Shown piece after piece: positions 1 to 55,536 of a stretch of 55,536 bases of DNA (position 1 is the stretch's first letter; each line of letters opens with the position of its first letter). The stretch comes from Xanthobacteraceae bacterium (GTDB lineage Bacteria > Pseudomonadota > Alphaproteobacteria > Rhizobiales > Xanthobacteraceae), in NCBI GenBank assembly GCA_030041005.1, contig JASHOR010000058.1, positions 1-55,536 on the forward strand. The letters are read 5' to 3'. The position numbers and the translations under genes were made by a program. Under the pieces are notes generated by a model, which did not search any database, had not been told where the DNA came from, and worked only from the letters and a program-made list of their open reading frames with translations.

Positions 1-298
1 TTGCATTGGCGATGATGGAGAGGACCCCAGCTCGACGCTCTCAGAGCGAGTTACTCATGCGGCTCGGCCGCGAGAAGGAGGCGCGCGTTGCGTTCGATCA
101 GGCGATGCACTCGCGCCCACCGCGGAGGCGGCACACATCCGGGCTGCATCTCGACCGCCTGGCGAATGACACTCAGCCGACATAAAAATCGCCGGAGGCT
201 TGTCGGCGCCAGCGAACGCCGCGCGTCCTGGGGTCGTTCTACAGAGTCGGTGGTGAGAAGCCGATCGAACATTCACAAGGTCAAGCAAGGATATCGTA

Positions 299-703
299 AT
301 GCAGGTGCAACCGTATCTGTTCTTCGAAGGTCGCTGCGACGAGGCGATCGAGTTCTATAAGAAGGCGCTCGGCGCCAAGGTCGACATGCTGATGCGCTTC
401 AAGGAAGCACCCGACCAGTCGATGGTCGCGCCGGGGAGCGCCGAGAAGGTGATGCACGCAGCAGTTCGCGTCGGTGACACGCAGATGCTGATGTCTGATG
501 GCCGCTGCCAGGGCAGCGCGAATTTCAACGGCTTTTCGCTCGCCGTCAGTGCCGCCAGCGAAGCGGAGGCCGAGCAGATGTTCAACGCGCTCGCCGCCGG
601 CGGACAGGTGCGCATGCCGATGGCCAAGACGTTCTTTTCGCCGCGCTTCGGCATGGTCGCCGACAAATTCGGCGTCGGCTGGATGGTGCTCGTCGAGCGC
701 TGA
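299..703 (+). CDS. VOC / PhnB-like glyoxalase-fold protein
   Basis: This 134-residue protein has the look of the PhnB-like branch of the vicinal oxygen chelate superfamily. It opens with VQPYLFFEGRCDEAIEFYKKA, with the typical acidic helix after the first strand, and later has MLMSDG and a C-terminal FGVGWMVLVER. Members of this branch are small cytosolic dimers, often annotated as glyoxalase or 3-demethylubiquinone methyltransferase-like, and most lack a proven reaction, so no substrate is assigned. The ATG at 299 follows an AAGGA-type ribosome binding site. A fragment that matches the C-terminus of the same superfamily lies 120 bp downstream, which suggests two tandem VOC genes, one of them decayed. 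Confidence 0.88.
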   Translation: MQVQPYLFFEGRCDEAIEFYKKALGAKVDMLMRFKEAPDQSMVAPGSAEKVMHAAVRVGDTQMLMSDGRCQGSANFNGFSLAVSAASEAEAEQMFNALAAGGQVRMPMAKTFFSPRFGMVADKFGVGWMVLVER

Positions 704-820
704 GCGCGAAGGCGTGCAGAATCGCAGTATTGGTTCTACCCGGTCGGAGTCCGCTCTCATTTCGGGCGCGAGGACGGGATAGCGCCGCAGAGCCGGCAGC
801 AATCGGGACAGGAGTGTGCA

Positions 821-994
821 ATGCCAAGTATCAGACAGAATCTTCGCTGCGGTCTGTCCTGGCAGGTGGTGCTGTCTGCTTTGCCCCGGATGATGACGCA
901 AACGCGCGGTGCCAAGCTCGATCGTGTGATCGCGACGGTCATGCAGATGAAGAAATTCGATCTGCAGACCCTTGAGTGCGCCCAGGCCGATTGA
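821..994 (+). pseudogene. C-terminal remnant of a VOC/PhnB-type protein
   Basis: The 57-codon frame encodes LRCGLSWQVVLSALPRMM near its start and KLDRVIATVMQMKKFDLQTL near its end. This is the usual C-terminal segment of PhnB/3-demethylubiquinone methyltransferase-like VOC proteins (YGLSWQ, later a run of M-x-M-K-K-x-D-I-x-x-L). The roughly 100 residues that should precede it are absent, so it is a gene remnant. It does have an ATG with GGAG six bases upstream, so it might still be translated as a microprotein. The family match is by motif recall only. Confidence 0.6.
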
Positions 995-1103
995 GGCGAG
1001 CGCGCGAGACGAGGAAAGCCGACGAGACGTTTCGCCGCGCGTCACGGCCGCGATTGATTGCTACCGATAGTAGTGCGACGCTATATTATCTTCCTCCGAG
1101 CGA

Positions 1104-2039
1104 GTGTGTGGGCATTCGACGATGGACGATAGTGATGGGTACCGTAGCCTTGCCGGATATCATCGCTGCACTGAGCGATTGGCGCAGCAGTGGCCGCGCT
1201 TTTGTGAAATGCGCGCCGACCGCCTTCGTCATGGTGGCGAGACGGAAAGGGTTGCCGAGGCCATCCTCGAAGATCTGTTTACGGAGGTCCTCGACTGGTC
1301 GAAGGGAGATATAGAGTATCAGGTGGAGTTCGCCGACATCGTCGTGAGCAAAAATTTGGCAAAGTACCTGATCGTTGAGGTGAAACGCCCCGGCACGCTG
1401 TGGATAGGACGCCAAAGGCTGCACGATGCGCTTGATCAGGCGCGTCGGTATGCATCGGAACAAAAAGTCTCAACGATCGCGGCAAGCGACGGGAGCCTGC
1501 TCTATGCGGCGGACGTCGAGCACGGAAACCTGAAAGATAGGGTCCTCGTCGATCTCGCCTGCAGAGACGCGCCGCCCGGTCTCTGGTGGCTGAGCATGCA
1601 TGGAATATATCGACGCTGCGAAGATTTGGTGTGCTGGCCGCAGGCGGAGGACAGAAGCCTAAATGATCCCGTCAATACAGCAAACGGCAATCTTCTCCAC
1701 CCGAAATATAAGCTTCCGGCCTCCTGCTTCGCTTACGTCGGCGACGCCGGAAATCCCAGCACGTGGAAGCTTCCGTACCGTGAGGCCAACGGAAACATAG
1801 ACGGCAAGCGATTACCGAAGGCAATCCAGGCGCTTCTCAGCAACTACCGCGGTGCCAAGGTCGGCGGAATTCCGGAAAAGGACATCAGGTCAGTGCTCAT
1901 TGTGCTCGCCCGCGCCGCGTCAGCCGAAGGAAGGATGCCGCCCCGTGCGGCGGAAGCGGCCCCCACCTATTGCGAGTTAGCCCGCGTGTTGGAGCAGCAG
2001 GGTGTGCCTGTTCAAGAATTTAGCGCCTACTCCAGGTAG
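1104..2039 (+). CDS. Orphan PD-(D/E)XK nuclease-like protein
   Basis: A 311-residue protein read from GTG; an ATG six codons downstream at 1122 is an alternative, and neither has a strong ribosome binding site. Residues 47-100 carry an arrangement typical of restriction-endonuclease-like folds: an acidic helix (ETERVAEAILEDLF), then FADIVV with Asp78, then LIVEVKRPG with Glu92 and Lys94. That fits D-x13-E-x-K and resembles the N-terminal nuclease domain of type I restriction HsdR subunits. No helicase, methyltransferase or specificity gene is nearby. The C-terminal half is not recognised. Base composition is less GC-rich than its neighbours, which hints at acquisition by transfer. The role is unknown; defence or DNA repair would be guesses. 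Confidence 0.6.
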   Translation: MCGHSTMDDSDGYRSLAGYHRCTERLAQQWPRFCEMRADRLRHGGETERVAEAILEDLFTEVLDWSKGDIEYQVEFADIVVSKNLAKYLIVEVKRPGTLWIGRQRLHDALDQARRYASEQKVSTIAASDGSLLYAADVEHGNLKDRVLVDLACRDAPPGLWWLSMHGIYRRCEDLVCWPQAEDRSLNDPVNTANGNLLHPKYKLPASCFAYVGDAGNPSTWKLPYREANGNIDGKRLPKAIQALLSNYRGAKVGGIPEKDIRSVLIVLARAASAEGRMPPRAAEAAPTYCELARVLEQQGVPVQEFSAYSR

Positions 2040-2079
2040 ATGTCGTCATATTGTTTTATCCATCAAGTGCAACTCGCCA

Positions 2080-2598
2080 TCACACCGGCAGACAGAGTGC
2101 ATTGTCGACCAGAAGGTTGTCGTAGACGCAGCGGCGTTCGGCGAGTTTGAGGCGTTCGCCGACGCGGCGGAATCTGTCGTGATAGACCCCGACCTGATGC
2201 AACTTCGCCTCGGGCCGATCGAGCAGCACCTGCACGACGACATAATTCGCGCGCGCGCGGATGTCGCCGTGTTCGTCCTCGCCGAGCATCTGCGTGTTGC
2301 CAACGATATGGCGCAGATAGCGCGGTGCGAACATCGCGGTCCGCTCCACCGCGAAAGCGCGGTCGTAGATCATGCCCCTGTTCTCGCAGTAGATCAGCCC
2401 GACCGGCAGGCCGCGGTCGGCGTTTTCGCGCGAGATGACAAGATAGAAGCCGTCGTCGGTGAACATCTCCGCCCAATCGGTCAGCCGCCCGTCGTCGAGC
2501 GCCGCGGCGTAGGCGTTGTTGAAGTCCTCGATCTCGCGATGCAGCAGCAATGCTTCAATGCGGCGATCGGTGGTCGTGACGGGAGAAGACTGCTGCAT
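2080..2598 (-). CDS. Aromatic-ring-hydroxylating dioxygenase, beta subunit
   Basis: A 172-residue protein of the small-subunit family of ring-hydroxylating oxygenases (SnoaL/NTF2-like cone fold). It has the family hallmarks: an N-terminal helix REIEDFNNAYAAALDDGRL, WAEMFTDDGFYLVISREN, then APRYLRHIVGN and YHDRFRRVGERLKLAERR. Beta subunits have a structural role in an alpha3-beta3 oxygenase. The ATG at 2598 lies 8 bp after the alpha-subunit stop, so the two are co-transcribed. The length is normal. The aromatic substrate cannot be read from the sequence. Confidence 0.88.
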   Translation of the reverse strand: MQQSSPVTTTDRRIEALLLHREIEDFNNAYAAALDDGRLTDWAEMFTDDGFYLVISRENADRGLPVGLIYCENRGMIYDRAFAVERTAMFAPRYLRHIVGNTQMLGEDEHGDIRARANYVVVQVLLDRPEAKLHQVGVYHDRFRRVGERLKLAERRCVYDNLLVDNALCLPV

Positions 2599-2606
2599 CG
2601 CCGCTC

Positions 2607-4298
2607 CTAAAGATCCATGACCTCGCGCCAGTGCTTGTACATGGCGCGAATGGCGGCTTCGGAAATCAGCGTGTCGGCGGTCCCGGTCCGGGTCTGCGGG
2701 TCGAGCTTGATCAGATGGGAGCCATTCGGTACGCGCCGCATGCCGTCCTGGACGAATTTGATCGCCTCGTTGTCTTCGAGCCCGAGGAAGCCTGCCGGTC
2801 CCATCAGGTTGCCCTGGCGCAGGCGATGCCGGGTCATTTCCTCGTCGTCGTCCTCGAAGCCGAACATCGTCCACTTCATGATGAAATCGTGTGGGCCGTC
2901 CGGCACGATCTGGCGCACGCCGAGCGTATTCATTTCCCGCTGCACGATGAGATTCGGCCAGATCGTTGCCATGGTCACCGACCACGGGCTGTCGAATTCC
3001 TCGACGAAATCCATGAAGCGCTTCTCGCGCAGCGTCAGCCCTTCTTTGAAAGCGCGCATTTCCTTCCTGGCATCGGCCGAAATGGCTTTGGCGTCGGACT
3101 TCGCCGAAGCCATCACGCCGTGGCGTCCGCTCTTGTCGGCCAGCATCAGCGAGCGGTTGCCCGCGACCAGAAGCCCAAACGTCACCAGGAAGGTGTGCAG
3201 CAGCGTGGCGTGATAGGGGTCCTTGAGGTTCTCGTGATAAAGCTTCCAGTTGCCGGGGAGAGAATGGCGGTAATGGCCGAGCACTTTCAGCTTGCGGCCG
3301 TTGAACGTGGCCTCGAACTCCCTTAGGACTTCAGGTCCGAGGTAATCGGCGAATGGCTCCATGTCGTGTACGTATGACGCGAACACCACGCCACGATCCG
3401 CCGTGACCGCGAGCTTGCGCAGGCCGTGTGCTTGAGTGTCGAAGTCGGTTGGCATGCCACCCTTGCCGCCGATGCCGCGGCGGAACGGAATGCCGATCAG
3501 GTTGCCTTTGAGATCGTAGGCCCACTGATGATAGGGGCAGACGAATTCCTTGGCCGTGCCGCGCAGCTCGCGGCAGAATTCCGAGGCGCGGTGCGCGCAA
3601 CGATTCTCGAACACATTGATCGAGCCGTCCTCGGCGCGCGCCACCACGACCGGCGTCGGCCCCACATGCGAGCGGATGAAATCACCGGCGTCCGGCACCT
3701 CGGCTTCTAGCGCCACAAAATTCCAGGTGCGGCCGTGAAAGATGCGTTCGATCTCGCGCTCGTAGATGTGTTGATCGGTGTAGACCCAATCGGGAATGAG
3801 CGTCAGATCGTCGCCCGGCCAGACGTAGTCGCGGCGGAGCGGCGGTCCGCCGTTCGAGGCGGCAATTCCGGCAGCCATAGCCTCCGCGACCTCGCTTTGC
3901 GCTTTCGCGCGGCCGTTGCCCGACGCATTCGCCACTGCGAACTTTGTCTTTGCCGGCGCTGGCGCCACTTTCGGGTTTTCGGCGCCGTCCAGGTCGATCA
4001 AAATATCGGCGCCGTCGATCTTGACCGGATAGACTTTCAGATCTTCGTGGGCCGGCGCGCACAGGGCGCGGCCGCTGCGGATATCGAACCGCGCCTGATG
4101 CAGCGGACACTCGATACTACCGTCTGCCGGTTCGACATAGCCGTCGGCCAGCGCTGCAAGCTCGTGGGTGCAGACGCCGCTCGTGGCCCGCACCTCGCCG
4201 CCGAGGCGAAACAGCGCGACCGGCACACCGGCAAGCTCGATGCCGATCGCATCGCGATTGCCGAAGTCGTCGAGAGAGGCCGCTTTTTGCCACGTCAT
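2607..4298 (-). CDS. Rieske dioxygenase alpha subunit with fused N-terminal Rieske ferredoxin domain
   Basis: The 563-residue protein has two [2Fe-2S] Rieske motifs. The first, C43-x-H45 and C64-x2-H67, sits in a compact domain of about 105 residues that reads like a stand-alone dioxygenase ferredoxin. An alanine/glycine-rich linker of about 50 residues follows. The second motif, C234-x-H236 and C254-x2-H257, starts a full oxygenase alpha subunit. HENLKDPYHATLLHTF carries the non-haem iron histidines. Electron carrier and terminal oxygenase therefore appear fused, and no separate ferredoxin or reductase gene is near. I chose the ATG at 4298 because a longer start would run into the divergent gene at 4426. 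The beta subunit follows directly. The enzyme should hydroxylate an aromatic or heteroaromatic ring. Confidence 0.88.
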   Translation of the reverse strand: MTWQKAASLDDFGNRDAIGIELAGVPVALFRLGGEVRATSGVCTHELAALADGYVEPADGSIECPLHQARFDIRSGRALCAPAHEDLKVYPVKIDGADILIDLDGAENPKVAPAPAKTKFAVANASGNGRAKAQSEVAEAMAAGIAASNGGPPLRRDYVWPGDDLTLIPDWVYTDQHIYEREIERIFHGRTWNFVALEAEVPDAGDFIRSHVGPTPVVVARAEDGSINVFENRCAHRASEFCRELRGTAKEFVCPYHQWAYDLKGNLIGIPFRRGIGGKGGMPTDFDTQAHGLRKLAVTADRGVVFASYVHDMEPFADYLGPEVLREFEATFNGRKLKVLGHYRHSLPGNWKLYHENLKDPYHATLLHTFLVTFGLLVAGNRSLMLADKSGRHGVMASAKSDAKAISADARKEMRAFKEGLTLREKRFMDFVEEFDSPWSVTMATIWPNLIVQREMNTLGVRQIVPDGPHDFIMKWTMFGFEDDDEEMTRHRLRQGNLMGPAGFLGLEDNEAIKFVQDGMRRVPNGSHLIKLDPQTRTGTADTLISEAAIRAMYKHWREVMDL

Positions 4299-4425
4299 GG
4301 CGTGCGTTCGCGCCAAGCCAATCGAGGAAACTTTTTCAGCATATCCTATTGCATTCGGCTTGCAATTGCGCTCGATCTTACGGGGTCCGTCGCCGGGCCG
4401 TAGGAATAGCTTGAAGGAGAATCGC

Positions 4426-4797
4426 ATGGCGCAGGAACCGCTCGCCACGAAGGGCAATTATTTGCACATCTACGACTTCCGCGTGGAGAAGGGCAAAGAA
4501 GACGAATTCGTCCACCTGTTTGAGACGTTCGATTATTCGGACGACAATCCCATGCACAAGTCGTCTGCGCAGGTGAAGGACGGCGTATTGTGCCGCGACA
4601 CCGAGGATCCGCAGCGCTTTTTCCTGATCGCCGAATGGTCCGACATAGAGGAGCATGCCCGTATCCGCAGGATTCTCGCGAACGAGATCAAGCCCGAATT
4701 CATCAAATACATCGAAGGCCACAAGTTCGTGCCGAAATATGTCGAGGTGGTTTCCTCGACACCGGACGAAATTCTCAAAAGAGCGGCAGCCGAGTAG
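4426..4797 (+). CDS. ABM-like (antibiotic biosynthesis monooxygenase-fold) small protein
   Basis: A 123-residue protein with LHIYDFRVEKGKEDEFVHLF at the N-terminus and FFLIAEWSDIEEHARIRRIL in the middle. This is the ferredoxin-like alpha/beta layout of the dimeric ABM superfamily. Such proteins act as small cofactor-less monooxygenases, haem-degrading enzymes or stress sensors. It is divergent from the Rieske dioxygenase operon across a 127-bp intergenic region, which suggests shared control and perhaps a role in the same aromatic pathway. GAAGGAGA precedes the ATG at ideal spacing. The precise function is unknown. Confidence 0.7.
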   Translation: MAQEPLATKGNYLHIYDFRVEKGKEDEFVHLFETFDYSDDNPMHKSSAQVKDGVLCRDTEDPQRFFLIAEWSDIEEHARIRRILANEIKPEFIKYIEGHKFVPKYVEVVSSTPDEILKRAAAE

Positions 4798-4832
4798 GTT
4801 TTGCGTTCGACGCCGCGACACGGCCCGGCGCG

Positions 4833-5627
4833 TTATTGGACGCTGCGGATCGTCGGCCGCAGCAGCGGCACCAGCCTGAGCGGAATGGCGGTCGTGGCCG
4901 CCGGCGCCCGCCCCCCCGGCTCGCGCACATCCCATTCGCATACCTTGTAATTGTTGTGACGCGGTTCAAGGTCGATGTGAACGTGCTCGCTGTGATAGCC
5001 GTCGGAACCGGGGCCGAGCACGGTCATGAATCGCGCGCAGGCGCTGTCGCGCACGGCATCACGGAAAGCCGTCGGCGCACTCGGGTCTGCCAGCACCACC
5101 TTTACGCCGTTGGCAAGCGTGAACGACTGCACATCGAGCGCGTTGGCGCGGGCATGCTCGCTCAACTTGGCGCCAGGGATGTGGTCGCGGCTGCGGCAAT
5201 CATAGGAAGCGAGGTTTTCCAGCCCGCGAAGCGGAGCGCCGAGCTTTGCCGCCGCTGGCGCCACGTCCTCGCGTACCCACCGCGCCACCGCCGTCGCCAT
5301 CGTGCAGCGCAGCGTGGCCGGCGGCGTAACGGCGACTGTCGTCATGTCCGGCAACGCGATGCCCGACACGAGTACGGCATCCGGGGCTCCGCAGCCGCCG
5401 GGCGCAACCAGCGCGCCCAGCGGACGCACCACAGCGATCTTGCCCAATTGCACATCGCAAGCCGACGGTGTCGGCAATGTCGTTTGCTGCGCGCCGGCGA
5501 TCGGTTGCGGCAGAGGAGCTTCATGCGCGGTTGCCGGGTGTTTGGCGGCCCGGCTTCGGGGCTGCTGCGCAGCGGCCGTGATCGGGCACGCGCACATGAC
5601 GGCGGCGAGAACGACGAAAGCCTTCAT
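4833..5627 (-). CDS. Extensin-like C-terminal domain protein (M15-fold), exported
   Basis: A 264-residue protein with a signal peptide (MKAFVVLAAVMCACPITAAAQ) and a proline/alanine-rich stretch. Its C-terminal domain matches the alphaproteobacterial extensin-like family: CGAPDAVLVSGIAL, then SEHARANALDVQSF, and YHSEHVHIDLEPR near the end. The H-x6-D and later H-x-H pattern is that of M15/VanY-type zinc peptidases, so a periplasmic peptidoglycan-directed role is likely, although the family is poorly characterised. The ATG at 5627 was chosen because it starts the signal peptide. It is divergent from the acyl-CoA synthetase gene. Confidence 0.8.
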   Translation of the reverse strand: MKAFVVLAAVMCACPITAAAQQPRSRAAKHPATAHEAPLPQPIAGAQQTTLPTPSACDVQLGKIAVVRPLGALVAPGGCGAPDAVLVSGIALPDMTTVAVTPPATLRCTMATAVARWVREDVAPAAAKLGAPLRGLENLASYDCRSRDHIPGAKLSEHARANALDVQSFTLANGVKVVLADPSAPTAFRDAVRDSACARFMTVLGPGSDGYHSEHVHIDLEPRHNNYKVCEWDVREPGGRAPAATTAIPLRLVPLLRPTIRSVQ

Positions 5628-5834
5628 CCAGGTAGTTAGGCCGGCAAATTGCCCCGGTTCAAGAGCGTGCCGGCGGCTTGGGAATTGCCCGGCGTCCAAC
5701 GTCCTGCGGTCTGTCTGAAGGCTAAATGCATTGGCGCTGCCGCCGCGCGCGGGTAGTGTTACCGGGGACGAGACGCTGATCGGGCATTGCGTGGGCGCCG
5801 CCGCAAAAAACCAACGCCCGTAGGGAGGACGATC

Positions 5835-7499
5835 ATGCTCGGATTGATGCAGGATTGGCCGCTGCTCTGCCATCGCATCATCGATCATGCCGCGCTTAAT
5901 CACGCCGGCCGACCGGTGATTTCGCGCTCCGTCGAAGGACCGCTGCACGCGACCAACTATGCCGAAGTGCGCGCCCGTGCGTTGCGCGTGGCACAAAGGC
6001 TTGACCGCGATGGCATCAAACTCGGCGATCGAGTGGCTACGCTCGCCTGGAACACCTGGCGGCACCTGGAATGCTGGTACGGCATCATGGGCATCGGTGC
6101 GGTCTATCACACCGTCAATCCGCGGCTGTTTCCCGACCAGATCGCCTGGATCGTCAATCATGCCGAAGATCGGGTGATGGTGCTCGATCTCACCTTTGTG
6201 CCGCTCGCCGAGCAGCTTGCCGACAAGTTCAAGTCGATCGAGCGCTTCGTGGTGCTGACCGATTCGGCGCATATGCCGGTAACCGCGCTCACCAATGCCG
6301 TGCCTTACGAAGAATGGATCGCCGAGGTCGACGGCGATTTTTCCTGGAAGTCGTTCGATGAGAACACCGCCGCCGGCATGTGCTACACCTCCGGCACCAC
6401 CGGCAATCCGAAGGGCGTGCTCTACTCGCACCGCTCCAATGTGCTGCACTCGATGATGGCGGCGCAGGCCGACTCCATGGGCGTGTGCTCGCGCGATGTG
6501 ATCATGCCGGTGGTGCCCATGTTCCACGCCAATTGTTGGGGTCTGGCCTTGACCTCACCGATGGTCGGCGCCGCCATGGTCATGCCCGGTGCCAAGCTCG
6601 ACGGCGCCTCGGTTTACGAGCTGCTTGACGAGTACCGAGTCACCTTCAGCGCCGCCGTACCTACGGTCTGGCTGATGCTTTTGCAGCATCTCGAAAGTAC
6701 CGGCCGCAAGCTGCCCTACCTCCATCACGTAGTGATCGGCGGCTCGGCTTGTCCGCGTGCTATGATCCAGAAATTCCAAGAGGATTACGATGTGGAGGTC
6801 TGCCACGCCTGGGGTATGACGGAAATGAGTCCGCTCGGCACGCTCGGGACGCTCAAGCCGGAATACGCCGCACTCGCCGGTGAGGCGCGGCTCGATGTCC
6901 AGGCCAAGCAAGGGCACACGCCGTTCGGCGTGGAGATGAAGATTGTCGACGACCATGACTGCGCATTGCCGCGCGACGGCAAGACCTTCGGTCGGTTGAA
7001 GGTGCGTGGGCCGTCGGTGACCCGCCGTTACTTCAAGGAAGAGTCGAACGCGGTCGATGCCGAGGGCTGGTTCGACACCGGCGACGTCGCCACCCTCGAC
7101 CGCCACGGCTACATGCAGATCACCGATCGTTCCAAGGATGTGATCAAATCCGGTGGCGAATGGATTTCATCGATCGAGCTGGAGAATCTCGCCGTTGGCC
7201 ATCCCAAAGTCGCCGAGGCCGCGGTGATCGGCATCCGCCATCCGAAATGGGATGAGCGGCCGCTACTCGTCCTCGTGCTCAAGCAGGGCCAGTCGGCGAC
7301 GACGGCAGAGATGCTCGGCTACTTCGAGGGCAAGGTCGCGAACTGGTGGGTGCCGGACGATGTCGCCTTCGTGGACGAAATCCCGCACACCGCGACCGGC
7401 AAGATCCAGAAGTCGGCGCTGAGGCAGCGGTTCAAGGACTACGAACTGCCCAGTGCCCGATCGAACTGCGATGCGAAAACCGAGAAGTTGCGCGCATAA
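5835..7499 (+). CDS. Acyl-CoA synthetase (AMP-forming, long-chain / medium-chain type)
   Basis: This 554-residue protein has all ANL-superfamily core motifs. The ATP/AMP loop is [19 protein letters not shown] at about residue 182, followed by [29 protein letters not shown] with the hinge region after it, [14 protein letters not shown], and the C-terminal catalytic lysine in [13 protein letters not shown]. These proteins activate fatty or aryl acids to acyl-AMP and then the CoA thioester. The overall pattern is close to AlkK/FadD-like enzymes of alphaproteobacteria. The ATG at 5835 follows GGGAGGA. It is a single-gene unit with a long downstream gap. The acid substrate is not determinable here. 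Confidence 0.9.
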
Positions 7500-7976
7500 G
7501 CCGTCAAAGGCCTGCCAGTAACGTCGCTCGCGGGGCGCATCCGCACCATCGCTTCACCCCCGATCACGCCAATCAGCGATGACGGCAGCAAGCCTACCGA
7601 CGTGCGGCGGACCGCAGGTCTGCCGGCGGGCCGAATGCGACGGGCGAATAGGTAAGCGGCGAAAATTCTTCGATCCGACGTGGCCCGGACCCGTGCGCGC
7701 CGCAAGCCCTTCATTTCTGATTCGGAGCCATCTGGATTACGCATTCCTCCAACTCGGTTTGCGCATGGGTAACCGGCTCCCTATTTTGGTGAAGTTTTTC
7801 ATAACGAGATCAATGGCTTATCGATCTGCTCAGAATCTAGTCAGAATGATTAATTGCCTACATAATATTCATTAATATTGCGCCGCACAACGAACACATT
7901 CGGTCTGTTGTAGCGCAGACGGCTCCAGTTCAAGGAGCCACATCACACCTCCCCTCAACAACCAATAAGGTAGAAC
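7500..7976 (+). other. Intergenic region upstream of rlpA with AT-rich promoter-like stretch
   Basis: No convincing gene is present in these 477 bp. The stretch from about 7790 to 7880 is markedly AT-rich against the GC-rich background and holds two copies of TAATATT ten bases apart (7863-7869 and 7873-7879). A six-base-pair hairpin, GGCTCC/GGAGCC, lies at 7921-7939, 40 bp before the rlpA start. The layout fits a promoter region with a structured leader for rlpA. No transcription start can be assigned. Confidence 0.35.
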
Positions 7977-8342
7977 ATGGCTGGCTTTAGCCTGACAAAA
8001 CTCGCGTATGCCTCAACTATTGTTGCGTCTCTTGTAGCAATACCATTGAGCGCCTCAGCACAGTCCGGAATAGCCTCGGTCTATTCCGGAGGACTGACTG
8101 CAAGCGGCGCGCACGCTAGTCCGCGGAGTTTTACTGCCGCACACCGTTCGCTGCCGTTCGGCACGATGGTCCGGGTCACCAATAGGCGGAATGGTCGTTC
8201 GGTAGTAGTACGCATCGATGATCGCGGTCCGTTTGTTCGCGGTCGTATCATCGACCTCACTCCGGCCGCCGCCGACGCGCTGGGCTTTTCCGGTCTCGCG
8301 GATGTCACGGTGACGGTCGTTGGGCACAGCCACAGAGGGTGA
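7977..8342 (+). CDS. rlpA: RlpA-like septal ring lytic transglycosylase
   Basis: A 121-residue exported protein with a signal peptide (about residues 1-30, ending ASAQSG) followed by a double-psi beta-barrel domain. The family motif is complete: [12 protein letters not shown] at its start, [16 protein letters not shown] with the catalytic-site histidine, and [19 protein letters not shown] with the acidic residue used by RlpA transglycosylases. RlpA proteins cleave denuded glycan strands at the division site. This is a short version with the barrel only and no SPOR domain. No lipobox cysteine is visible, so it is probably soluble in the periplasm. A terminator lies just downstream. Confidence 0.88.
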
Positions 8343-8383
8343 AGCAGGCCAGCCGGCAGCAATCCCATTCATGGTGCGCTTGG

Positions 8384-8416
8384 AAAGGCGAGCGGCTTTC
8401 GGCCTCTCGCCTTTTT
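8384..8416 (+). terminator. Rho-independent terminator after rlpA
   Basis: AAAGGCGAG (8384-8392) is perfectly complementary to CTCGCCTTT (8406-8414), with a 13-nt loop and the 3' arm running into a short T tract (to 8416). It sits 41 bp after the rlpA stop and before the convergent hydrolase gene. Because the A-rich 5' side mirrors the T tract, it may work in both directions. Confidence 0.8.
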
Positions 8417-8464
8417 GCCGTCGCCACGACTGCCCGCTTCCTTTTTCGGCAACCGAGCCGGGTG

Positions 8465-9256
8465 CTATAGCTCCTCCACGGCGCGGATGAGCCGATCGAT
8501 GTCCTCCGGCCGGGATAAGCGGTGATCGCCGTCCTTGACCAGGGTGAGGACCACATCGTCACAGGCGAGCCGCGACGTAAGCGCTATGGCGTGCTGCCAA
8601 GGCACGTCCGGATCTTCGACGCCCTGGAGGATGCGGACCGGACAGCCTGTCTCGATCATGCCGCCAAGCAAGAGGTGGCTGCGGCCCTCCTCGATCAGAC
8701 GACTGGTGACCAGATACGGCTCGGGCGAATACGCAGATGGCCGTTCCCACACGCCCTTTTGCGACAGCGTGCGTCTGATCTCCGGCGTGAATTGCTTCCA
8801 CATCAGCTCTTCGGTGAAATCCACCGCCGGCGCAATCAGCACCAGGCCGGCGACCGATGCCGGGAGGCGCGCGAACGCCGCGGAAGCGGCCCGCTGCCGC
8901 AATGCTCGCACCAGCAACAGCGCCAGCCAGCCCCCCATCGAGGAGCCGATCAGTATCTGGGGCCCACCGCAGCAGGCGTCGAACACCGCCAGGCTGTCGT
9001 CGAGCCAGCGTCCGATCGTGCCGTCGGTGAATTCGCCCTGTGATTCGCCGTGGCCGGAATAGTCGAAGCGGACGCAGGCACGGCCGTGCTGTTCGGCCCA
9101 ATGCGCCAGCGCCTGCGCTTTGGTGCCCATCATGTCGGACCGATAGCCGGACAGAAAGACCACCCCCGGCCCGGCTCCGTCGGTTTGGCGCACGGCGATG
9201 GCGCGGCGCGCGGCGCCCTCGCCGACATTGAGGAATTTCAGCGTTTTATCGTTCAT
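8465..9256 (-). CDS. Alpha/beta hydrolase (ABHD10/palmitoyl-thioesterase-like)
   Basis: A 263-residue hydrolase. It shows the oxyanion strand VVFLSGYRSDMMGTKA, FDYSGHGES, the nucleophile elbow GSSMGG (Ser106), an acid candidate in EDPDVPW and a histidine in GDHRLS near the C-terminus, so a complete Ser-Asp-His triad is plausible. The SGYRSDM and FDYSGHGES motifs are those of the subfamily that includes mitochondrial ABHD10 thioesterases, which is common in alphaproteobacteria. The likely substrates are acyl esters or thioesters. The ATG at 9256 begins the conserved domain; upstream in-frame sequence looks non-coding. It is divergent from infC across a 285-bp gap. Confidence 0.82.
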   Translation of the reverse strand: MNDKTLKFLNVGEGAARRAIAVRQTDGAGPGVVFLSGYRSDMMGTKAQALAHWAEQHGRACVRFDYSGHGESQGEFTDGTIGRWLDDSLAVFDACCGGPQILIGSSMGGWLALLLVRALRQRAASAAFARLPASVAGLVLIAPAVDFTEELMWKQFTPEIRRTLSQKGVWERPSAYSPEPYLVTSRLIEEGRSHLLLGGMIETGCPVRILQGVEDPDVPWQHAIALTSRLACDDVVLTLVKDGDHRLSRPEDIDRLIRAVEEL

Positions 9257-9541
9257 TCGCGGGCTCTCGGGGCGAGGACGCCAATCGAGCGATCGGCGAT
9301 TATCTTTCGCCGCAAATTGCCCATGCGCGCAAGCCGGTCGGTCGAATCCCCCCGTGCAGTCGGCGCGCGACATCGCGGAACATTGTTGGTGCAATGCGCT
9401 TAACTCTGCATTCTCGTTGACATGTGGCCGGAAACTCCCGATCTTTCGCGTTTGCCGATTGTCAATCCGGGGGATGCATATCTTCATGATCCGCAAACGG
9501 ATGCGAACGGCGGGTAGCAACAGCTAAAGGAGACAGCGCCC

Positions 9542-10081
9542 ATTCGTCGCCCGATCAGAACCGCGCAGCCCGCTCCGAAGGAGGGGCCGCGCATCAACGA
9601 GGAGATCCGCGTCCGCGAGGTCCAACTCATCGATAAAGACGGCGCCAACCAGGGCGTCACCGACATCAGCGCCGCTTTGGCCATGGCTCAGGAGGTCGGG
9701 CTCGATCTAGTTGAGATCGCGCCGAATTCGAGCCCGCCGGTGGCCAAAATCCTTGACTACGGCAAATACAAATATCAGGCGCAGAAGAAGGCCGCCGAGG
9801 CGCGCAAGAAGCAGAAAGTCGTCGAGATCAAGGAGATCAAGCTGCGGCCAATGATCGACGATCATGACTATGACGTGAAGATGCGCTCGATGCAGCGCTT
9901 CTTCGAAGAAGGCGACAAGGTCAAGGTGACGTTGCGGTTTCGCGGTCGAGAAATGGCGCACCAGGAGATCGGCTACAAGCTGCTTGATCGCGTCAAAGGC
10001 GACACATCGAAGATCGCCAAGATCGAGCAGGAGCCGCGTTTCGAAGGTCGTCAGGTGGTGATGGTGCTGGCGCCGCGCTGA
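9542..10081 (+). CDS. infC: Translation initiation factor IF-3 (ATT start codon)
   Basis: A 179-residue IF-3. Translation starts at the rare codon ATT (9542), 8-9 bases after an AAGGAG sequence at about 9527. Reading from there gives the expected N-domain ([18 protein letters not shown]) that would be lost if the first ATG at 9677 were used. The N-domain, the lysine-rich linker around [17 protein letters not shown] and the C-domain ([31 protein letters not shown]) are complete. IF-3 binds the 30S subunit and rejects non-canonical start codons; its own AUU start is the classic basis of autoregulation. It leads the operon with rpmI and rplT. Confidence 0.95.
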
Positions 10082-10160
10082 TCGCTGCCGATTTTGCCGT
10101 CCTCGCCGCAGCCCGCCCGCCGATTGCGTTAGCCAGCCGGCTCTGCCATAACCGCGGCTT

Positions 10161-10199
10161 CCCGCCGCCCGGCTGAGCAAGGGCTGCCGTGGCGGCGGG
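10161..10199 (+). promoter_or_regulatory. Strong hairpin between infC and rpmI
   Basis: CCCGCCGCC (10161-10169) pairs perfectly with GGCGGCGGG (10191-10199), and CGGC (10170-10173) pairs with GCCG (10186-10189), which gives about 13 base pairs with one bulged T. No T tract follows, so it is not a canonical terminator. Its place, 80 bp before the rpmI ribosome binding site, suits a processing or attenuation element, or the ribosomal-protein leader known for infC-rpmI-rplT operons in other bacteria. The regulatory role is inferred. Confidence 0.5.
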
Positions 10200-10282
10200 G
10201 TGCTCACGCACATCAGCTCAATTTCGAGCGTATCGGCGGGGTCGGGCCTTTGCCCGTTTGCCCATCGCCAAAGGAGAGCCAA

Positions 10283-10483
10283 ATGCCCAAGATGAAGACC
10301 AAGTCGGGCGCGAAAAAGCGCTTCAAGGTGACCGGCGGCGGCAAGGTCCTGTACCAGCAGTCGCGCAAGCGCCACGGCATGATCAAGCGCACCAAGAAGC
10401 AGATCCGCCAATTGCGCGGGACCGCCGTGCTGTTCAAGACCGACGGCGACAACGTCAAGAAATACTTCTTGCCTAACGGCTGA
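10283..10483 (+). CDS. rpmI: 50S ribosomal protein L35
   Basis: A 66-residue basic protein with the typical L35 opening [18 protein letters not shown] and the [19 protein letters not shown] core. AAGGAGAG precedes the ATG. It binds 23S rRNA in the large subunit. It lies between infC and rplT, the conserved order in bacteria. Confidence 0.98.
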
Positions 10484-10546
10484 TCGCGCGGCTGCCGCTG
10501 CATCGGGCGGCTCTGCCGGCATTTCGGATTCAAAAGGAGACGAGTT

Positions 10547-10903
10547 ATGGCACGCGTCAAGCGCGGCGTTACCGCTCATGCCAAACACAAGAAAGTGCTT
10601 AAGGCCGCCAAGGGCTATTACGGCCGCCGCAAGAATACCATCCGCGTCGCCAAGCAGGCGGTGGAGAAGGCGCAGCAATATGCCTATCGCGACCGCAAGA
10701 GGCGCAAGCGCACCTTCCGCGCTCTCTGGATCCAGCGGCTCAACGCGGCGGTGCGGCCGTTCGGGCTCAATTACAGCCGTTTCATCGATGGGCTAAGCAA
10801 GGCCGGCATCGCGGTCGATCGCAAGGTGCTCTCGGACCTGGCGATCCGGGAACCGGCCGCCTTCGAGGCGATCGTGGGCCAGGCCAAGTCGGCGCTCGCG
10901 TGA
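10547..10903 (+). CDS. rplT: 50S ribosomal protein L20
   Basis: A 118-residue protein with the L20 signature: [59 protein letters not shown] and [15 protein letters not shown]. It is an early 23S rRNA-binding assembly protein and in some bacteria a translational repressor of its own operon. AAAGGAGA precedes the ATG. The spacing of 63 bp from rpmI indicates co-transcription. Confidence 0.98.
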
Positions 10904-10912
10904 GAGCGTGTC

Positions 10913-11413
10913 ATGATTGACCGCGCTTATGTGCAGCGGATGGCGCGCTACAATCGCTGGCAGAATGAAAATCTGTACGGCGTCGCCGATACGTTGTCCG
11001 ACGCCGGCCGGCGGCAGGAGCGCGGAGCCTGGTTCGGCTCCATCCATAACACCCTCAGTCACATTTTGTGGGCCGATCATAGCTGGATGAGCCGCTTCAC
11101 CGATCCGCCGCGACCACAGGGCGGGATTCCGGAATCGGTCTCGCTTTATCCGGATTGGGAGAAACTGAAATCGGAGCGTGCGTCGTTCGATGCAACGATC
11201 GCTGCTTGGGCCGACAAGGTGGACGATGCCTGGCTCGCCGCCGACCAGACCTATTATTCGGGCGCGACCAAGCGCGAATGGACACGGCCGCGCTGGGTTC
11301 TGGTCACTCACATGTTCAATCACCAAACCCATCATCGCGGCCAGGTGCATTCGATGCTGACCCAGGCCGGCGGCAGGCCTTCCGATACCGATCTGCCGTT
11401 CATGCCGGATTGA
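10913..11413 (+). CDS. DinB family protein
   Basis: A 166-residue four-helix-bundle protein. Metal ligands expected for the DinB/YfiT superfamily are present: His50 in [16 protein letters not shown], and His137 and His141 in [12 protein letters not shown]. DinB proteins are small metal-dependent enzymes, often thiol-linked, without a shared defined reaction. The gene begins 9 bp after rplT and sits inside the conserved rplT-pheS block, an insertion common in this group of alphaproteobacteria. It is probably transcribed with the ribosomal genes. Confidence 0.85.
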
Positions 11414-11430
11414 AGCCGGGACGTGGCCCG

Positions 11431-12513
11431 ATGACCGACACCGCCGGACTTGAAAAGCAAATCCTCGCCGAAATCGCCGGTGCGGGCGACGAAGCGGCGC
11501 TGGAAGCGGTGCGCGTGGCCGCGCTCGGACGCAACGGCTCGATCACCGCGCTGCTCAAGACTCTCGGCGCCTTACCGCCCGAGGAGCGCAAGATTCAGGG
11601 GCCGTTGATTAACGGCCTCAAAGATAGCCTCAATGCCGCGCTCGCTGCCCGCCGCGACTCGCTCAAGAGCGCTGCGCTGGAGGCCCGGCTTAACGCCGAG
11701 AGCGTGGACGTGACGCTGCCGGTGCGCGAAGCGCCGTTTGAAGTCGGGCGCGTGCATCCGATCACGCAGGTGATGGACGAATTGACCGCGATCTTTGCCG
11801 ACATGGGCTTTGCCATCGCCGAAGGTCCCGACATCGAGACCGATGATTACAATTTCACCAAGCTCAATTTTCCGGAAGACCATCCGGCGCGCGACATGCA
11901 GGCGACGTTTTTCTTCAATCCGAAGCCGGACGGCACGCGCCTGCTTCTGCGGACCCATACCTCGCCGGTGCAGGTGCGCACCATGCTGACGCAGAAGCCG
12001 CCGATCCGCGTCATCGTTCCCGGCCGCACCTACCGCAGCGACTGGGACCAGACACACACGCCGATGTTCCACCAGGTCGAGGGCTTGGTGATCGACAAGG
12101 GTTCGCATCTCGGCCACCTGAAATGGATTCTGGAAGAATTCCTCAAGGCGTTCTTCGAGATTGATCGCGTCGGCATGCGCTTTCGTCCCTCATTCTTTCC
12201 CTTCACCGAGCCGTCGCTCGAAGTCGACATTCAGTGCCGGCGCGACAAGGGCGAGATCCGCTTCGGCGAAGGCAGCGATTGGCTGGAAATCCTCGGCTGC
12301 GGCATGGTGCACCCCAACGTGCTGAAGAATTGCGGACTCGATCCCGATGAGTATCAAGGCTTCGCCTGGGGCATGGGCATCGAACGCATCGCTGCGCTGA
12401 AATACGGCATCTCGGACGTACGCCAATTCTTCGAAGCCGACGTCCGCTGGCTCGCGCATTACGGCTTCCGCCCGCTCGATTTTCCGACGCTGGCGGGGGG
12501 ACTGAGCTCTTAG
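11431..12513 (+). CDS. pheS: Phenylalanine--tRNA ligase alpha subunit
   Basis: A 360-residue class II aminoacyl-tRNA synthetase subunit. It has an N-terminal coiled-coil region (residues 1-90), then the catalytic core with [31 protein letters not shown] (motif 2 area), [12 protein letters not shown], the phenylalanine-site loop [14 protein letters not shown], and motif 3 [14 protein letters not shown]. It forms the (alpha-beta)2 enzyme with PheT, which starts 4 bp later. The ATG at 11431 gives the standard length. Confidence 0.97.
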
Positions 12514-12517
12514 TGCC

Positions 12518-14938
12518 ATGATGAAATTCACCCTCGCTTGGCTCAAGGAGCACCTGGAGACCGATCGGCCGCTCGGCGAGATCGTCGACAAGCTGACCAT
12601 GATCGGACTTGAGGTCGAGCGCATCGAGGACAAAGGCAAGCAGCTCGCGCCGTTCGTCATCGCCCGCGTAATCGATGCCAAGCAGCATCCGAACGCCGAC
12701 CGGCTGCGCGTGTGCGTGGTCGATACCGGTGACGGCAAGCCCATTCAGGTGGTGTGCGGCGCGCCGAATGCCCGCGCCGGGATGAAGGGCGTGTTCGTAC
12801 CGCCGGGCGCCTACATTCCCGGCAAAGATATGACGCTCTCTGTCGGCACCATCCGCGGCGTCGAGAGCCGGGGCATGCTGGTGTCCGAGTTCGAGTTGCA
12901 GATTTCCGACAACCACGAAGGCATCATCGATCTGCCGGACGACGCGCCGGTCGGCGCCAATTACGCGCAATGGGCCGGCCTCGACGACCCGATGATCGAG
13001 ATCAATCTCACTCCCAACCGACCCGACTGCACCGGCGTGCACGGCGTCGCCCGCGATCTTGCCGCCGCCGATATGGGCCGGTTCAAGGATGCCGCGATCA
13101 AGCCGGTCAAGGGGGGCTTTCGCTGTCCGGTCGGGGTGACGCTCGATTTCGGCGCGACGCCGTCACTTTGCCCGGCTTTTGGCCTGCGCCTGGTGCGCGG
13201 TGTCAAGAACGGCCCATCCCCGCCATGGCTGCAAAAGCGACTCGTTGCGATCGGGCTGCGCCCGATCAACGCGCTCGTCGACATCACCAATTTCATCACC
13301 TACGACCGCGGCCGCCCGCTGCATGTGTTCGACGCCGGCAAGGTGCGCGGCAATCTGACCGTGCGCCGTGCGCGGGCGGATGAAAGGCTGCTGGCGCTTG
13401 ACGGCAAGACCTACACGCTCGACGGATCGATCTGCGTCATCGCCGATGAAGACGGCGTGGAATCGCTCGCCGGCGTCATGGGCGGGGAGAAGACAGGCTG
13501 CTCCGAGGCGACCACCGACGTGCTCATCGAATCGGCGCTGTGGGAGCCGGCGAACATCGCGCAGACGAGCCGCAGGCTTGGCATCAATACCGATGCCAGC
13601 TACCGCTTCGAGCGCGGCGTCGACCCGGCCTTCATGCTGCCGGGTCTCGAACTGGCCACGAAAATGGTGCTCGATCTGTGCGGTGGCGAACCGTCGGATG
13701 TCGTCGTTGCCGGCAGCGCCGAGGCTGACGAGCGCGTGATCGATTTTCCGCTGTCCGAGATCAATCGCCTGGCCGGCCTTTCCCTGCCGTTACCCGAGAT
13801 GCGCCGGGCGCTTGAACGGCTCGGCTTCTTCGCCGCGGGGCAGGGCGAAAGGCTGAAGATAGCGGTGCCGTCATGGCGGCCCGACGTGCACGACAAGGCC
13901 GATGTCGTCGAGGAGGTCGTGCGCATCCTCGGCGTCGATCGTGTGCCATCGACGCCATTCGATCGCGGCGATGCCTCGCGCAAACCGGTGTTGACGCCGA
14001 TTCAGTTGCGCACGCGCAAGGCCAAGCGCGCGCTCGCCGCGCGCAACCTCGTCGAAGCGGTGACCTGGTCGTTCATCGACAAGAAAAAGGCGGAGCTGTT
14101 CGGTGGCGGCAAGCCCGAGCTTGCCCTCGCCAATCCCATCGCCGCCGATCTGTCCGATATGCGGCCCAGTCTCATTCCCGGGCTGGTCGCGGTGGCGCAG
14201 CGCAACGCCGATCGTGGTTTCCCCGATGTCGGCCTGTTCGAAGTGGGTCAGATTTTTCGCGGCGACGCGCCGGCGGACCAGTTGACCGCCGCCTCCGGCG
14301 TGCGGTGTACGCTGGCTAAGCCTAATGGCGTCGGCCGCCATTGGAGCAAGCTCGATGGCGCAGTGGACGCCTTCGATGCCAAGGCTGACGCGCTTGCCGT
14401 GTTGGCCGCGGCGGGCGCGCCCGCCGCGGCTTTGCAGATCGTGCCGGGCGGACCGTCCTGGTTTCATCCCGGCCGCTGCGGAACGATCCAGATCGGTCCG
14501 CAGAATATTCTTGGCCATTTCGGCGAACTGCATCCGAGCGCGCTTGAAGCGCTCGACGCTGAAGGCCCGCTCGTTGCTTTCGAAGCGATCCTCGAGCGCA
14601 TCCCTGAGCCGAAGGCCAAGGCGACGCGTGCCAAGCCCGCGCTTGAGCTCTCGGCGTTCCAGCCGCTCGAACGCGATTTCGCGTTTGTGGTTGAGCGCAA
14701 CGTCAAGGCCGCTGACCTCGTCCGCGCTGCGGCCGGCATCGACCGCAAGCTGATCGCCAGGGTGACCGTGTTCGACGTGTACGAGGGCGCCGGCATCGCA
14801 CCAGGCAAGAAGTCGATCGCCATCGCTGTCACCCTGCAGCCGCGGGAGCGCACCATGACGGACGCGGAGATCGAGGCGCTGGCAGCCAAAATTGTTGCCG
14901 AAATCGGCAAGCGCACCGGCGGTGTGCTGCGCGGTTGA
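12518..14938 (+). CDS. pheT: Phenylalanine--tRNA ligase beta subunit
   Basis: An 806-residue protein with the full bacterial PheT domain order. It begins [15 protein letters not shown]; then an EMAP/OB tRNA-binding domain (about residues 40-155, with [15 protein letters not shown]), the B3/B4 editing domain (with [16 protein letters not shown]), B5, the catalytic-like core, and a C-terminal FDX-ACB anticodon-binding domain ([15 protein letters not shown]). Two ATG codons stand in tandem at 12518 and 12521. It ends convergently against the amine oxidase gene. Confidence 0.97.
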
Positions 14939-14947
14939 ACCGCTGCG

Positions 14948-16378
14948 CTATTCTTCTCCCATGATACGCGGCGGGCGATCGAAGTCGCGCGGCTCGGTGC
15001 GGCGGCGTGCTGCCCGGCGTCTGCGAATCGGCCGTTGCTCCCGTGCCTCCGGTTGCCGCACTCCTGCAAGCCGCTGCAGCACTGCTTCGGCGGCGCGCTC
15101 GCCGGACTCCCAGGCGCCGCCCACCGTTCCCCAAAGCGTCTCATGTACCGCGTCTCCGGCAAACCAGACCGCGTCGTGCAGCGGTTGCGCCAGAGTCGCG
15201 CGTGCGCCTTGACCGCCCGGGACTGCAGCCGACATGGCGCCAAGGGTGTAGGGATCGCTGTCCCAGCGTGTGGCGCTGACGCGGCGGATCGCGCTTTTCA
15301 CCTGGTTGCCGTAGAGATTCGCCAGCCAAGTCTCGGCGAAGTCCGCCATGGCCGCTTCGCCCTGCGCCGAAAGCGACCGGCCGAACGAGCCAGCCACTTC
15401 GATCAGGCACAGCGACGTGCCCGAGACATTGCCCAGAATGGCCGCGGTGCGGGTGTCGGTCGATTTCTCGAACACCAGATCGTCGCTGTCGAGGCCGAGC
15501 GGGTTGCCGGCAAGTTGCAGCGCGATGTGATCGTAACTGCCGAGCGACAGGTCATTGAAGGCGGCGGTGATGCGATGTGGTAACTCGGAGATGAATCGGA
15601 TGCGCGAGGCGAGCACGTTGGTCGACACGGTTATGATGCCGGTACGGGCGGTGATCCTGCCTTTCGGCGTCTCCACCACGACATTGCGACCGATATCGAT
15701 CGAGGTCGCCGGAGCGGAAAGCTGGACATTCAGGCCGGCGGCGCACGCCGCGAGCAAGGCGCCAAATCCCTGGCGGCAGAATGCGTCGGCATTGCGTTCC
15801 GCCGCATGGGCGAAATCAACCGCCGATAGCTCCGCCAGATCCTTGCCGTAGGCGATCGGCCCGAGCACGAACTCGACGGTCTCCCGCCAATCGCCGAGAT
15901 CGTCCGGAACGGCCTGCTCACAGGCGGCATCTGCCGTGCGCGCGGCATCGTCGATCGCCCGCGTGGTGCGCACCTGGGCGGCAAGAAAGTCTTCCAGCTC
16001 GCGCTCGCGCGCATAGCGCAGCCCGATGCGCACCTTTTGGCTGGCAGGCGCCGGGTAGATTTCGAGCCGTTGGCCCGGCGAGAGTTTGGCGACCGGGTTG
16101 GTGTCGGGCTGGTGGATCCAGTGGGCGCCGAGATCGAAGGGCGTCCCGAAGGTTCGCGTGTCGGTGACACAGCGGCCGCCGATATGGTTGGTCGCTTCGA
16201 CCACCAGGCAGGTGCGGCGGGCGGCGGCGATGCGTCGTGCGGCGGCAATTCCGGCAGCCCCGGCGCCGATGATGACAACGTCGAGTTCCGCCGAGCGTGC
16301 CGAGGGAGCGCCGATCGCCGGCTTTGCCAGGAACGAAGCCGAGGCGGCGAGGAACGTGCGACGGTTCATTCGTGGCAT
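14948..16378 (-). CDS. FAD-dependent flavin amine oxidase, Tat-exported
   Basis: A 476-residue flavoprotein. The N-terminus NRRTFLAASASFLAKPAIGA has a twin-arginine motif and hydrophobic stretch, so folded export by Tat is likely. A Rossmann FAD motif follows (DVVIIGAGAAGIAAARRI), then EATNHIGGRC and DLGAHWIH, and the C-terminal WFAGDAVHETLWGTVGGAWESG typical of monoamine oxidases. The enzyme should oxidise an amine with oxygen in the periplasm. The last 50 residues are arginine-rich and unusual. An ATG at 16369 is an equally possible start. It is convergent with pheT. Confidence 0.82.
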   Translation of the reverse strand: MPRMNRRTFLAASASFLAKPAIGAPSARSAELDVVIIGAGAAGIAAARRIAAARRTCLVVEATNHIGGRCVTDTRTFGTPFDLGAHWIHQPDTNPVAKLSPGQRLEIYPAPASQKVRIGLRYARERELEDFLAAQVRTTRAIDDAARTADAACEQAVPDDLGDWRETVEFVLGPIAYGKDLAELSAVDFAHAAERNADAFCRQGFGALLAACAAGLNVQLSAPATSIDIGRNVVVETPKGRITARTGIITVSTNVLASRIRFISELPHRITAAFNDLSLGSYDHIALQLAGNPLGLDSDDLVFEKSTDTRTAAILGNVSGTSLCLIEVAGSFGRSLSAQGEAAMADFAETWLANLYGNQVKSAIRRVSATRWDSDPYTLGAMSAAVPGGQGARATLAQPLHDAVWFAGDAVHETLWGTVGGAWESGERAAEAVLQRLAGVRQPEAREQRPIRRRRAARRRTEPRDFDRPPRIMGEE

Positions 16379-16571
16379 GGTTTGCAAATTGTTTTGCGGA
16401 CTTGGTCGCGTAAGCGAGTTTGCCCCAACGGCGCGCTGCGGGCAAACCTTACGGTTAAGGCTCGGTAATCAGTACGACTTTCGTGTGAACCAAATTGCAA
16501 CAGACATCGCGTAGATTCCGGGCAAAAGCATAGACGCGGTCAAACCGCGCCATCATGGGCTGGGAGGCCGC

Positions 16572-17396
16572 ATGAGCGTAGCGCTCGACGCGATTGGGCG
16601 CGTGATCGCCCGCTATCTGGACGAGCCGGTGTCCGGCTATGAGCCGTTCACGCCGAGCGACCCGGAGGCGTTGCGGCAGTCGCTGCAGCCGGGCGACGTG
16701 CTCCTGGTTGAGGGCAATGCCCGCATCTCCGGCGTCATCAAATACTTGACGCAGTCGACGTGGTCGCACTCGGCGTTGTACGTCGGGCCGATCGAAGGGC
16801 GCGTCGCCACCGACGGTGAGCCGCACGTGCTGGTCGAGGCCAACGCCGGTGAAGGCGTCGTCTCCGCGCCGCTGTCAAAATACACCCGCTTCCACACCCG
16901 CATCTGCCGGCCGGTCGGGCTGACCGGAACCGACTGCGCCACCGTCTGCGCCTACGCCGTCGAACGGATCGGTCTCGCCTACGATCTGAAAAACATCATC
17001 GATTTGATGCGTTATCTGTTCCCGATGCCGATACCTCACCGTTGGCGCCGGCGCATGATCGCGCTCGGCTCGGGCGATCCGACACGGCTCATCTGCTCGG
17101 CGCTGATCGCCGAGGCGTTTACCGCCGTGCACTATCCGATCCTGCCGAAAATCAGGCTCACCGGGAGCCGACAAGCCCGCGAGCAGCTTCTGGAAATTCG
17201 CCATTCGTCGCTGTACTGCCCGCGCGACTTCGATATTTCGCCGTATTTCAACGTGGTGAAGCCAACCGTCGCCAAGGGTTTCGATTACAAGGCGCTGCGG
17301 TGGGCCGATCAGCCGCGGCCAAGCGCAAACGCGCAGCCGCCGTGCGTTACGCCAATGCCGACGGCCGACGAAGACGTCGGAGCGGTCGCCGCCTGA
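16572..17396 (+). CDS. YiiX/YebB-like permuted NlpC/P60 papain-fold hydrolase
   Basis: A 274-residue protein with the permuted papain-like layout. Histidine comes first, in SLQPGDVLLVEGNARISG then STWSHSALYVG, and the catalytic cysteine lies in TRLICSALIAEAF about 125 residues later, followed by DFDISPYF. Such enzymes cleave amide or ester bonds in lipids or peptidoglycan. No signal peptide or transmembrane segment is evident. The C-terminal 40 residues are proline/alanine-rich. The ATG at 16572 follows GGGAGG. Confidence 0.72.
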   Translation: MSVALDAIGRVIARYLDEPVSGYEPFTPSDPEALRQSLQPGDVLLVEGNARISGVIKYLTQSTWSHSALYVGPIEGRVATDGEPHVLVEANAGEGVVSAPLSKYTRFHTRICRPVGLTGTDCATVCAYAVERIGLAYDLKNIIDLMRYLFPMPIPHRWRRRMIALGSGDPTRLICSALIAEAFTAVHYPILPKIRLTGSRQAREQLLEIRHSSLYCPRDFDISPYFNVVKPTVAKGFDYKALRWADQPRPSANAQPPCVTPMPTADEDVGAVAA

Positions 17397-17616
17397 GCGT
17401 TCCCTGCCAGTGGGCATGAGCGGCCAGATCGCCGGATCATGATTGTGGCGTGCGGTGCCGCACAAGTCGCGCGTGTCCCGCAGTGATGCGCGCCGGACAC
17501 AGAATCGCTACCATTTGCGAACAGACGACGATGCCGCGGCGCAGCCGTTTCAGTGCGGGGGCGGTCGTCGCCCCCGCCGGGGAGGACGCCGCGGCGATCA
17601 CCTTCGGAATCAACTC

Positions 17617-18324
17617 ATGCTCAAGGACGCAGTCAACGCGGTCACTCAGACGTTTTCGCCGCAGCTACGCGCGGTGCTGTGGAAATCCATTGCTCTCGCG
17701 CTTGGGCTCGTCGCCGCTGCGGCAGTGGCGCTCGACCGGTTGATTGTCTGGCTGCTAGGCGCTGGCACCAGTTCGGCCGAGACCGCGCTCGGGCCGCACG
17801 CGCACCTGCCGGTGGAAATTCTAGCCTGGCTGTTTTCGATCGCCGCTGGGCTCGGCATCCTACTCGGCGGCGTGATGCTGATGCCGGCGGTCACTTCGTT
17901 CGTGGCGAGCTTCTTCTGCGATCGGATCGCGGATGCGGTCGAGCGCGAATACTACCCCGCGGATCCTCCCGGCAAGGCGTTGCCGTTTTCTCGCGCAATG
18001 ATCTGGGGCGGCAAGACGGCGCTGCTCGCGATCGTCGTCTATCTCTGCGCCACGCCGCTCCTGCTGTTCGCCGGGTTTGGTGCTGTGATCTTCTTTCTTG
18101 CCACTGCGTGGCTGCTCGGGCGCGTGTATTTCGAACTTGCCGCGTTGCGGTTCCGCGCGCCGGGCGAGGCGAGAGCGCTGCGCAAGAACAATGCCGCGAC
18201 GGTGTATCTGGCCGGATTGCTGATCGCCGCCTTCGTGTCGATTCCGGTGGTCAACCTGGCCACGCCGCTATTTGCCACGGCGCTCATGGTGCACACGTAT
18301 AAGCGACTCGGTCAGCGCATGTGA
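17617..18324 (+). CDS. EI24/CysZ-like integral membrane protein
   Basis: A 235-residue protein with several hydrophobic segments: about residues 22-45, 65-95, 125-165 and 195-220. The pattern of the EI24 domain family is present, with a long first helix pair, FSRAMIWGGKTALLAIVVYL, GRVYFELAALRFRAPGEARALRKNN, and a final helix ending TPLFATALMVHTYKRL. CysZ, a member, is a sulfate permease, but most alphaproteobacterial members are uncharacterised. The ATG at 17617 was chosen because the preceding in-frame codons are arginine-rich and look non-coding. It stands alone after a 220-bp gap. Confidence 0.7.
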   Translation: MLKDAVNAVTQTFSPQLRAVLWKSIALALGLVAAAAVALDRLIVWLLGAGTSSAETALGPHAHLPVEILAWLFSIAAGLGILLGGVMLMPAVTSFVASFFCDRIADAVEREYYPADPPGKALPFSRAMIWGGKTALLAIVVYLCATPLLLFAGFGAVIFFLATAWLLGRVYFELAALRFRAPGEARALRKNNAATVYLAGLLIAAFVSIPVVNLATPLFATALMVHTYKRLGQRM

Positions 18325-18366
18325 ACGGCGGCGCGCACCGCCGCCCCGAGCAATCGTCGCTGGAAG

Positions 18367-19011
18367 TCAGGGTGAACCATGCTGCGCGGTCGGCGTCATG
18401 CTGCGCCGCTTGCCGCGGGCCTTGCCGATCACCACACGCATCAGATCGGCTGCATTCTTTGCCCCGAGTTTTTCCATGATGCGGGCGCGATGCACCTCGA
18501 CGGTGCGCGGACTGATGCCAAGTTCTCTGCCCGCTTCCTTGTTGGAAGCGCCTTGCGCTATGCGCCCCAACACGTCGCGTTCGCGCGCGGTGAGGCGTTC
18601 GTGGCCGGGAAAGCCGCGCAACTGAAGCGGCTCGTCGGCCGCGGTCCGTCGCCACGCGCGCATTGCATCATGCACGCGCGCCACCACGGCGCCCGGTTCG
18701 AACGGCTTTTCGATGAAATCAAGCGCGCCCCCTCGGATGGCTTCGACCGCAGTCGGGATATCGCCGACGCCGGAAATGATCAGGACCGGCGCCGGATAAT
18801 GCGGCGCATCGATCTCTTTCAACAGTTCCAGACCGGAGCAGCCGGGCAGATGGACGTCGATCAGCACGCATCCGGGCGTGTGCGAACGGGCAACCGACAG
18901 GAATGATTCGCCGTCGGCGAACCCCGTGGTCGCGAAACCGCCGGCGTTCAACATCACCACCAGCGCCGCGCGGACGGACGCGTCGTCGTCGACAATGAAG
19001 ATTTCGTTCAT
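18367..19011 (-). CDS. FixJ/NarL-type response regulator, orphan
   Basis: A 214-residue two-domain regulator. The receiver domain has the acidic pocket in IFIVDDDAS, the phospho-acceptor Asp52 in CVLIDVHLPG, Ser80 and Lys102 (EKPF). The LuxR-type helix-turn-helix is LTARERDVLGRIAQGASNKEAGRELGISPRTVEVHRARI, written here as its two halves around GASNKEAG. Receiver plus LuxR with FIEKPFEP is the FixJ subfamily. No histidine kinase gene is adjacent. The TAXI-family protein gene upstream on the same strand ends about 125 bp away, so the two may be functionally linked. The ATG at 19011 begins the receiver. Confidence 0.9.
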   Translation of the reverse strand: MNEIFIVDDDASVRAALVVMLNAGGFATTGFADGESFLSVARSHTPGCVLIDVHLPGCSGLELLKEIDAPHYPAPVLIISGVGDIPTAVEAIRGGALDFIEKPFEPGAVVARVHDAMRAWRRTAADEPLQLRGFPGHERLTARERDVLGRIAQGASNKEAGRELGISPRTVEVHRARIMEKLGAKNAADLMRVVIGKARGKRRSMTPTAQHGSP

Positions 19012-19135
19012 CGCGGCCCCAATTTGCGTTGGCGCGTGGCAGTCGATTCGCCCGAATAAAGTACCATCGATCATCGGTGCGCAGAGGTAACGGGCGGTGG
19101 CGACCAAAAAAACGCCGCTGACGGTAAAATGATGC

Positions 19136-20035
19136 TCAGCGCAAAAGCCCGGCCGCGCGGTAGGCGGCGCGCGCGCCTTGGTGCAACGCCACGCCGCCGA
19201 ATTCGAGCGCGCCGGCACCATCGGAACGCAACGGTTCGAACAGCTCGTGGAGACCGTCGAACAATGCATTCAGGCGCGGCAGCTCCTCGCGCGCCGCGAA
19301 AATCGCCGAAGCGACCCTGCGCACCGCGTCTTCGGCGACGCGGGCGTGCGTGGCCAGTACGTTGACGACCGCGGCCTGCGCGACGTCGCAGTCCAGCCCG
19401 CGGATCGCGCCGGCTCGCATGACGGTGCGCCGATAGAATGGGACGGTGGCGAGCAGTTTTTCCAGTGCGCCGGGCGCATAGGGCAGGACCCGCACGGCAA
19501 TGCGTTCGGCCAGTGCGCTCATCACTTTGTTTGGAATCGGACACTGCAATTGCGCGTCCGCTTCGCCGCGAACGAGCGCGTCGGCTCCGGCGGCGAAATC
19601 AAGATACAGCGGCACAATGTCGGAGAGGTTCAGGCCCAGTGCAGTCAGCATTACGCGCGCATGCTGGGCCATGCCGCTGCGTTCCGCGCCGACGGCAACG
19701 CGGCGGCTGCGCAGGTCCGCGATCGTATGCAGGGCGGAATCGCGGCGGACGACGAAGAACAACGGGCCGGCATTCATCGGCGCTACCATGCGCAAATCGA
19801 TCTCGCGCGCGAACGGTGGCTCCCCGCGCTTGGCGCGGCCGATCCAGTTGGCCGCCATGAAGCCGAAATCGATGTCGTCGGCGGCGAGCCGGTTCGCGTT
19901 CTCGACGCTGGCCGTGGCGGAAATGCTGATCGCGACCGGCCGCAGGGCCGGATTGCGATCGAGTACGATCTTCAGCGCCTCGCCTTGACCGAGAAAGGTC
20001 GAACCGGATTCCGCCGTACCGATGCGCACTCCCAT
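19136..20035 (-). CDS. TAXI-family solute-binding-like protein without signal peptide
   Basis: A 299-residue protein of the TAXI branch of TRAP solute receptors. It opens RIGTAESGSTFLGQGEAL, then has SATASVENANRLAADDIDFGF and the family-like DLRSRRVAVGAERSGM. The strand order fits the whole domain. A typical TAXI receptor carries an export signal, but here a stop codon lies two codons before the only ATG, so the protein is leaderless and probably cytoplasmic. No TRAP permease gene is nearby. It may act as a cytosolic ligand sensor, perhaps with the adjacent FixJ-type regulator; that is inference. Confidence 0.8.
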   Translation of the reverse strand: MGVRIGTAESGSTFLGQGEALKIVLDRNPALRPVAISISATASVENANRLAADDIDFGFMAANWIGRAKRGEPPFAREIDLRMVAPMNAGPLFFVVRRDSALHTIADLRSRRVAVGAERSGMAQHARVMLTALGLNLSDIVPLYLDFAAGADALVRGEADAQLQCPIPNKVMSALAERIAVRVLPYAPGALEKLLATVPFYRRTVMRAGAIRGLDCDVAQAAVVNVLATHARVAEDAVRRVASAIFAAREELPRLNALFDGLHELFEPLRSDGAGALEFGGVALHQGARAAYRAAGLLR

Positions 20036-20108
20036 GACTCACTCGCCTCCGCTTTGTCTGCTTCGTTGCCGCGCTGGCGCGGATGGCGCGGCAGGCGGAC
20101 TTTTGCGT

Positions 20109-20909
20109 CTAATGCAGCGTTCCCGAAGGCACCAGTCTAAACGAGGCGATTTGCGGCGCGGTCCTGAAAAAGGCCGACTGCAGCTCGGCCGAATCCTTGA
20201 ACTCGGTCTGCGTAAGACGCCGGAAGATGACATTTACCCCGAGCGCACGCTGATCGAACGGGTAGGGATCAAGGCCGATCGTCGAGGCGTCCAATGGCGC
20301 GAGCGTCATCGCCACGCCCGCCTTGCCTGAATAGGAGAGCGGCACCGGCTCGATCCGATCCGCTTTCAGCGTTTCGTTGCTGCAGATATAGAGGGACATC
20401 AGGTCCCAGACCTGGAGCAGATGGTAATTGATCGCCAGTTCGGCGGGATCGAGCTGCTCCGCTGCGCTCTTCTGCCTGGCTTCGCTGTGAGCGATGAACG
20501 TCTCGATGTCCGGCGGCAGCTTGCCGCGCTGGATGCCGGGCGGATGCTTGATGACGCCATAACGCTTCTGCCACAGGCCGGTCCTGTGCTTGGCGATCAT
20601 CAGACCCGCGTAGGGGTCGATGGCGGACAGCCAGTCGGCCGCCCAGGCAAAGGCTTCGAGTTGGGCGCGATCGGTGGGGACTTCCCGGTAGTTCGGCGTC
20701 TTGCCGGTCTCGGTATTGAGCTGCGGACAGGTCTCGTAGCGAATCCAGCCGCGATCGTGAAACATGGCCGCGCGCACCAGCGCCAGGTATGGGTGCGGTT
20801 TTTCGAACTGCTGGTTGCCCCAGTGCGCGGCAAACAGCCCCGAAAGCTGAGCGTGATCGTTCTGGTTGATCATGGCGATCGAGCCGTCGGATTCGTAGCG
20901 AACGATCAT
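20109..20909 (-). CDS. DUF3891 family protein
   Basis: A 266-residue soluble protein recognised as a DUF3891 member from MINQNDHAQLSGLFAAHWGN, AAMFHDRGWIRYE and YAGLMIAKHRTGLWQKRYG, and NYHLLQVWDLMSLYIC. The conserved His and Asp residues (NDHAQ, FHDRGW, KHRTGL) recall the HD-type all-alpha phosphohydrolase fold, but no activity is established. The ATG at 20909 has GGGGGAA upstream and is preferred to the ATG a few codons earlier. It lies between murA and the TAXI protein gene on the same strand. Confidence 0.72.
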   Translation of the reverse strand: MIVRYESDGSIAMINQNDHAQLSGLFAAHWGNQQFEKPHPYLALVRAAMFHDRGWIRYETCPQLNTETGKTPNYREVPTDRAQLEAFAWAADWLSAIDPYAGLMIAKHRTGLWQKRYGVIKHPPGIQRGKLPPDIETFIAHSEARQKSAAEQLDPAELAINYHLLQVWDLMSLYICSNETLKADRIEPVPLSYSGKAGVAMTLAPLDASTIGLDPYPFDQRALGVNVIFRRLTQTEFKDSAELQSAFFRTAPQIASFRLVPSGTLH

Positions 20910-21075
20910 GATTCCCCCGCTGATGAAGCGATAGGCAAAGCCAACGCGGACCGCGGCTCGCCGCCCATCATGGCCGATTTGCGCGGGTTGCAGAAGCAGT
21001 TGTCGAGGCCCGCCGGCTTTCGCTTCGGCGATGCGTTGCGCGTTGAGCAATATCGGCCGGCGGCAGGCCGGCTTG

Positions 21076-22365
21076 TCACCCGGAAAGTCGTTCGATCGCC
21101 GCGCCGCAGCGCCCGAGCTTTTCCTCCAGCCGCTCGAAACCACGGTCGAGGTGATAGACGCGATTGACGAGCGTTTCGCCTTCGGCGGCCAGCGCGGCGA
21201 TGACGAGCGATACCGAAGCGCGCAGATCGGTGGCCATGACCGGCGCCCCCTTCAGCCGTTCCACGCCTTCGATGGTGGCCTTCTCGCCGTCGAGTTGGAT
21301 GCGTGCGCCGAGCCGGGCCAGTTCCTGCACGTGCATGAACCGATTTTCAAAGACCGTCTCGACGATATGAGATGTACCGCGGGCCCGCGTCATCAGCGCC
21401 ATGAGCTGAGCCTGCAAATCGGTGGGAAACTCCGGAAAGGGGGCTGTCGTCACTTCGACCGGTTCGAGCCCGCCGCCGTTGCGCGCAACGCGAATGCCGC
21501 GATTGGTTGGCGTCACCGTGACGCCGGTGCGTACCAGTACGTCGATCGGGGCCTGCAGCAGATCGACCCGCGTATTCTGCAGAAGGATTTCGCCGCCGGC
21601 CATGGCCACGGCCATCGCGTAAGTCCCGGTCTCGATACGGTCGGGCAGCACGGTATGGCGCGCGCCGTTGAGCTTGGCGACGCCATCGATCACGATGCGC
21701 CGGCTTCCGGCCCCGGAAATACGCGCCCCCATTTTGTTCAGGCAATCGGCGAGGTCGACGATTTCCGGCTCGCGAGCGGCGTTCTCGATCACTGTGGTGC
21801 CGTCGGCCAGCGCCGCCGCCATGATCGCTGTGTGGGTGCCGCCGACCGTCACCTTGGGAAAGACGATTTCAGCGCCCTTGAGCCCGCGCGGCGCCCGCGC
21901 CACCACGTAGCCGCTGTCGATCTCGATCGCGGCGCCGAGCCGGGCGATTGCCATGATCAGCAGGTCGACCGGACGCGTGCCGATGGCGCAGCCGCCGGGC
22001 ATCGACACCCGCGCCTCGCCCATGCGCGCAACCAGCGGCGCCAGAACCCAAAAGCTCGCGCGCATTTTCGACACCAGCTCGTATGGCGCCGTGGTGTCGA
22101 CGATGTTGGCGGCCGAGATGTGCAGCGTCTGGCCGTGATCCGCAGTCTCGCCAGGCCGCTTGCCGCCCACCATGATGTCCACGCCATGATTGCCGAGGAT
22201 GCGCTGCAACAGCGCGACGTCGGCGAGGCGCGGAACATTTTCCAGAACAAGCGTTTGCTCGGTGAGCAAGCTCGCGATCATCAGCGGCAGCGCTGCATTC
22301 TTGGCGCCCGAAATCGGAATGATGCCGTCAAGACGGCGACCGCCCACAATGCGAATGCGATCCAT
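21076..22365 (-). CDS. murA: UDP-N-acetylglucosamine 1-carboxyvinyltransferase
   Basis: A 429-residue enzyme that transfers enolpyruvate from PEP to UDP-GlcNAc, the first committed step of peptidoglycan synthesis in the cytoplasm. The inside-out barrel motifs are present: Lys22 in [11 protein letters not shown], the catalytic Cys126 in [16 protein letters not shown] (the fosfomycin target), [10 protein letters not shown], and [29 protein letters not shown]-like C-terminal sequence completes the fold. A small conserved gene precedes it on the same strand. Confidence 0.97.
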
Positions 22366-22519
22366 CGTCACCCCTTCAATCCCGTGGCGGCCCCTCGCCC
22401 CCTTGGCTCGGCCGCACAGGCCAAGTCCGGCAGAGCCTCCGTCATCGCGCCGATGCGCGGCCGCCGCCCGCGCAAAACTGCTCGCGGCGGCAGGTCCCCT
22501 AGCGCAACGCCGCTGCGCC

Positions 22520-22720
22520 CTACTCGTTGCCTCGATTGCGGCGAAAGTCGGGATTTGACGTTCCACGCGCAGGCGTGATGTCTGCCCCGCGGTCCTCGTC
22601 GGCAGCGGCGGCGCGTCCGCGCACTTGCGCCTTGCGCCGCTTGAGATTTTCGCGCAGCGCCGATGCCAGCCGCCGGCTGCGCGCTGCCCATTTGTCCGCC
22701 TTGCCGCTGCCTTCGTGCAT
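22520..22720 (-). CDS. Small conserved basic protein upstream of murA
   Basis: A 66-residue protein with [19 protein letters not shown] in the middle. Short basic proteins with this [11 protein letters not shown] core are found next to murA in many alphaproteobacteria; I recognise the pattern but know no function. The remainder is low in hydrophobicity, so the protein is probably largely disordered apart from one amphipathic helix. It is transcribed toward murA with a 154-bp gap. Confidence 0.6.
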
Positions 22721-22920
22721 CTTCGCTTTCGTTCACAGAGGTTCGGGCAAAAATTCGACCCTCAAAGGTGGCGGCCGGACCGCGCGAACCAAAGGCCTTC
22801 CGGCTTCTTGGCCGACGCCGGCCCGGGATGCAGGTGCGCTTGCGCCTCAAGTACCCATGTGGCAATGAACGCCGCGCCGTCTCAAAGGTCAATTCGGCGT
22901 ATCCGCCATCACTTGAGGCC

Positions 22921-22995
22921 GCTGCCGTAGCTCAGTGGTAGAGCACCCCCTTGGTAAGGGGGAGGTCGTAAGTTCAATCCTTACCGGCAGCACCA
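22921..22995 (+). tRNA. tRNA-Thr (anticodon GGT)
   Basis: A complete cloverleaf can be drawn. The acceptor stem pairs GCTGCCG (22921-22927) with CGGCAGC (22985-22991). The D-arm is GCTCAGTGGTAGAGC. The anticodon stem CCCCC/GGGGG encloses the loop TTGGTAA with anticodon GGT. The T-arm carries AGTTCAATCC. The discriminator base is A and CCA is encoded (22993-22995). It marks the change from core genes on the left to the catabolic region on the right. Confidence 0.95.
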
Positions 22996-23492
22996 TAAAG
23001 TCGTTAGAAACCTGAGACTTAGGAAATCTTGACCTGCCACCGCGGGACCCCTACTCCCGGCACAGCGCGGATTCCAGATATTCGATGATGCCTGGAAGGA
23101 GTGATCGGCGAAGGTCCCGTTGATGACGGGCGCGCCAAACTCGTCGCCAAATCGGCCGCCGACGCCAGCCTTGAAACCTATCTGACGCGCAAAGGCATTA
23201 CGGGCTGTCGCGAGCGGCGAGGGCGACCTCACCATCGACGTTCACCGCAGCACCGTACCGGCGCCCCCGGCGGCTGCCGCTGCCGGCAAAGTCTGATCGC
23301 GCGCGCTCCTCGCGCGCGTGCGTGAGGGCAACCATTATCGATGAGCGGGAGAGACGATTGTTCTTCGCGGTGCGCCCGCGATCGCCGTCCTTGCCCGGTA
23401 GATCCGCGACCACCCAAGTACTTGGCCACCATCCTGAAACACGATAGCCTTAAAGCTGCCTTTCGTCGGAATGTTGCAAGTCGCTCCCTTCC
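22996..23492 (+). other. Intergenic stretch after tRNA-Thr, no recognised gene
   Basis: About 500 bp with short open frames on both strands but none I can assign. No integrase, no second copy of the tRNA 3' end and no insertion-sequence end is visible. A GC-only hairpin, CGCGCGCG (23298-23305) and CGCGCGCG (23311-23318) around CTCCT, is present without a T tract. The region may hold decayed coding remnants. Confidence 0.4.
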
Positions 23493-24017
23493 ATGTCCTT
23501 AGTTCAAGAGCCAGCAGTTGAAATCCTCGCGTCACTCAAACGTGCTGGCATTACGCTGGTGGCCAGCCTGCCAGATCAATGGCTCGGTGAGCTGATCAAA
23601 CGCTGCGATGGTGACCCGGAAATCACGCATGTGAAGCTGGCGCGCGAGGACGATGGCGTAGGTGTCTGTGCCGGCGCGTTTCTCGGCGGTCGGAAAGCGG
23701 CGCTGATCTGCCAGAGTGCCGGCGTACTGCTGTCAGTAAATGCGCTCGCCGGCATGGCCCTTCACCATCAGATCCCTTTTCTGATTCTGGCAGCACACCG
23801 CGGCTCTTTCGATGATGGCTACTACTATCAACAGTACAAGGGGCGCACGACGGTTCCGGTTCTCGAGGCCCTGGGCTTGCCCTATTATACCATCGACGGT
23901 CCCGAGCAGTTTGCTGTTATCGAAAAGGCGGCGCAGCAGTCTTTTCTAACGCGTCTTCCAGTGGTGCTATTGTTGCGGCGGCGCGCATTGCTGCCTGAGC
24001 GCGAGAAATCCAAATGA
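23493..24017 (+). CDS. ThDP-dependent decarboxylase, alpha (PYR-domain) subunit, sulfopyruvate/phosphonopyruvate decarboxylase-like
   Basis: A 174-residue pyrimidine-binding domain of split thiamine-diphosphate decarboxylases, like ComD. AVEILASLKRAGITLVASLPD opens the fold, the cofactor-activating glutamate is Glu52 in VKLAREDDGVGVCAGA, and ICQSAGVLLSVNALAGMAL follows. In known members the alpha and beta chains together decarboxylate sulfopyruvate or phosphonopyruvate. The true substrate here is unknown. The stop overlaps the beta start (ATGA), so translation is coupled. A second, divergent pair lies at 50145-51259. Confidence 0.8.
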   Translation: MSLVQEPAVEILASLKRAGITLVASLPDQWLGELIKRCDGDPEITHVKLAREDDGVGVCAGAFLGGRKAALICQSAGVLLSVNALAGMALHHQIPFLILAAHRGSFDDGYYYQQYKGRTTVPVLEALGLPYYTIDGPEQFAVIEKAAQQSFLTRLPVVLLLRRRALLPEREKSK

Positions 24018-24580
24018 ATCGCGTACGCTGTGCACAGCTGGTAAGGGACCGCCTCACGGCAAAAGACATTGTGGTCTGCGGATTGGGATCGGTGGAAGCT
24101 GCCTATAAGCAGGTCGGACCGGTAGGCCCTACATACTTTGCATCAGATCCTATGGGATTATGGGCTTCGATTGCACTCGGTCTCGCGCTGGCGCGTCCAG
24201 ACCGTAGAGTGGTATTGCTTGCTGGAGACGGCGACCTCCTTATGAACCTGCAAGTGCTTGCTACGATTGCTTCTGTCGCGCCGACAAACCTGCGCATAGT
24301 CCTTTTTCAGAACGGAACATATGCTTCGTCCGGCGGTCAGCCGCTTTGCGGAGGGGATAATCTTTCCTTTGCAACAATAGCAAAAGGATCGGGAATTGCA
24401 TGGACAGCCGAGACCCACACCGAAGATGAGACCGTCACAGCACTCGATGAATTGTTCAGTCGTGGCGCGCTCGGTTTTCTCGCTGTTCATCTTGAGCGCG
24501 ACTTGTCTCCCAGCGAGCGACCAGGACTGTGGTCGCAGGTAGAAGAGCGTGCGCATTTCATGCGCCTTCTCATGTCGTGA
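24014..24580 (+). CDS. ThDP-dependent decarboxylase, beta (PP-domain) subunit, ComE-like
   Basis: A 188-residue diphosphate-binding partner of the preceding alpha chain. The Mg/ThDP motif is Gly71-Asp72-Gly73 in LLAGDGDLLMN, closed by Asn100 in FQNGTYASSGGQP, 27 residues later. FASDPMGLWASIALGLALARP is typical of the PP domain N-terminus. It would decarboxylate a 2-oxo acid in the cytoplasm with the alpha chain. Base composition is lower in GC than the flanking core genes. The neighbouring amidohydrolase and ABC transporter suggest a catabolic task. Confidence 0.8.
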   Translation: MNRVRCAQLVRDRLTAKDIVVCGLGSVEAAYKQVGPVGPTYFASDPMGLWASIALGLALARPDRRVVLLAGDGDLLMNLQVLATIASVAPTNLRIVLFQNGTYASSGGQPLCGGDNLSFATIAKGSGIAWTAETHTEDETVTALDELFSRGALGFLAVHLERDLSPSERPGLWSQVEERAHFMRLLMS

Positions 24581-24644
24581 GCGATCGGACTGATGAAGCC
24601 CGGCGCGTCAGAAGAGCCTTTGCTGAATGACGTGCGACGTCTTC

Positions 24645-26024
24645 TCACAAGACTTGAGCAGCAGCGTCATCCCGAACGCTTTCCGCCTCCCATAACTCGG
24701 CGTATTCGGGCGCTTTTGCGTCGAGTTTCTCTCCGTGCACGATGACCTGTCTGTCCGACTGTGGACGGCTGACGATTTCATTGATGGTGCGGGCATTGAA
24801 TACGATAAGGCGCGCAGGCGTGCGAAGCGACAGTCGGCCGTGCCCCTCAAATTGGCCAATCTGCGAAGGCATAGCCCCGACCAGCGCCGGCGCGTCTCCG
24901 AGCGGATGATCGAAATGCAGAATGCGGACCGATTGCCTGAATGTGTCGACAACGTCATGATCGCCGTAGGCGTAGAAGCTGTCTCGGCAATTGTCGCCCG
25001 CAGCGGCGACACGAATGCCTCGCCTTAACATCTCATGCACCACGGTAACACCCCGCCAGCGCGGCGTGCGACCTTTCTGGCGATCCTGAAGGTACATGTT
25101 GACAGTCGGCAGCGTGACTACGGCGATTTCAGCCTGTGCCAACAAATCGAGCGTCCGATCGATTTCCGCCGCGGATTGCATCGCCAAGCTGCAGCAATGG
25201 CCGCAGACCACGCGGCCCCTGTAGCCGTTTCGGAGCGCGGCCCGAGCGATGAACGGGAGCGTCGCCGCCGTCGGATCGTGAGTTTCGTCGACGTGCAGGT
25301 CAATATCAAGGTCGTATCGGCCGGCGAGCGCAAACAGCCGGTCGAGCATCGCGTCGATGTTGGCGGGCGGCGCACCATGGTTTCCGAGAGCGGCGCGAGT
25401 CACGCCACCGAGCAAGCCACCGGATCGAGCAACAATCGAAGCGACCTCGTCACCGAATTTATCCTGCAGGATGTCTATGGGGCACAGCGATACAGCTTGA
25501 ATATCGATTCTGCCGCGCCATTGTTCGCGTATCTCGCGAAATACAGACCAGCTGCGCTCAGCGGTTTCGGGATAGGTGTCTAAGTGGGTGCGGATTGCTG
25601 AAACTCCGTGCGCATATGCACACCGCAGCCCGAAATCCATGCGGCGTCGCAGATCGGGTTTTGTCCAGTTCGGTCGGTCGGCAGTCGCGGCAAGCCGCGC
25701 ACTGTGGAATGTGCCGTCCACGTTCGGGTTACGCTCTATGGTGTGGCCCTTGTCGAGGTGGGTATGAATATCGATCAGGGTTGGCCAAACCTGCCGACCT
25801 CCAAGGTCTATTTGGGTAGCATCGTCATGTGCATTGCCTTGCGGTTCGATGCGCGCCAGTTTGCCGTCCTCGATCAAGAGATCGACGGACACCACGCCTT
25901 CATCATGATCAGCAAGGGCGGCAACCCCGGAACTGTCCGTCATCAGGCAGGCCGGTACCCGAGCGCTGAGAAGCCAATACCGAGAGCCGGATGGCCAAGT
26001 GATGTCACGGAAGCGGATCGGCAT
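24645..26024 (-). CDS. Cytosine-deaminase-like metal-dependent amidohydrolase
   Basis: A 459-residue protein of the CodA/atrazine-hydrolase-like amidohydrolase superfamily. Metal ligands are visible: IHTHLDKGH at the first strand, DIDLHVDETHDP (the E-T-H of cytosine deaminases), VCGHCCSLA, and VAAAGDNCRDSFYAYGDHD with the catalytic aspartate. These enzymes deaminate cytosine or hydrolyse related N-heterocycles. The 5' end shows a ribosome binding site GAGAGG just before the ATG at 26024. It is divergent from the ABC transporter operon, so a common substrate is likely: import of a pyrimidine or other azaheterocycle followed by deamination. Confidence 0.82.
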   Translation of the reverse strand: MPIRFRDITWPSGSRYWLLSARVPACLMTDSSGVAALADHDEGVVSVDLLIEDGKLARIEPQGNAHDDATQIDLGGRQVWPTLIDIHTHLDKGHTIERNPNVDGTFHSARLAATADRPNWTKPDLRRRMDFGLRCAYAHGVSAIRTHLDTYPETAERSWSVFREIREQWRGRIDIQAVSLCPIDILQDKFGDEVASIVARSGGLLGGVTRAALGNHGAPPANIDAMLDRLFALAGRYDLDIDLHVDETHDPTAATLPFIARAALRNGYRGRVVCGHCCSLAMQSAAEIDRTLDLLAQAEIAVVTLPTVNMYLQDRQKGRTPRWRGVTVVHEMLRRGIRVAAAGDNCRDSFYAYGDHDVVDTFRQSVRILHFDHPLGDAPALVGAMPSQIGQFEGHGRLSLRTPARLIVFNARTINEIVSRPQSDRQVIVHGEKLDAKAPEYAELWEAESVRDDAAAQVL

Positions 26025-26153
26025 GGCTAAGCCTCTCGATCAGCGAAGGGGTTCGCTTTTCTAGTACGTTCTGTTGCCTTTTGTGCAGGCATGGTGAACA
26101 AACCCGATGCTTCTCTAAATTTCCTTATCGGCCTATAGTCACCTAAGCTATGT

Positions 26154-26170
26154 TTGGCGCAAGGTGCCAA
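26154..26170 (+). promoter_or_regulatory. Small hairpin in the divergent promoter region
   Basis: TTGGCGC (26154-26160) and GTGCCAA (26164-26170) pair over seven positions, one of them G-U, with the loop AAG. It lies 34 bp before the first possible start of the solute-binding protein gene. It could be an operator half-site or leader hairpin. I see no TPP or purine riboswitch core around it. Confidence 0.3.
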
Positions 26171-26203
26171 GCGTGAACTTAGTGGCTCAATCCCGGACGG
26201 GTC

Positions 26204-27211
26204 ATGGAGATGGACATGAGCATGCGCTTACAGATCATGCGAATTTCCTGCTGCGGCGCGTTATTGGCAGCAATTCTAATACCTTCGCACGCATTCGCTG
26301 CCGACAAGATCACCTTCCTGACCAGTTGGTTCGCTGAGGCCGAACACGGCGGTTTCTACCAAGCCGAGGCCACTGGGCTTTACAAAAAAGCCGGGTTGGA
26401 CGTGACCATCAAGATGGGCGGACCTCAGGTCAATAGCATGCAGTTGCTGCTGGGGGGCGAAGCCGACATCATGATGGGTTGGGACATTCAGGTTCTGAAC
26501 GCGGTCGCAAAGGGCTTGCCGGTCATAACCATCGGGACCTCCTTCCAGAAGGATCTCCAGGGACTCATGACGCATAAAGACGTCACAAGTCTGGCCGATC
26601 TCAAAAACAAAACGATCATGATCGCCACATCCAGCCACCTTACGTTTTGGCCGTGGCTGAAGGAAAAATATGGCTATACCGACTCGCAGGTGAGACCAGA
26701 TACATTCAACCTCCAGCCATTCTTTGCCGACAACAATGTCGCGATTCAGGCTTACCCATCGTCCGAACAATACCAAGCCGAGCAGAGGGGGGTGCCGGTG
26801 AACTTCTTCCTCTTTGCCGATCATGGATGGCCGCCCTACGGCACGACGATCGTGACGACCGACAAGATGGTCGCCGAAAAGCCGGATGTACTCCAGCGGT
26901 TCGTCCGCGCGTCGCTTGAAGGATGGAAAAGCTATCTGACCGGTGATCCCTCTCCGGCCAATGCGCTTATCAGGGCCGACAATCCAAAGATGACCGACGG
27001 CAACATTGCGTTCGCCATCAAGCGCTTGAGAGAGCTCAAAATGGCCGACGGCGGCGATGCCGCCACCAAGGGGCTTGGGGTGATGACCGATGCGCGGTGG
27101 AAAGCGACTGACGAATTCATGGTCAACGCCGGCCTGCTACCCAAATCCACGGACTGGAAAAAGGCCTACACGACGAAATTCGTCGATGGCCTGAAGATTA
27201 TGATGAATTAG
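26204..27211 (+). CDS. ABC transporter substrate-binding protein, NMT1/THI5-like
   Basis: A 335-residue periplasmic receptor with a cleavable signal peptide (ending SHAFAADK). The mature part matches the NMT1/SsuA/ThiY group: ITFLTSWFAEAEHGGFYQAEATGLYKKAGLDV, written in parts here as FLTSWFAEAEHGGFY and GLYKKAGLDV, then LLGGEADIMMGW and KDVTSLADLKNKTIM. This group binds hydroxymethylpyrimidine, formylaminopyrimidine, sulfonates or nitrate. Three ATGs (26204, 26210, 26216) are possible; GGAG at 26206 would serve the last. Permease and ATPase genes follow. With the neighbouring deaminase, a pyrimidine-like ligand is most likely. Confidence 0.88.
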   Translation: MEMDMSMRLQIMRISCCGALLAAILIPSHAFAADKITFLTSWFAEAEHGGFYQAEATGLYKKAGLDVTIKMGGPQVNSMQLLLGGEADIMMGWDIQVLNAVAKGLPVITIGTSFQKDLQGLMTHKDVTSLADLKNKTIMIATSSHLTFWPWLKEKYGYTDSQVRPDTFNLQPFFADNNVAIQAYPSSEQYQAEQRGVPVNFFLFADHGWPPYGTTIVTTDKMVAEKPDVLQRFVRASLEGWKSYLTGDPSPANALIRADNPKMTDGNIAFAIKRLRELKMADGGDAATKGLGVMTDARWKATDEFMVNAGLLPKSTDWKKAYTTKFVDGLKIMMN

Positions 27212-27281
27212 GCTATCGCTCATGTGCGCCCTCGTCGCAACGCTCGCCTGAATCGCGATCTGGCGAAAACTGACACGCTGA

Positions 27282-28085
27282 ATGGTTCGCCGCAGTAAAT
27301 ACGTCGCGTTGGCCGAGGTGCTTCCGCCTTTTATCGTCGGCGTAGCCATGCTCGCAGTGTGGGAGGCTGCCTGTCGCGTATTTGCAGTTCCGTCATATCT
27401 CTTCCCGGCGCCGAGCGCGATCGCCCACAGCATCGTCGTCGACGTCCCGGGATTGATGCGCGCTCTTTGGAGTACGCTCAGGGTAGCTCTGATCGCACTT
27501 GGTCTTGCCACCGCAATTGGTTCGCTGGTCGCTTTCCTGTTCGTGCAAAACAAGTTGATAGAGCGTTGTTTTTTTCCCTACGCCGTCATCCTGCAAGTGA
27601 CGCCCATTGTGGCCATCGCGCCGCTCATCATCATTCTCGTTAAAAATACCCAGATCGCGCTGATCATCTGCGCCACCATCATCGCCATATTTCCCATCAT
27701 CTCCAATACGACGATCGGCTTGCGTAGCATCGACGCCGGTCACCAGGATCTGTTCGCCATTAATCACGCAACGCGTTGGCATAACCTCGTTCTGCTCCGC
27801 ATACCGAGCGCGCTGCCCTTTTTCTTTGCCGGCTTGCGCATCGCCAGCGGCCTGTCGCTGATTGGAGCGGTCGTGGCCGAATTCGTCGCCGGCACCGGAG
27901 GACAGAGTGCCGGTCTCGCCTACGAAATCCTTCAGGCCGGCTTCCAACTCGACATTCCGCGAATGTTTGCGGGACTGTTTCTGATCACCGTCACCGGAAT
28001 CGCGCTGTTTCTCGTTATGGTGGGGTTTTCCAAACTGGCGCTTGGCCGCTGGCACGATAGCGAGATGGAGCGTGAAAACGGATGA
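27282..28085 (+). CDS. ABC transporter permease (SsuC/ThiX type)
   Basis: A 267-residue inner membrane protein with about six transmembrane segments and the binding-protein-dependent permease fold. It opens with LPPFIVGVAMLAVWEAACR, has FPAPSAIAHSI as in SsuC/TauC/ThiX permeases, and the EAA-like coupling loop around ALPFFFAGLRIASGLSLIGAV. It pairs with the receptor upstream (70-bp gap) and the ATPase downstream. Confidence 0.9.
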   Translation: MVRRSKYVALAEVLPPFIVGVAMLAVWEAACRVFAVPSYLFPAPSAIAHSIVVDVPGLMRALWSTLRVALIALGLATAIGSLVAFLFVQNKLIERCFFPYAVILQVTPIVAIAPLIIILVKNTQIALIICATIIAIFPIISNTTIGLRSIDAGHQDLFAINHATRWHNLVLLRIPSALPFFFAGLRIASGLSLIGAVVAEFVAGTGGQSAGLAYEILQAGFQLDIPRMFAGLFLITVTGIALFLVMVGFSKLALGRWHDSEMERENG

Positions 28086-28146
28086 TCTGCCAGCATAGAG
28101 GTCGGCGGGTGGTGCGAAGAACTCGCCTCCATACGGATCGACAGCA

Positions 28147-29028
28147 ATGACGGCACGACAGTTAGCCAACGGCAGCACTGAGCGAACACGCGAGAACGAT
28201 CAGCGGAAGCGCTGGAACGTCCCAAGTGCAGAACAAGCGACGGACCGTGCGCTGCTGCAGCTCGCAGGCATCTCCAAGAGATTTTCGAACGGCCTCGTTG
28301 CGCTCGAAGGCGTCGATTTGAGTGTTGGGCCCGGCGAATTCGTGACGCTGCTGGGCCCATCCGGTTGCGGCAAGTCAACGCTGCTCAGAGTGATTGCGGG
28401 ATTGGCGTCCCCGTCGAATGGACGATTTGATTGGCCGCAATCGAACCATGACGGCGATGGCAAGCCCGGCCGCTCGCTCGGTTTCGTGTTCCAGGAGCCG
28501 ACATTGCTGCCTTGGCGCACCGTGGCCGATAATGTCTATCTGCCGCTGCAGCTTGCCGGCAAACGCAAGGGCGACGTGCAAGACCGCATCGTCGAAGCTT
28601 TGGCACAGGTCGGTCTCAGCCGGTTCGTTGACGCCTATCCCCGCGAACTGTCCGGCGGCATGAAAATGCGGGTCTCCATCGCGCGCGCGCTGCTGACCAA
28701 TCCGCACGTACTCTTGATGGACGAACCGTTTGCGGCACTCGATGAAATCACGCGCACGAAGCTGAACAACGACCTGCTGGAGTTGTTTGCGAGGAAGCAT
28801 TTGACCGTGATCTTCGTCACGCACAGCGTCTATGAATCGGTCTTTCTCTCCTCGCGTATCGTGGTCATGAGCGCGCGACCCGGGCGGGTCAGCGCGGAAA
28901 TCGCCATCGACGTGCCCTATCCCCGCGCCGAGGAATACCGCATGTCTCCGACCTACAACGATTGTTGCCGCCGGGTTTCTGATGCCCTGCGTCGTGCAAT
29001 GGCAGAGACCCCGTTCGTCTCGGATTGA
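28147..29028 (+). CDS. ABC transporter ATP-binding protein
   Basis: A 293-residue ATPase. Walker A is GPSGCGKST at residues 70-78, the Q-loop lies in FVFQEPTLLPWRTV, the signature is LSGGMKMRVSIARAL (canonical LSGGQ with Met), Walker B is VLLMDEPF and the switch histidine is in VTHSVYES. It is of the SsuB/TauB/ThiZ group and energises the neighbouring permease. The N-terminal 35 residues are an unusual charged extension, so translation may begin further downstream. It ends convergently with the DUF3830 gene. Confidence 0.9.
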   Translation: MTARQLANGSTERTRENDQRKRWNVPSAEQATDRALLQLAGISKRFSNGLVALEGVDLSVGPGEFVTLLGPSGCGKSTLLRVIAGLASPSNGRFDWPQSNHDGDGKPGRSLGFVFQEPTLLPWRTVADNVYLPLQLAGKRKGDVQDRIVEALAQVGLSRFVDAYPRELSGGMKMRVSIARALLTNPHVLLMDEPFAALDEITRTKLNNDLLELFARKHLTVIFVTHSVYESVFLSSRIVVMSARPGRVSAEIAIDVPYPRAEEYRMSPTYNDCCRRVSDALRRAMAETPFVSD

Positions 29029-29188
29029 TGACCTTCGCAATGAAGGAGGCTCATCACGACGGTTCGAGGAAAGTGGATTGTACTGTCGAGGTCTGCGCGT
29101 GAGGCCGGCAGTAGCGTTCGACACGCCAGTGCTTTCGCCATGACTTGCGTCCTTCGGCCAGCATCCGTGGCGTAACTGCCACTGCAAG

Positions 29189-29602
29189 CTATTTGCGGTC
29201 GAACAATATGTCCTGCGCACCCTGCCACAGGGTGAGCCGGCCCAGCGCCAGCAGATTTTCGCGGCCTCCGGTAATGGTGAGGAAGTGATTTCCGGCGAGT
29301 TGGCCGACCTTGCTGGCAAAACAGACCCCGCCATATGCCAGGAGGATCTCCGTTTCGCTGATGCCGCCTGGATAGAGGATGATGTCGCCGGGCGCCGGAT
29401 GGCTCGTGTGATTTTCGTAAGACAGGCCAAGATCGAGATCGCCAAGCGGGATCCAACAGCCTTCGCCGCTCCAGCGCACATGGATGATCTTCTGCCGAAA
29501 GGGCAGCAAGCTCGCGAATTTGTTGCATGTCTTGGGTGCCGCGGTCTCTTCCAACCGCGCCTCGAACTCGTAGGGGCCCGCTTTGATTCGAAGCGTAGTC
29601 AT
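29189..29602 (-). CDS. DUF3830 family, cyclophilin-like fold protein
   Basis: A 137-residue protein recognised as a DUF3830 member from FEARLEETAAPKTCNKFASLLPF, read here as EARLEETAAPKTC and FASLLPF, then VRWSGEGCWIPLG, PAPGDIILYPGG and ISETEILLAYG. The family has a cyclophilin-like beta-barrel but is not expected to be a prolyl isomerase. Members recur next to amidohydrolases and decarboxylases in catabolic clusters; their role is unknown. It follows the AllC-like gene by 2 bp and is clearly in the same transcript. Confidence 0.7.
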   Translation of the reverse strand: MTTLRIKAGPYEFEARLEETAAPKTCNKFASLLPFRQKIIHVRWSGEGCWIPLGDLDLGLSYENHTSHPAPGDIILYPGGISETEILLAYGGVCFASKVGQLAGNHFLTITGGRENLLALGRLTLWQGAQDILFDRK

Positions 29603-29604
29603 CG

Positions 29605-30879
29605 TTATCCGCTTTCAAAATTGATGAGAAAGTCGAACAGGGCACGCACCGCCAGGTCGGCGTCTTCGGCAGTAATCGTTTCAAGCGGCGAATGGCTCAC
29701 ACCGCCATTGCCACAGCGGACGAACAGCATACCGATATCCGTCAAGCCGCCGAACATGATCGCATCATGCCCGGCGCCGCTGACCAGATGGCGCACCGCG
29801 ACGCCTTGCCGCGCTACCGCGGCAGCGAGTGCCTTCTGCAGGCGCGGCGAGCACGGCGTAGGCGCTGTCTCGACCAGCTTTTCGGTCTCGACCGTGACGC
29901 CTCGGCGCCTGGCGACCGCTCCGATGCCGGTAAGGATGTCGGCGACTGCGGCCGCGAGCGCATGCTTTTCGCCCGCGCGGACGTCGAGCGATAGCTCGCA
30001 TAACGCGGGAATGACGTTGATCGCGCCGTTCGGGACCTGCAATTGCCCGACCGTGCCCATGAGCCCCGGGACGCTCGAGCAGCGCTGTTCGACCAGCGCA
30101 ATGATCTCGGCTGCTGCGGCGGCCGCATCGTGGCGAAGGCTCATGGGCACCGTGCCGGCGTGGCCTGCGACGCCCCGGATCTTGACGTGGTATCGTTCAA
30201 GCCCGGCGATGGCGCTCACGATGCCCAGGGGCAGGCCGTTGTGCAAAAGGACCGGACCCTGCTCGATATGAACCTCGACATAGCCGAGCAACGGCGACGG
30301 CCGCCTGATCGCGGCGATCGAGGCGGCGTCGCCGCCGGTCTGGCGCAGCGCCTCGCCGAGGCTGCATCCTTCGGCATCGCGCTGATTCAGGACGGCCTCG
30401 TTGAAGCGTCCAGCCATGGCGGCGCTGCCGATGAAGGGAGTAGAAAAGCGAACGCCTTCTTCCTCGGAGAAGCCGACGACGTCGACATGAAACGGTAGGC
30501 TCACGTTCCGGCGCCGCAACTCCTCGACAACGACGATGCCGGCGAGAATTCCGAGCCGCCCGTCATACTTCCCAGCGTTGCGAACGGTGTCGTAGTGCGA
30601 CGCTATGATCAGCGTCGCAGCATTGTGGCGCGCGGCCGGATAGCGGCCGATGACATTGCCGACGACGTCCTCCTCCACCATCATGCCAGCCTCGACCATC
30701 AACACAAGCAACTCGGCCGCGGTAGCCCGATGCGCTGGGGTCATGAACGTGCAGGTCAAGCCATCAGTGCTCTCGGAATGCTTGGCGAGGCGATCCGCCA
30801 AGGTCAGAACGCGGCAGCCAAGCTTCGCGGCTTCGCCGTTCGAATTTCCGTCACGCGCGCAAGGAGAATAAGTCAACAT
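29605..30879 (-). CDS. allC: Allantoate amidohydrolase / N-carbamoyl amino acid hydrolase (M20 family)
   Basis: A 424-residue binuclear metal hydrolase. Ligands are His95 (ASHYDTV), Asp106 (GKYDGRLG), the Glu140-Glu141 pair (FSEEEGVRF), His in VEVHIEQGP and the C-terminal His in GGVSHSPLE. RGVAGHAGTVPMSLRHDA is the dimerisation/substrate loop of the carbamoylase-allantoate subfamily. The N-terminal RVLTLADRLAKHSESTDGLT with FMTPAHR resembles allantoate amidohydrolases. With PuuE and UraD-UraH encoded divergently, hydrolysis of allantoate to ureidoglycine is the natural reaction. A beta-ureidopropionase or carbamoylase role remains possible. Confidence 0.8.
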   Translation of the reverse strand: MLTYSPCARDGNSNGEAAKLGCRVLTLADRLAKHSESTDGLTCTFMTPAHRATAAELLVLMVEAGMMVEEDVVGNVIGRYPAARHNAATLIIASHYDTVRNAGKYDGRLGILAGIVVVEELRRRNVSLPFHVDVVGFSEEEGVRFSTPFIGSAAMAGRFNEAVLNQRDAEGCSLGEALRQTGGDAASIAAIRRPSPLLGYVEVHIEQGPVLLHNGLPLGIVSAIAGLERYHVKIRGVAGHAGTVPMSLRHDAAAAAAEIIALVEQRCSSVPGLMGTVGQLQVPNGAINVIPALCELSLDVRAGEKHALAAAVADILTGIGAVARRRGVTVETEKLVETAPTPCSPRLQKALAAAVARQGVAVRHLVSGAGHDAIMFGGLTDIGMLFVRCGNGGVSHSPLETITAEDADLAVRALFDFLINFESG

Positions 30880-30975
30880 TGGAGAATACTGGCGTCGTTG
30901 GAACGGGTGACACTTGAACAGGTCCGCGTATCTCTGTCATGTTAAATCAACTCAAACAATAGAGGTGATTTGGCT

Positions 30976-32169
30976 GTGCTGACCGTGCTCACGGAATGGT
31001 TGAACGTCATCTTTCGCTGGCTTCACGTTACCGCCGCGATGGCATGGATCGGCAGCTCATTTTACTTCATGCACCTGGACTACACACTCAAGCCCGGCGC
31101 CAACCTTCCGTCGCGGGCCGACGGCGAGACTTGGCAAGTACACGGCGGCGGGTTCTACCAAATCGTGAAATATCTCGTTGCGCCCGCGCGCATGCCGGAC
31201 GAACTGACGTGGTTCAAGTGGGAAGCCTACACCACGTGGCTGTCGGGATTCGCGCTGCTGGTGCTCGTCTATTATCTCGAGGCAGATCTGTTTCTCATCG
31301 ATCCATCCGTTCTGAACATCACCCCGTTGACCGGAGCGGCGATCGCCTTCGCCAGTCTTGCCTTATTGTGGCTCATCTATGAGTTAGCGTGCCGCTCGCC
31401 GCTCGGCCGACATGAGGTGACGCTGGCGCTCATAGGTTACGTGTTCCTGGTCGGGGTCACCTACGCCTTCACCCACGTCTTCAGCGGACGTGGTGCGCTG
31501 AACCAGATCGGCGCGTTGATCGGCACGATCATGGTGGCAAACGTCTTTCTCATCATCATTCCGAATCAGAAGAAAGTCGTCGCTGACCTCATCGCCGGCC
31601 GCACGCCTGATCCGAGGCTTGGCGCGCAGGGCAAACAGCGCTCGGTGCACAATAACTATCTCACTCTGCCGGTAATTTTCCTGATGCTCAGCAACCACTA
31701 TCCGCTGGTCTACGCCACGCGGTTCAACTGGTTGATTGTCGCGATCGTACTGGCGATCGGTCCAGTGATCCGTCATTTCTTCAACTCACGCCACCAGGGC
31801 AAGGGCAATCCGTGGTGGACTTGGGTGGTCGCCGCGGCGGGCCTTGGCGCAATTGCATGGTTGACGGCGACCGGGGCGCCTGGGACGAACGTCGGCTCAC
31901 TGCCGCCGTCGCCAAAATTCGCGCAGGTTGCACAGATCGTCATGACGCGCTGCAGCATGTGCCACGCATCAAATCCGGTATGGGCCGGTATCGACTTTGC
32001 TCCTGACGGCGTACTGCTTGATCGGCCGGACCGCATCCTGGCTCGCGCCCGGTTGATCGATCTCAATGCAGTGCGGTCACACGCCATGCCGCCGGGCAAT
32101 ATTACCGAAATGACGCAGGCCGAGCGTCGCTTGCTTGCGGCTTGGTTCGCCGCCGGGAAGCCGATGTGA
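30976..32169 (+). CDS. puuD: Membrane urate oxidase with cytochrome c domain (PuuD)
   Basis: A 397-residue integral membrane protein. About eight hydrophobic helices with conserved histidines (LHVTAAMAWIGSSFYFMHLD) are followed by a C-terminal cytochrome c domain with the haem site C326-x2-C329-H330 (TRCSMCHASN) and a distal methionine candidate in HAMPPGN. PuuD oxidises urate to 5-hydroxyisourate and passes electrons to the respiratory chain, unlike soluble uricase. GTG at 30976 has AGAGGTG seven bases upstream; a TTG at 30970 is less likely. It begins the operon with puuE. Confidence 0.92.
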   Translation: MLTVLTEWLNVIFRWLHVTAAMAWIGSSFYFMHLDYTLKPGANLPSRADGETWQVHGGGFYQIVKYLVAPARMPDELTWFKWEAYTTWLSGFALLVLVYYLEADLFLIDPSVLNITPLTGAAIAFASLALLWLIYELACRSPLGRHEVTLALIGYVFLVGVTYAFTHVFSGRGALNQIGALIGTIMVANVFLIIIPNQKKVVADLIAGRTPDPRLGAQGKQRSVHNNYLTLPVIFLMLSNHYPLVYATRFNWLIVAIVLAIGPVIRHFFNSRHQGKGNPWWTWVVAAAGLGAIAWLTATGAPGTNVGSLPPSPKFAQVAQIVMTRCSMCHASNPVWAGIDFAPDGVLLDRPDRILARARLIDLNAVRSHAMPPGNITEMTQAERRLLAAWFAAGKPM

Positions 32170-33113
32170 TGCTGAACGGATATCCACGCGATCTGATCGG
32201 CTACGGCCGCTATCCACCTGATCCGCGATGGCCGGGGCGAGCCCGAGTCGCGGTGCAGTTCGTCATCAATTACGAGGAAGGTGCCGAGCAGTCGATTCTG
32301 CACGGCGATTCCGCTTCGGAAGCTTTCCTCTCCGACGTGCTCGGCGCCAAACCGTGGGTCGGTCAGCGCCATATGAATGTTGAGTCGATGTACGAGTACG
32401 GCTCGCGCGCCGGCTTCTGGCGGCTATGGCGGATGTTCACGGACGCGAAGCTGCCCGTCACTGTCTATGCGGTTGCCAATGCACTCGCGCGCAATGCGGA
32501 GGCTGTTGCCGCCATGCGGGAGGCCAAGTGGGAGATCGCGAGCCACGGCCTCAAATGGATCGACTACCGCGATTTTCCTGAAGCCGAAGAGCGCGCACAT
32601 ATGATCGAGGCGATCCGCGTTCACGCGGCCGCGACCGGCGAGCGCCCGCTGGGCTGGTATACGGGTCGTAGTTCCGTTAACACGCTCAAGCTCGTGCTTG
32701 AGGAGGGCGGCTTTTTGTATTCATCGGATTCCTATGCCGACGACCTGCCCTATTGGATCAACGGTCCAAACGGGCCGCATCTGATCATCCCCTATTCGCT
32801 CGACGTCAATGACATGCGGTTCATCAATCCGCAGGGCTTTTCAAGCGGCGATGACTTCTTCGCTTATCTGCGTGATGCGTTCGATGTTCTTTATGCTGAG
32901 GGCGAAAGGGCGCCGAAGATGATGTCTGTCGGCCTGCACTGCCGACTTGTCGGGCGGCCGGGACGCGCGGCCGCCCTCAAGCGATTTATCGACTATCTTG
33001 CCGGTAAGGATCGGGTCTGGATCGCGACGCGACTTGAGATTGCGCGGCATTGGCAACGTGAGCACGGTGACCTCGCCAAAGAGCGCACGACCAGCACGAA
33101 AAACCCGTCATGA
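32169..33113 (+). CDS. puuE: Allantoinase PuuE (polysaccharide-deacetylase fold)
   Basis: A 314-residue protein with the NodB/polysaccharide deacetylase fold as used by PuuE allantoinases: RVAVQFVINYEEGAEQSILHGD, EYGSRAGFWRLWRMF, IASHGLKWIDYRDF and GWYTGRSSVNTL. It opens the hydantoin ring of allantoin to give allantoate. Its ATG overlaps the puuD stop (TGATG), and its own stop overlaps the next gene, so the operon is translationally coupled. It has no relation to metal-dependent AllB-type allantoinase. Confidence 0.93.
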   Translation: MLNGYPRDLIGYGRYPPDPRWPGRARVAVQFVINYEEGAEQSILHGDSASEAFLSDVLGAKPWVGQRHMNVESMYEYGSRAGFWRLWRMFTDAKLPVTVYAVANALARNAEAVAAMREAKWEIASHGLKWIDYRDFPEAEERAHMIEAIRVHAAATGERPLGWYTGRSSVNTLKLVLEEGGFLYSSDSYADDLPYWINGPNGPHLIIPYSLDVNDMRFINPQGFSSGDDFFAYLRDAFDVLYAEGERAPKMMSVGLHCRLVGRPGRAAALKRFIDYLAGKDRVWIATRLEIARHWQREHGDLAKERTTSTKNPS

Positions 33114-33997
33114 GCGCAATTTCGCTCGATGAGTTGAATGCCGCCGACCAGCAGGCCTTCGTCGAAGCGCTCGGCAACATCTACGAACATGCGCCCTGGG
33201 TGGCGGAGGCTGCAGCCCGCAAAAGGCCCTTCCGCACGCTGGCGGCTTTGACTGAGGCGCTGCAGGAAGCCGTGCAGGCCGCACCGGAGGCGCAGCAGCA
33301 CGCGCTGATCACCGGGCATCCCGATCTCGCCGACAGGGCGGTACGGCTTCAGACGCTGACGGTCGATTCGCGTCGTGAGCAGAGTCGCGCCGGCCTCGAC
33401 CGGCTGAGCGACGAGGAGTTCGAGCGGTTTCAACGCCTCAACGAGGCCTATCGCGCGAGATTCAAATTCCCGTTCATCATCTGCGTGCGCCGCCACACCA
33501 AGGACTCGATCCTCCGCGAATTTGAGCGGCGATCGCACAATGACGTCACGAGTGAGCGCAGCGCGGCGCTTCGCGAAATCTCCCGCATCGCGCAGCTCAG
33601 GCTCGATCAGCACGTCAAGGGACCCGATCGGCTCAAGGTGCACGGCCGCATCTCGACCCATGTGCTCGATACGCTCAATGGCCGGCCGGCGGCCGGTGTT
33701 GCTATCGAACTGGGCATTGTCTGCGAGGTCGGCATGCGGCAGGTGATCGCCCGAGCTATGACCAATGCCGACGGCCGCACCGACCGCCCGCTGATTGCCG
33801 AGGAGCCGGTGCCGATCGGCTGCTACGAGCTGCGCTTCGCAATCGGCGCGTATTTTGCCGCGCAAAGGCTCACACTTCCAGACCCGGCCTTCCTCGACGT
33901 CGTGCTGGTGCGCTTCTCGGTCGCGGAGGCAGAGGGCCATTATCATGTGCCGCTACTGACGACGCCGTGGAGCTACACTACCTATCGCGGAAGTTGA
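33110..33997 (+). CDS. uraD-uraH: Bifunctional OHCU decarboxylase / 5-hydroxyisourate hydrolase (UraD-UraH fusion)
   Basis: A 295-residue fusion. Residues 1-168 are an OHCU decarboxylase with IYEHAPW, the catalytic His70 in TGHPDLA, and FPFIICVRRHTKDSIL. Residues 178-295 are a transthyretin-like 5-hydroxyisourate hydrolase with GRISTHVLDTLNGRPAAGV, and the diagnostic C-terminal YRGS. Together they turn the product of PuuD into S-allantoin: ring opening by the C-terminal half and then decarboxylation by the N-terminal half. The start overlaps the puuE stop by four bases (ATGA). Fusions in this order are known as allantoin synthases in other bacteria. Confidence 0.93.
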   Translation: MSAISLDELNAADQQAFVEALGNIYEHAPWVAEAAARKRPFRTLAALTEALQEAVQAAPEAQQHALITGHPDLADRAVRLQTLTVDSRREQSRAGLDRLSDEEFERFQRLNEAYRARFKFPFIICVRRHTKDSILREFERRSHNDVTSERSAALREISRIAQLRLDQHVKGPDRLKVHGRISTHVLDTLNGRPAAGVAIELGIVCEVGMRQVIARAMTNADGRTDRPLIAEEPVPIGCYELRFAIGAYFAAQRLTLPDPAFLDVVLVRFSVAEAEGHYHVPLLTTPWSYTTYRGS

Positions 33998-34040
33998 TCG
34001 CGATCCGCTGCTTCGCGGTCACGAGTGTGATGGACGTATC

Positions 34041-34511
34041 ATGAGTGAGAACACGTTCATGAAGCGGGCTGCCGCGCTTGCCCTGGAAAAGATGCGCGCG
34101 GATCAGGGCGGTCCCTTCGGAGCGGTCATCGTCCGCACTGGCGAGATCATCGCGGAGGGATGGAACCAGGTGACGTCGACCAACGATCCAACCGCGCATG
34201 CCGAGATTGTCGCCATCCGCCACGCCTGCGCCGCTCTCGGCGTCTTCAACCTACAGGGCTGCGACATCTACACGAGCTGTGAGCCCTGTCCGATGTGCCT
34301 CGGCGCGATCTATTGGGCGCGGCTGCACCGCCTTTATTTTGCCAATACGCGCGCCGACGCCGCCAAGATTGGGTTTGATGACGAATTCATCTATCGCGAG
34401 ATCGCGACTGAGATTGGCACTCGCAGCATCCCCAGCCAGCAAATGAAATCAACCGCCGCGCAGCAGGCATTTCGCGAGTGGATGGAGAGCCCGAACAAGA
34501 TCCGCTACTAA
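34041..34511 (+). CDS. guaD: Guanine deaminase (cytidine-deaminase-like zinc enzyme)
   Basis: A 156-residue nucleoside-deaminase-fold enzyme. Zinc ligands are His53 with the proton shuttle Glu55 (THAEIVA in the form TAHAEIVAIR), Cys83 and Cys86 (EPCPMCLGAI). The C-terminal GFDDEFIYREI is characteristic of Bacillus-type GuaD rather than of TadA. It converts guanine to xanthine, which feeds the xanthine dehydrogenase. It lies 43 bp after the uraD-uraH gene and is probably in the same operon. It is convergent with the CobW gene. Confidence 0.86.
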   Translation: MSENTFMKRAAALALEKMRADQGGPFGAVIVRTGEIIAEGWNQVTSTNDPTAHAEIVAIRHACAALGVFNLQGCDIYTSCEPCPMCLGAIYWARLHRLYFANTRADAAKIGFDDEFIYREIATEIGTRSIPSQQMKSTAAQQAFREWMESPNKIRY

Positions 34512-34624
34512 AAATGTTGAAATGACTTATCCGCGATTCGTTATGACCCTCTCTGCTTGCTCGCGCTTCCGAACGAAAAACCAGCCTCACTTTTCATTGG
34601 CGCGCTTCCGGCGGTCGTGCTTGA

Positions 34625-35632
34625 TCAGTCTGCAAGGCAGGGGCGCAAGCCCCGTTCGAGCGCGCCGCGGTCAAGACCGCGCCCGATGAACACGAGGCGG
34701 CTGCTTGAGTGATCGCCGCCCCACGGATTGGCCGGCCGGAATTCGAAGAGCCGATGTACGCCTTGCAGGACCATTCGCCGCGGATCGTCCTTAATGGCGA
34801 GGATGCCCTTGAGGCGGAAAATGTCGTCGCCGTGCCGTTCAAGCAGGCTGCTCAGGTAGGCTTCAAGTTTTTCCTTGTCGAACGCCGCTGCGAAGGTGAA
34901 CGACGCCGAGCTCAAAGATGGATCGTGCTCATGATCGTGGTCCTCAAGGAAATGGTCGTCGCTCGCCATGGTCCGCGACAGGTCGAAAGCTCCGATACCG
35001 AGGATATTCTCCAGCTGGACCTTGGCGTAGCTCGAGCGAAAGATGGATGCCGTAGCGTTCAGGCCGCGGATGCGGCCTTCGATCGACTTGATCTCGCTCT
35101 CGTCGACGAGGTCGATCTTGTTGATGATGACGCGGTCGGCGGCCACTATCTGATCGACTGCCTGGTTATCGACGCCAGCGAGCTTGGGATCGTCAAGATG
35201 TTTGCAGATATGCTTGGCGTCGACCAACGTCACGATGCCGTCGAGATTAACCTGCCGGGCGATGTCGTCGTCGATGAAAAACGTCGCAGCGACTGGGTTT
35301 GGGTCCGCCAGACCGCTGGTCTCGACCAGGATGTGATCGAATTTCTCACGGCGGCTCATGAGCTGGCCGAGGATGCGCATGAGATCGGTGCGTACGCTGG
35401 CAACACAGCAGATGCAGCCGTTGGTCATCTCAAAGATTTCCTCTTCCGAGGTCATCACCAGGTCGGAATCGATATTGATCTCGCCGAACTCGTTTTCGAT
35501 GACGGCGATCCGGTGGCCGTGCCTCTCGGTCAGGATGTAGTTGAGCAGCGTCGTTTTGCCTGAGCCCAGAAATCCTGACAGGATCGTGACCGGGACGGGA
35601 CGAGAGCCCTTTTGTTGCTCGGATGCATTCAT
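34625..35632 (-). CDS. CobW/COG0523 metallochaperone-type GTPase
   Basis: A 335-residue G3E GTPase. The P-loop is SGFLGSGKTT (about residues 19-28), the metal motif CxCC is Cys73-Ile-Cys75-Cys76, guanine specificity lies in INKID, and an acidic-histidine stretch (HFLEDHDHEHD) precedes the CobW C-terminal domain. Such proteins deliver zinc or other metals to client enzymes. The neighbours include several zinc or metal hydrolases (GuaD, the cytosine-deaminase-like protein, AllC). The ATG at 35632 is preferred to the TTG one codon earlier. The gap to the molybdenum hydroxylase gene is only 20 bp, so it is the last gene of that operon. Confidence 0.88.
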   Translation of the reverse strand: MNASEQQKGSRPVPVTILSGFLGSGKTTLLNYILTERHGHRIAVIENEFGEINIDSDLVMTSEEEIFEMTNGCICCVASVRTDLMRILGQLMSRREKFDHILVETSGLADPNPVAATFFIDDDIARQVNLDGIVTLVDAKHICKHLDDPKLAGVDNQAVDQIVAADRVIINKIDLVDESEIKSIEGRIRGLNATASIFRSSYAKVQLENILGIGAFDLSRTMASDDHFLEDHDHEHDPSLSSASFTFAAAFDKEKLEAYLSSLLERHGDDIFRLKGILAIKDDPRRMVLQGVHRLFEFRPANPWGGDHSSSRLVFIGRGLDRGALERGLRPCLAD

Positions 35633-35652
35633 CAATCGACTCCGCTCGTTGT

Positions 35653-37950
35653 TCAGGCCGCTATGCCGGGACGCGGCGCCGCTTCATTCTTCTTCCGCAG
35701 CCCGTCAAGAACTTGCTCCGGTGTGATCGGATAGTGGTGGAACCGCACGCCGATCGCATGATACACCGCATTAGCAATGGCCGGACCGATGGCGATGATC
35801 GGATCCTCGGCGATCCCTTTGGCGCCGAACGGCCCGCCCGGATTGGGCGCGGTCTCAATAATGATAGTGTGGATTGGCGGCATGTCCATTGACAGCGGCA
35901 TTTTGTAGTCGACGAAGCTCGGATTGAGCGAGTGGCCGTCCGTTGTGTCGATCACATAGTCTTCGGTGAGCGTGTGGCCGATGCCTTGCTGAATGCCGCC
36001 CTCAATCTGGCCGGCCGCCGCGACAGGATGAATTGTGCGTCCGATCTCGTGTACCGGGACGACCTTCACAACCTCGATCTGCCCGGTCTTCGTGTCGACT
36101 TTCACTTGTACGAAATGGGCGGCGAACGAATAGGACTTGGTCGGATGATAGCTCGCCGTGCCCACCAGATGTGCGGCCGGCAGGCCGAGGCGCGGCGCGA
36201 TCGCCTCGCGTACGCTGATCTGATACCCGGGCACGCCCTTGACCGAGATCATGCCGTCAGCGATGTCAAGATCGCCCGGTGCGGCTTCGAGCCGCTCGGC
36301 AGCGCGTTCCAGTAGTTGCTTCTTCACCTCGGCGGCTGCCATTTGCGCTGCCCGCCCGCCCATGAAAGTTGTGTGGCTGGCGAATGCACCGATGTCCCAA
36401 GGCGTAACGTCGGTGTCGCCGTGGACAACGCCTACGTCCTCGAACTTGACGCCGAGTTCCTCGGCCACGATTTGCGCCAGCGCTGTGTGCGCACCGGTGC
36501 CGAGCCCCGTCGTACCGGTCACCAAAGTGACGGTCCCGTCCTCGTTCATTTTGACGATCGCGTTGCCCTGCTCCTTGATGCCTGGGTAGGCGCTGCTGCC
36601 GTGCATTTCGCAACCCATGCCCCAGCCGTAGCGGATGGCGCCAGATGTCTCGTGCGCCTGCGCGCGCACCTCGGACCATTTCACTTCCGCCATGCCGCGT
36701 CTAATGCAGTCCTCCAGGCCGTGTCCGGTGACGGCATGGCCCGACGGTGCGATGTCGTCGCCGCGCACCGCATTGCGAAGCTTCAGTTCCGCCGGATCGA
36801 TCCCAAGCCGCTCCGCCGCTTCATCCATCTGGATGTCGAGCGGATAATAGCTCTGCACGCAGCCATAGCCGCGGAAGGCGCCAGCGATCGGCGTGTTGGT
36901 ATAAACGGCGCGGCCTTCGAGATGCACATTCTCGCAGCGGTACAGCGATGTAAGCGACGCCGTGCTGACGCCGGTCACGCCGGGGGCATGTGAGCCATAG
37001 GCGCCGCTGTTGAACGTCAGCAGCGCCTGCCGCGCCGTGATCGTGCCGTCCTTCTTGAATCCCTGTTTGAGCCAGACGTGGACAGGATGGCGCGAGCGGC
37101 CGCTGAGGAACGTCTCCTTGCGGCTGAGTTCCATGCGCACCGGGCGCTTGCTCTCCCTCGCCAGCAGCACGCAGAGGAATTCGTTCTGAAATAGATCCTG
37201 CTTGGCGCCGAAGCCGCCGCCCATGTGATCGACCAGGACACGGACATTGTTCAGCGGCAGGCCGAGCACCTCGGCGATGACGCCGCGGACCATGAACGGC
37301 GCCTGCGTTGAAATCCACACCGTCAGCTTGCCGTTGCCGTCCCATTGGCAGAGGCAGACGTTCGGCTCCATGTAGGCGGGCGTCGGACGGCCCCCCTTGA
37401 ATTCGCCTTCGATGATCAGATCGGCCTCGGCGAAACCGCGCTCGATGTCGCCGCGGGTGACGATGACGGGATCCATAACCAGATTGCCGCCAGGACTCGT
37501 GTCGTGGATGAGCGGAGCGTCGGGGCACAGGGCTTGCTCGACGGTGAATGCAGCCGGCAGCTTTTCATATTCGACTTCGATAAGGTCGAGCGCCTCCTCG
37601 GCGATCTCTTCGCTGATTGCGGCAACTGCGGCGACGCCTTCGCCCCAGTAGCGCACCTTGTTGTCAAGGATATATTGATCCTTCGTCACGGACGCCGAGC
37701 GCGGATGCGGCGAGCCGTAATGCAGCACGCGCGGCACGTCCTGATGGGTGAGCACAGCTTTGACGCCCGGCAGCGCCCGCGCCTTGCTGACGTCGATTTG
37801 TTTAATGCTGGCATGGGCGATGTTGCTGCGCTTGATCTTGGCGTGCAGCATGCCCGGCAGGCTCAGGTCGCCGGCATATCTGGCGAGGCCCGTGACCTTG
37901 CCGAGCGTGTCGACGCGCTTAACACTTTTGCCGACGACCGACATGTTCAT
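35653..37950 (-). CDS. Molybdenum hydroxylase large subunit (xanthine dehydrogenase family, substrate uncertain)
   Basis: A 765-residue molybdopterin subunit. It has VDHMGGGFGAKQDLFQNE, IAGAFRGYGCVQSYYP, TGTTGLGTGAHTAL (MPT binding) and GPFGAKGIAEDPII near the C-terminus, with the expected catalytic glutamate. It lacks the substrate motif QEHFYLE (it has TPAYMEP) and lacks GEPPL, both of which the bona fide XdhB at 45283 has. The three-chain layout and these differences recall aryl-CoA, nicotinate or other heterocycle hydroxylases, so xanthine should not be assumed. Its start overlaps the 2Fe-2S subunit stop (ATGA). Confidence 0.85.
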   Translation of the reverse strand: MNMSVVGKSVKRVDTLGKVTGLARYAGDLSLPGMLHAKIKRSNIAHASIKQIDVSKARALPGVKAVLTHQDVPRVLHYGSPHPRSASVTKDQYILDNKVRYWGEGVAAVAAISEEIAEEALDLIEVEYEKLPAAFTVEQALCPDAPLIHDTSPGGNLVMDPVIVTRGDIERGFAEADLIIEGEFKGGRPTPAYMEPNVCLCQWDGNGKLTVWISTQAPFMVRGVIAEVLGLPLNNVRVLVDHMGGGFGAKQDLFQNEFLCVLLARESKRPVRMELSRKETFLSGRSRHPVHVWLKQGFKKDGTITARQALLTFNSGAYGSHAPGVTGVSTASLTSLYRCENVHLEGRAVYTNTPIAGAFRGYGCVQSYYPLDIQMDEAAERLGIDPAELKLRNAVRGDDIAPSGHAVTGHGLEDCIRRGMAEVKWSEVRAQAHETSGAIRYGWGMGCEMHGSSAYPGIKEQGNAIVKMNEDGTVTLVTGTTGLGTGAHTALAQIVAEELGVKFEDVGVVHGDTDVTPWDIGAFASHTTFMGGRAAQMAAAEVKKQLLERAAERLEAAPGDLDIADGMISVKGVPGYQISVREAIAPRLGLPAAHLVGTASYHPTKSYSFAAHFVQVKVDTKTGQIEVVKVVPVHEIGRTIHPVAAAGQIEGGIQQGIGHTLTEDYVIDTTDGHSLNPSFVDYKMPLSMDMPPIHTIIIETAPNPGGPFGAKGIAEDPIIAIGPAIANAVYHAIGVRFHHYPITPEQVLDGLRKKNEAAPRPGIAA

Positions 37951-38438
37951 GGCGTGATTTCCTTGCCGGAGGAAAGTTGCTTCGCCGTGGCCGCCACCGC
38001 CTCGATGATCTTGGTATAGCCGGTGCAGCGGCAGATGTTGCCGGCGAGTGCAAAGCGGATTTCGTCCTCGGTCGGATTGGGGTTCTCATCGAGCAGGGCC
38101 TTGGCCATGACGATGATCCCCGGCGAGCAGAAGCCGCATTGCGACCCGCCGAACTTCATCATGTTTTCCTGCAACGGATGGAGGCGATCGGGTCCCGATT
38201 GAATGCCCTCGATGGTCACGACATCACCGCCGTTCACTTCGAGAGCCAAGACCAGACAGGAATTTACCGGCCTGCCGTTCAGAAGCACAGTGCAGGCGCC
38301 GCAATCACCGACATCACAGCCCTTTTTAGTCCCGGTCAATCCCGCTTCATTGCGCAGCATGTCGAGCAGGCTGCGGTACGGTTCGACCGCGAGCTCGTGA
38401 GCCTCACCATTGATCGTGACCGCGACGACCTGTTTCAC
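37947..38438 (-). CDS. Molybdenum hydroxylase 2Fe-2S subunit
   Basis: A 163-residue iron-sulfur chain with both clusters. The plant-ferredoxin site is GCDVGDCGACTVLLNG plus VNSCLVL, and the second, helical site is SQCGFCSPGIIVMAKALL with NICRCTGYTKIIEAV. GTG at 38438 is chosen because it overlaps the upstream stop as GTGA and has AGGAG eight bases before it; a GTG at 38447 would destroy that site. It passes electrons from the molybdenum chain to the FAD chain. Confidence 0.92.
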   Translation of the reverse strand: MKQVVAVTINGEAHELAVEPYRSLLDMLRNEAGLTGTKKGCDVGDCGACTVLLNGRPVNSCLVLALEVNGGDVVTIEGIQSGPDRLHPLQENMMKFGGSQCGFCSPGIIVMAKALLDENPNPTEDEIRFALAGNICRCTGYTKIIEAVAATAKQLSSGKEITP

Positions 38439-39298
38439 TGGACACACTCCTGAGCCTGCCGGATCGCGCGCGCGGTCAGCACCCGCACCATCTCGCGTCG
38501 GTACGCGGCGCTGCCGCGGATATTGCTGATCGGCCGCGACTCGTCCATGGCGGTCTGCGCCGCGGCTTCGATCAAGTCCTCGTCGAGTGCATGACCCTGC
38601 GCGAGGGCCTCAGCCTTTTTTGCCCGGATGGGCGTTGGCGCCACGGCACCGAGGACGATGCGGATTCTGCGGCAGACGGCGCCCTCGAGCGTCAGCGATA
38701 CGGCGACGCCCACCGTAGCCAGTTCCATTGCCTTGCGGCGTCCATGCTTGATGTAGATGCTGGCCGAGTGCGGCGTCACCGCGGGGAGCTCGACCGCAGT
38801 CACGATTTCGTTGGGCCGCAGCACGGTCCGGCCGGGGCCGACGAAGAAGTCTTCGAGCGCGACGCGTCGCTCGTCGCCTTCGCTGAACACCGTCACGATC
38901 GCGCCGTCGGCGATCAGCGGCGGGAGGGTGTCGGCCGAAGGCGAGGCCCGGCAGATATTGCCGACGATGGTCGCGCGGTTACGTACTTGTATGGAGCCGA
39001 CCTCGCTCGCCGCCTGCGCCAGGCCGCTGTAATCACGGCGCACGTCTGGTGAAGTCTCGATCTCGCGGGCGGTAACGAGCGAGCCGAAATTCAAGCCGGC
39101 CACCGGATCGAAAGTAAGCCGGTTCATACCCGGAATTTTCTTGATGTTGATCACATGGTCTGGCTTGCGAATCTGCTCCTTGATTTCGACCAAGAGATCA
39201 GTACCGCCGGCGAGCACGTTCGCGGTACCATTGTATCGGCTGAGCAACGCGACGGCCTCGTCCAATGTCTGCGGCTCAAAGTAGTCGAAACGCCTCAT
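38435..39298 (-). CDS. Molybdenum hydroxylase FAD-binding subunit
   Basis: A 287-residue chain with the XDH-family FAD domain: NVLAGGTDLLVEIKEQ, then GSIQVRNRATIVGNICRASPSADTLP, and the C-terminal CO-dehydrogenase-like domain with YIKHGRRKAMELATVGVAV. It accepts electrons from the iron-sulfur chain. It is the first gene of the minus-strand operon FAD - 2Fe-2S - Mo - CobW, with four-base overlaps between the subunits. Confidence 0.92.
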   Translation of the reverse strand: MRRFDYFEPQTLDEAVALLSRYNGTANVLAGGTDLLVEIKEQIRKPDHVINIKKIPGMNRLTFDPVAGLNFGSLVTAREIETSPDVRRDYSGLAQAASEVGSIQVRNRATIVGNICRASPSADTLPPLIADGAIVTVFSEGDERRVALEDFFVGPGRTVLRPNEIVTAVELPAVTPHSASIYIKHGRRKAMELATVGVAVSLTLEGAVCRRIRIVLGAVAPTPIRAKKAEALAQGHALDEDLIEAAAQTAMDESRPISNIRGSAAYRREMVRVLTARAIRQAQECVQ

Positions 39299-39397
39299 TG
39301 GTTCCGCTCGCTGTATGACAGCACGAAAGAATCGCCGGTGACGATCAGCGCGGACCGTCGATCTTCGGTGCGCATTCCGCCATCGCCGTAACCGCCG

Positions 39398-40783
39398 CTA
39401 TTCAGCGGCCACGATTTGCGTCGTCGCCGCCGGCTTGTTGTGCGCCGGCATTCCATTGAACAACAGGTTCAGGAGCACTGCCGACAATGTGCCGATCAGC
39501 ACACTGCTCTGAAACAGCGTGTTGAGCTGATGCGGCAGCTTCGAGAAAAACTGGTCGGCGACCACCGGTATCATCGCCACCGCGACGCTGACTGCGACGA
39601 TATACAGGTTGTACCGGTTGGTGGCAAAGTCGGCTTTGCTGAAGATCTTGACTCCCGTGGCCGACACCATGCCAAACATCACGATTGCCGCCCCGCCGAT
39701 GACGTAGCTCGGAATCGAGGCGGTGACAAAGGCGAGCTTCGGGAGGCAACCGAGCACGATCAGGATGACGCCCCCGGCGGCGACCGCCCACCTACTCAAT
39801 ACCCCTGTTATCTGAACCAGCCCCACATTCTGGGCAAAGGTCGTGTAAGTAAACGTGTTGAAGATGCCGCCGATAATGTTGCCAAGCCCGTCGGCCCGCA
39901 GGCCGCGGGCAAAGTCTTGTTCCGTAACAGCTCGGCCGCCCATGTCGGAAACGGCGAGGAATTGTCCCGTCGACTCGATCATCATCACGATCATGACCGC
40001 GCATAGTCCGGCGGAGGACCAAAAATCGAATACCGGAAAGCCGAACCGTAATGGCAGCACCACGGTCAGCCAGCCGGCACTCTCCACGCCGCCAAAGTTC
40101 ACACGTCCAAGCGCGATCGAGATGGCGAAGCCGATGCCGATGCCCAAAAGGACGGCGAGATTGCCTAGAAAACTCTTCATATATCGGGTCATAAGTAGGA
40201 TAGACACGAGCACGATCGCTGCGATTGCCAGATTTTCGGGCTGCCCGTAGCCGGGATTGGGAATCATGCCGTTCGGGCCATGGATCATCGGCTGTCCACC
40301 TGCCGCCCAGTTGATGCCGACGCGCATTAGCGACAGGCCGATGATCAGCATGACGGTCCCGGTCACCACGGGCGGAAAGAATCGTACCCAGCGGCCGAAG
40401 AACGGCGCGGCGAGAAAGGTGAACACGCCCGAAACGATGACCGCGCCGAACACGCCGGGCAGGCCGAGCGCGGGGTTCGATCCAGTGGCAATGATAGTCG
40501 GCACGGCGGTAAAAGCCACGCCCATCACCATCGGCAGCCTGATGCCGATGTTCAGGAACCCGACGCACTGAATGATGGTGACGATGCCGCAGACCAAGAG
40601 ATCAGCGCTGACCAACATGGCAATCTGCTCTTTCGGCAGATGCAGCGCGCCGCCGATAATGAGCGGCACGGCGGCTGCACCGGCATACATCGCGAGGACG
40701 TGTTGTAACCCGAGCATGAACAGCTTGGGTGTCGGCAGCATTTCATCGATAGGGTTGATGGCAGCGGGTGCAGACGCGTTCAT
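39398..40783 (-). CDS. NCS2 nucleobase:cation symporter, XanQ-like
   Basis: A 461-residue carrier with about 14 membrane segments. NCS2 motifs are clear: LPTPKLFMLGLQHVLAMYAGA at TM1, MIESTGQFLAVSDMGGR at TM8 with the conserved glutamate, and the signature TTFAQNVGLVQITGVLSRW in the region before TM10. The signature ends T-G, as I recall for bacterial xanthine permeases, so xanthine or urate uptake is the best guess. The ATG at 40783 follows GGAGGA; an ATG at 40795 is possible. It lies 99 bp upstream of the molybdenum hydroxylase operon on the same strand. Confidence 0.88.
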   Translation of the reverse strand: MNASAPAAINPIDEMLPTPKLFMLGLQHVLAMYAGAAAVPLIIGGALHLPKEQIAMLVSADLLVCGIVTIIQCVGFLNIGIRLPMVMGVAFTAVPTIIATGSNPALGLPGVFGAVIVSGVFTFLAAPFFGRWVRFFPPVVTGTVMLIIGLSLMRVGINWAAGGQPMIHGPNGMIPNPGYGQPENLAIAAIVLVSILLMTRYMKSFLGNLAVLLGIGIGFAISIALGRVNFGGVESAGWLTVVLPLRFGFPVFDFWSSAGLCAVMIVMMIESTGQFLAVSDMGGRAVTEQDFARGLRADGLGNIIGGIFNTFTYTTFAQNVGLVQITGVLSRWAVAAGGVILIVLGCLPKLAFVTASIPSYVIGGAAIVMFGMVSATGVKIFSKADFATNRYNLYIVAVSVAVAMIPVVADQFFSKLPHQLNTLFQSSVLIGTLSAVLLNLLFNGMPAHNKPAATTQIVAAE

Positions 40784-40932
40784 GAGTTCCTCCATACCCA
40801 TTTTTGTTGGTTGCCCGTCTCAGGCCACCGCGCCTCCACCGAAGAGGCGCGGCGATTTGCGCGACAGGTCCCGCCGCACCCGGGTCGATGACGCGAAAGA
40901 TATCCGATGCCTTGCCGTTCTTCCGCCATTCG

Positions 40933-41850
40933 TCAGGCGACCGGCGCCGGCGCCTTACCGCTTAGACGAACCTTCGCCTCCTCGACGGTTTTCGGTGGCT
41001 TGGTCGGCTTGATACCGAGGAGCTTCGCGACGTTGTTGCCCATGAAGCCTTCTAGATCGTCTTCGCTGAGGTTCATGCCTTGCGGAGGAGGACTGCACAG
41101 CACTTCGAGCTCGCGTAGCCACATGCCCGGCTCATTCGGTGGCGAGTCGGTGCCGAACACGATCTTGTGGCGCGGCAGTTCCTTGGCAAATTCGACAATG
41201 CGCGATTGCAGGCACCAGCCAGATTCAACATAGACGTTCGGATTATCCATCGCCATCCAGAAAGCCTCGAAGCAATAGACGCCGCCGGTCTGGATGCCGA
41301 AGTGGCCGATGATGAAATTAACATTCCGGAATTCGCGGATGATCGGATAGAACTGAGTCGGGATGCTGTAGGGTCCGTCGCCGGTGTGGATCAGAACCAC
41401 GACGCCGAGCTCATCGCACTTGCGCATCGCCGGCCGCAACCAGTCGAGCGCCCGGTCGGGCCGGTATGAGTGCATGTTGGCGTGCAGCTTGAGCATCTTG
41501 AAGCCGTATTCCTTGACGTGGAATTCCAGCTCCGCCGCGCCGTTCTCCGGCCCAAAGCGTGGGTTATAGGTGAAATTACCGATGAAGCGGTCGGGATATT
41601 TCTGCGTAAGCTCGGCGATGTAGGCCATGTAATCGCGGATGCCTTCGCGGCCGGTGCGATTGCCCTCACGCCACGCGGTATTCCCCGGCGGCGGCTGAAT
41701 TAGCCCCATGTCAATGCGACGCGGCTTGCCATTGATGTAGTACGGCCCGTCCATCAGCTTTAGCATGCGCTCGCCATTAAACGGCGTGCCGTCGTGCCGC
41801 CAGGCCTCGTCGACGAGGTTGGTCGGATGAAGATGGGTATCAATGATCAT
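40933..41850 (-). CDS. Amidohydrolase-2 family metalloenzyme (hydrolase or decarboxylase)
   Basis: A 305-residue TIM-barrel protein of the amidohydrolase-2 group. Metal and catalytic residues visible are MIIDTHLHP (HxH), KMLKLHANMHSYRPD, VVLIHTGDGP, NFIIGHFGIQTGG and KIVFGTDSPPNE. This group includes ring-cleaving hydrolases and non-oxidative decarboxylases such as iso-orotate and gamma-resorcylate decarboxylases. The product is unassigned. AAGGAGCG precedes the ATG at 41850. It stands between the NCS2 permease and the broken transporter locus. Confidence 0.82.
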   Translation of the reverse strand: MIIDTHLHPTNLVDEAWRHDGTPFNGERMLKLMDGPYYINGKPRRIDMGLIQPPPGNTAWREGNRTGREGIRDYMAYIAELTQKYPDRFIGNFTYNPRFGPENGAAELEFHVKEYGFKMLKLHANMHSYRPDRALDWLRPAMRKCDELGVVVLIHTGDGPYSIPTQFYPIIREFRNVNFIIGHFGIQTGGVYCFEAFWMAMDNPNVYVESGWCLQSRIVEFAKELPRHKIVFGTDSPPNEPGMWLRELEVLCSPPPQGMNLSEDDLEGFMGNNVAKLLGIKPTKPPKTVEEAKVRLSGKAPAPVA

Positions 41851-42200
41851 GATTCGCTCCTTGCAACGGCGTCTTGCTCTCGACGATTTGGCGTCGTCGC
41901 AGCACAGCAGACATGCGGTCGCGGCTTCCGCATTCAATGCGGTCGATGCGATGGTTCGCGGGGGATGTTGGATGAGACACGGCAGACTCCAGTCGAATGC
42001 GCCACCAAGCATTCGTCTGTCAGCAATCTCCCGTCGAAGCTCGCGTCTAAATTGGCGAAGTTCGGCTGACCGCTTCTACCGACGTGTCTTTTGTACCGGC
42101 ATTCTCGCAGCGGCGTCAAGGATCGAAAAATGCGTGCTGAATCAGCAACGGGAGGCCTACAAAAAGGGCAACAAGGCTGAGAACTCTCCCGAGCGAAATT
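41851..42200 (+). other. Intergenic stretch between amidohydrolase and transporter remnant
   Basis: About 350 bp with no recognisable gene on either strand. Short frames exist but have no family resemblance and no ribosome binding sites. It probably holds the promoter of the amidohydrolase gene, which reads leftward. Confidence 0.4.
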
Positions 42201-42515
42201 TCATGAGTCCGGCAAGAGTCGTGCAGATTTGAGGACGAGCAATGCGCCGGTGATTACAAGGGCGGCAGCGACCATCCTGAGCAAAAAATGCGCAGGCAGC
42301 TTGTGCGCCAGCGGAACGCCAATTGGCGCGCCCGGAATAAGGCCAAGGCTCAGGAGACCGGCAAGCCGCCAATTGAGGTTGCCGGTCCAAAGACTACCCA
42401 GTGAAGCCATCACCGCGATCGGGATCTGGATCGCTTGGCTTAACCCTAATGAAGCAAGGAGCGCACCGAGACCAATCAACGGTGGCACAAGCAGAACCGG
42501 CCCGCTGGCGCCTTG
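42201..42515 (-). pseudogene. C-terminal remnant of a TSUP (TauE/SafE) exporter
   Basis: The frame encodes SGPVLLVPPLIGLGALLASL, then QAIQIPIAVMASLGSLWTGN, and GLIPGAPIGVPLAHKLPAHFLLRMVA. This matches the second half of TSUP sulfite/sulfonate exporters, where SLGSLxxG and the IPGAxxGxxLAxKLP loop are recurrent. About 100 residues remain out of the usual 250. The 5' side abuts the N-terminal fragment of an unrelated NCS2 carrier in another frame, so a deletion has joined two transporter genes. Confidence 0.7.
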
Positions 42516-42682
42516 CTGACCAGAAACACCGAAGTGATCGGCGACGCCGCCATGAGCAGCACATGCTGCAACCAGAACAAGATGAGGTTGCCCGCAGGCA
42601 GCACTTCGTCGACTGGCGATTTCGCCATGACAGGGATTCGCGCCGCCAAGCCCTGCTCAACCGCCGATGTCGATTCAGCCAT
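42476..42682 (-). pseudogene. N-terminal remnant of an NCS2 nucleobase permease
   Basis: The 68-codon frame starts with an ATG and reads VDEVLPAGNLILFWLQHVLL and MAASPITSVFLVSKA, the usual TM1 region of NCS2 xanthine/uracil carriers. It stops shortly after, at about position 42512, where the reading changes to the C-terminal half of a TSUP exporter in a different frame. The start is intact and divergent from the LysR gene. The intact permease was presumably the original target of that regulator. Confidence 0.75.
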
Positions 42683-42742
42683 TGACCCGTGCTCCCCGTT
42701 GGCGCGAACCTGCACCGTCGCCCCGTCAGCACCGTCCCACAG

Positions 42743-42771
42743 GCTTCCTGTATCACATCTGTGTGGGAAGC
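42743..42771. promoter_or_regulatory. Candidate LysR autoregulatory dyad
   Basis: GCTTCC (42743-42748) is the exact inverse complement of GGAAGC (42766-42771) with 17 bp between. Overlapping it, CCCACAG (42736-42742) is inverted as CTGTGTGGG (42759-42767) with a two-base insertion. The site ends 10 bp before the LysR start and faces the NCS2 remnant, the usual place for LysR binding. The assignment is by symmetry and position only. Confidence 0.35.
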
Positions 42772-42781
42772 GAGAACCGCC

Positions 42782-43726
42782 ATGACAAAGTCCCAGCTCT
42801 CGCGCGAACAATTGTGCCGCATCCTCTATGCCCCCAATCTCAACTATTTCGTTGCGGTGACGGAGGCCGGCTCGATCCGAGAAGCCTCGCGCCGACTCAA
42901 TATCTCGCCCTCGGCGGTTAGCCGTCAGATTCTGCAGCTCGAAGAGGCCGTCGGCGTACCCCTGTTCGAGCGGCTCGGCAGCAAGCTCCGCATATCCGCG
43001 GCGGGCACTGCGCTGTTGCGCCATTGCACGGCGGTGCTGCGTAATCTCGAAGCGACCGTTGCTGAAATCGACGCCTTACAGGAATTGCGCACAGGCGTCG
43101 TGCGTGTGGGCACCGTCGAAAGCGCGTCAATCAGTCTGCTGCCGACGCTGATCGAATTGTTCGCAGCGGAGTATCCGTTGATCCATGTCAGCGTCGTCAT
43201 GGGGTCCGCCGAGTCGGTCGCGGACAGTATTGCCGAGGGGCGCGCTGACATTGGCTTCGCGTTCAATCCGCTGCACACCGATCGGTTCAAGATCCACCTA
43301 CGCAAGCAATATTCGCTCGGCGCCGTGGCCTCGAGAGACCACCCGCTGGCGCGGTCGGCGAAAGTCAGCATGTCGGAATGTCTCAAGCTGCCACTGGTGT
43401 TGCCGGCGACCGGCCTGTCGATCCGCGCCACACTCGATCGCGTCATCGGTCGCCACGCCAACGAACTGCGCGCTTTCATCGAGACCAATTCCCTGAATTT
43501 CATGAATCGACTGCTGCAACGAGGGAAGTTCGTCGGCATCCAGACGCAGCTTGGCATCGAGGATCTGCTCAAAACGGGCGCCTTGGTGTTCGTCGAACTC
43601 GCCGAACCGGGCCTCGGGGTCGAGGAGTTCGCCGTCATTACTGACGCGCACTCGACGCTCAGTCTCGCGGCGCAGACCTTTCTGGATCATGCTTTGGCGG
43701 CCCTGCCGCCGCTCTTGAGGCTGTAA
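42782..43726 (+). CDS. LysR-family transcriptional regulator
   Basis: A 314-residue regulator. The winged helix is in residues 17-80 (LNYFVAVTEAGSIREASRRL, NISPSAVSRQILQLEEAVG, VPLFERLGSKLRIS). A two-lobed effector domain follows, with LRTGVVRVGTVESASISLLP and EGRADIGFAFNPLH. It sits between the broken NCS2 gene and the xdhABC operon, so it likely controls purine uptake and xanthine oxidation. The ATG at 42782 begins the charged leader before the helix-turn-helix. Confidence 0.92.
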   Translation: MTKSQLSREQLCRILYAPNLNYFVAVTEAGSIREASRRLNISPSAVSRQILQLEEAVGVPLFERLGSKLRISAAGTALLRHCTAVLRNLEATVAEIDALQELRTGVVRVGTVESASISLLPTLIELFAAEYPLIHVSVVMGSAESVADSIAEGRADIGFAFNPLHTDRFKIHLRKQYSLGAVASRDHPLARSAKVSMSECLKLPLVLPATGLSIRATLDRVIGRHANELRAFIETNSLNFMNRLLQRGKFVGIQTQLGIEDLLKTGALVFVELAEPGLGVEEFAVITDAHSTLSLAAQTFLDHALAALPPLLRL

Positions 43727-43727
43727 T

Positions 43728-43762
43728 GTTGACTGTTCTGCTTTTGAGCACGAACTGTCAAC
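43728..43762. promoter_or_regulatory. Inverted repeat between lysR and xdhA
   Basis: GTTGACTGTTC (43728-43738) and GAACTGTCAAC (43752-43762) are inverse complements except for one central position, with a 13-bp spacer. The repeat starts just after the LysR stop and ends 46 bp before the xdhA start. No T tract follows, so an operator is more likely than a terminator. The half-site contains TTGAC, so it may overlap a -35 element. Confidence 0.5.
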
Positions 43763-43808
43763 GAATTGCCGTCTTCTGTAAATCACACCGGAGGCCTATC
43801 GTATTGTA

Positions 43809-45296
43809 ATGCCAGCGGTAAGACGCTCAGTGCAATTTTTGAGGCGAGGCCGGACGGTGCGGCTTGAGCGCTTGTTGCCGCGCGCGACGCTGCTGGATTG
43901 GCTGCGCCTTGAAGAAAGATCCACCGGCACCAAGGAAGGCTGCGCGGAAGGCGACTGCGGCGCCTGCACGGTCGTGATCGCGCGCCGTCGCCACGGCGGC
44001 GTGAGCTATGAGCCGGTCAATTCGTGCATCACGCTGGTCGGTCAGATTGATGGCGCCGAACTGATCACGGTCGAGGATCTGGCCGACGGCGAGCGCCTGC
44101 ATCCTGTGCAGGAAGCGATGGCGCGGCGGCACGGCTCGCAATGCGGCTTCTGCACGCCGGGCATCGTGATGAGCCTGTTCGCGCAATATCACCAATGCGG
44201 CGGTGTTTCGAACCGCGACGCGATCAACGACGTGCTCGCCGGCAATCTGTGCCGCTGCACCGGCTACCGGCCGATCGTCGAAGCTGGGCTCGAAGCCTGC
44301 AACACGCGGGCGGACGACAAGTTCACGCGCGGCGCCGCGCAGCGGCTCGGCACGCTCGAAGCGATCGACGATCCGGCGGACGTGTTCGTTGGCGACGACG
44401 CCGCGTTCTTTGCCGCGCCCGCGAGCGAGGAAACGCTGGCGCGGCTTTACGCGCGGCATCCCGAGGCGACGATCGTCGCCGGCGCCACCGATGTCGGGCT
44501 GTGGATCACCAAGAAGCTCGACCCGATGGCCAAAATCATCCATGTCGGCCGCGTCGCGGCGCTGTCCGGCATCGAGGAATCCGCCGGCCAATTCGCGTTC
44601 GGCGCAATCGTCTCCCTGGCGCGCGCCGCGCCGGTTCTCGGCGCGATCGATCCCGACGTCGCGGAAGTGCTGCGTCGCTTCGGCTCGATCCAGGTGCGGG
44701 CTTCCGGCACAGTCGGCGGCAACATCGCCAACGGTTCTCCAATCGGCGATCTCGCGCCGATGCTGATCGCGATGGGCGCCACGGTCGAGTTGCGTCACGG
44801 CGAGCGCATCCGTCAATTGCCGCTCGAAAATTTCTTTCTCGACTACGGCAAGCAGGACCGCGCGCCGGGAGAGTTCGTGCGCCGGCTGCTTGTCCCCAAG
44901 CTCGCACCGTCGATGCAATTCCGAGCCTACAAGATCAGCAAGCGCATCGACGAGGACATTTCCGCGGTGCTCGCCGCGCTATGCCTCGATATCGAAGGCG
45001 GCTGCATCAGCAAGGCGCGGGTTGCGTTCGGCGGCATGGCCGGAGTGCCGAAGCGCGCCAAGACCGTGGAGGCGAAGCTGCTCGGACTGCGACTTGCCGA
45101 CCGCAGCCGTTGGCAATCGGCGGCGGCGGCGGTGAACGAGGACTTCACGCCGCTTAGCGATCTGCGCGCCAGCGCGGAGTATCGCCGCCGCGTCGCCGGC
45201 AACCTGGTGATCAAGGCCGTTGCCGAACTCGCCGGCTTGAGCAGCGATGTCACGCGTGTTGCAGAGCGCCGGATAGCCGCCCATGCCGCAGAGTGA
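43809..45296 (+). CDS. xdhA: Xanthine dehydrogenase small subunit XdhA (2Fe-2S and FAD)
   Basis: A 495-residue chain. Residues 1-160 carry two iron-sulfur clusters (GCAEGDCGACTVV and VNSCITL; SQCGFCTPGIVMSLFAQ and NLCRCTGYRPIVEAG). From about residue 200 the FAD domain follows (TIVAGATDVGLWITKKLDP, FGSIQVRASGTVGGNIANGS). This is the standard two-gene bacterial XDH arrangement. It oxidises hypoxanthine and xanthine to urate with NAD, together with XdhB, whose start overlaps the xdhA end by 14 bases. Confidence 0.94.
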   Translation: MPAVRRSVQFLRRGRTVRLERLLPRATLLDWLRLEERSTGTKEGCAEGDCGACTVVIARRRHGGVSYEPVNSCITLVGQIDGAELITVEDLADGERLHPVQEAMARRHGSQCGFCTPGIVMSLFAQYHQCGGVSNRDAINDVLAGNLCRCTGYRPIVEAGLEACNTRADDKFTRGAAQRLGTLEAIDDPADVFVGDDAAFFAAPASEETLARLYARHPEATIVAGATDVGLWITKKLDPMAKIIHVGRVAALSGIEESAGQFAFGAIVSLARAAPVLGAIDPDVAEVLRRFGSIQVRASGTVGGNIANGSPIGDLAPMLIAMGATVELRHGERIRQLPLENFFLDYGKQDRAPGEFVRRLLVPKLAPSMQFRAYKISKRIDEDISAVLAALCLDIEGGCISKARVAFGGMAGVPKRAKTVEAKLLGLRLADRSRWQSAAAAVNEDFTPLSDLRASAEYRRRVAGNLVIKAVAELAGLSSDVTRVAERRIAAHAAE

Positions 45297-47634
45297 AGCG
45301 ACGCGCGAGGCACCGTTGCGTCACGTCTACAAGGCGATGCCGCACGATAGCGGCGCCAAGCATGTGCAAGGCTGCGCCGATTATGTTGACGACATGCCGG
45401 AACCGGTGGGCACATTGCACGTCGCGGTGGGCGGCGCGCCTGCGGCGCGCGGCACGATTCGCACTCTCGATCTGAGCGAGGTCGCCAACGCGCCGGGTGT
45501 GGTTGCCGTCGTCACCGCCGCTGATGTGCCGGCCAAGAACGACATTTCGCCGTCAGCCGGCGACGAGCCGGTGTTCGCCGACAAGCGCGTCATATTCCGC
45601 GACCAACCGGTCTTTGCCGTCGTAGCCGAGACTCGGGACGCGGCGCGGCGCGCGGTACGCCGCGCGCGCTTCGATATCGATGCCGAAAAGCCGAACGTCA
45701 CGGTCGAGCAGGGCGGTGCGGCCGGCGAGACCGTGTTGCCGGACTATGCCTTTGTCGGCGGGCATGCTGCTAAGGGCATCGCCGCCGCGCCGATGCGCAA
45801 CGCGGGAACGATCCGCATCGGCGGTCAGGAGCATTTTTACCTCGAAGGCCAGATCGCGCTCGCCGTGCCGGGCGAGGATGGCGGTATGCTTGTCCATTCT
45901 TCGACCCAGCATCCGAGCGAAGTCCAGCACATCGTCGCCCGCGTCTTGGGGCTGCCGGATTCCTTCGTGACCTGCCAGGTGCGCCGCATGGGCGGTGGCT
46001 TCGGGGGTAAGGAAACGCAAGCGACGCAATGGGCGGTGATTGCCGCGCTTGCGGCGCGCAAAACCGGCCAGCCGTGCAAACTGCGGCTCGACCGGGACGA
46101 CGACATGATGATGACCGGCAAACGGCACGATTTTGCCGTGCGATATGCGGTCGGCTACGAGACGAACGGCCGCATCCGCGCCGTCAACATCGATCTCGAC
46201 GCGCGCTGCGGCTGCTCGGCGGATCTCACGATCGGCGTGGTCGACCGCGCCATGTTCCATGCCGACAACGCCTATTTTCTTCCCGAATTCCGCATCGGCT
46301 CGCGCCGGATCAAGACCAACACCGTGTCGAATACGGCATTCCGCGGTTTCGGCGGCCCGCAGGGCATGATGGCGATCGAGCGGGTGATCGACACGATTGC
46401 CTGGAGACTGCAGCTCGATCCGCTCGATGTACGCAAGATCAATCTTTACGGTGCTGGTCGCGACATCACTCCTTACGGCCAGACCGTCGAAGACCACGAC
46501 ACGGCGATCCGGCTGATCGAGCAGCTTGAACGCTCGTCGAGCTACCGCGAGCGGCGCAAGCAGATCGCGGCATTCAATGCGCGCTCGCCAATCCTCAAAC
46601 GCGGAATTGCCCTCACTCCGGTGAAATTCGGGATTTCATTCACGCTCACCTCGCTCAATCAGGCCGGCGCGCTGGTCCACGTCTATCAGGACGGCTCACT
46701 GCATCTCAATCACGGCGGCACTGAAATGGGGCAAGGCCTGTTCCAGAAGGTCGCGCAGGTGGCGGCGGAAGAACTTGGCATCGGCCTTGAGCGGGTACGC
46801 ATCACCGCGACCTCGACCGACAAGGTGCCGAACACGTCCGCCACTGCCGCTTCCGCGGGGACCGATCTCAATGGCATGGCCGTGCAGCGCGCCGTCCGCG
46901 AGATCAAGATGCGTCTGATCAAATTCGTCAGCGAAGCATGGAATGTCGATGCGGATCGCATCGAATTCCGCGACGATCGCGTGCTGATCGGCAACGAGAG
47001 CATTGCGTTCGGCGAGCTGACGAAACAGGCCCATGCCGCGCGCGTGCATCTTTCCGCCGCCGGGTTCTACAAGACGCCGAAGCTGCACTGGGACCGCGAC
47101 AAGGCGAAGGGACGCCCGTTCTTCTATTACGCCTACGGTGCCGCGTGCAGCGAAGTCGTTATTGACATTCTCACCGGCGAGATGAAGGTCAAGCGCGTCG
47201 ATGTGCTCCACGACGTCGGGCGCTCGATCAATCCAGCGATCGACATCGGCCAGATTGAAGGCGGATTCGTCCAGGGCATGGGCTGGTTGACCACCGAGGA
47301 ACTGGTCTACGACGAGCAAGGCTGCCTGCTTACTCACGCGCCCTCGACCTACAAGATTCCGGTTGCCGCCGACGTGCCCGAGGATTTCCGCGTCGCGCTA
47401 TTCGACGGCAGCAATCGCGAGGAGACGATTTATCGCTCCAAGGCGGTCGGTGAGCCGCCGTTGATGCTGCCGATCTCGGTGTTCGCGGCGATCTCCGACG
47501 CGATTCATTCGCTCGATCCCGGCAAGCCGGTCGAGCTCGATGCGCCGGCGACGCCGGAAGCGATCCTCAAGGCGATCGGCCCGGTCGATGCGGTAGCGGC
47601 GTTGGCGCTCGGTGCCGACCTTGTGGATGCCTGA
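45283..47634 (+). CDS. xdhB: Xanthine dehydrogenase molybdopterin subunit XdhB
   Basis: A 783-residue catalytic chain. Substrate and cofactor motifs are intact: GGQEHFYLEGQIALAVP with the purine-binding glutamate, MGGGFGGKETQATQWA, NTAFRGFGGPQGMMAIERVI with the conserved arginine, HGGTEMGQGLFQKV, and the catalytic glutamate in AVGEPPLMLPIS. These residues indicate true xanthine dehydrogenase, in contrast to the enzyme at 35653-39298. It forms an (alpha-beta)2 heterotetramer with XdhA. Confidence 0.95.
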   Translation: MPQSEATREAPLRHVYKAMPHDSGAKHVQGCADYVDDMPEPVGTLHVAVGGAPAARGTIRTLDLSEVANAPGVVAVVTAADVPAKNDISPSAGDEPVFADKRVIFRDQPVFAVVAETRDAARRAVRRARFDIDAEKPNVTVEQGGAAGETVLPDYAFVGGHAAKGIAAAPMRNAGTIRIGGQEHFYLEGQIALAVPGEDGGMLVHSSTQHPSEVQHIVARVLGLPDSFVTCQVRRMGGGFGGKETQATQWAVIAALAARKTGQPCKLRLDRDDDMMMTGKRHDFAVRYAVGYETNGRIRAVNIDLDARCGCSADLTIGVVDRAMFHADNAYFLPEFRIGSRRIKTNTVSNTAFRGFGGPQGMMAIERVIDTIAWRLQLDPLDVRKINLYGAGRDITPYGQTVEDHDTAIRLIEQLERSSSYRERRKQIAAFNARSPILKRGIALTPVKFGISFTLTSLNQAGALVHVYQDGSLHLNHGGTEMGQGLFQKVAQVAAEELGIGLERVRITATSTDKVPNTSATAASAGTDLNGMAVQRAVREIKMRLIKFVSEAWNVDADRIEFRDDRVLIGNESIAFGELTKQAHAARVHLSAAGFYKTPKLHWDRDKAKGRPFFYYAYGAACSEVVIDILTGEMKVKRVDVLHDVGRSINPAIDIGQIEGGFVQGMGWLTTEELVYDEQGCLLTHAPSTYKIPVAADVPEDFRVALFDGSNREETIYRSKAVGEPPLMLPISVFAAISDAIHSLDPGKPVELDAPATPEAILKAIGPVDAVAALALGADLVDA

Positions 47635-47666
47635 GATCCGCGCATGGATGTGCGGTTGGGCTTGAG

Positions 47667-48665
47667 ATGGCAGAGGTTTGGACCCGCATTCGGGAGACGA
47701 TCGAACGGCATGGCAACGCCGCGCTGGTGAGCGTGATCGCCGCTGCCGGGTCGGCGCCGCGCGAGGCGGGGGCGCGAATCGTGATGCAGCCGAATGGCGC
47801 CTTCTTCGGCACTATCGGCGGCGGCAGGCTGGAATATGAGGCGCTGGCGGAGGCGCGCGTTGCATTGGCCGCCGGCCGCGGCGGCGCGCAATTCCGCGAC
47901 TGGCCGCTCGGGCCGAATCTCGGCCAGTGCTGCGGCGGCATGGTGACGACGCTGATCGAGACATTCGACGGCAGCGATCTCGCGACCGTTCGTCAGCTTG
48001 AGGCGGCGGAGAAATCGGGCGTTTTCACGGTGGCGAGCCGTGTGGGCGATGACGGACGCATCGTTCGTACGCCCGCAGAGCCGGCCACCGCCAATCCGAT
48101 CAAGACCGCAGGCAAGAGCAACAAGCGTGGCGGCAAGTTGTCATTCCGCGAAGAGTTCGGCAAAGCGGCGAAACAGGTGCTGTTGTTCGGCGCCGGCCAT
48201 GTCGGCCGGGCTCTGGTTCTGGCGTTGGCGCCGCTGCCGTTCGCCGTGCGCTGGATCGACAGCCGCCCTGACCAGTTCCCGCAATACGTCCCGCAGAACG
48301 TCGTCATCGTCCACCACCCCGAGGTCGATCGTGAATTGGCGCAAGCGCCGTCCGACAGCGTCGTCATCGTCATGACGCACTCGCATCCGCTCGACTACGA
48401 CATCGCGCTCAAAGCGCTCAAGCGCGGCACGTTCGATTTCGTTGGTTTGATCGGGTCGCAGACCAAGCGGGCGCGGTTCGTCAGCCTGGCGCGCCAGTTG
48501 GGCGTTGCCGACGCCACGATCGATCGTCTTGTTTGTCCGATCGGCCTGCCGCAGATCAAAGGCAAGGAGCCCGCCGTGATTGCCGCGGGCATTGCCGCGC
48601 AGATCCTCATGATCGGCCGGCGTGCCGAAGCACCCGCGACGGGAAACGCGATGCAACCAGCATGA
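47667..48665 (+). CDS. xdhC: Xanthine dehydrogenase accessory protein XdhC
   Basis: A 332-residue maturation factor with an N-terminal XdhC/CoxI domain (VSVIAAAGSAPREAGARIVM, GTIGGGRLEYEAL, GPNLGQCCGGMVTTLIE, containing the MPT-binding Gln-Cys) and a C-terminal Rossmann domain (VLLFGAGHVGRALVLALAPLP, MTHSHPLDYDIALKAL, LIGSQTKRARFV). It binds sulfurated molybdenum cofactor and inserts it into XdhB. It is the third gene of the operon, 32 bp after xdhB, and converges with the UbiD gene. Confidence 0.95.
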   Translation: MAEVWTRIRETIERHGNAALVSVIAAAGSAPREAGARIVMQPNGAFFGTIGGGRLEYEALAEARVALAAGRGGAQFRDWPLGPNLGQCCGGMVTTLIETFDGSDLATVRQLEAAEKSGVFTVASRVGDDGRIVRTPAEPATANPIKTAGKSNKRGGKLSFREEFGKAAKQVLLFGAGHVGRALVLALAPLPFAVRWIDSRPDQFPQYVPQNVVIVHHPEVDRELAQAPSDSVVIVMTHSHPLDYDIALKALKRGTFDFVGLIGSQTKRARFVSLARQLGVADATIDRLVCPIGLPQIKGKEPAVIAAGIAAQILMIGRRAEAPATGNAMQPA

Positions 48666-48678
48666 ACACGCAGTCGGT

Positions 48679-50028
48679 TCAGCGCAATTGACGCGAAATC
48701 ACGCTGCGCGCCCAGGCGACTGATTCCGCAGTTTGTCGCGTGCGTTCGCCCTCGAAATTCGGTGGCTTTGTTGCATCGATCGCAACTTTCGCCGACATGC
48801 CCTCGACGGAGGACGGATCGAGCCGGTTGCAGAACACCTTCGGCACCACGAACATGTCGGTATCGGCCTGGAATCGGGTCGCCAGCGCCCACAGCACTTC
48901 GTCCTCGTTGAAGACGTCTATGTCATCGTCGACCGCCACGGCGAGCTTGACGTAGGAGTCGAGCCCCATCAGCATCATCAAAGCCTGACGCGCCTGACCT
49001 TCGGCGGTTTTCTTGAACGACATATAAGCGTGGAAATGCACGCCGGTTTTCGGATAGCTCACCGCCCTGAGCGTCGGCACCATTTCGCGCAGCCGGTGGG
49101 TGACGTGGGCCTCGCGGGTGCAGCGGCTGAGCAGCAGATGCTCCGCCGAATAGCCGGGAATGATGTCGAGGAAGATCGGCTTGCGCTTATGCGTGATCGC
49201 CTTGACGATGAAGACGTTACGGGTAGAGCGGTGGGTCGAATAGCCGGTATATTCGCCATAAGGTCCCTCGTCCTCGTGAACGCCGGCGAGAATTTCTCCT
49301 TCAATGACGTACTCGGCGTCGGCTGGCACTTCGATGTCGATGGTCTTGCATTTGACGAGCTTGACCGGCTCGCGCATCAGCGCGCCGGCGACTTCCAGCT
49401 CGTCAGTCTCCATGGCAACCTTTGCCGCCGCCGCGATGTAGATCGCCGGATGACAACCGATCACCACCGCCACTTCCATGTTCTTACCGCGCGCCTCGCA
49501 GCGCAAAAGGTGATCCCAGATGTGGCCGCGCGAGTGCAGGCTGGCACCGAAGCGGTTCGGTCCCTTGAGCTGCATGCGCTGAAAGCTGAGATTGCGCACG
49601 CCGGTGTCCGGGTCCTTACAGATCAGGATGCCGGACCCGATGTAGCGCCCGGCATCCGCCTCGAAATGCCGTGAGATCGGCAGTTGTCCAGCGTCGACCT
49701 CATTGGCGAGCATGACCACCTCGTGCACCGGCGCCCGGTCAGTCATCACCGCAGGCGCGAGATTGGCAAGCGCGCGAGACCAAGCTTGACCGAACCCGCC
49801 GGGCTTGGCGCCGACCATGCGCGCGATGCGGTCGCGATCTGCAAAAAGATTTGTCACCACCGGAACGTCGAAACCATTCGAGCGCTCGATCACGACGACC
49901 GGAAATCGCTTTTGCGCCTCCAATTCAAGCACCAGCGAGGTCGGACAGAAATCCAGATTGACCGGCTCGGAGAGGACGAATTTTTCGTTCTCCGGCAGGC
50001 TGTCGATGTAGCTTTTGAGATCGTGCAT
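48679..50028 (-). CDS. UbiD-family (prenylated-FMN) decarboxylase
   Basis: A 449-residue UbiD-fold enzyme. It has LQRMQLKGPNRFGASLHSRG in the cofactor region, AVVIGCHPAIYIAAAAKV, and the catalytic region EDEGPYGEYTGYST at about residues 252-266 with both glutamates retained. UbiD enzymes reversibly decarboxylate alpha,beta-unsaturated, aromatic or heteroaromatic acids with prenyl-FMN from UbiX. No ubiX gene is in the window. GAGGAG precedes the ATG. It follows the ThDP alpha and beta genes on the same strand after 116 bp, so the three probably form one pathway unit. The substrate is not known. Confidence 0.88.
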   Translation of the reverse strand: MHDLKSYIDSLPENEKFVLSEPVNLDFCPTSLVLELEAQKRFPVVVIERSNGFDVPVVTNLFADRDRIARMVGAKPGGFGQAWSRALANLAPAVMTDRAPVHEVVMLANEVDAGQLPISRHFEADAGRYIGSGILICKDPDTGVRNLSFQRMQLKGPNRFGASLHSRGHIWDHLLRCEARGKNMEVAVVIGCHPAIYIAAAAKVAMETDELEVAGALMREPVKLVKCKTIDIEVPADAEYVIEGEILAGVHEDEGPYGEYTGYSTHRSTRNVFIVKAITHKRKPIFLDIIPGYSAEHLLLSRCTREAHVTHRLREMVPTLRAVSYPKTGVHFHAYMSFKKTAEGQARQALMMLMGLDSYVKLAVAVDDDIDVFNEDEVLWALATRFQADTDMFVVPKVFCNRLDPSSVEGMSAKVAIDATKPPNFEGERTRQTAESVAWARSVISRQLR

Positions 50029-50144
50029 GGTGCTCCTCGGCAGGGCGCGTTGGCCCGGTGTTTTGCCCGATCTCTACACGAGACTGCGGGTTTGTCGAAC
50101 CGGATTACGGGATTTGCGATCGTCCCGTTGCGGTGCGCGCGACG

Positions 50145-50756
50145 TCAATTGTGCTCGCTCGGGCCCATGATCACGACACCCTCGGTCGCTTCCACGTGGC
50201 GTACGAAGATGTACTTGTCTTCACGTCCGTCACTGTGCTTGCGCTTGATATCGCGGCGGACCTGCTTGTCGACCTTCGCCACGATCACCGTAAGCGCCTG
50301 CGTCGCCAAGGCGTCGTCGCAGCGGTGGTTAAACTCATCGAGATCGTGCACCGCATAAGCGCGCTCAATGCCCGCGCCACGTGCGATTGCAGCAAGATCG
50401 ACGATGCCAGACGCGGTATGTGTCGGCGGGCCGCCGATCGACTGGTAACATTCGTTGTCCCAGACGACGACCAGGAGATTTTGTGGCCGTTCGTTGGCGA
50501 GGGTCGCCAGAATGCCAAGGTTGAACAGCATGCCGCCGTCAGTGTCGAGCGCGACGATGCGCCGGTGCGGCAAACCGACGGCAAGTCCGAAGGCCTCTGG
50601 AGTCACGCAGCCGAGCTGTTGTTGGAACAGGCTCCCATTCCGCATGTGGGGCGCGGCATTGTACCATTCGTCAACGCTGGCGCCGAGCGAAAGGATCACA
50701 AGCTCGTCCTTGAGCTTGCCAGCGAGCACGGTCATGCAGTCGTATCGGGTCATCAT
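50145..50756 (-). CDS. ThDP-dependent decarboxylase, beta (PP-domain) subunit, second copy
   Basis: A 203-residue partner of the chain encoded at 50753-51259. The PP-domain order is clear (QQLGCVTPEAFGLAVGLPHR, then LFNLGILATLANERPQN). The cofactor motif departs from the canonical Gly-Asp-Gly: here it is Thr72-Asp73-Gly74 (ALDTDGGMLFN), with Asn101 in WDNECYQSIGGPPT. The equivalent protein at 24014 has Gly-Asp-Gly. The alpha stop overlaps the beta start by four bases. It probably decarboxylates a 2-oxo acid in the same pathway as the UbiD enzyme. Confidence 0.8.
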   Translation of the reverse strand: MMTRYDCMTVLAGKLKDELVILSLGASVDEWYNAAPHMRNGSLFQQQLGCVTPEAFGLAVGLPHRRIVALDTDGGMLFNLGILATLANERPQNLLVVVWDNECYQSIGGPPTHTASGIVDLAAIARGAGIERAYAVHDLDEFNHRCDDALATQALTVIVAKVDKQVRRDIKRKHSDGREDKYIFVRHVEATEGVVIMGPSEHN

Positions 50757-51259
50757 CGCACGATGCTCCCGGACAAGACGATGGCGGAGTGATAATAGGC
50801 TGTGTGCGCCCAGGTGAAGGCGTCGTGCACTGCCTGCGCGATGTCTTCTTCACGATCGACCAGCCGATAGGGTATGCGCATCGCCTGGAGCAGCGGTTCC
50901 ATAGTCATGCCGTGCGGGATTGCCCACCAGTTGTTCTCGCCGAGGTCGCCGCGATAGCTCATCAACATCACCACCGGGATGCCTGCGCCCATGCCCATGC
51001 GCGCTAGCGGCTCGATCGAAGCGCGCAGGCCGGAATTTTCCATCACCAACACGGCGCGCTTGCCCGAAAGCCAGACGCCGCCGCAGATCGCTGCGCCCTC
51101 ACCTTCATTGGTGACGCGGATGGTACGGATCTCGTTGTCGTGGTCGAGCGCCGGATAGAGCTCCTTGAAGAGCGAATCCGGTAGATAGCACGCGATGGTG
51201 ACCCCTGCGGTCTTCAGGGCCTTAATGATTGTGTCGACGACGCTAGCTCGCATTGTCAT
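50753..51259 (-). CDS. ThDP-dependent decarboxylase, alpha (PYR-domain) subunit, second copy
   Basis: A 168-residue pyrimidine-binding domain. IIKALKTAGVTIACYLPDSL, Glu52 in IRVTNEGEGAAICGG and VLVMENSGLRASIEPLARMG are typical. It aligns over its length with the chain at 23493 and is clearly diverged from it. GAGGA precedes the ATG at 51259. Gene order alpha, beta, UbiD on the minus strand faces an NCS2-UbiD operon on the plus strand. Confidence 0.8.
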   Translation of the reverse strand: MTMRASVVDTIIKALKTAGVTIACYLPDSLFKELYPALDHDNEIRTIRVTNEGEGAAICGGVWLSGKRAVLVMENSGLRASIEPLARMGMGAGIPVVMLMSYRGDLGENNWWAIPHGMTMEPLLQAMRIPYRLVDREEDIAQAVHDAFTWAHTAYYHSAIVLSGSIVR

Positions 51260-51729
51260 TCATCATCCTCGCCTTGCTGCCTTCTGCAGCATCTCCTACC
51301 CAGTATCGGCGCCGCGTGCTGTTTCTGTATGCGCCGCTGTTTCCAAATAGTGAACAGGTGGAAAAGAACGAGCCCTGCCGATAACTTCCATAGCAAGATT
51401 CGAACTTTGATCCCTACGAAGTTGATGCCATTTCAATAACAACGAAGGCATAATTCCAGCAACACCTGTCTGAATGATGTACATGCGATCGCGTGTGAAG
51501 CTCGACGAAGGCAAGTGCGCGAGACAAAACCGCGCAACACGAAAAAAATCCAGCGCAGTATCCAAAAATCTGTAGTCACGGTTGCCCGACGACTGTCTCT
51601 TCCATATGCTTCGATCTTCAGTAGCGCGCCGTACGAGACCTGCGCGATCGACTGCTAAAATAAACCGGGTGCAGCAAAGCCGGCCCAAATTAGAATCGGA
51701 TCGGACGGCAGGAGAGGGGAGAAGACGCC
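51260..51729. other. 470-bp low-GC divergent intergenic region
   Basis: The stretch is clearly poorer in GC than its flanks. A minus-strand frame of 161 codons (51296-51781) crosses most of it but overlaps the NCS2 start and matches nothing I know, so I do not call it a gene. No riboswitch fold was recognised. It should hold the promoters of both flanking operons, and may contain the remains of a lost regulator gene. Confidence 0.45.
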
Positions 51730-53079
51730 ATGAGCCAAATGGAGAAATCCACCGCTTTTGATCCAGTCGACGCGGTACCATCGGCGGGACAACTGGGCGC
51801 GCTCGGCTTGCAGCATCTTTTCGTGATGTACGCCGGCACAGTGGCGGTGCCCTATGTCATCGGCCGCGCGCTTGGCATGTCGGGCGTAGACATCGCGCAG
51901 ATGATTTCGGCGAACACGATCTTTGCCGGACTTGGCACGATCCTCACCACCATTGGCATGTGGAAGTTCGGCGCCCGGCTGCCGATCGTGCTCGGGCCTT
52001 CCGCCAACGTGATCGGTCCGCTGATCATCATCGGCAAGAGCTACGGGCTGGCGACGGTCTGGAGCACCTGCGTCATGGCTGGCGCGGCGATGATAATCTG
52101 CGCGCCGTTCATCGGCCGGCTGCGGCGATTCTTTCCGCCGGTGGTCATGGGCACGATGTTGGCGCTGGTCGGCATCATGCTGGTGCCAATCGGGGTCCGC
52201 CTGATCACCAATTTCAAGCCGGAGCAGCCGGTGCTAGCGGTCAACCTGGTAATGGCAGCCGGAACAGTTGCGATCGTCGGGCTGCTGATGCGATTTTTGC
52301 CACAAACGTTGCGCCAAGCTGCGATCCTGCTAGGCCTCGTCGTCGCAACCTTTATCGCCTACCTGTTCGGGCGCGCCGATTTCAGCCACGTGTTGCAAGG
52401 TGCATTGTTCGGCTTCTCGATCCCGTCGCACTTCGGACAATTCGATTTCGATATCACGGCCGCGATCTCGGTCATCATCCTGATGGTCGTGTTGATGTTT
52501 GAGGTTTTGCCGCAACTTGTTGCGGTCGGCGAGATGGTCGGCCGCCAAGCGACCGGCGAGCACGTGCAGGGCGGTATTCTGGCCGACGGGCTCACCAGCC
52601 TCATCGGGGGCCTATTCGGTGCGTTTCCGCTGGTGACCTTTTCGCAGAATATCGGCGTCCTCGGGCTGACGCGCACTCGCAGCCGCTATATCGCGACCGC
52701 CGCCGGCGTGTTCCTTGTGATACTCGGCCTGTTTCCGCCGCTTGGTCGACTGGTTGCGGCGATCCCTGGGCCGATCATCGGCGGAATAGCACTGGTGATG
52801 TTTACAGCGATTGGAGTCGTCGGCATCAAGATTCTCAATCGCGTCGACTTGGGCGATCCGCAAAATCTGTTCATTGTGGCGACCTCGCTCGGCGTCGGCT
52901 TCATTCCCATGGTAGCGCCGAATTTCTACAACTCTTGGCCCAAGGACCTGCAAACGATCCTCAACAGCCCTGTGGGCGCCGGATTGTTAGTCGCCATCCT
53001 GCTTAATCTGTTGTTCAATCATCTGCCTGGGATGGCTCCGGCTGAGGAGATTGCGGCCAAGGATAAGGCGGCGGCGTGA
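51730..53079 (+). CDS. NCS2 nucleobase:cation symporter, second copy
   Basis: A 449-residue carrier with about 14 hydrophobic segments. The TM1 region is LGALGLQHLFVMYAGTVAVP, the TM8 glutamate lies in VLMFEVLPQLVAVGEMVGRQ, and the signature is FPLVTFSQNIGVLGLTRTRSRY. The signature ends T-R, unlike the T-G of the carrier at 39398, which suggests another substrate range. A GGAGAGGGGAG ribosome binding site precedes the ATG. The UbiD gene follows within the same transcript, so the imported ring compound may be a carboxylated or UbiD-processed heterocycle; this is inference. Confidence 0.88.
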   Translation: MSQMEKSTAFDPVDAVPSAGQLGALGLQHLFVMYAGTVAVPYVIGRALGMSGVDIAQMISANTIFAGLGTILTTIGMWKFGARLPIVLGPSANVIGPLIIIGKSYGLATVWSTCVMAGAAMIICAPFIGRLRRFFPPVVMGTMLALVGIMLVPIGVRLITNFKPEQPVLAVNLVMAAGTVAIVGLLMRFLPQTLRQAAILLGLVVATFIAYLFGRADFSHVLQGALFGFSIPSHFGQFDFDITAAISVIILMVVLMFEVLPQLVAVGEMVGRQATGEHVQGGILADGLTSLIGGLFGAFPLVTFSQNIGVLGLTRTRSRYIATAAGVFLVILGLFPPLGRLVAAIPGPIIGGIALVMFTAIGVVGIKILNRVDLGDPQNLFIVATSLGVGFIPMVAPNFYNSWPKDLQTILNSPVGAGLLVAILLNLLFNHLPGMAPAEEIAAKDKAAA

Positions 53080-53132
53080 TCGCACAGCAGCCGTTGCCGC
53101 AACGAGACGCGTCCAAGCAATATAGTGGTCAC

Positions 53133-54497
53133 ATGGCGAGCAATTCCGTCGACGACCTGCGCAGCTTCATCGAAGTGCTGCGCCAGGCGCACGCGATTCA
53201 CGAGTTCACCACGGAGATCGATCCGGTCCATGAGCTCGGCGCGGTGCTGCGTGCCTGCGAGCAGGAAGGGAAGGCGGCGCTATTCCACAATGTGAAGGGT
53301 GCACATATGCCGGTGCTCGGCAGCGCGCTTGGCTCGCACGAGCGCATCGGGCTCGCGATCGGTTGTGATCGCGAGAAGATAAGTAATGTGCTCGAGGCGG
53401 CGACCGAGGCGCCGATCCCGTTCCGGGAGATCGATGGCCCGGCCCCGTGCCAGGAAGTCGTCACCGATAATGTTGATCTCGCAACGCTGCCAATTCCAGT
53501 CCACGCGCCAAAGGATGGCGGCGCATTTCTCAATGCAGGCGTCGTCATTGGCCGCGATCCGGTGAGCGGACGCCACAACCTCTCCTACGTGCGGATGCAG
53601 GTTAAGGGGGCAGACCGCGTCGGGATCAATCTCAATACCTGGCGCCACCTGCGGGAATTCTTCGAGACGGCGGAAGCAAACGGATGCAATCTGCCGTTTT
53701 GCGTCGCCATCGGCGTCGATCCGGTTCTGATGATCGCCGCTGCCTTCCGCTATGACGGCGATGAATACGAGATCGCAGGTGCGCTGCGTGGCAAGCCGAC
53801 GCCGGTAGTTCGGGCGCGAACCTGCGACATCATGGTGCCGGCCACTGCGGAAATCGTGCTTGAAGGCGAAATCCTGGCTGGCGGCCGCGAGGACGAAGGC
53901 CCGATGGCCGAATATACCGGCCACTATTCGGGCATCCATCCGCAACCCGTCGGCCGTATCAGCACCATCACGCGGCGTTGCCGCCCGATCTTCCAGACTA
54001 CTGCGGGCGCTTCGTTCGAACATCTTCTTCTCGGCACCGCCGTGACGCGAGAGCCCAAACTCAAGCGGTTGACGATGAGCACGTCACCGCGAGTTCGCGA
54101 CGCCTATTTGCCACCCTACGCCTCCGGTTTCCTCGCGCTTATCGCAATGGACAATCCGCGGCCTGGCGAAGTGCGCGCGGTCGGACTCGCCGCGCTGACC
54201 TCGCATGTCAACATCAATACCGTCATAATCGTCGACAGCGACGTCGATATTTTCAATCCGACTGAGGTGTTCTGGGCAATGTCGACGCGTGTCCGATGGG
54301 ACCGCGATCAAGTGGTGATCCCACGTACGCTCGGCAACGAACTACACCCATCAGCCGACCGCACCGGCGAGATCAGCAAAAGCATTATCGACGCGACTCT
54401 CGACCAGACGCTACGCAATTCTTACAGCAAGATCGTCTATCCGAAGGTCGATCTGGCCAAGCTACTGGCTGCTGAATCGAGCAAAAAAACATCGTGA
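53133..54497 (+). CDS. UbiD-family (prenylated-FMN) decarboxylase, second copy
   Basis: A 454-residue enzyme starting at ATG 53133. A GTG at 53076 overlapping the permease stop (GTGA), with AAGG-rich sequence upstream, would add 19 residues and cannot be excluded. UbiD features are VDLATLPIPVHAPKDGGAF, SYVRMQVKGADRVGINLN, and EDEGPMAEYTGHYSG at about residues 253-267, again with both glutamates. It shares family but clearly not identity with the enzyme at 48679, so the two probably act on different acids or form a hetero-oligomer. The cofactor source (UbiX) is not in the window. Confidence 0.88.
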   Translation: MASNSVDDLRSFIEVLRQAHAIHEFTTEIDPVHELGAVLRACEQEGKAALFHNVKGAHMPVLGSALGSHERIGLAIGCDREKISNVLEAATEAPIPFREIDGPAPCQEVVTDNVDLATLPIPVHAPKDGGAFLNAGVVIGRDPVSGRHNLSYVRMQVKGADRVGINLNTWRHLREFFETAEANGCNLPFCVAIGVDPVLMIAAAFRYDGDEYEIAGALRGKPTPVVRARTCDIMVPATAEIVLEGEILAGGREDEGPMAEYTGHYSGIHPQPVGRISTITRRCRPIFQTTAGASFEHLLLGTAVTREPKLKRLTMSTSPRVRDAYLPPYASGFLALIAMDNPRPGEVRAVGLAALTSHVNINTVIIVDSDVDIFNPTEVFWAMSTRVRWDRDQVVIPRTLGNELHPSADRTGEISKSIIDATLDQTLRNSYSKIVYPKVDLAKLLAAESSKKTS

Positions 54498-54549
54498 CCG
54501 CCGCGCGGCTCTTTAGTAGCCAGGCACGCTTTATTTTACTATGCAGCGG

Positions 54550-55119
54550 TTACAATCCCGTATCCCGGATCGGCCGCTGGAACGCTAGGCCGGTATCCCA
54601 CGGGAAATAAATCCAGGTGTCCTGCGACACTTCGGTAACGAACGTGTCGACCATGGGGCGGCCCATGGGCTTGGCATACACGGTGGCGAAATGAGCGTGC
54701 GGCAAGAGCGCGCGCACGATCCTCGCGGTCTGTCCGGTATCGACCAGATCATCGACAATGAGCACGCCCGTCCCCTGTCCACCGAGGCTGGCAAGCCCAG
54801 GTGATACGTCCTTGAGCACCCTCAGAGCGCCTTGCGTGATGTGGTCATAGCTTGCCACGCAAACGGTCTCGATCAACCGGATGCCGAGTTCGCGCGCTAC
54901 GATTGCCGTTGGCACGAGGCCGCCGCGGGTAATGCAGACGATGGCCCCGAACGGCCCTGCGTCGCTCAAGCGCCAGGCAAGCGCACGGGAATCGCGGTGA
55001 AACTGGTCCCAAGAGACCGGAAAAGCTTTTTCCGGCCGTCGGGCTGCGGAGGTCGTCGGCGCGCTGGTGCCGCCGTTCGTTGTTGCTCCCCCCTGATGCA
55101 AGCGATCTAATTCTGGCAT
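54550..55119 (-). CDS. gpt: Xanthine phosphoribosyltransferase
   Basis: A 189-residue type I phosphoribosyltransferase. The PRPP loop is [18 protein letters not shown], the hood region includes [17 protein letters not shown], and [16 protein letters not shown] forms the Gpt C-terminus. It converts xanthine or guanine and PRPP to XMP or GMP and so salvages the bases that the neighbouring pathway would degrade. A 35-residue threonine/alanine-rich N-terminal extension is unusual; translation may start lower down. It is convergent with the UbiD gene. Confidence 0.9.
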
Positions 55120-55250
55120 GCTGATGCATCCTTAGTAGCTATGCCTTGCCGAGCGCAAGCTCTGTCTTGACCTTGGCCGGGATGGCTTGGCGGCCGGATG
55201 GCATCGGTTGTGAAGACATAACGCGTGCGTTTGCGGCCATGGGGGTGTCT

Positions 55251-55421
55251 TCATGCCCCGGTCTCCTGTAGCCGCCCGGACCATCGCGGCTCAAGCGTGC
55301 CAAGTGTTTGCTTCAGGCCAAAGACCGTAGGCAAACTCCCGCCAGTGCCGCCCCCATACCACCACAAGAGAGCTCCGATCACCAGCAGAAGCCACAGCCC
55401 TCTGAACACGGCAAACGACAT
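55251..55421 (-). CDS. Small membrane protein, unassigned
   Basis: A 56-residue frame with one hydrophobic segment (FRGLWLLLVIGALLWWYGGG) and a polar C-terminus. It begins at an ATG at 55421, three bases inside the left end of the large inverted repeat. The frame stays open upstream through the repeat to the window edge, so it may be the 3' part of a longer gene. I recognise no family, and coding status is uncertain. Confidence 0.35.
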   Translation of the reverse strand: MSFAVFRGLWLLLVIGALLWWYGGGTGGSLPTVFGLKQTLGTLEPRWSGRLQETGA

Positions 55422-55423
55422 GG

Positions 55424-55506
55424 GTTGCTGGTGTCCCGATTCCGAAGTTCGCATCATTATGCAGCACCCTCGTTTGCGAACTTCGGAATCGAAGGACACC
55501 AGCAAC
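55424..55506. repeat. Long near-perfect inverted repeat
   Basis: The left arm (55424-55453, 30 nt) and the right arm (55475-55506, 32 nt) are inverse complements over 30 positions, differing only by a TT insertion in the right arm. The spacer is 21 bp. Each arm ends with the sequence GTTGCTGGTGTCC, followed by CGATTCCGAAGTTCGCA, on its own strand. Possible identities are a MITE-like or insertion-sequence-derived element, a very strong hairpin terminator, or a recombination site. No T tract adjoins it. Confidence 0.75.
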
Positions 55507-55536
55507 TTATTGATCTCGTGTGGCTTTGGTTCAGAA

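Follow-up and report, generated by a model that had tools for sequence, protein, structure and literature searches.

Two UbiD-family genes, a two-subunit ThDP enzyme and an NCS2 carrier lie together in the 55,536-nucleotide stretch of Xanthobacteraceae DNA analysed here (the window). Do they form a single pathway, or do the UbiD enzymes belong with other genes? The earlier note had described minus-strand ThDP alpha, ThDP beta and UbiD genes divergent from plus-strand NCS2 and UbiD genes, and the open reading frames, the codon score (which chose all five) and Pfam agree with that layout. The five genes also stand, as it had said, between xdhABC and gpt: xdhA and xdhB score above the cut-offs of TIGR02963 and TIGR02965, respectively, XdhC domains were found by the Pfam scan at 47667-48665, and a Pribosyltran match was found on the other side.

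43809-48665, plus strand: xdhA, xdhB and xdhC, xanthine dehydrogenase and maturation (TIGR02963, TIGR02965; XdhC domains)
48679-50028, minus strand: UbiD1, 449 aa (ORF list; Pfam UbiD, UbiD_C, UbiD_N)
50145-50756, minus strand: ThDP beta, 203 aa (Pfam PF02775, TPP_enzyme_C)
50753-51259, minus strand: ThDP alpha, 168 aa (Pfam PF02776, TPP_enzyme_N); 4-base overlap with beta
51730-53079, plus strand: NCS2b carrier, 449 aa (Pfam PF00860, Xan_ur_permease, 280 bits)
53076-54497, plus strand: UbiD2, 473 aa, GTG start, 4-base overlap with the NCS2b stop (Pfam UbiD, UbiD_C, UbiD_N)
54550-55119, minus strand: gpt-like phosphoribosyltransferase (Pfam Pribosyltran)

The ThDP pair lies upstream of UbiD1 and looks like part of one transcription unit with it.

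A probable purine island around the locus

Between about 23.5 and 54.5 kb the genes are mostly purine-related, a setting that the earlier note leaves unmentioned. The region carries oxidative urate genes, an Amidohydro_2 enzyme and second versions of the Mo-hydroxylase (with cobW), the NCS2 carrier and the ThDP pair.

22921-22995, plus strand: tRNA-Thr(GGT) (ARAGORN), left edge of the probable island
23493-24580, plus strand: second ThDP alpha/beta pair, downstream of tRNA-Thr
30970-34511, plus strand: urate oxidase, PuuE-like protein, OHCU decarboxylase-HIUase fusion and CDA-type deaminase (Pfam)
34625-35635, minus strand: CobW-type GTPase (Pfam cobW, CobW_C)
35653-37950, minus strand: XdhL, Mo-hydroxylase molybdenum subunit (Pfam)
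37947-38447, minus strand: XdhS, Mo-hydroxylase 2Fe-2S subunit (Pfam)
38435-39298, minus strand: XdhM, Mo-hydroxylase FAD subunit (Pfam)
39398-40801, minus strand: NCS2a, xanthine-permease type (TIGR03173)
40933-41850, minus strand: AH2, Amidohydro_2 enzyme (Pfam PF04909)
42689-43726, plus strand: LysR regulator (Pfam)

In the second ThDP pair, the alpha subunit gave 23.9 bits for TPP_enzyme_N, under the 26.8 cut-off, and is 33% identical to ThDP alpha; the beta subunit is the open reading frame 24014-24580, recognised by eye outside the profile scan. The five-gene locus is probably part of a purine-catabolism island acquired horizontally downstream of tRNA-Thr. As for an integration repeat, the 3' end of the tRNA has no second copy in the window.

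UbiD1 is a predicted HmfF-like decarboxylase

UbiD_N, UbiD and UbiD_C were all above their cut-offs in UbiD1, with 221 bits for Pfam UbiD. Its best relative in the PDB was 6h6v (326 bits), followed by AnInD at 175 bits. The 6H6V entry is PtHmfF, and the same paper names an E-R-E triad for the UbiD family (PMC8988006). By alignment and motif positions, R151, E254 and E259 of UbiD1 fall at the HmfF positions, and these are taken to be the family triad near prFMN, a residue assignment made here. UbiD1 is accordingly described below as a predicted HmfF-like, prFMN-type decarboxylase. HmfF itself is a 2,5-furandicarboxylate decarboxylase, whereas the context in the window is purine catabolism; none of the window genes scanned carried a furan-pathway annotation. 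The genome has one UbiX gene (TIGR00421 above cut-off), located on contig C105, outside the window.

A block in the island resembles a conserved proteobacterial module

Better candidate partners for UbiD1 lie at 34625-41850, outside the stretch covered by the earlier note. This block resembles a module on Sinorhizobium meliloti pSymB that we define here as M1: AHs1, AHs2, UbiD, UbiX, CobW and NCS2, often with XdhMSL. Counterparts of CobW, XdhMSL, NCS2 and AHs2 are present in the window at 60-86% identity to S. meliloti (CobW 61%, XdhL 74%, XdhS 71%, XdhM 60-61%, NCS2a 72% and AH2 86%). AHs1 is absent from the window, and in the genome one AH2-type match at E ≤ 1e-60 was found among the 5 of 15 candidates scored. 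UbiX, being only on C105, is likewise absent from the window and so not beside the block.

AHs1, AHs2 and UbiD were present at all ten module loci scanned, as was UbiX, once as a 41% piece at the locus edge. CobW and NCS2 were each found at nine of the ten, and XdhL at ≥70% at six. Seven of these loci were found via UbiD and three (L193-L195) via AH2, so the presence of UbiD or AH2 there is by construction. Among 72,556 plasmid records, the module UbiD (E ≤ 1e-100) occurred in 92 and AH2 (E ≤ 1e-20) in 91; compared by genus rather than record by record, the two counts are equal except for Paracoccus (6 vs. 5).

AH2, whose likely start is MIIDTHLH rather than 42012, has H-x-H and the other checked positions intact. 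At 10/10 module loci, AHs1 has S-x-Y in place of H-x-H, and Q replaces a conserved K. Two separate ring-opening hydrolases are therefore unsupported, which weakens a scheme in which AHs1 and AHs2 are both active and catalyze two ring-opening steps.

We found no description of the function of the pSymB module in the open-access literature. The one paper found (PMC12542648) offers no more than an expression value for a single gene, which by its locus tag probably belongs to the module.

The genome has 19 UbiD matches, and against the module UbiD the highest score, 320 bits, belongs to UbiD1 (next 291). Its identity to module UbiDs is 38-42%, and these are themselves 60-78% identical to the Shinella one, so UbiD1 is no simple ortholog. 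The tree also places it outside the module UbiD clade, and a plain orthologous relationship is ruled out by identity and tree together. UbiD1, the UbiD of an Anaerolineaceae contig (L063) and the module UbiDs form one group at 88/92, with the inner fork drawn open. Row L044 of that tree, which sits on a very long branch, was translated in the wrong frame and should be disregarded; L037, from G035, was assigned to the module group by sequence alone. This module-type UbiD is 67% identical to that of Shinella, and its 12 kb contig carries no further panel gene. The module UbiD fits the Glu pattern of the triad but not the Arg pattern used.

The closest relative of UbiD1 that we found is in G120 (58%), where 11.8 kb of sequence contained no further panel gene. 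The genes around it, judged by eye, encode flavin monooxygenase-like, enoyl-CoA hydratase-like and transport-like proteins. A UbiD of the wider clade from the same genome as the window (L014, 38%) adjoins, by eye, F420-type genes. In the G438 lineage, a UbiD 41% identical to UbiD1 shares a single 20 kb stretch with a CDA-type deaminase, NCS2, PuuE, a class V aminotransferase, xdhA, xdhB and an OHCU-related gene.

A candidate purine-type route for UbiD1

The reading that we favour, at a probability of about 0.4, is that UbiD1 works with the cobW/XdhLSM/NCS2a/AH2 block as a variant of the conserved proteobacterial module M1, in a probably acquired island. Within a purine-type route, the acid that UbiD1 decarboxylates would be heteroaromatic, probably of the imidazole type. 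In the step order that we infer, NCS2 would bring in a purine-type base, the Mo-hydroxylase may oxidize it, the metal amidohydrolase would open the ring to give a heteroaromatic (imidazole-type) carboxylate, and UbiD, with prFMN supplied by UbiX, would decarboxylate that product. The host would presumably have an aerobic life style.

In favour of this route are the matches of the block to the S. meliloti module, the co-occurrence counts at module loci and on plasmids, the score and tree group that link UbiD1 to the module UbiDs, the G438 stretch, the UbiX gene in the genome, the decarboxylative steps and known gene cluster of the clostridial route described below, and HmfF as the best solved relative of UbiD1. 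HudA, another UbiD, converted 1.3% of imidazole-4-carboxylate (PMC7976604). Several observations speak against the route. UbiD1 stands about 7 kb away from the block, with LysR and xdhABC in between; the window has neither AHs1 nor UbiX, and UbiD1 is only 38-42% identical to module UbiDs; the G120 and G035 UbiDs have no other panel genes nearby, and the L014 UbiD lies beside F420-type genes; AHs1 lacks H-x-H at the module loci; and a complete-looking urate route is already in the island.

The proposed M1 route resembles the clostridial xanthinase route via 4-ureido-5-imidazolecarboxylate, as judged from its description. The decarboxylase in the clostridial xanthinase study is reportedly prFMN-dependent. 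According to PMC12507026, that route consists of hydrolytic purine ring opening followed by hydrolytic and decarboxylative steps, and its gene cluster, which is credited there to Tong et al. 2023, is reported in Clostridia and Bacilli. M1, in contrast, is found in Proteobacteria, with a Mo-hydroxylase and CobW in the module.

If the favoured reading is true, it would give a function to the S. meliloti pSymB module, bring prFMN decarboxylases into the way in which Proteobacteria of soil and plants break down purines, and offer a genetically tractable host for finding the substrate of these UbiD enzymes. A broader version strikes us as unlikely, although not far-fetched: Proteobacteria including S. 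meliloti would carry out uricase-independent, prFMN-dependent ring opening and imidazole carboxylate decarboxylation, the metal amidohydrolase would be kept with an H-x-H-less paralog, and the window would hold a rearranged variant, placed within an island of oxidative purine genes that also has a ThDP step.

A tentative but serious competitor is that unlinked modules share one purine-rich island. UbiD1 and UbiD2 would have unrelated aromatic or heteroaromatic acids as substrates, the ThDP pair would serve its own deaminase-linked pathway, and their proximity would be accidental. Chance UbiD neighbours are possible because the genome has 19 UbiD matches, and the lone G120 relative points the same way, as does the ThDP pair, which groups with four deaminase-ThDP loci and has a UbiD nearby at only one of 80 loci (see below). 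Accident fits less well with the nearly equal plasmid genus counts of AH2 and the module UbiD, with the retention of AH2 at 86%, and with the position of both window UbiDs within 13 kb of AH2.

Relatives of the ThDP pair lie mostly beside purine-type genes

A search that reaches only proteins with one of two peptide patterns found 109 relatives of the ThDP pair, of which 80 were kept (73-85% identity; 10 loci with short flanks) and 29 left out. Alpha accompanies beta in 80/80 loci. Deaminase-family genes adjoin the pair in 76 of the 80, and xanthine-dehydrogenase-type Mo subunits (61/80), aldehyde dehydrogenase (59/80) and GMC oxidoreductase (69/80) are often near. Within 10 kb (E ≤ 1e-10, query coverage 40%), a UbiD-like gene was present at one locus and NCS2 at none. 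The guaD_R count mixes in cross-matches to other amidohydrolases and was unused, and the gene caller applied to the relatives' loci at times chooses the wrong strand. We conclude that the ThDP pair stands apart from the other four genes as an element associated with purine genes, normally near those of the deaminase family; it is a widespread component of purine-type gene clusters.

In the tree, the window pair grouped with four deaminase-ThDP loci (98/90, starred): L053 (only 4 kb), L054, L102 and L104. All four have a CDA-type deaminase, the three longer ones also have LysR and ABC genes, and none of the four has an aldehyde dehydrogenase or GMC match. The C-terminal tail of ThDP beta is common to close relatives (alignment A1, 7 rows), and E52 of ThDP alpha is invariant (alignment A2, 5 rows). 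A glyoxylate carboligase role was considered for the pair; that enzyme is not known to have the catalytic Glu, which is retained here as E52. ComDE sulfopyruvate decarboxylase is a ThDP enzyme that divides its domains between two subunits in the same way, but the window pair scored under its cut-offs (TIGR03845, 104.3 vs. 147.95 bits; TIGR03846, 103.4 vs. 221.5 bits) and most of the 80 relatives adjoin purine-type genes. Pterin, cytokinin and methylxanthine routes were considered for Rieske-type ThDP clusters.

These counts bear on the pathway that the earlier note had proposed, in which the UbiDs would decarboxylate a ring compound taken up from outside and the ThDP pair would then handle a product that is a 2-oxo acid. 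Its nucleobase-type carrier and its UbiDs in a purine context stand; the five genes as one pathway do not. The note had made co-occurrence in other genomes its own test, and at the 80 ThDP-pair loci co-occurrence fails, so the five-gene unit is rejected. The genes do overlap or lie tightly spaced in each divergent arm, and on the L063 contig BMP-type ABC genes, a UbiD (49%), ThDP alpha and ThDP beta are consecutive. Still, no second locus with the five genes was found, UbiD gave no match in the loci of two distant Chloroflexota ThDP pairs, and no close UbiD2 relative was found; we regard this pathway as improbable. The note's remark that no described pathway has this gene set agrees with our search of the open-access literature, which found none (UbiD and thiamine were never combined as terms).

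We give equally little credence to a side-chain route, in which the ThDP pair would turn a heteroaryl 2-oxo acid into an aldehyde, a Mo-hydroxylase or aldehyde dehydrogenase would make the carboxylate and UbiD would remove it (e.g., in pterin-like or substituted purine catabolism): the aldehyde dehydrogenase, GMC and Mo-subunit counts above and the UbiD immediately preceding the pair in L063 fit it, but the four loci nearest the window pair have no aldehyde dehydrogenase or GMC match.

UbiD2 and the two NCS2 carriers

All three UbiD domains of UbiD2 were above their cut-offs (Pfam UbiD, 200 bits), and its best PDB relative was again 6h6v (270 bits). By the HmfF alignment, R173, E274 and E279 occupy the E-R-E positions, an assignment likewise made here. 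UbiD2 is divergent, its nearest relative found being about 40% identical. Relatives at E ≤ 1e-75 occurred in 1 of 384 other genomes of the class (up to 4 candidates per genome scored), and 21 plasmid records had relatives, every one below 60%. With that limit, and the limit of 5 candidates in the AH2 search, relatives may have been missed.

The two carriers are 36% identical to each other. Against the TIGR03173 cut-off of 414.15 bits, the model for PbuX-group xanthine permeases, NCS2a scored 518, whereas NCS2b, at 389.1, falls short of it. NCS2b has the motif QNIGVLGLTR at 306, and Q-N-x-G, which we take to be of the xanthine/urate (purine) type, is present in both.

Gene content of the locus and its surroundings

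The earlier note read five genes as one candidate pathway. ORF and Pfam analysis located all five at the positions it gave, and Pfam/TIGR profile scans confirmed the neighbours it named, xdhABC on the left and a phosphoribosyltransferase gene on the right. The two arms lie 470 bases apart:

50753-51259, minus strand, ThDP alpha
50145-50756, minus strand, ThDP beta, overlapping alpha by 4 bases
48679-50028, minus strand, UbiD1, after a 116-base gap
51730-53079, plus strand, NCS2b
53076-54497, plus strand, UbiD2, overlapping NCS2b by 4 bases

Those limits cut across a bigger purine region, as profile scans and ORF reading showed. It starts at a tRNA-Thr gene and continues rightward in this order:

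22921-22995, tRNA-Thr
second ThDP pair, amidohydrolase, NMT1-type ABC transporter, DUF3830, M20 peptidase
urate oxidase, PuuE-like protein, OHCU decarboxylase-HIUase fusion, CDA-type deaminase
cobW, three-subunit Mo-hydroxylase, NCS2a, Amidohydro_2 protein (AH2)
LysR, xdhABC, then the five-gene locus

The fusion is a single protein (33110-33997) with OHCU decarboxylase and HIUase/transthyretin domains. The second ThDP alpha/beta pair (23493-24580), downstream of the tRNA, adjoins the transporter and a cytosine-deaminase-like amidohydrolase (24645-26024) about 30% identical to the S. meliloti cytosine-deaminase-like protein; the gene make-up there resembles small deaminase-ThDP loci.

Neighbours of the ThDP pair

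A scan of species genomes found 109 relatives of the ThDP pair of the five-gene locus, of which 80 were kept (73-85% identity), and alpha was accompanied by beta in all 80. Their fetched flanks held a deaminase-family gene in 76 loci, Rieske-type genes in 71, GMC in 69, a xanthine-dehydrogenase-type Mo subunit in 61 and aldehyde dehydrogenase in 59. The expectation that the five genes would travel together was not borne out, UbiD occurring in 1 of the 80 flanks and NCS2, UbiX and AH2 in none. Sixteen comparison loci, a non-random sample, gave no match to the Mo subunit, one to a deaminase and one to a ThDP subunit; at the end of locus L014 from this sample a fragment resembles the Mo subunit by eye, though it is too short to count. 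In a Chloroflexota locus, L063, UbiD directly precedes the ThDP pair. Three of 301 Chloroflexota genomes have a ThDP match at E ≤ 1e-40, that of L063 among them; the loci of the other two contain Mo-hydroxylase genes and gave no UbiD match. The neighbour counts and the Chloroflexota loci therefore show that the ThDP pair is purine-associated and that its link to UbiD is rare.

In the ThDP tree the window pair clusters with four loci (98/90, starred, bootstrap not settled) in which a CDA-type deaminase adjoins the pair and no Rieske match was obtained (0/4); three more loci of this type are placed elsewhere. A widespread cluster of guanine-deaminase-like, Rieske, GST-like, GMC, aldehyde dehydrogenase, Mo-hydroxylase, BMP ABC and ThDP genes was seen in L045, L046 and most of L053-L132, and occurs in Rhodococcus too. 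The R. tumorigenes ThDP cluster has guanine deaminase, Rieske proteins, BMP-type ABC genes and a pucC/pucD-like fusion.

UbiD1 and the plasmid module

UbiD1 and UbiD2 have every UbiD domain and, by alignment, the E-R-E residues; HmfF is the closest solved protein to both. The nearest UbiD1 relatives found are in genome G120 (58%) and L063 (49%), the rest reaching about 44% or less, and relatives of UbiD2 reach only about 40%. The 4.9 Mb draft genome of the window has 19 UbiD-domain matches, two of them in the window, versus one UbiX, located outside it.

In the annotated plasmid loci that were read, relatives of UbiD1 (about 41%) sit in a recurrent cluster, module M1, comprising two Amidohydro_2 proteins (AHs1 and AHs2), UbiD, UbiX, CobW and NCS2, often with XdhM-S-L and sometimes XdhC or a cytosine-deaminase-like protein. 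The S. meliloti pSymB module matches window block 34625-41850 at 60-86% identity. Ten module loci were scanned, seven picked via UbiD and three via AH2. AHs1, AHs2, UbiD and UbiX occur in all ten (one UbiX being a 41% piece at the locus edge), CobW and NCS2 in nine each, XdhL at ≥70% in six (23-25% in three, none in one), the cytosine-deaminase-like protein in four and the ThDP pair in none. AH2 matched 182 places in 91 plasmid records. Identity at the best place was 80-90% for 90 of these and 60-80% for the remaining one. Module UbiD matched 92 records at E ≤ 1e-100; compared as genus totals, not record by record, the two counts are equal except for Paracoccus. Among 398 genomes of the phylum AH2 was found in four, the window's own (one copy) and three with two copies each. 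UbiD adjoins AH2 in all three, and one AHs1 match among them carries an internal stop.

The H-x-H motif is gone from AHs1 in 10/10 module loci and kept in AHs2 and AH2. In AHs1 of L041-L044, L149-L151 and L193-L195, S-x-Y replaces it and Q replaces a conserved K (10/10). By these residues AHs1 is probably a conserved pseudo-enzyme partner beside an intact AHs2. S. meliloti SMb20132, probably a module gene by its tag number, is listed in one expression table within PMC12542648.

The best explanation of the UbiD1 locus is that it is a variant of module M1. We hold this tentatively, at a probability of roughly 0.4, because evidence on both sides stands. In favour, the other module genes are kept in the window at normal identities, and UbiD1 is the closest of the genome's 19 UbiDs to module UbiD (320 bits; next 291). 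The tree pairs UbiD1 with the G120 protein (100/99). A wider group (88/92), its inner fork drawn open, also takes in L063 and the module clade. Against it, UbiD1 falls outside the module clade and 7 kb from the block, and AHs1 and UbiX are absent there. Neither the UbiD1 sister in G120 nor a module-type UbiD in G035 has other panel genes close by.

A third UbiD-purine association lies in one 20 kb stretch of genome G438, with UbiD (41%), a CDA-type deaminase, NCS2 (37%), PuuE (65%), a class V aminotransferase, xdhA, xdhB, an OHCU-related gene, an AllG-type protein, a sodium/proton exchanger and a sensor kinase. This UbiD type is present in two more genomes of the genus.

Proposed chemistry

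In the proposed route, NCS2 would import a purine-type base, which might optionally be hydroxylated; the ring would be opened hydrolytically, and a heteroaromatic acid would undergo prFMN-dependent decarboxylation. Tong et al. reportedly found in 2023 that the decarboxylase of the clostridial xanthinase route depends on prFMN. Precedent for such chemistry exists in that route and in HudA, which weakly decarboxylates imidazole-4-carboxylate (PMC7976604). The clostridial route passes via 4-ureido-5-imidazolecarboxylate (PMC3519856) and includes hydrolytic and decarboxylative steps (PMC12507026). We claim only a resemblance to the clostridial route, drawn from its described chemistry. Open-access searches, which did not combine UbiD with thiamine, found no paper on module M1 or the five-gene set.

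Origin of the island

The island appears to have been gained by horizontal acquisition, as we infer from comparison with related genomes. Of the 25 genomes searched, the window's own counted, 23 match the stretch to its left, where the EPSP-synthase gene and the tRNA lie. When the EPSP-synthase loci of seven relatives were scanned with window proteins, no island gene was found, bar two weak cross-hits. The tRNA-Thr is present in five of these loci; about 17 kb past it is visible in congeners G007 and G009 and in G040, of another family, and only 0.3 and 3.6 kb in the other two congeners that carry it. UbiD1 has no match at E ≤ 1e-90 in 19 genomes of the same genus, of which several are incomplete, and the Mo subunit (35653-37950) matches at E ≤ 1e-200 in one of 61 genomes, the window's own. 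The island's right end lies beyond the contig end, and no att repeat was found in the window. Partial second tRNA-Thr matches lie about 1 to 4 kb from the full copy in G006 (C76; 5' parts), G009 (C76) and G012 (C114; 3' parts in both), and might be remnants of a repeatedly used integration site.
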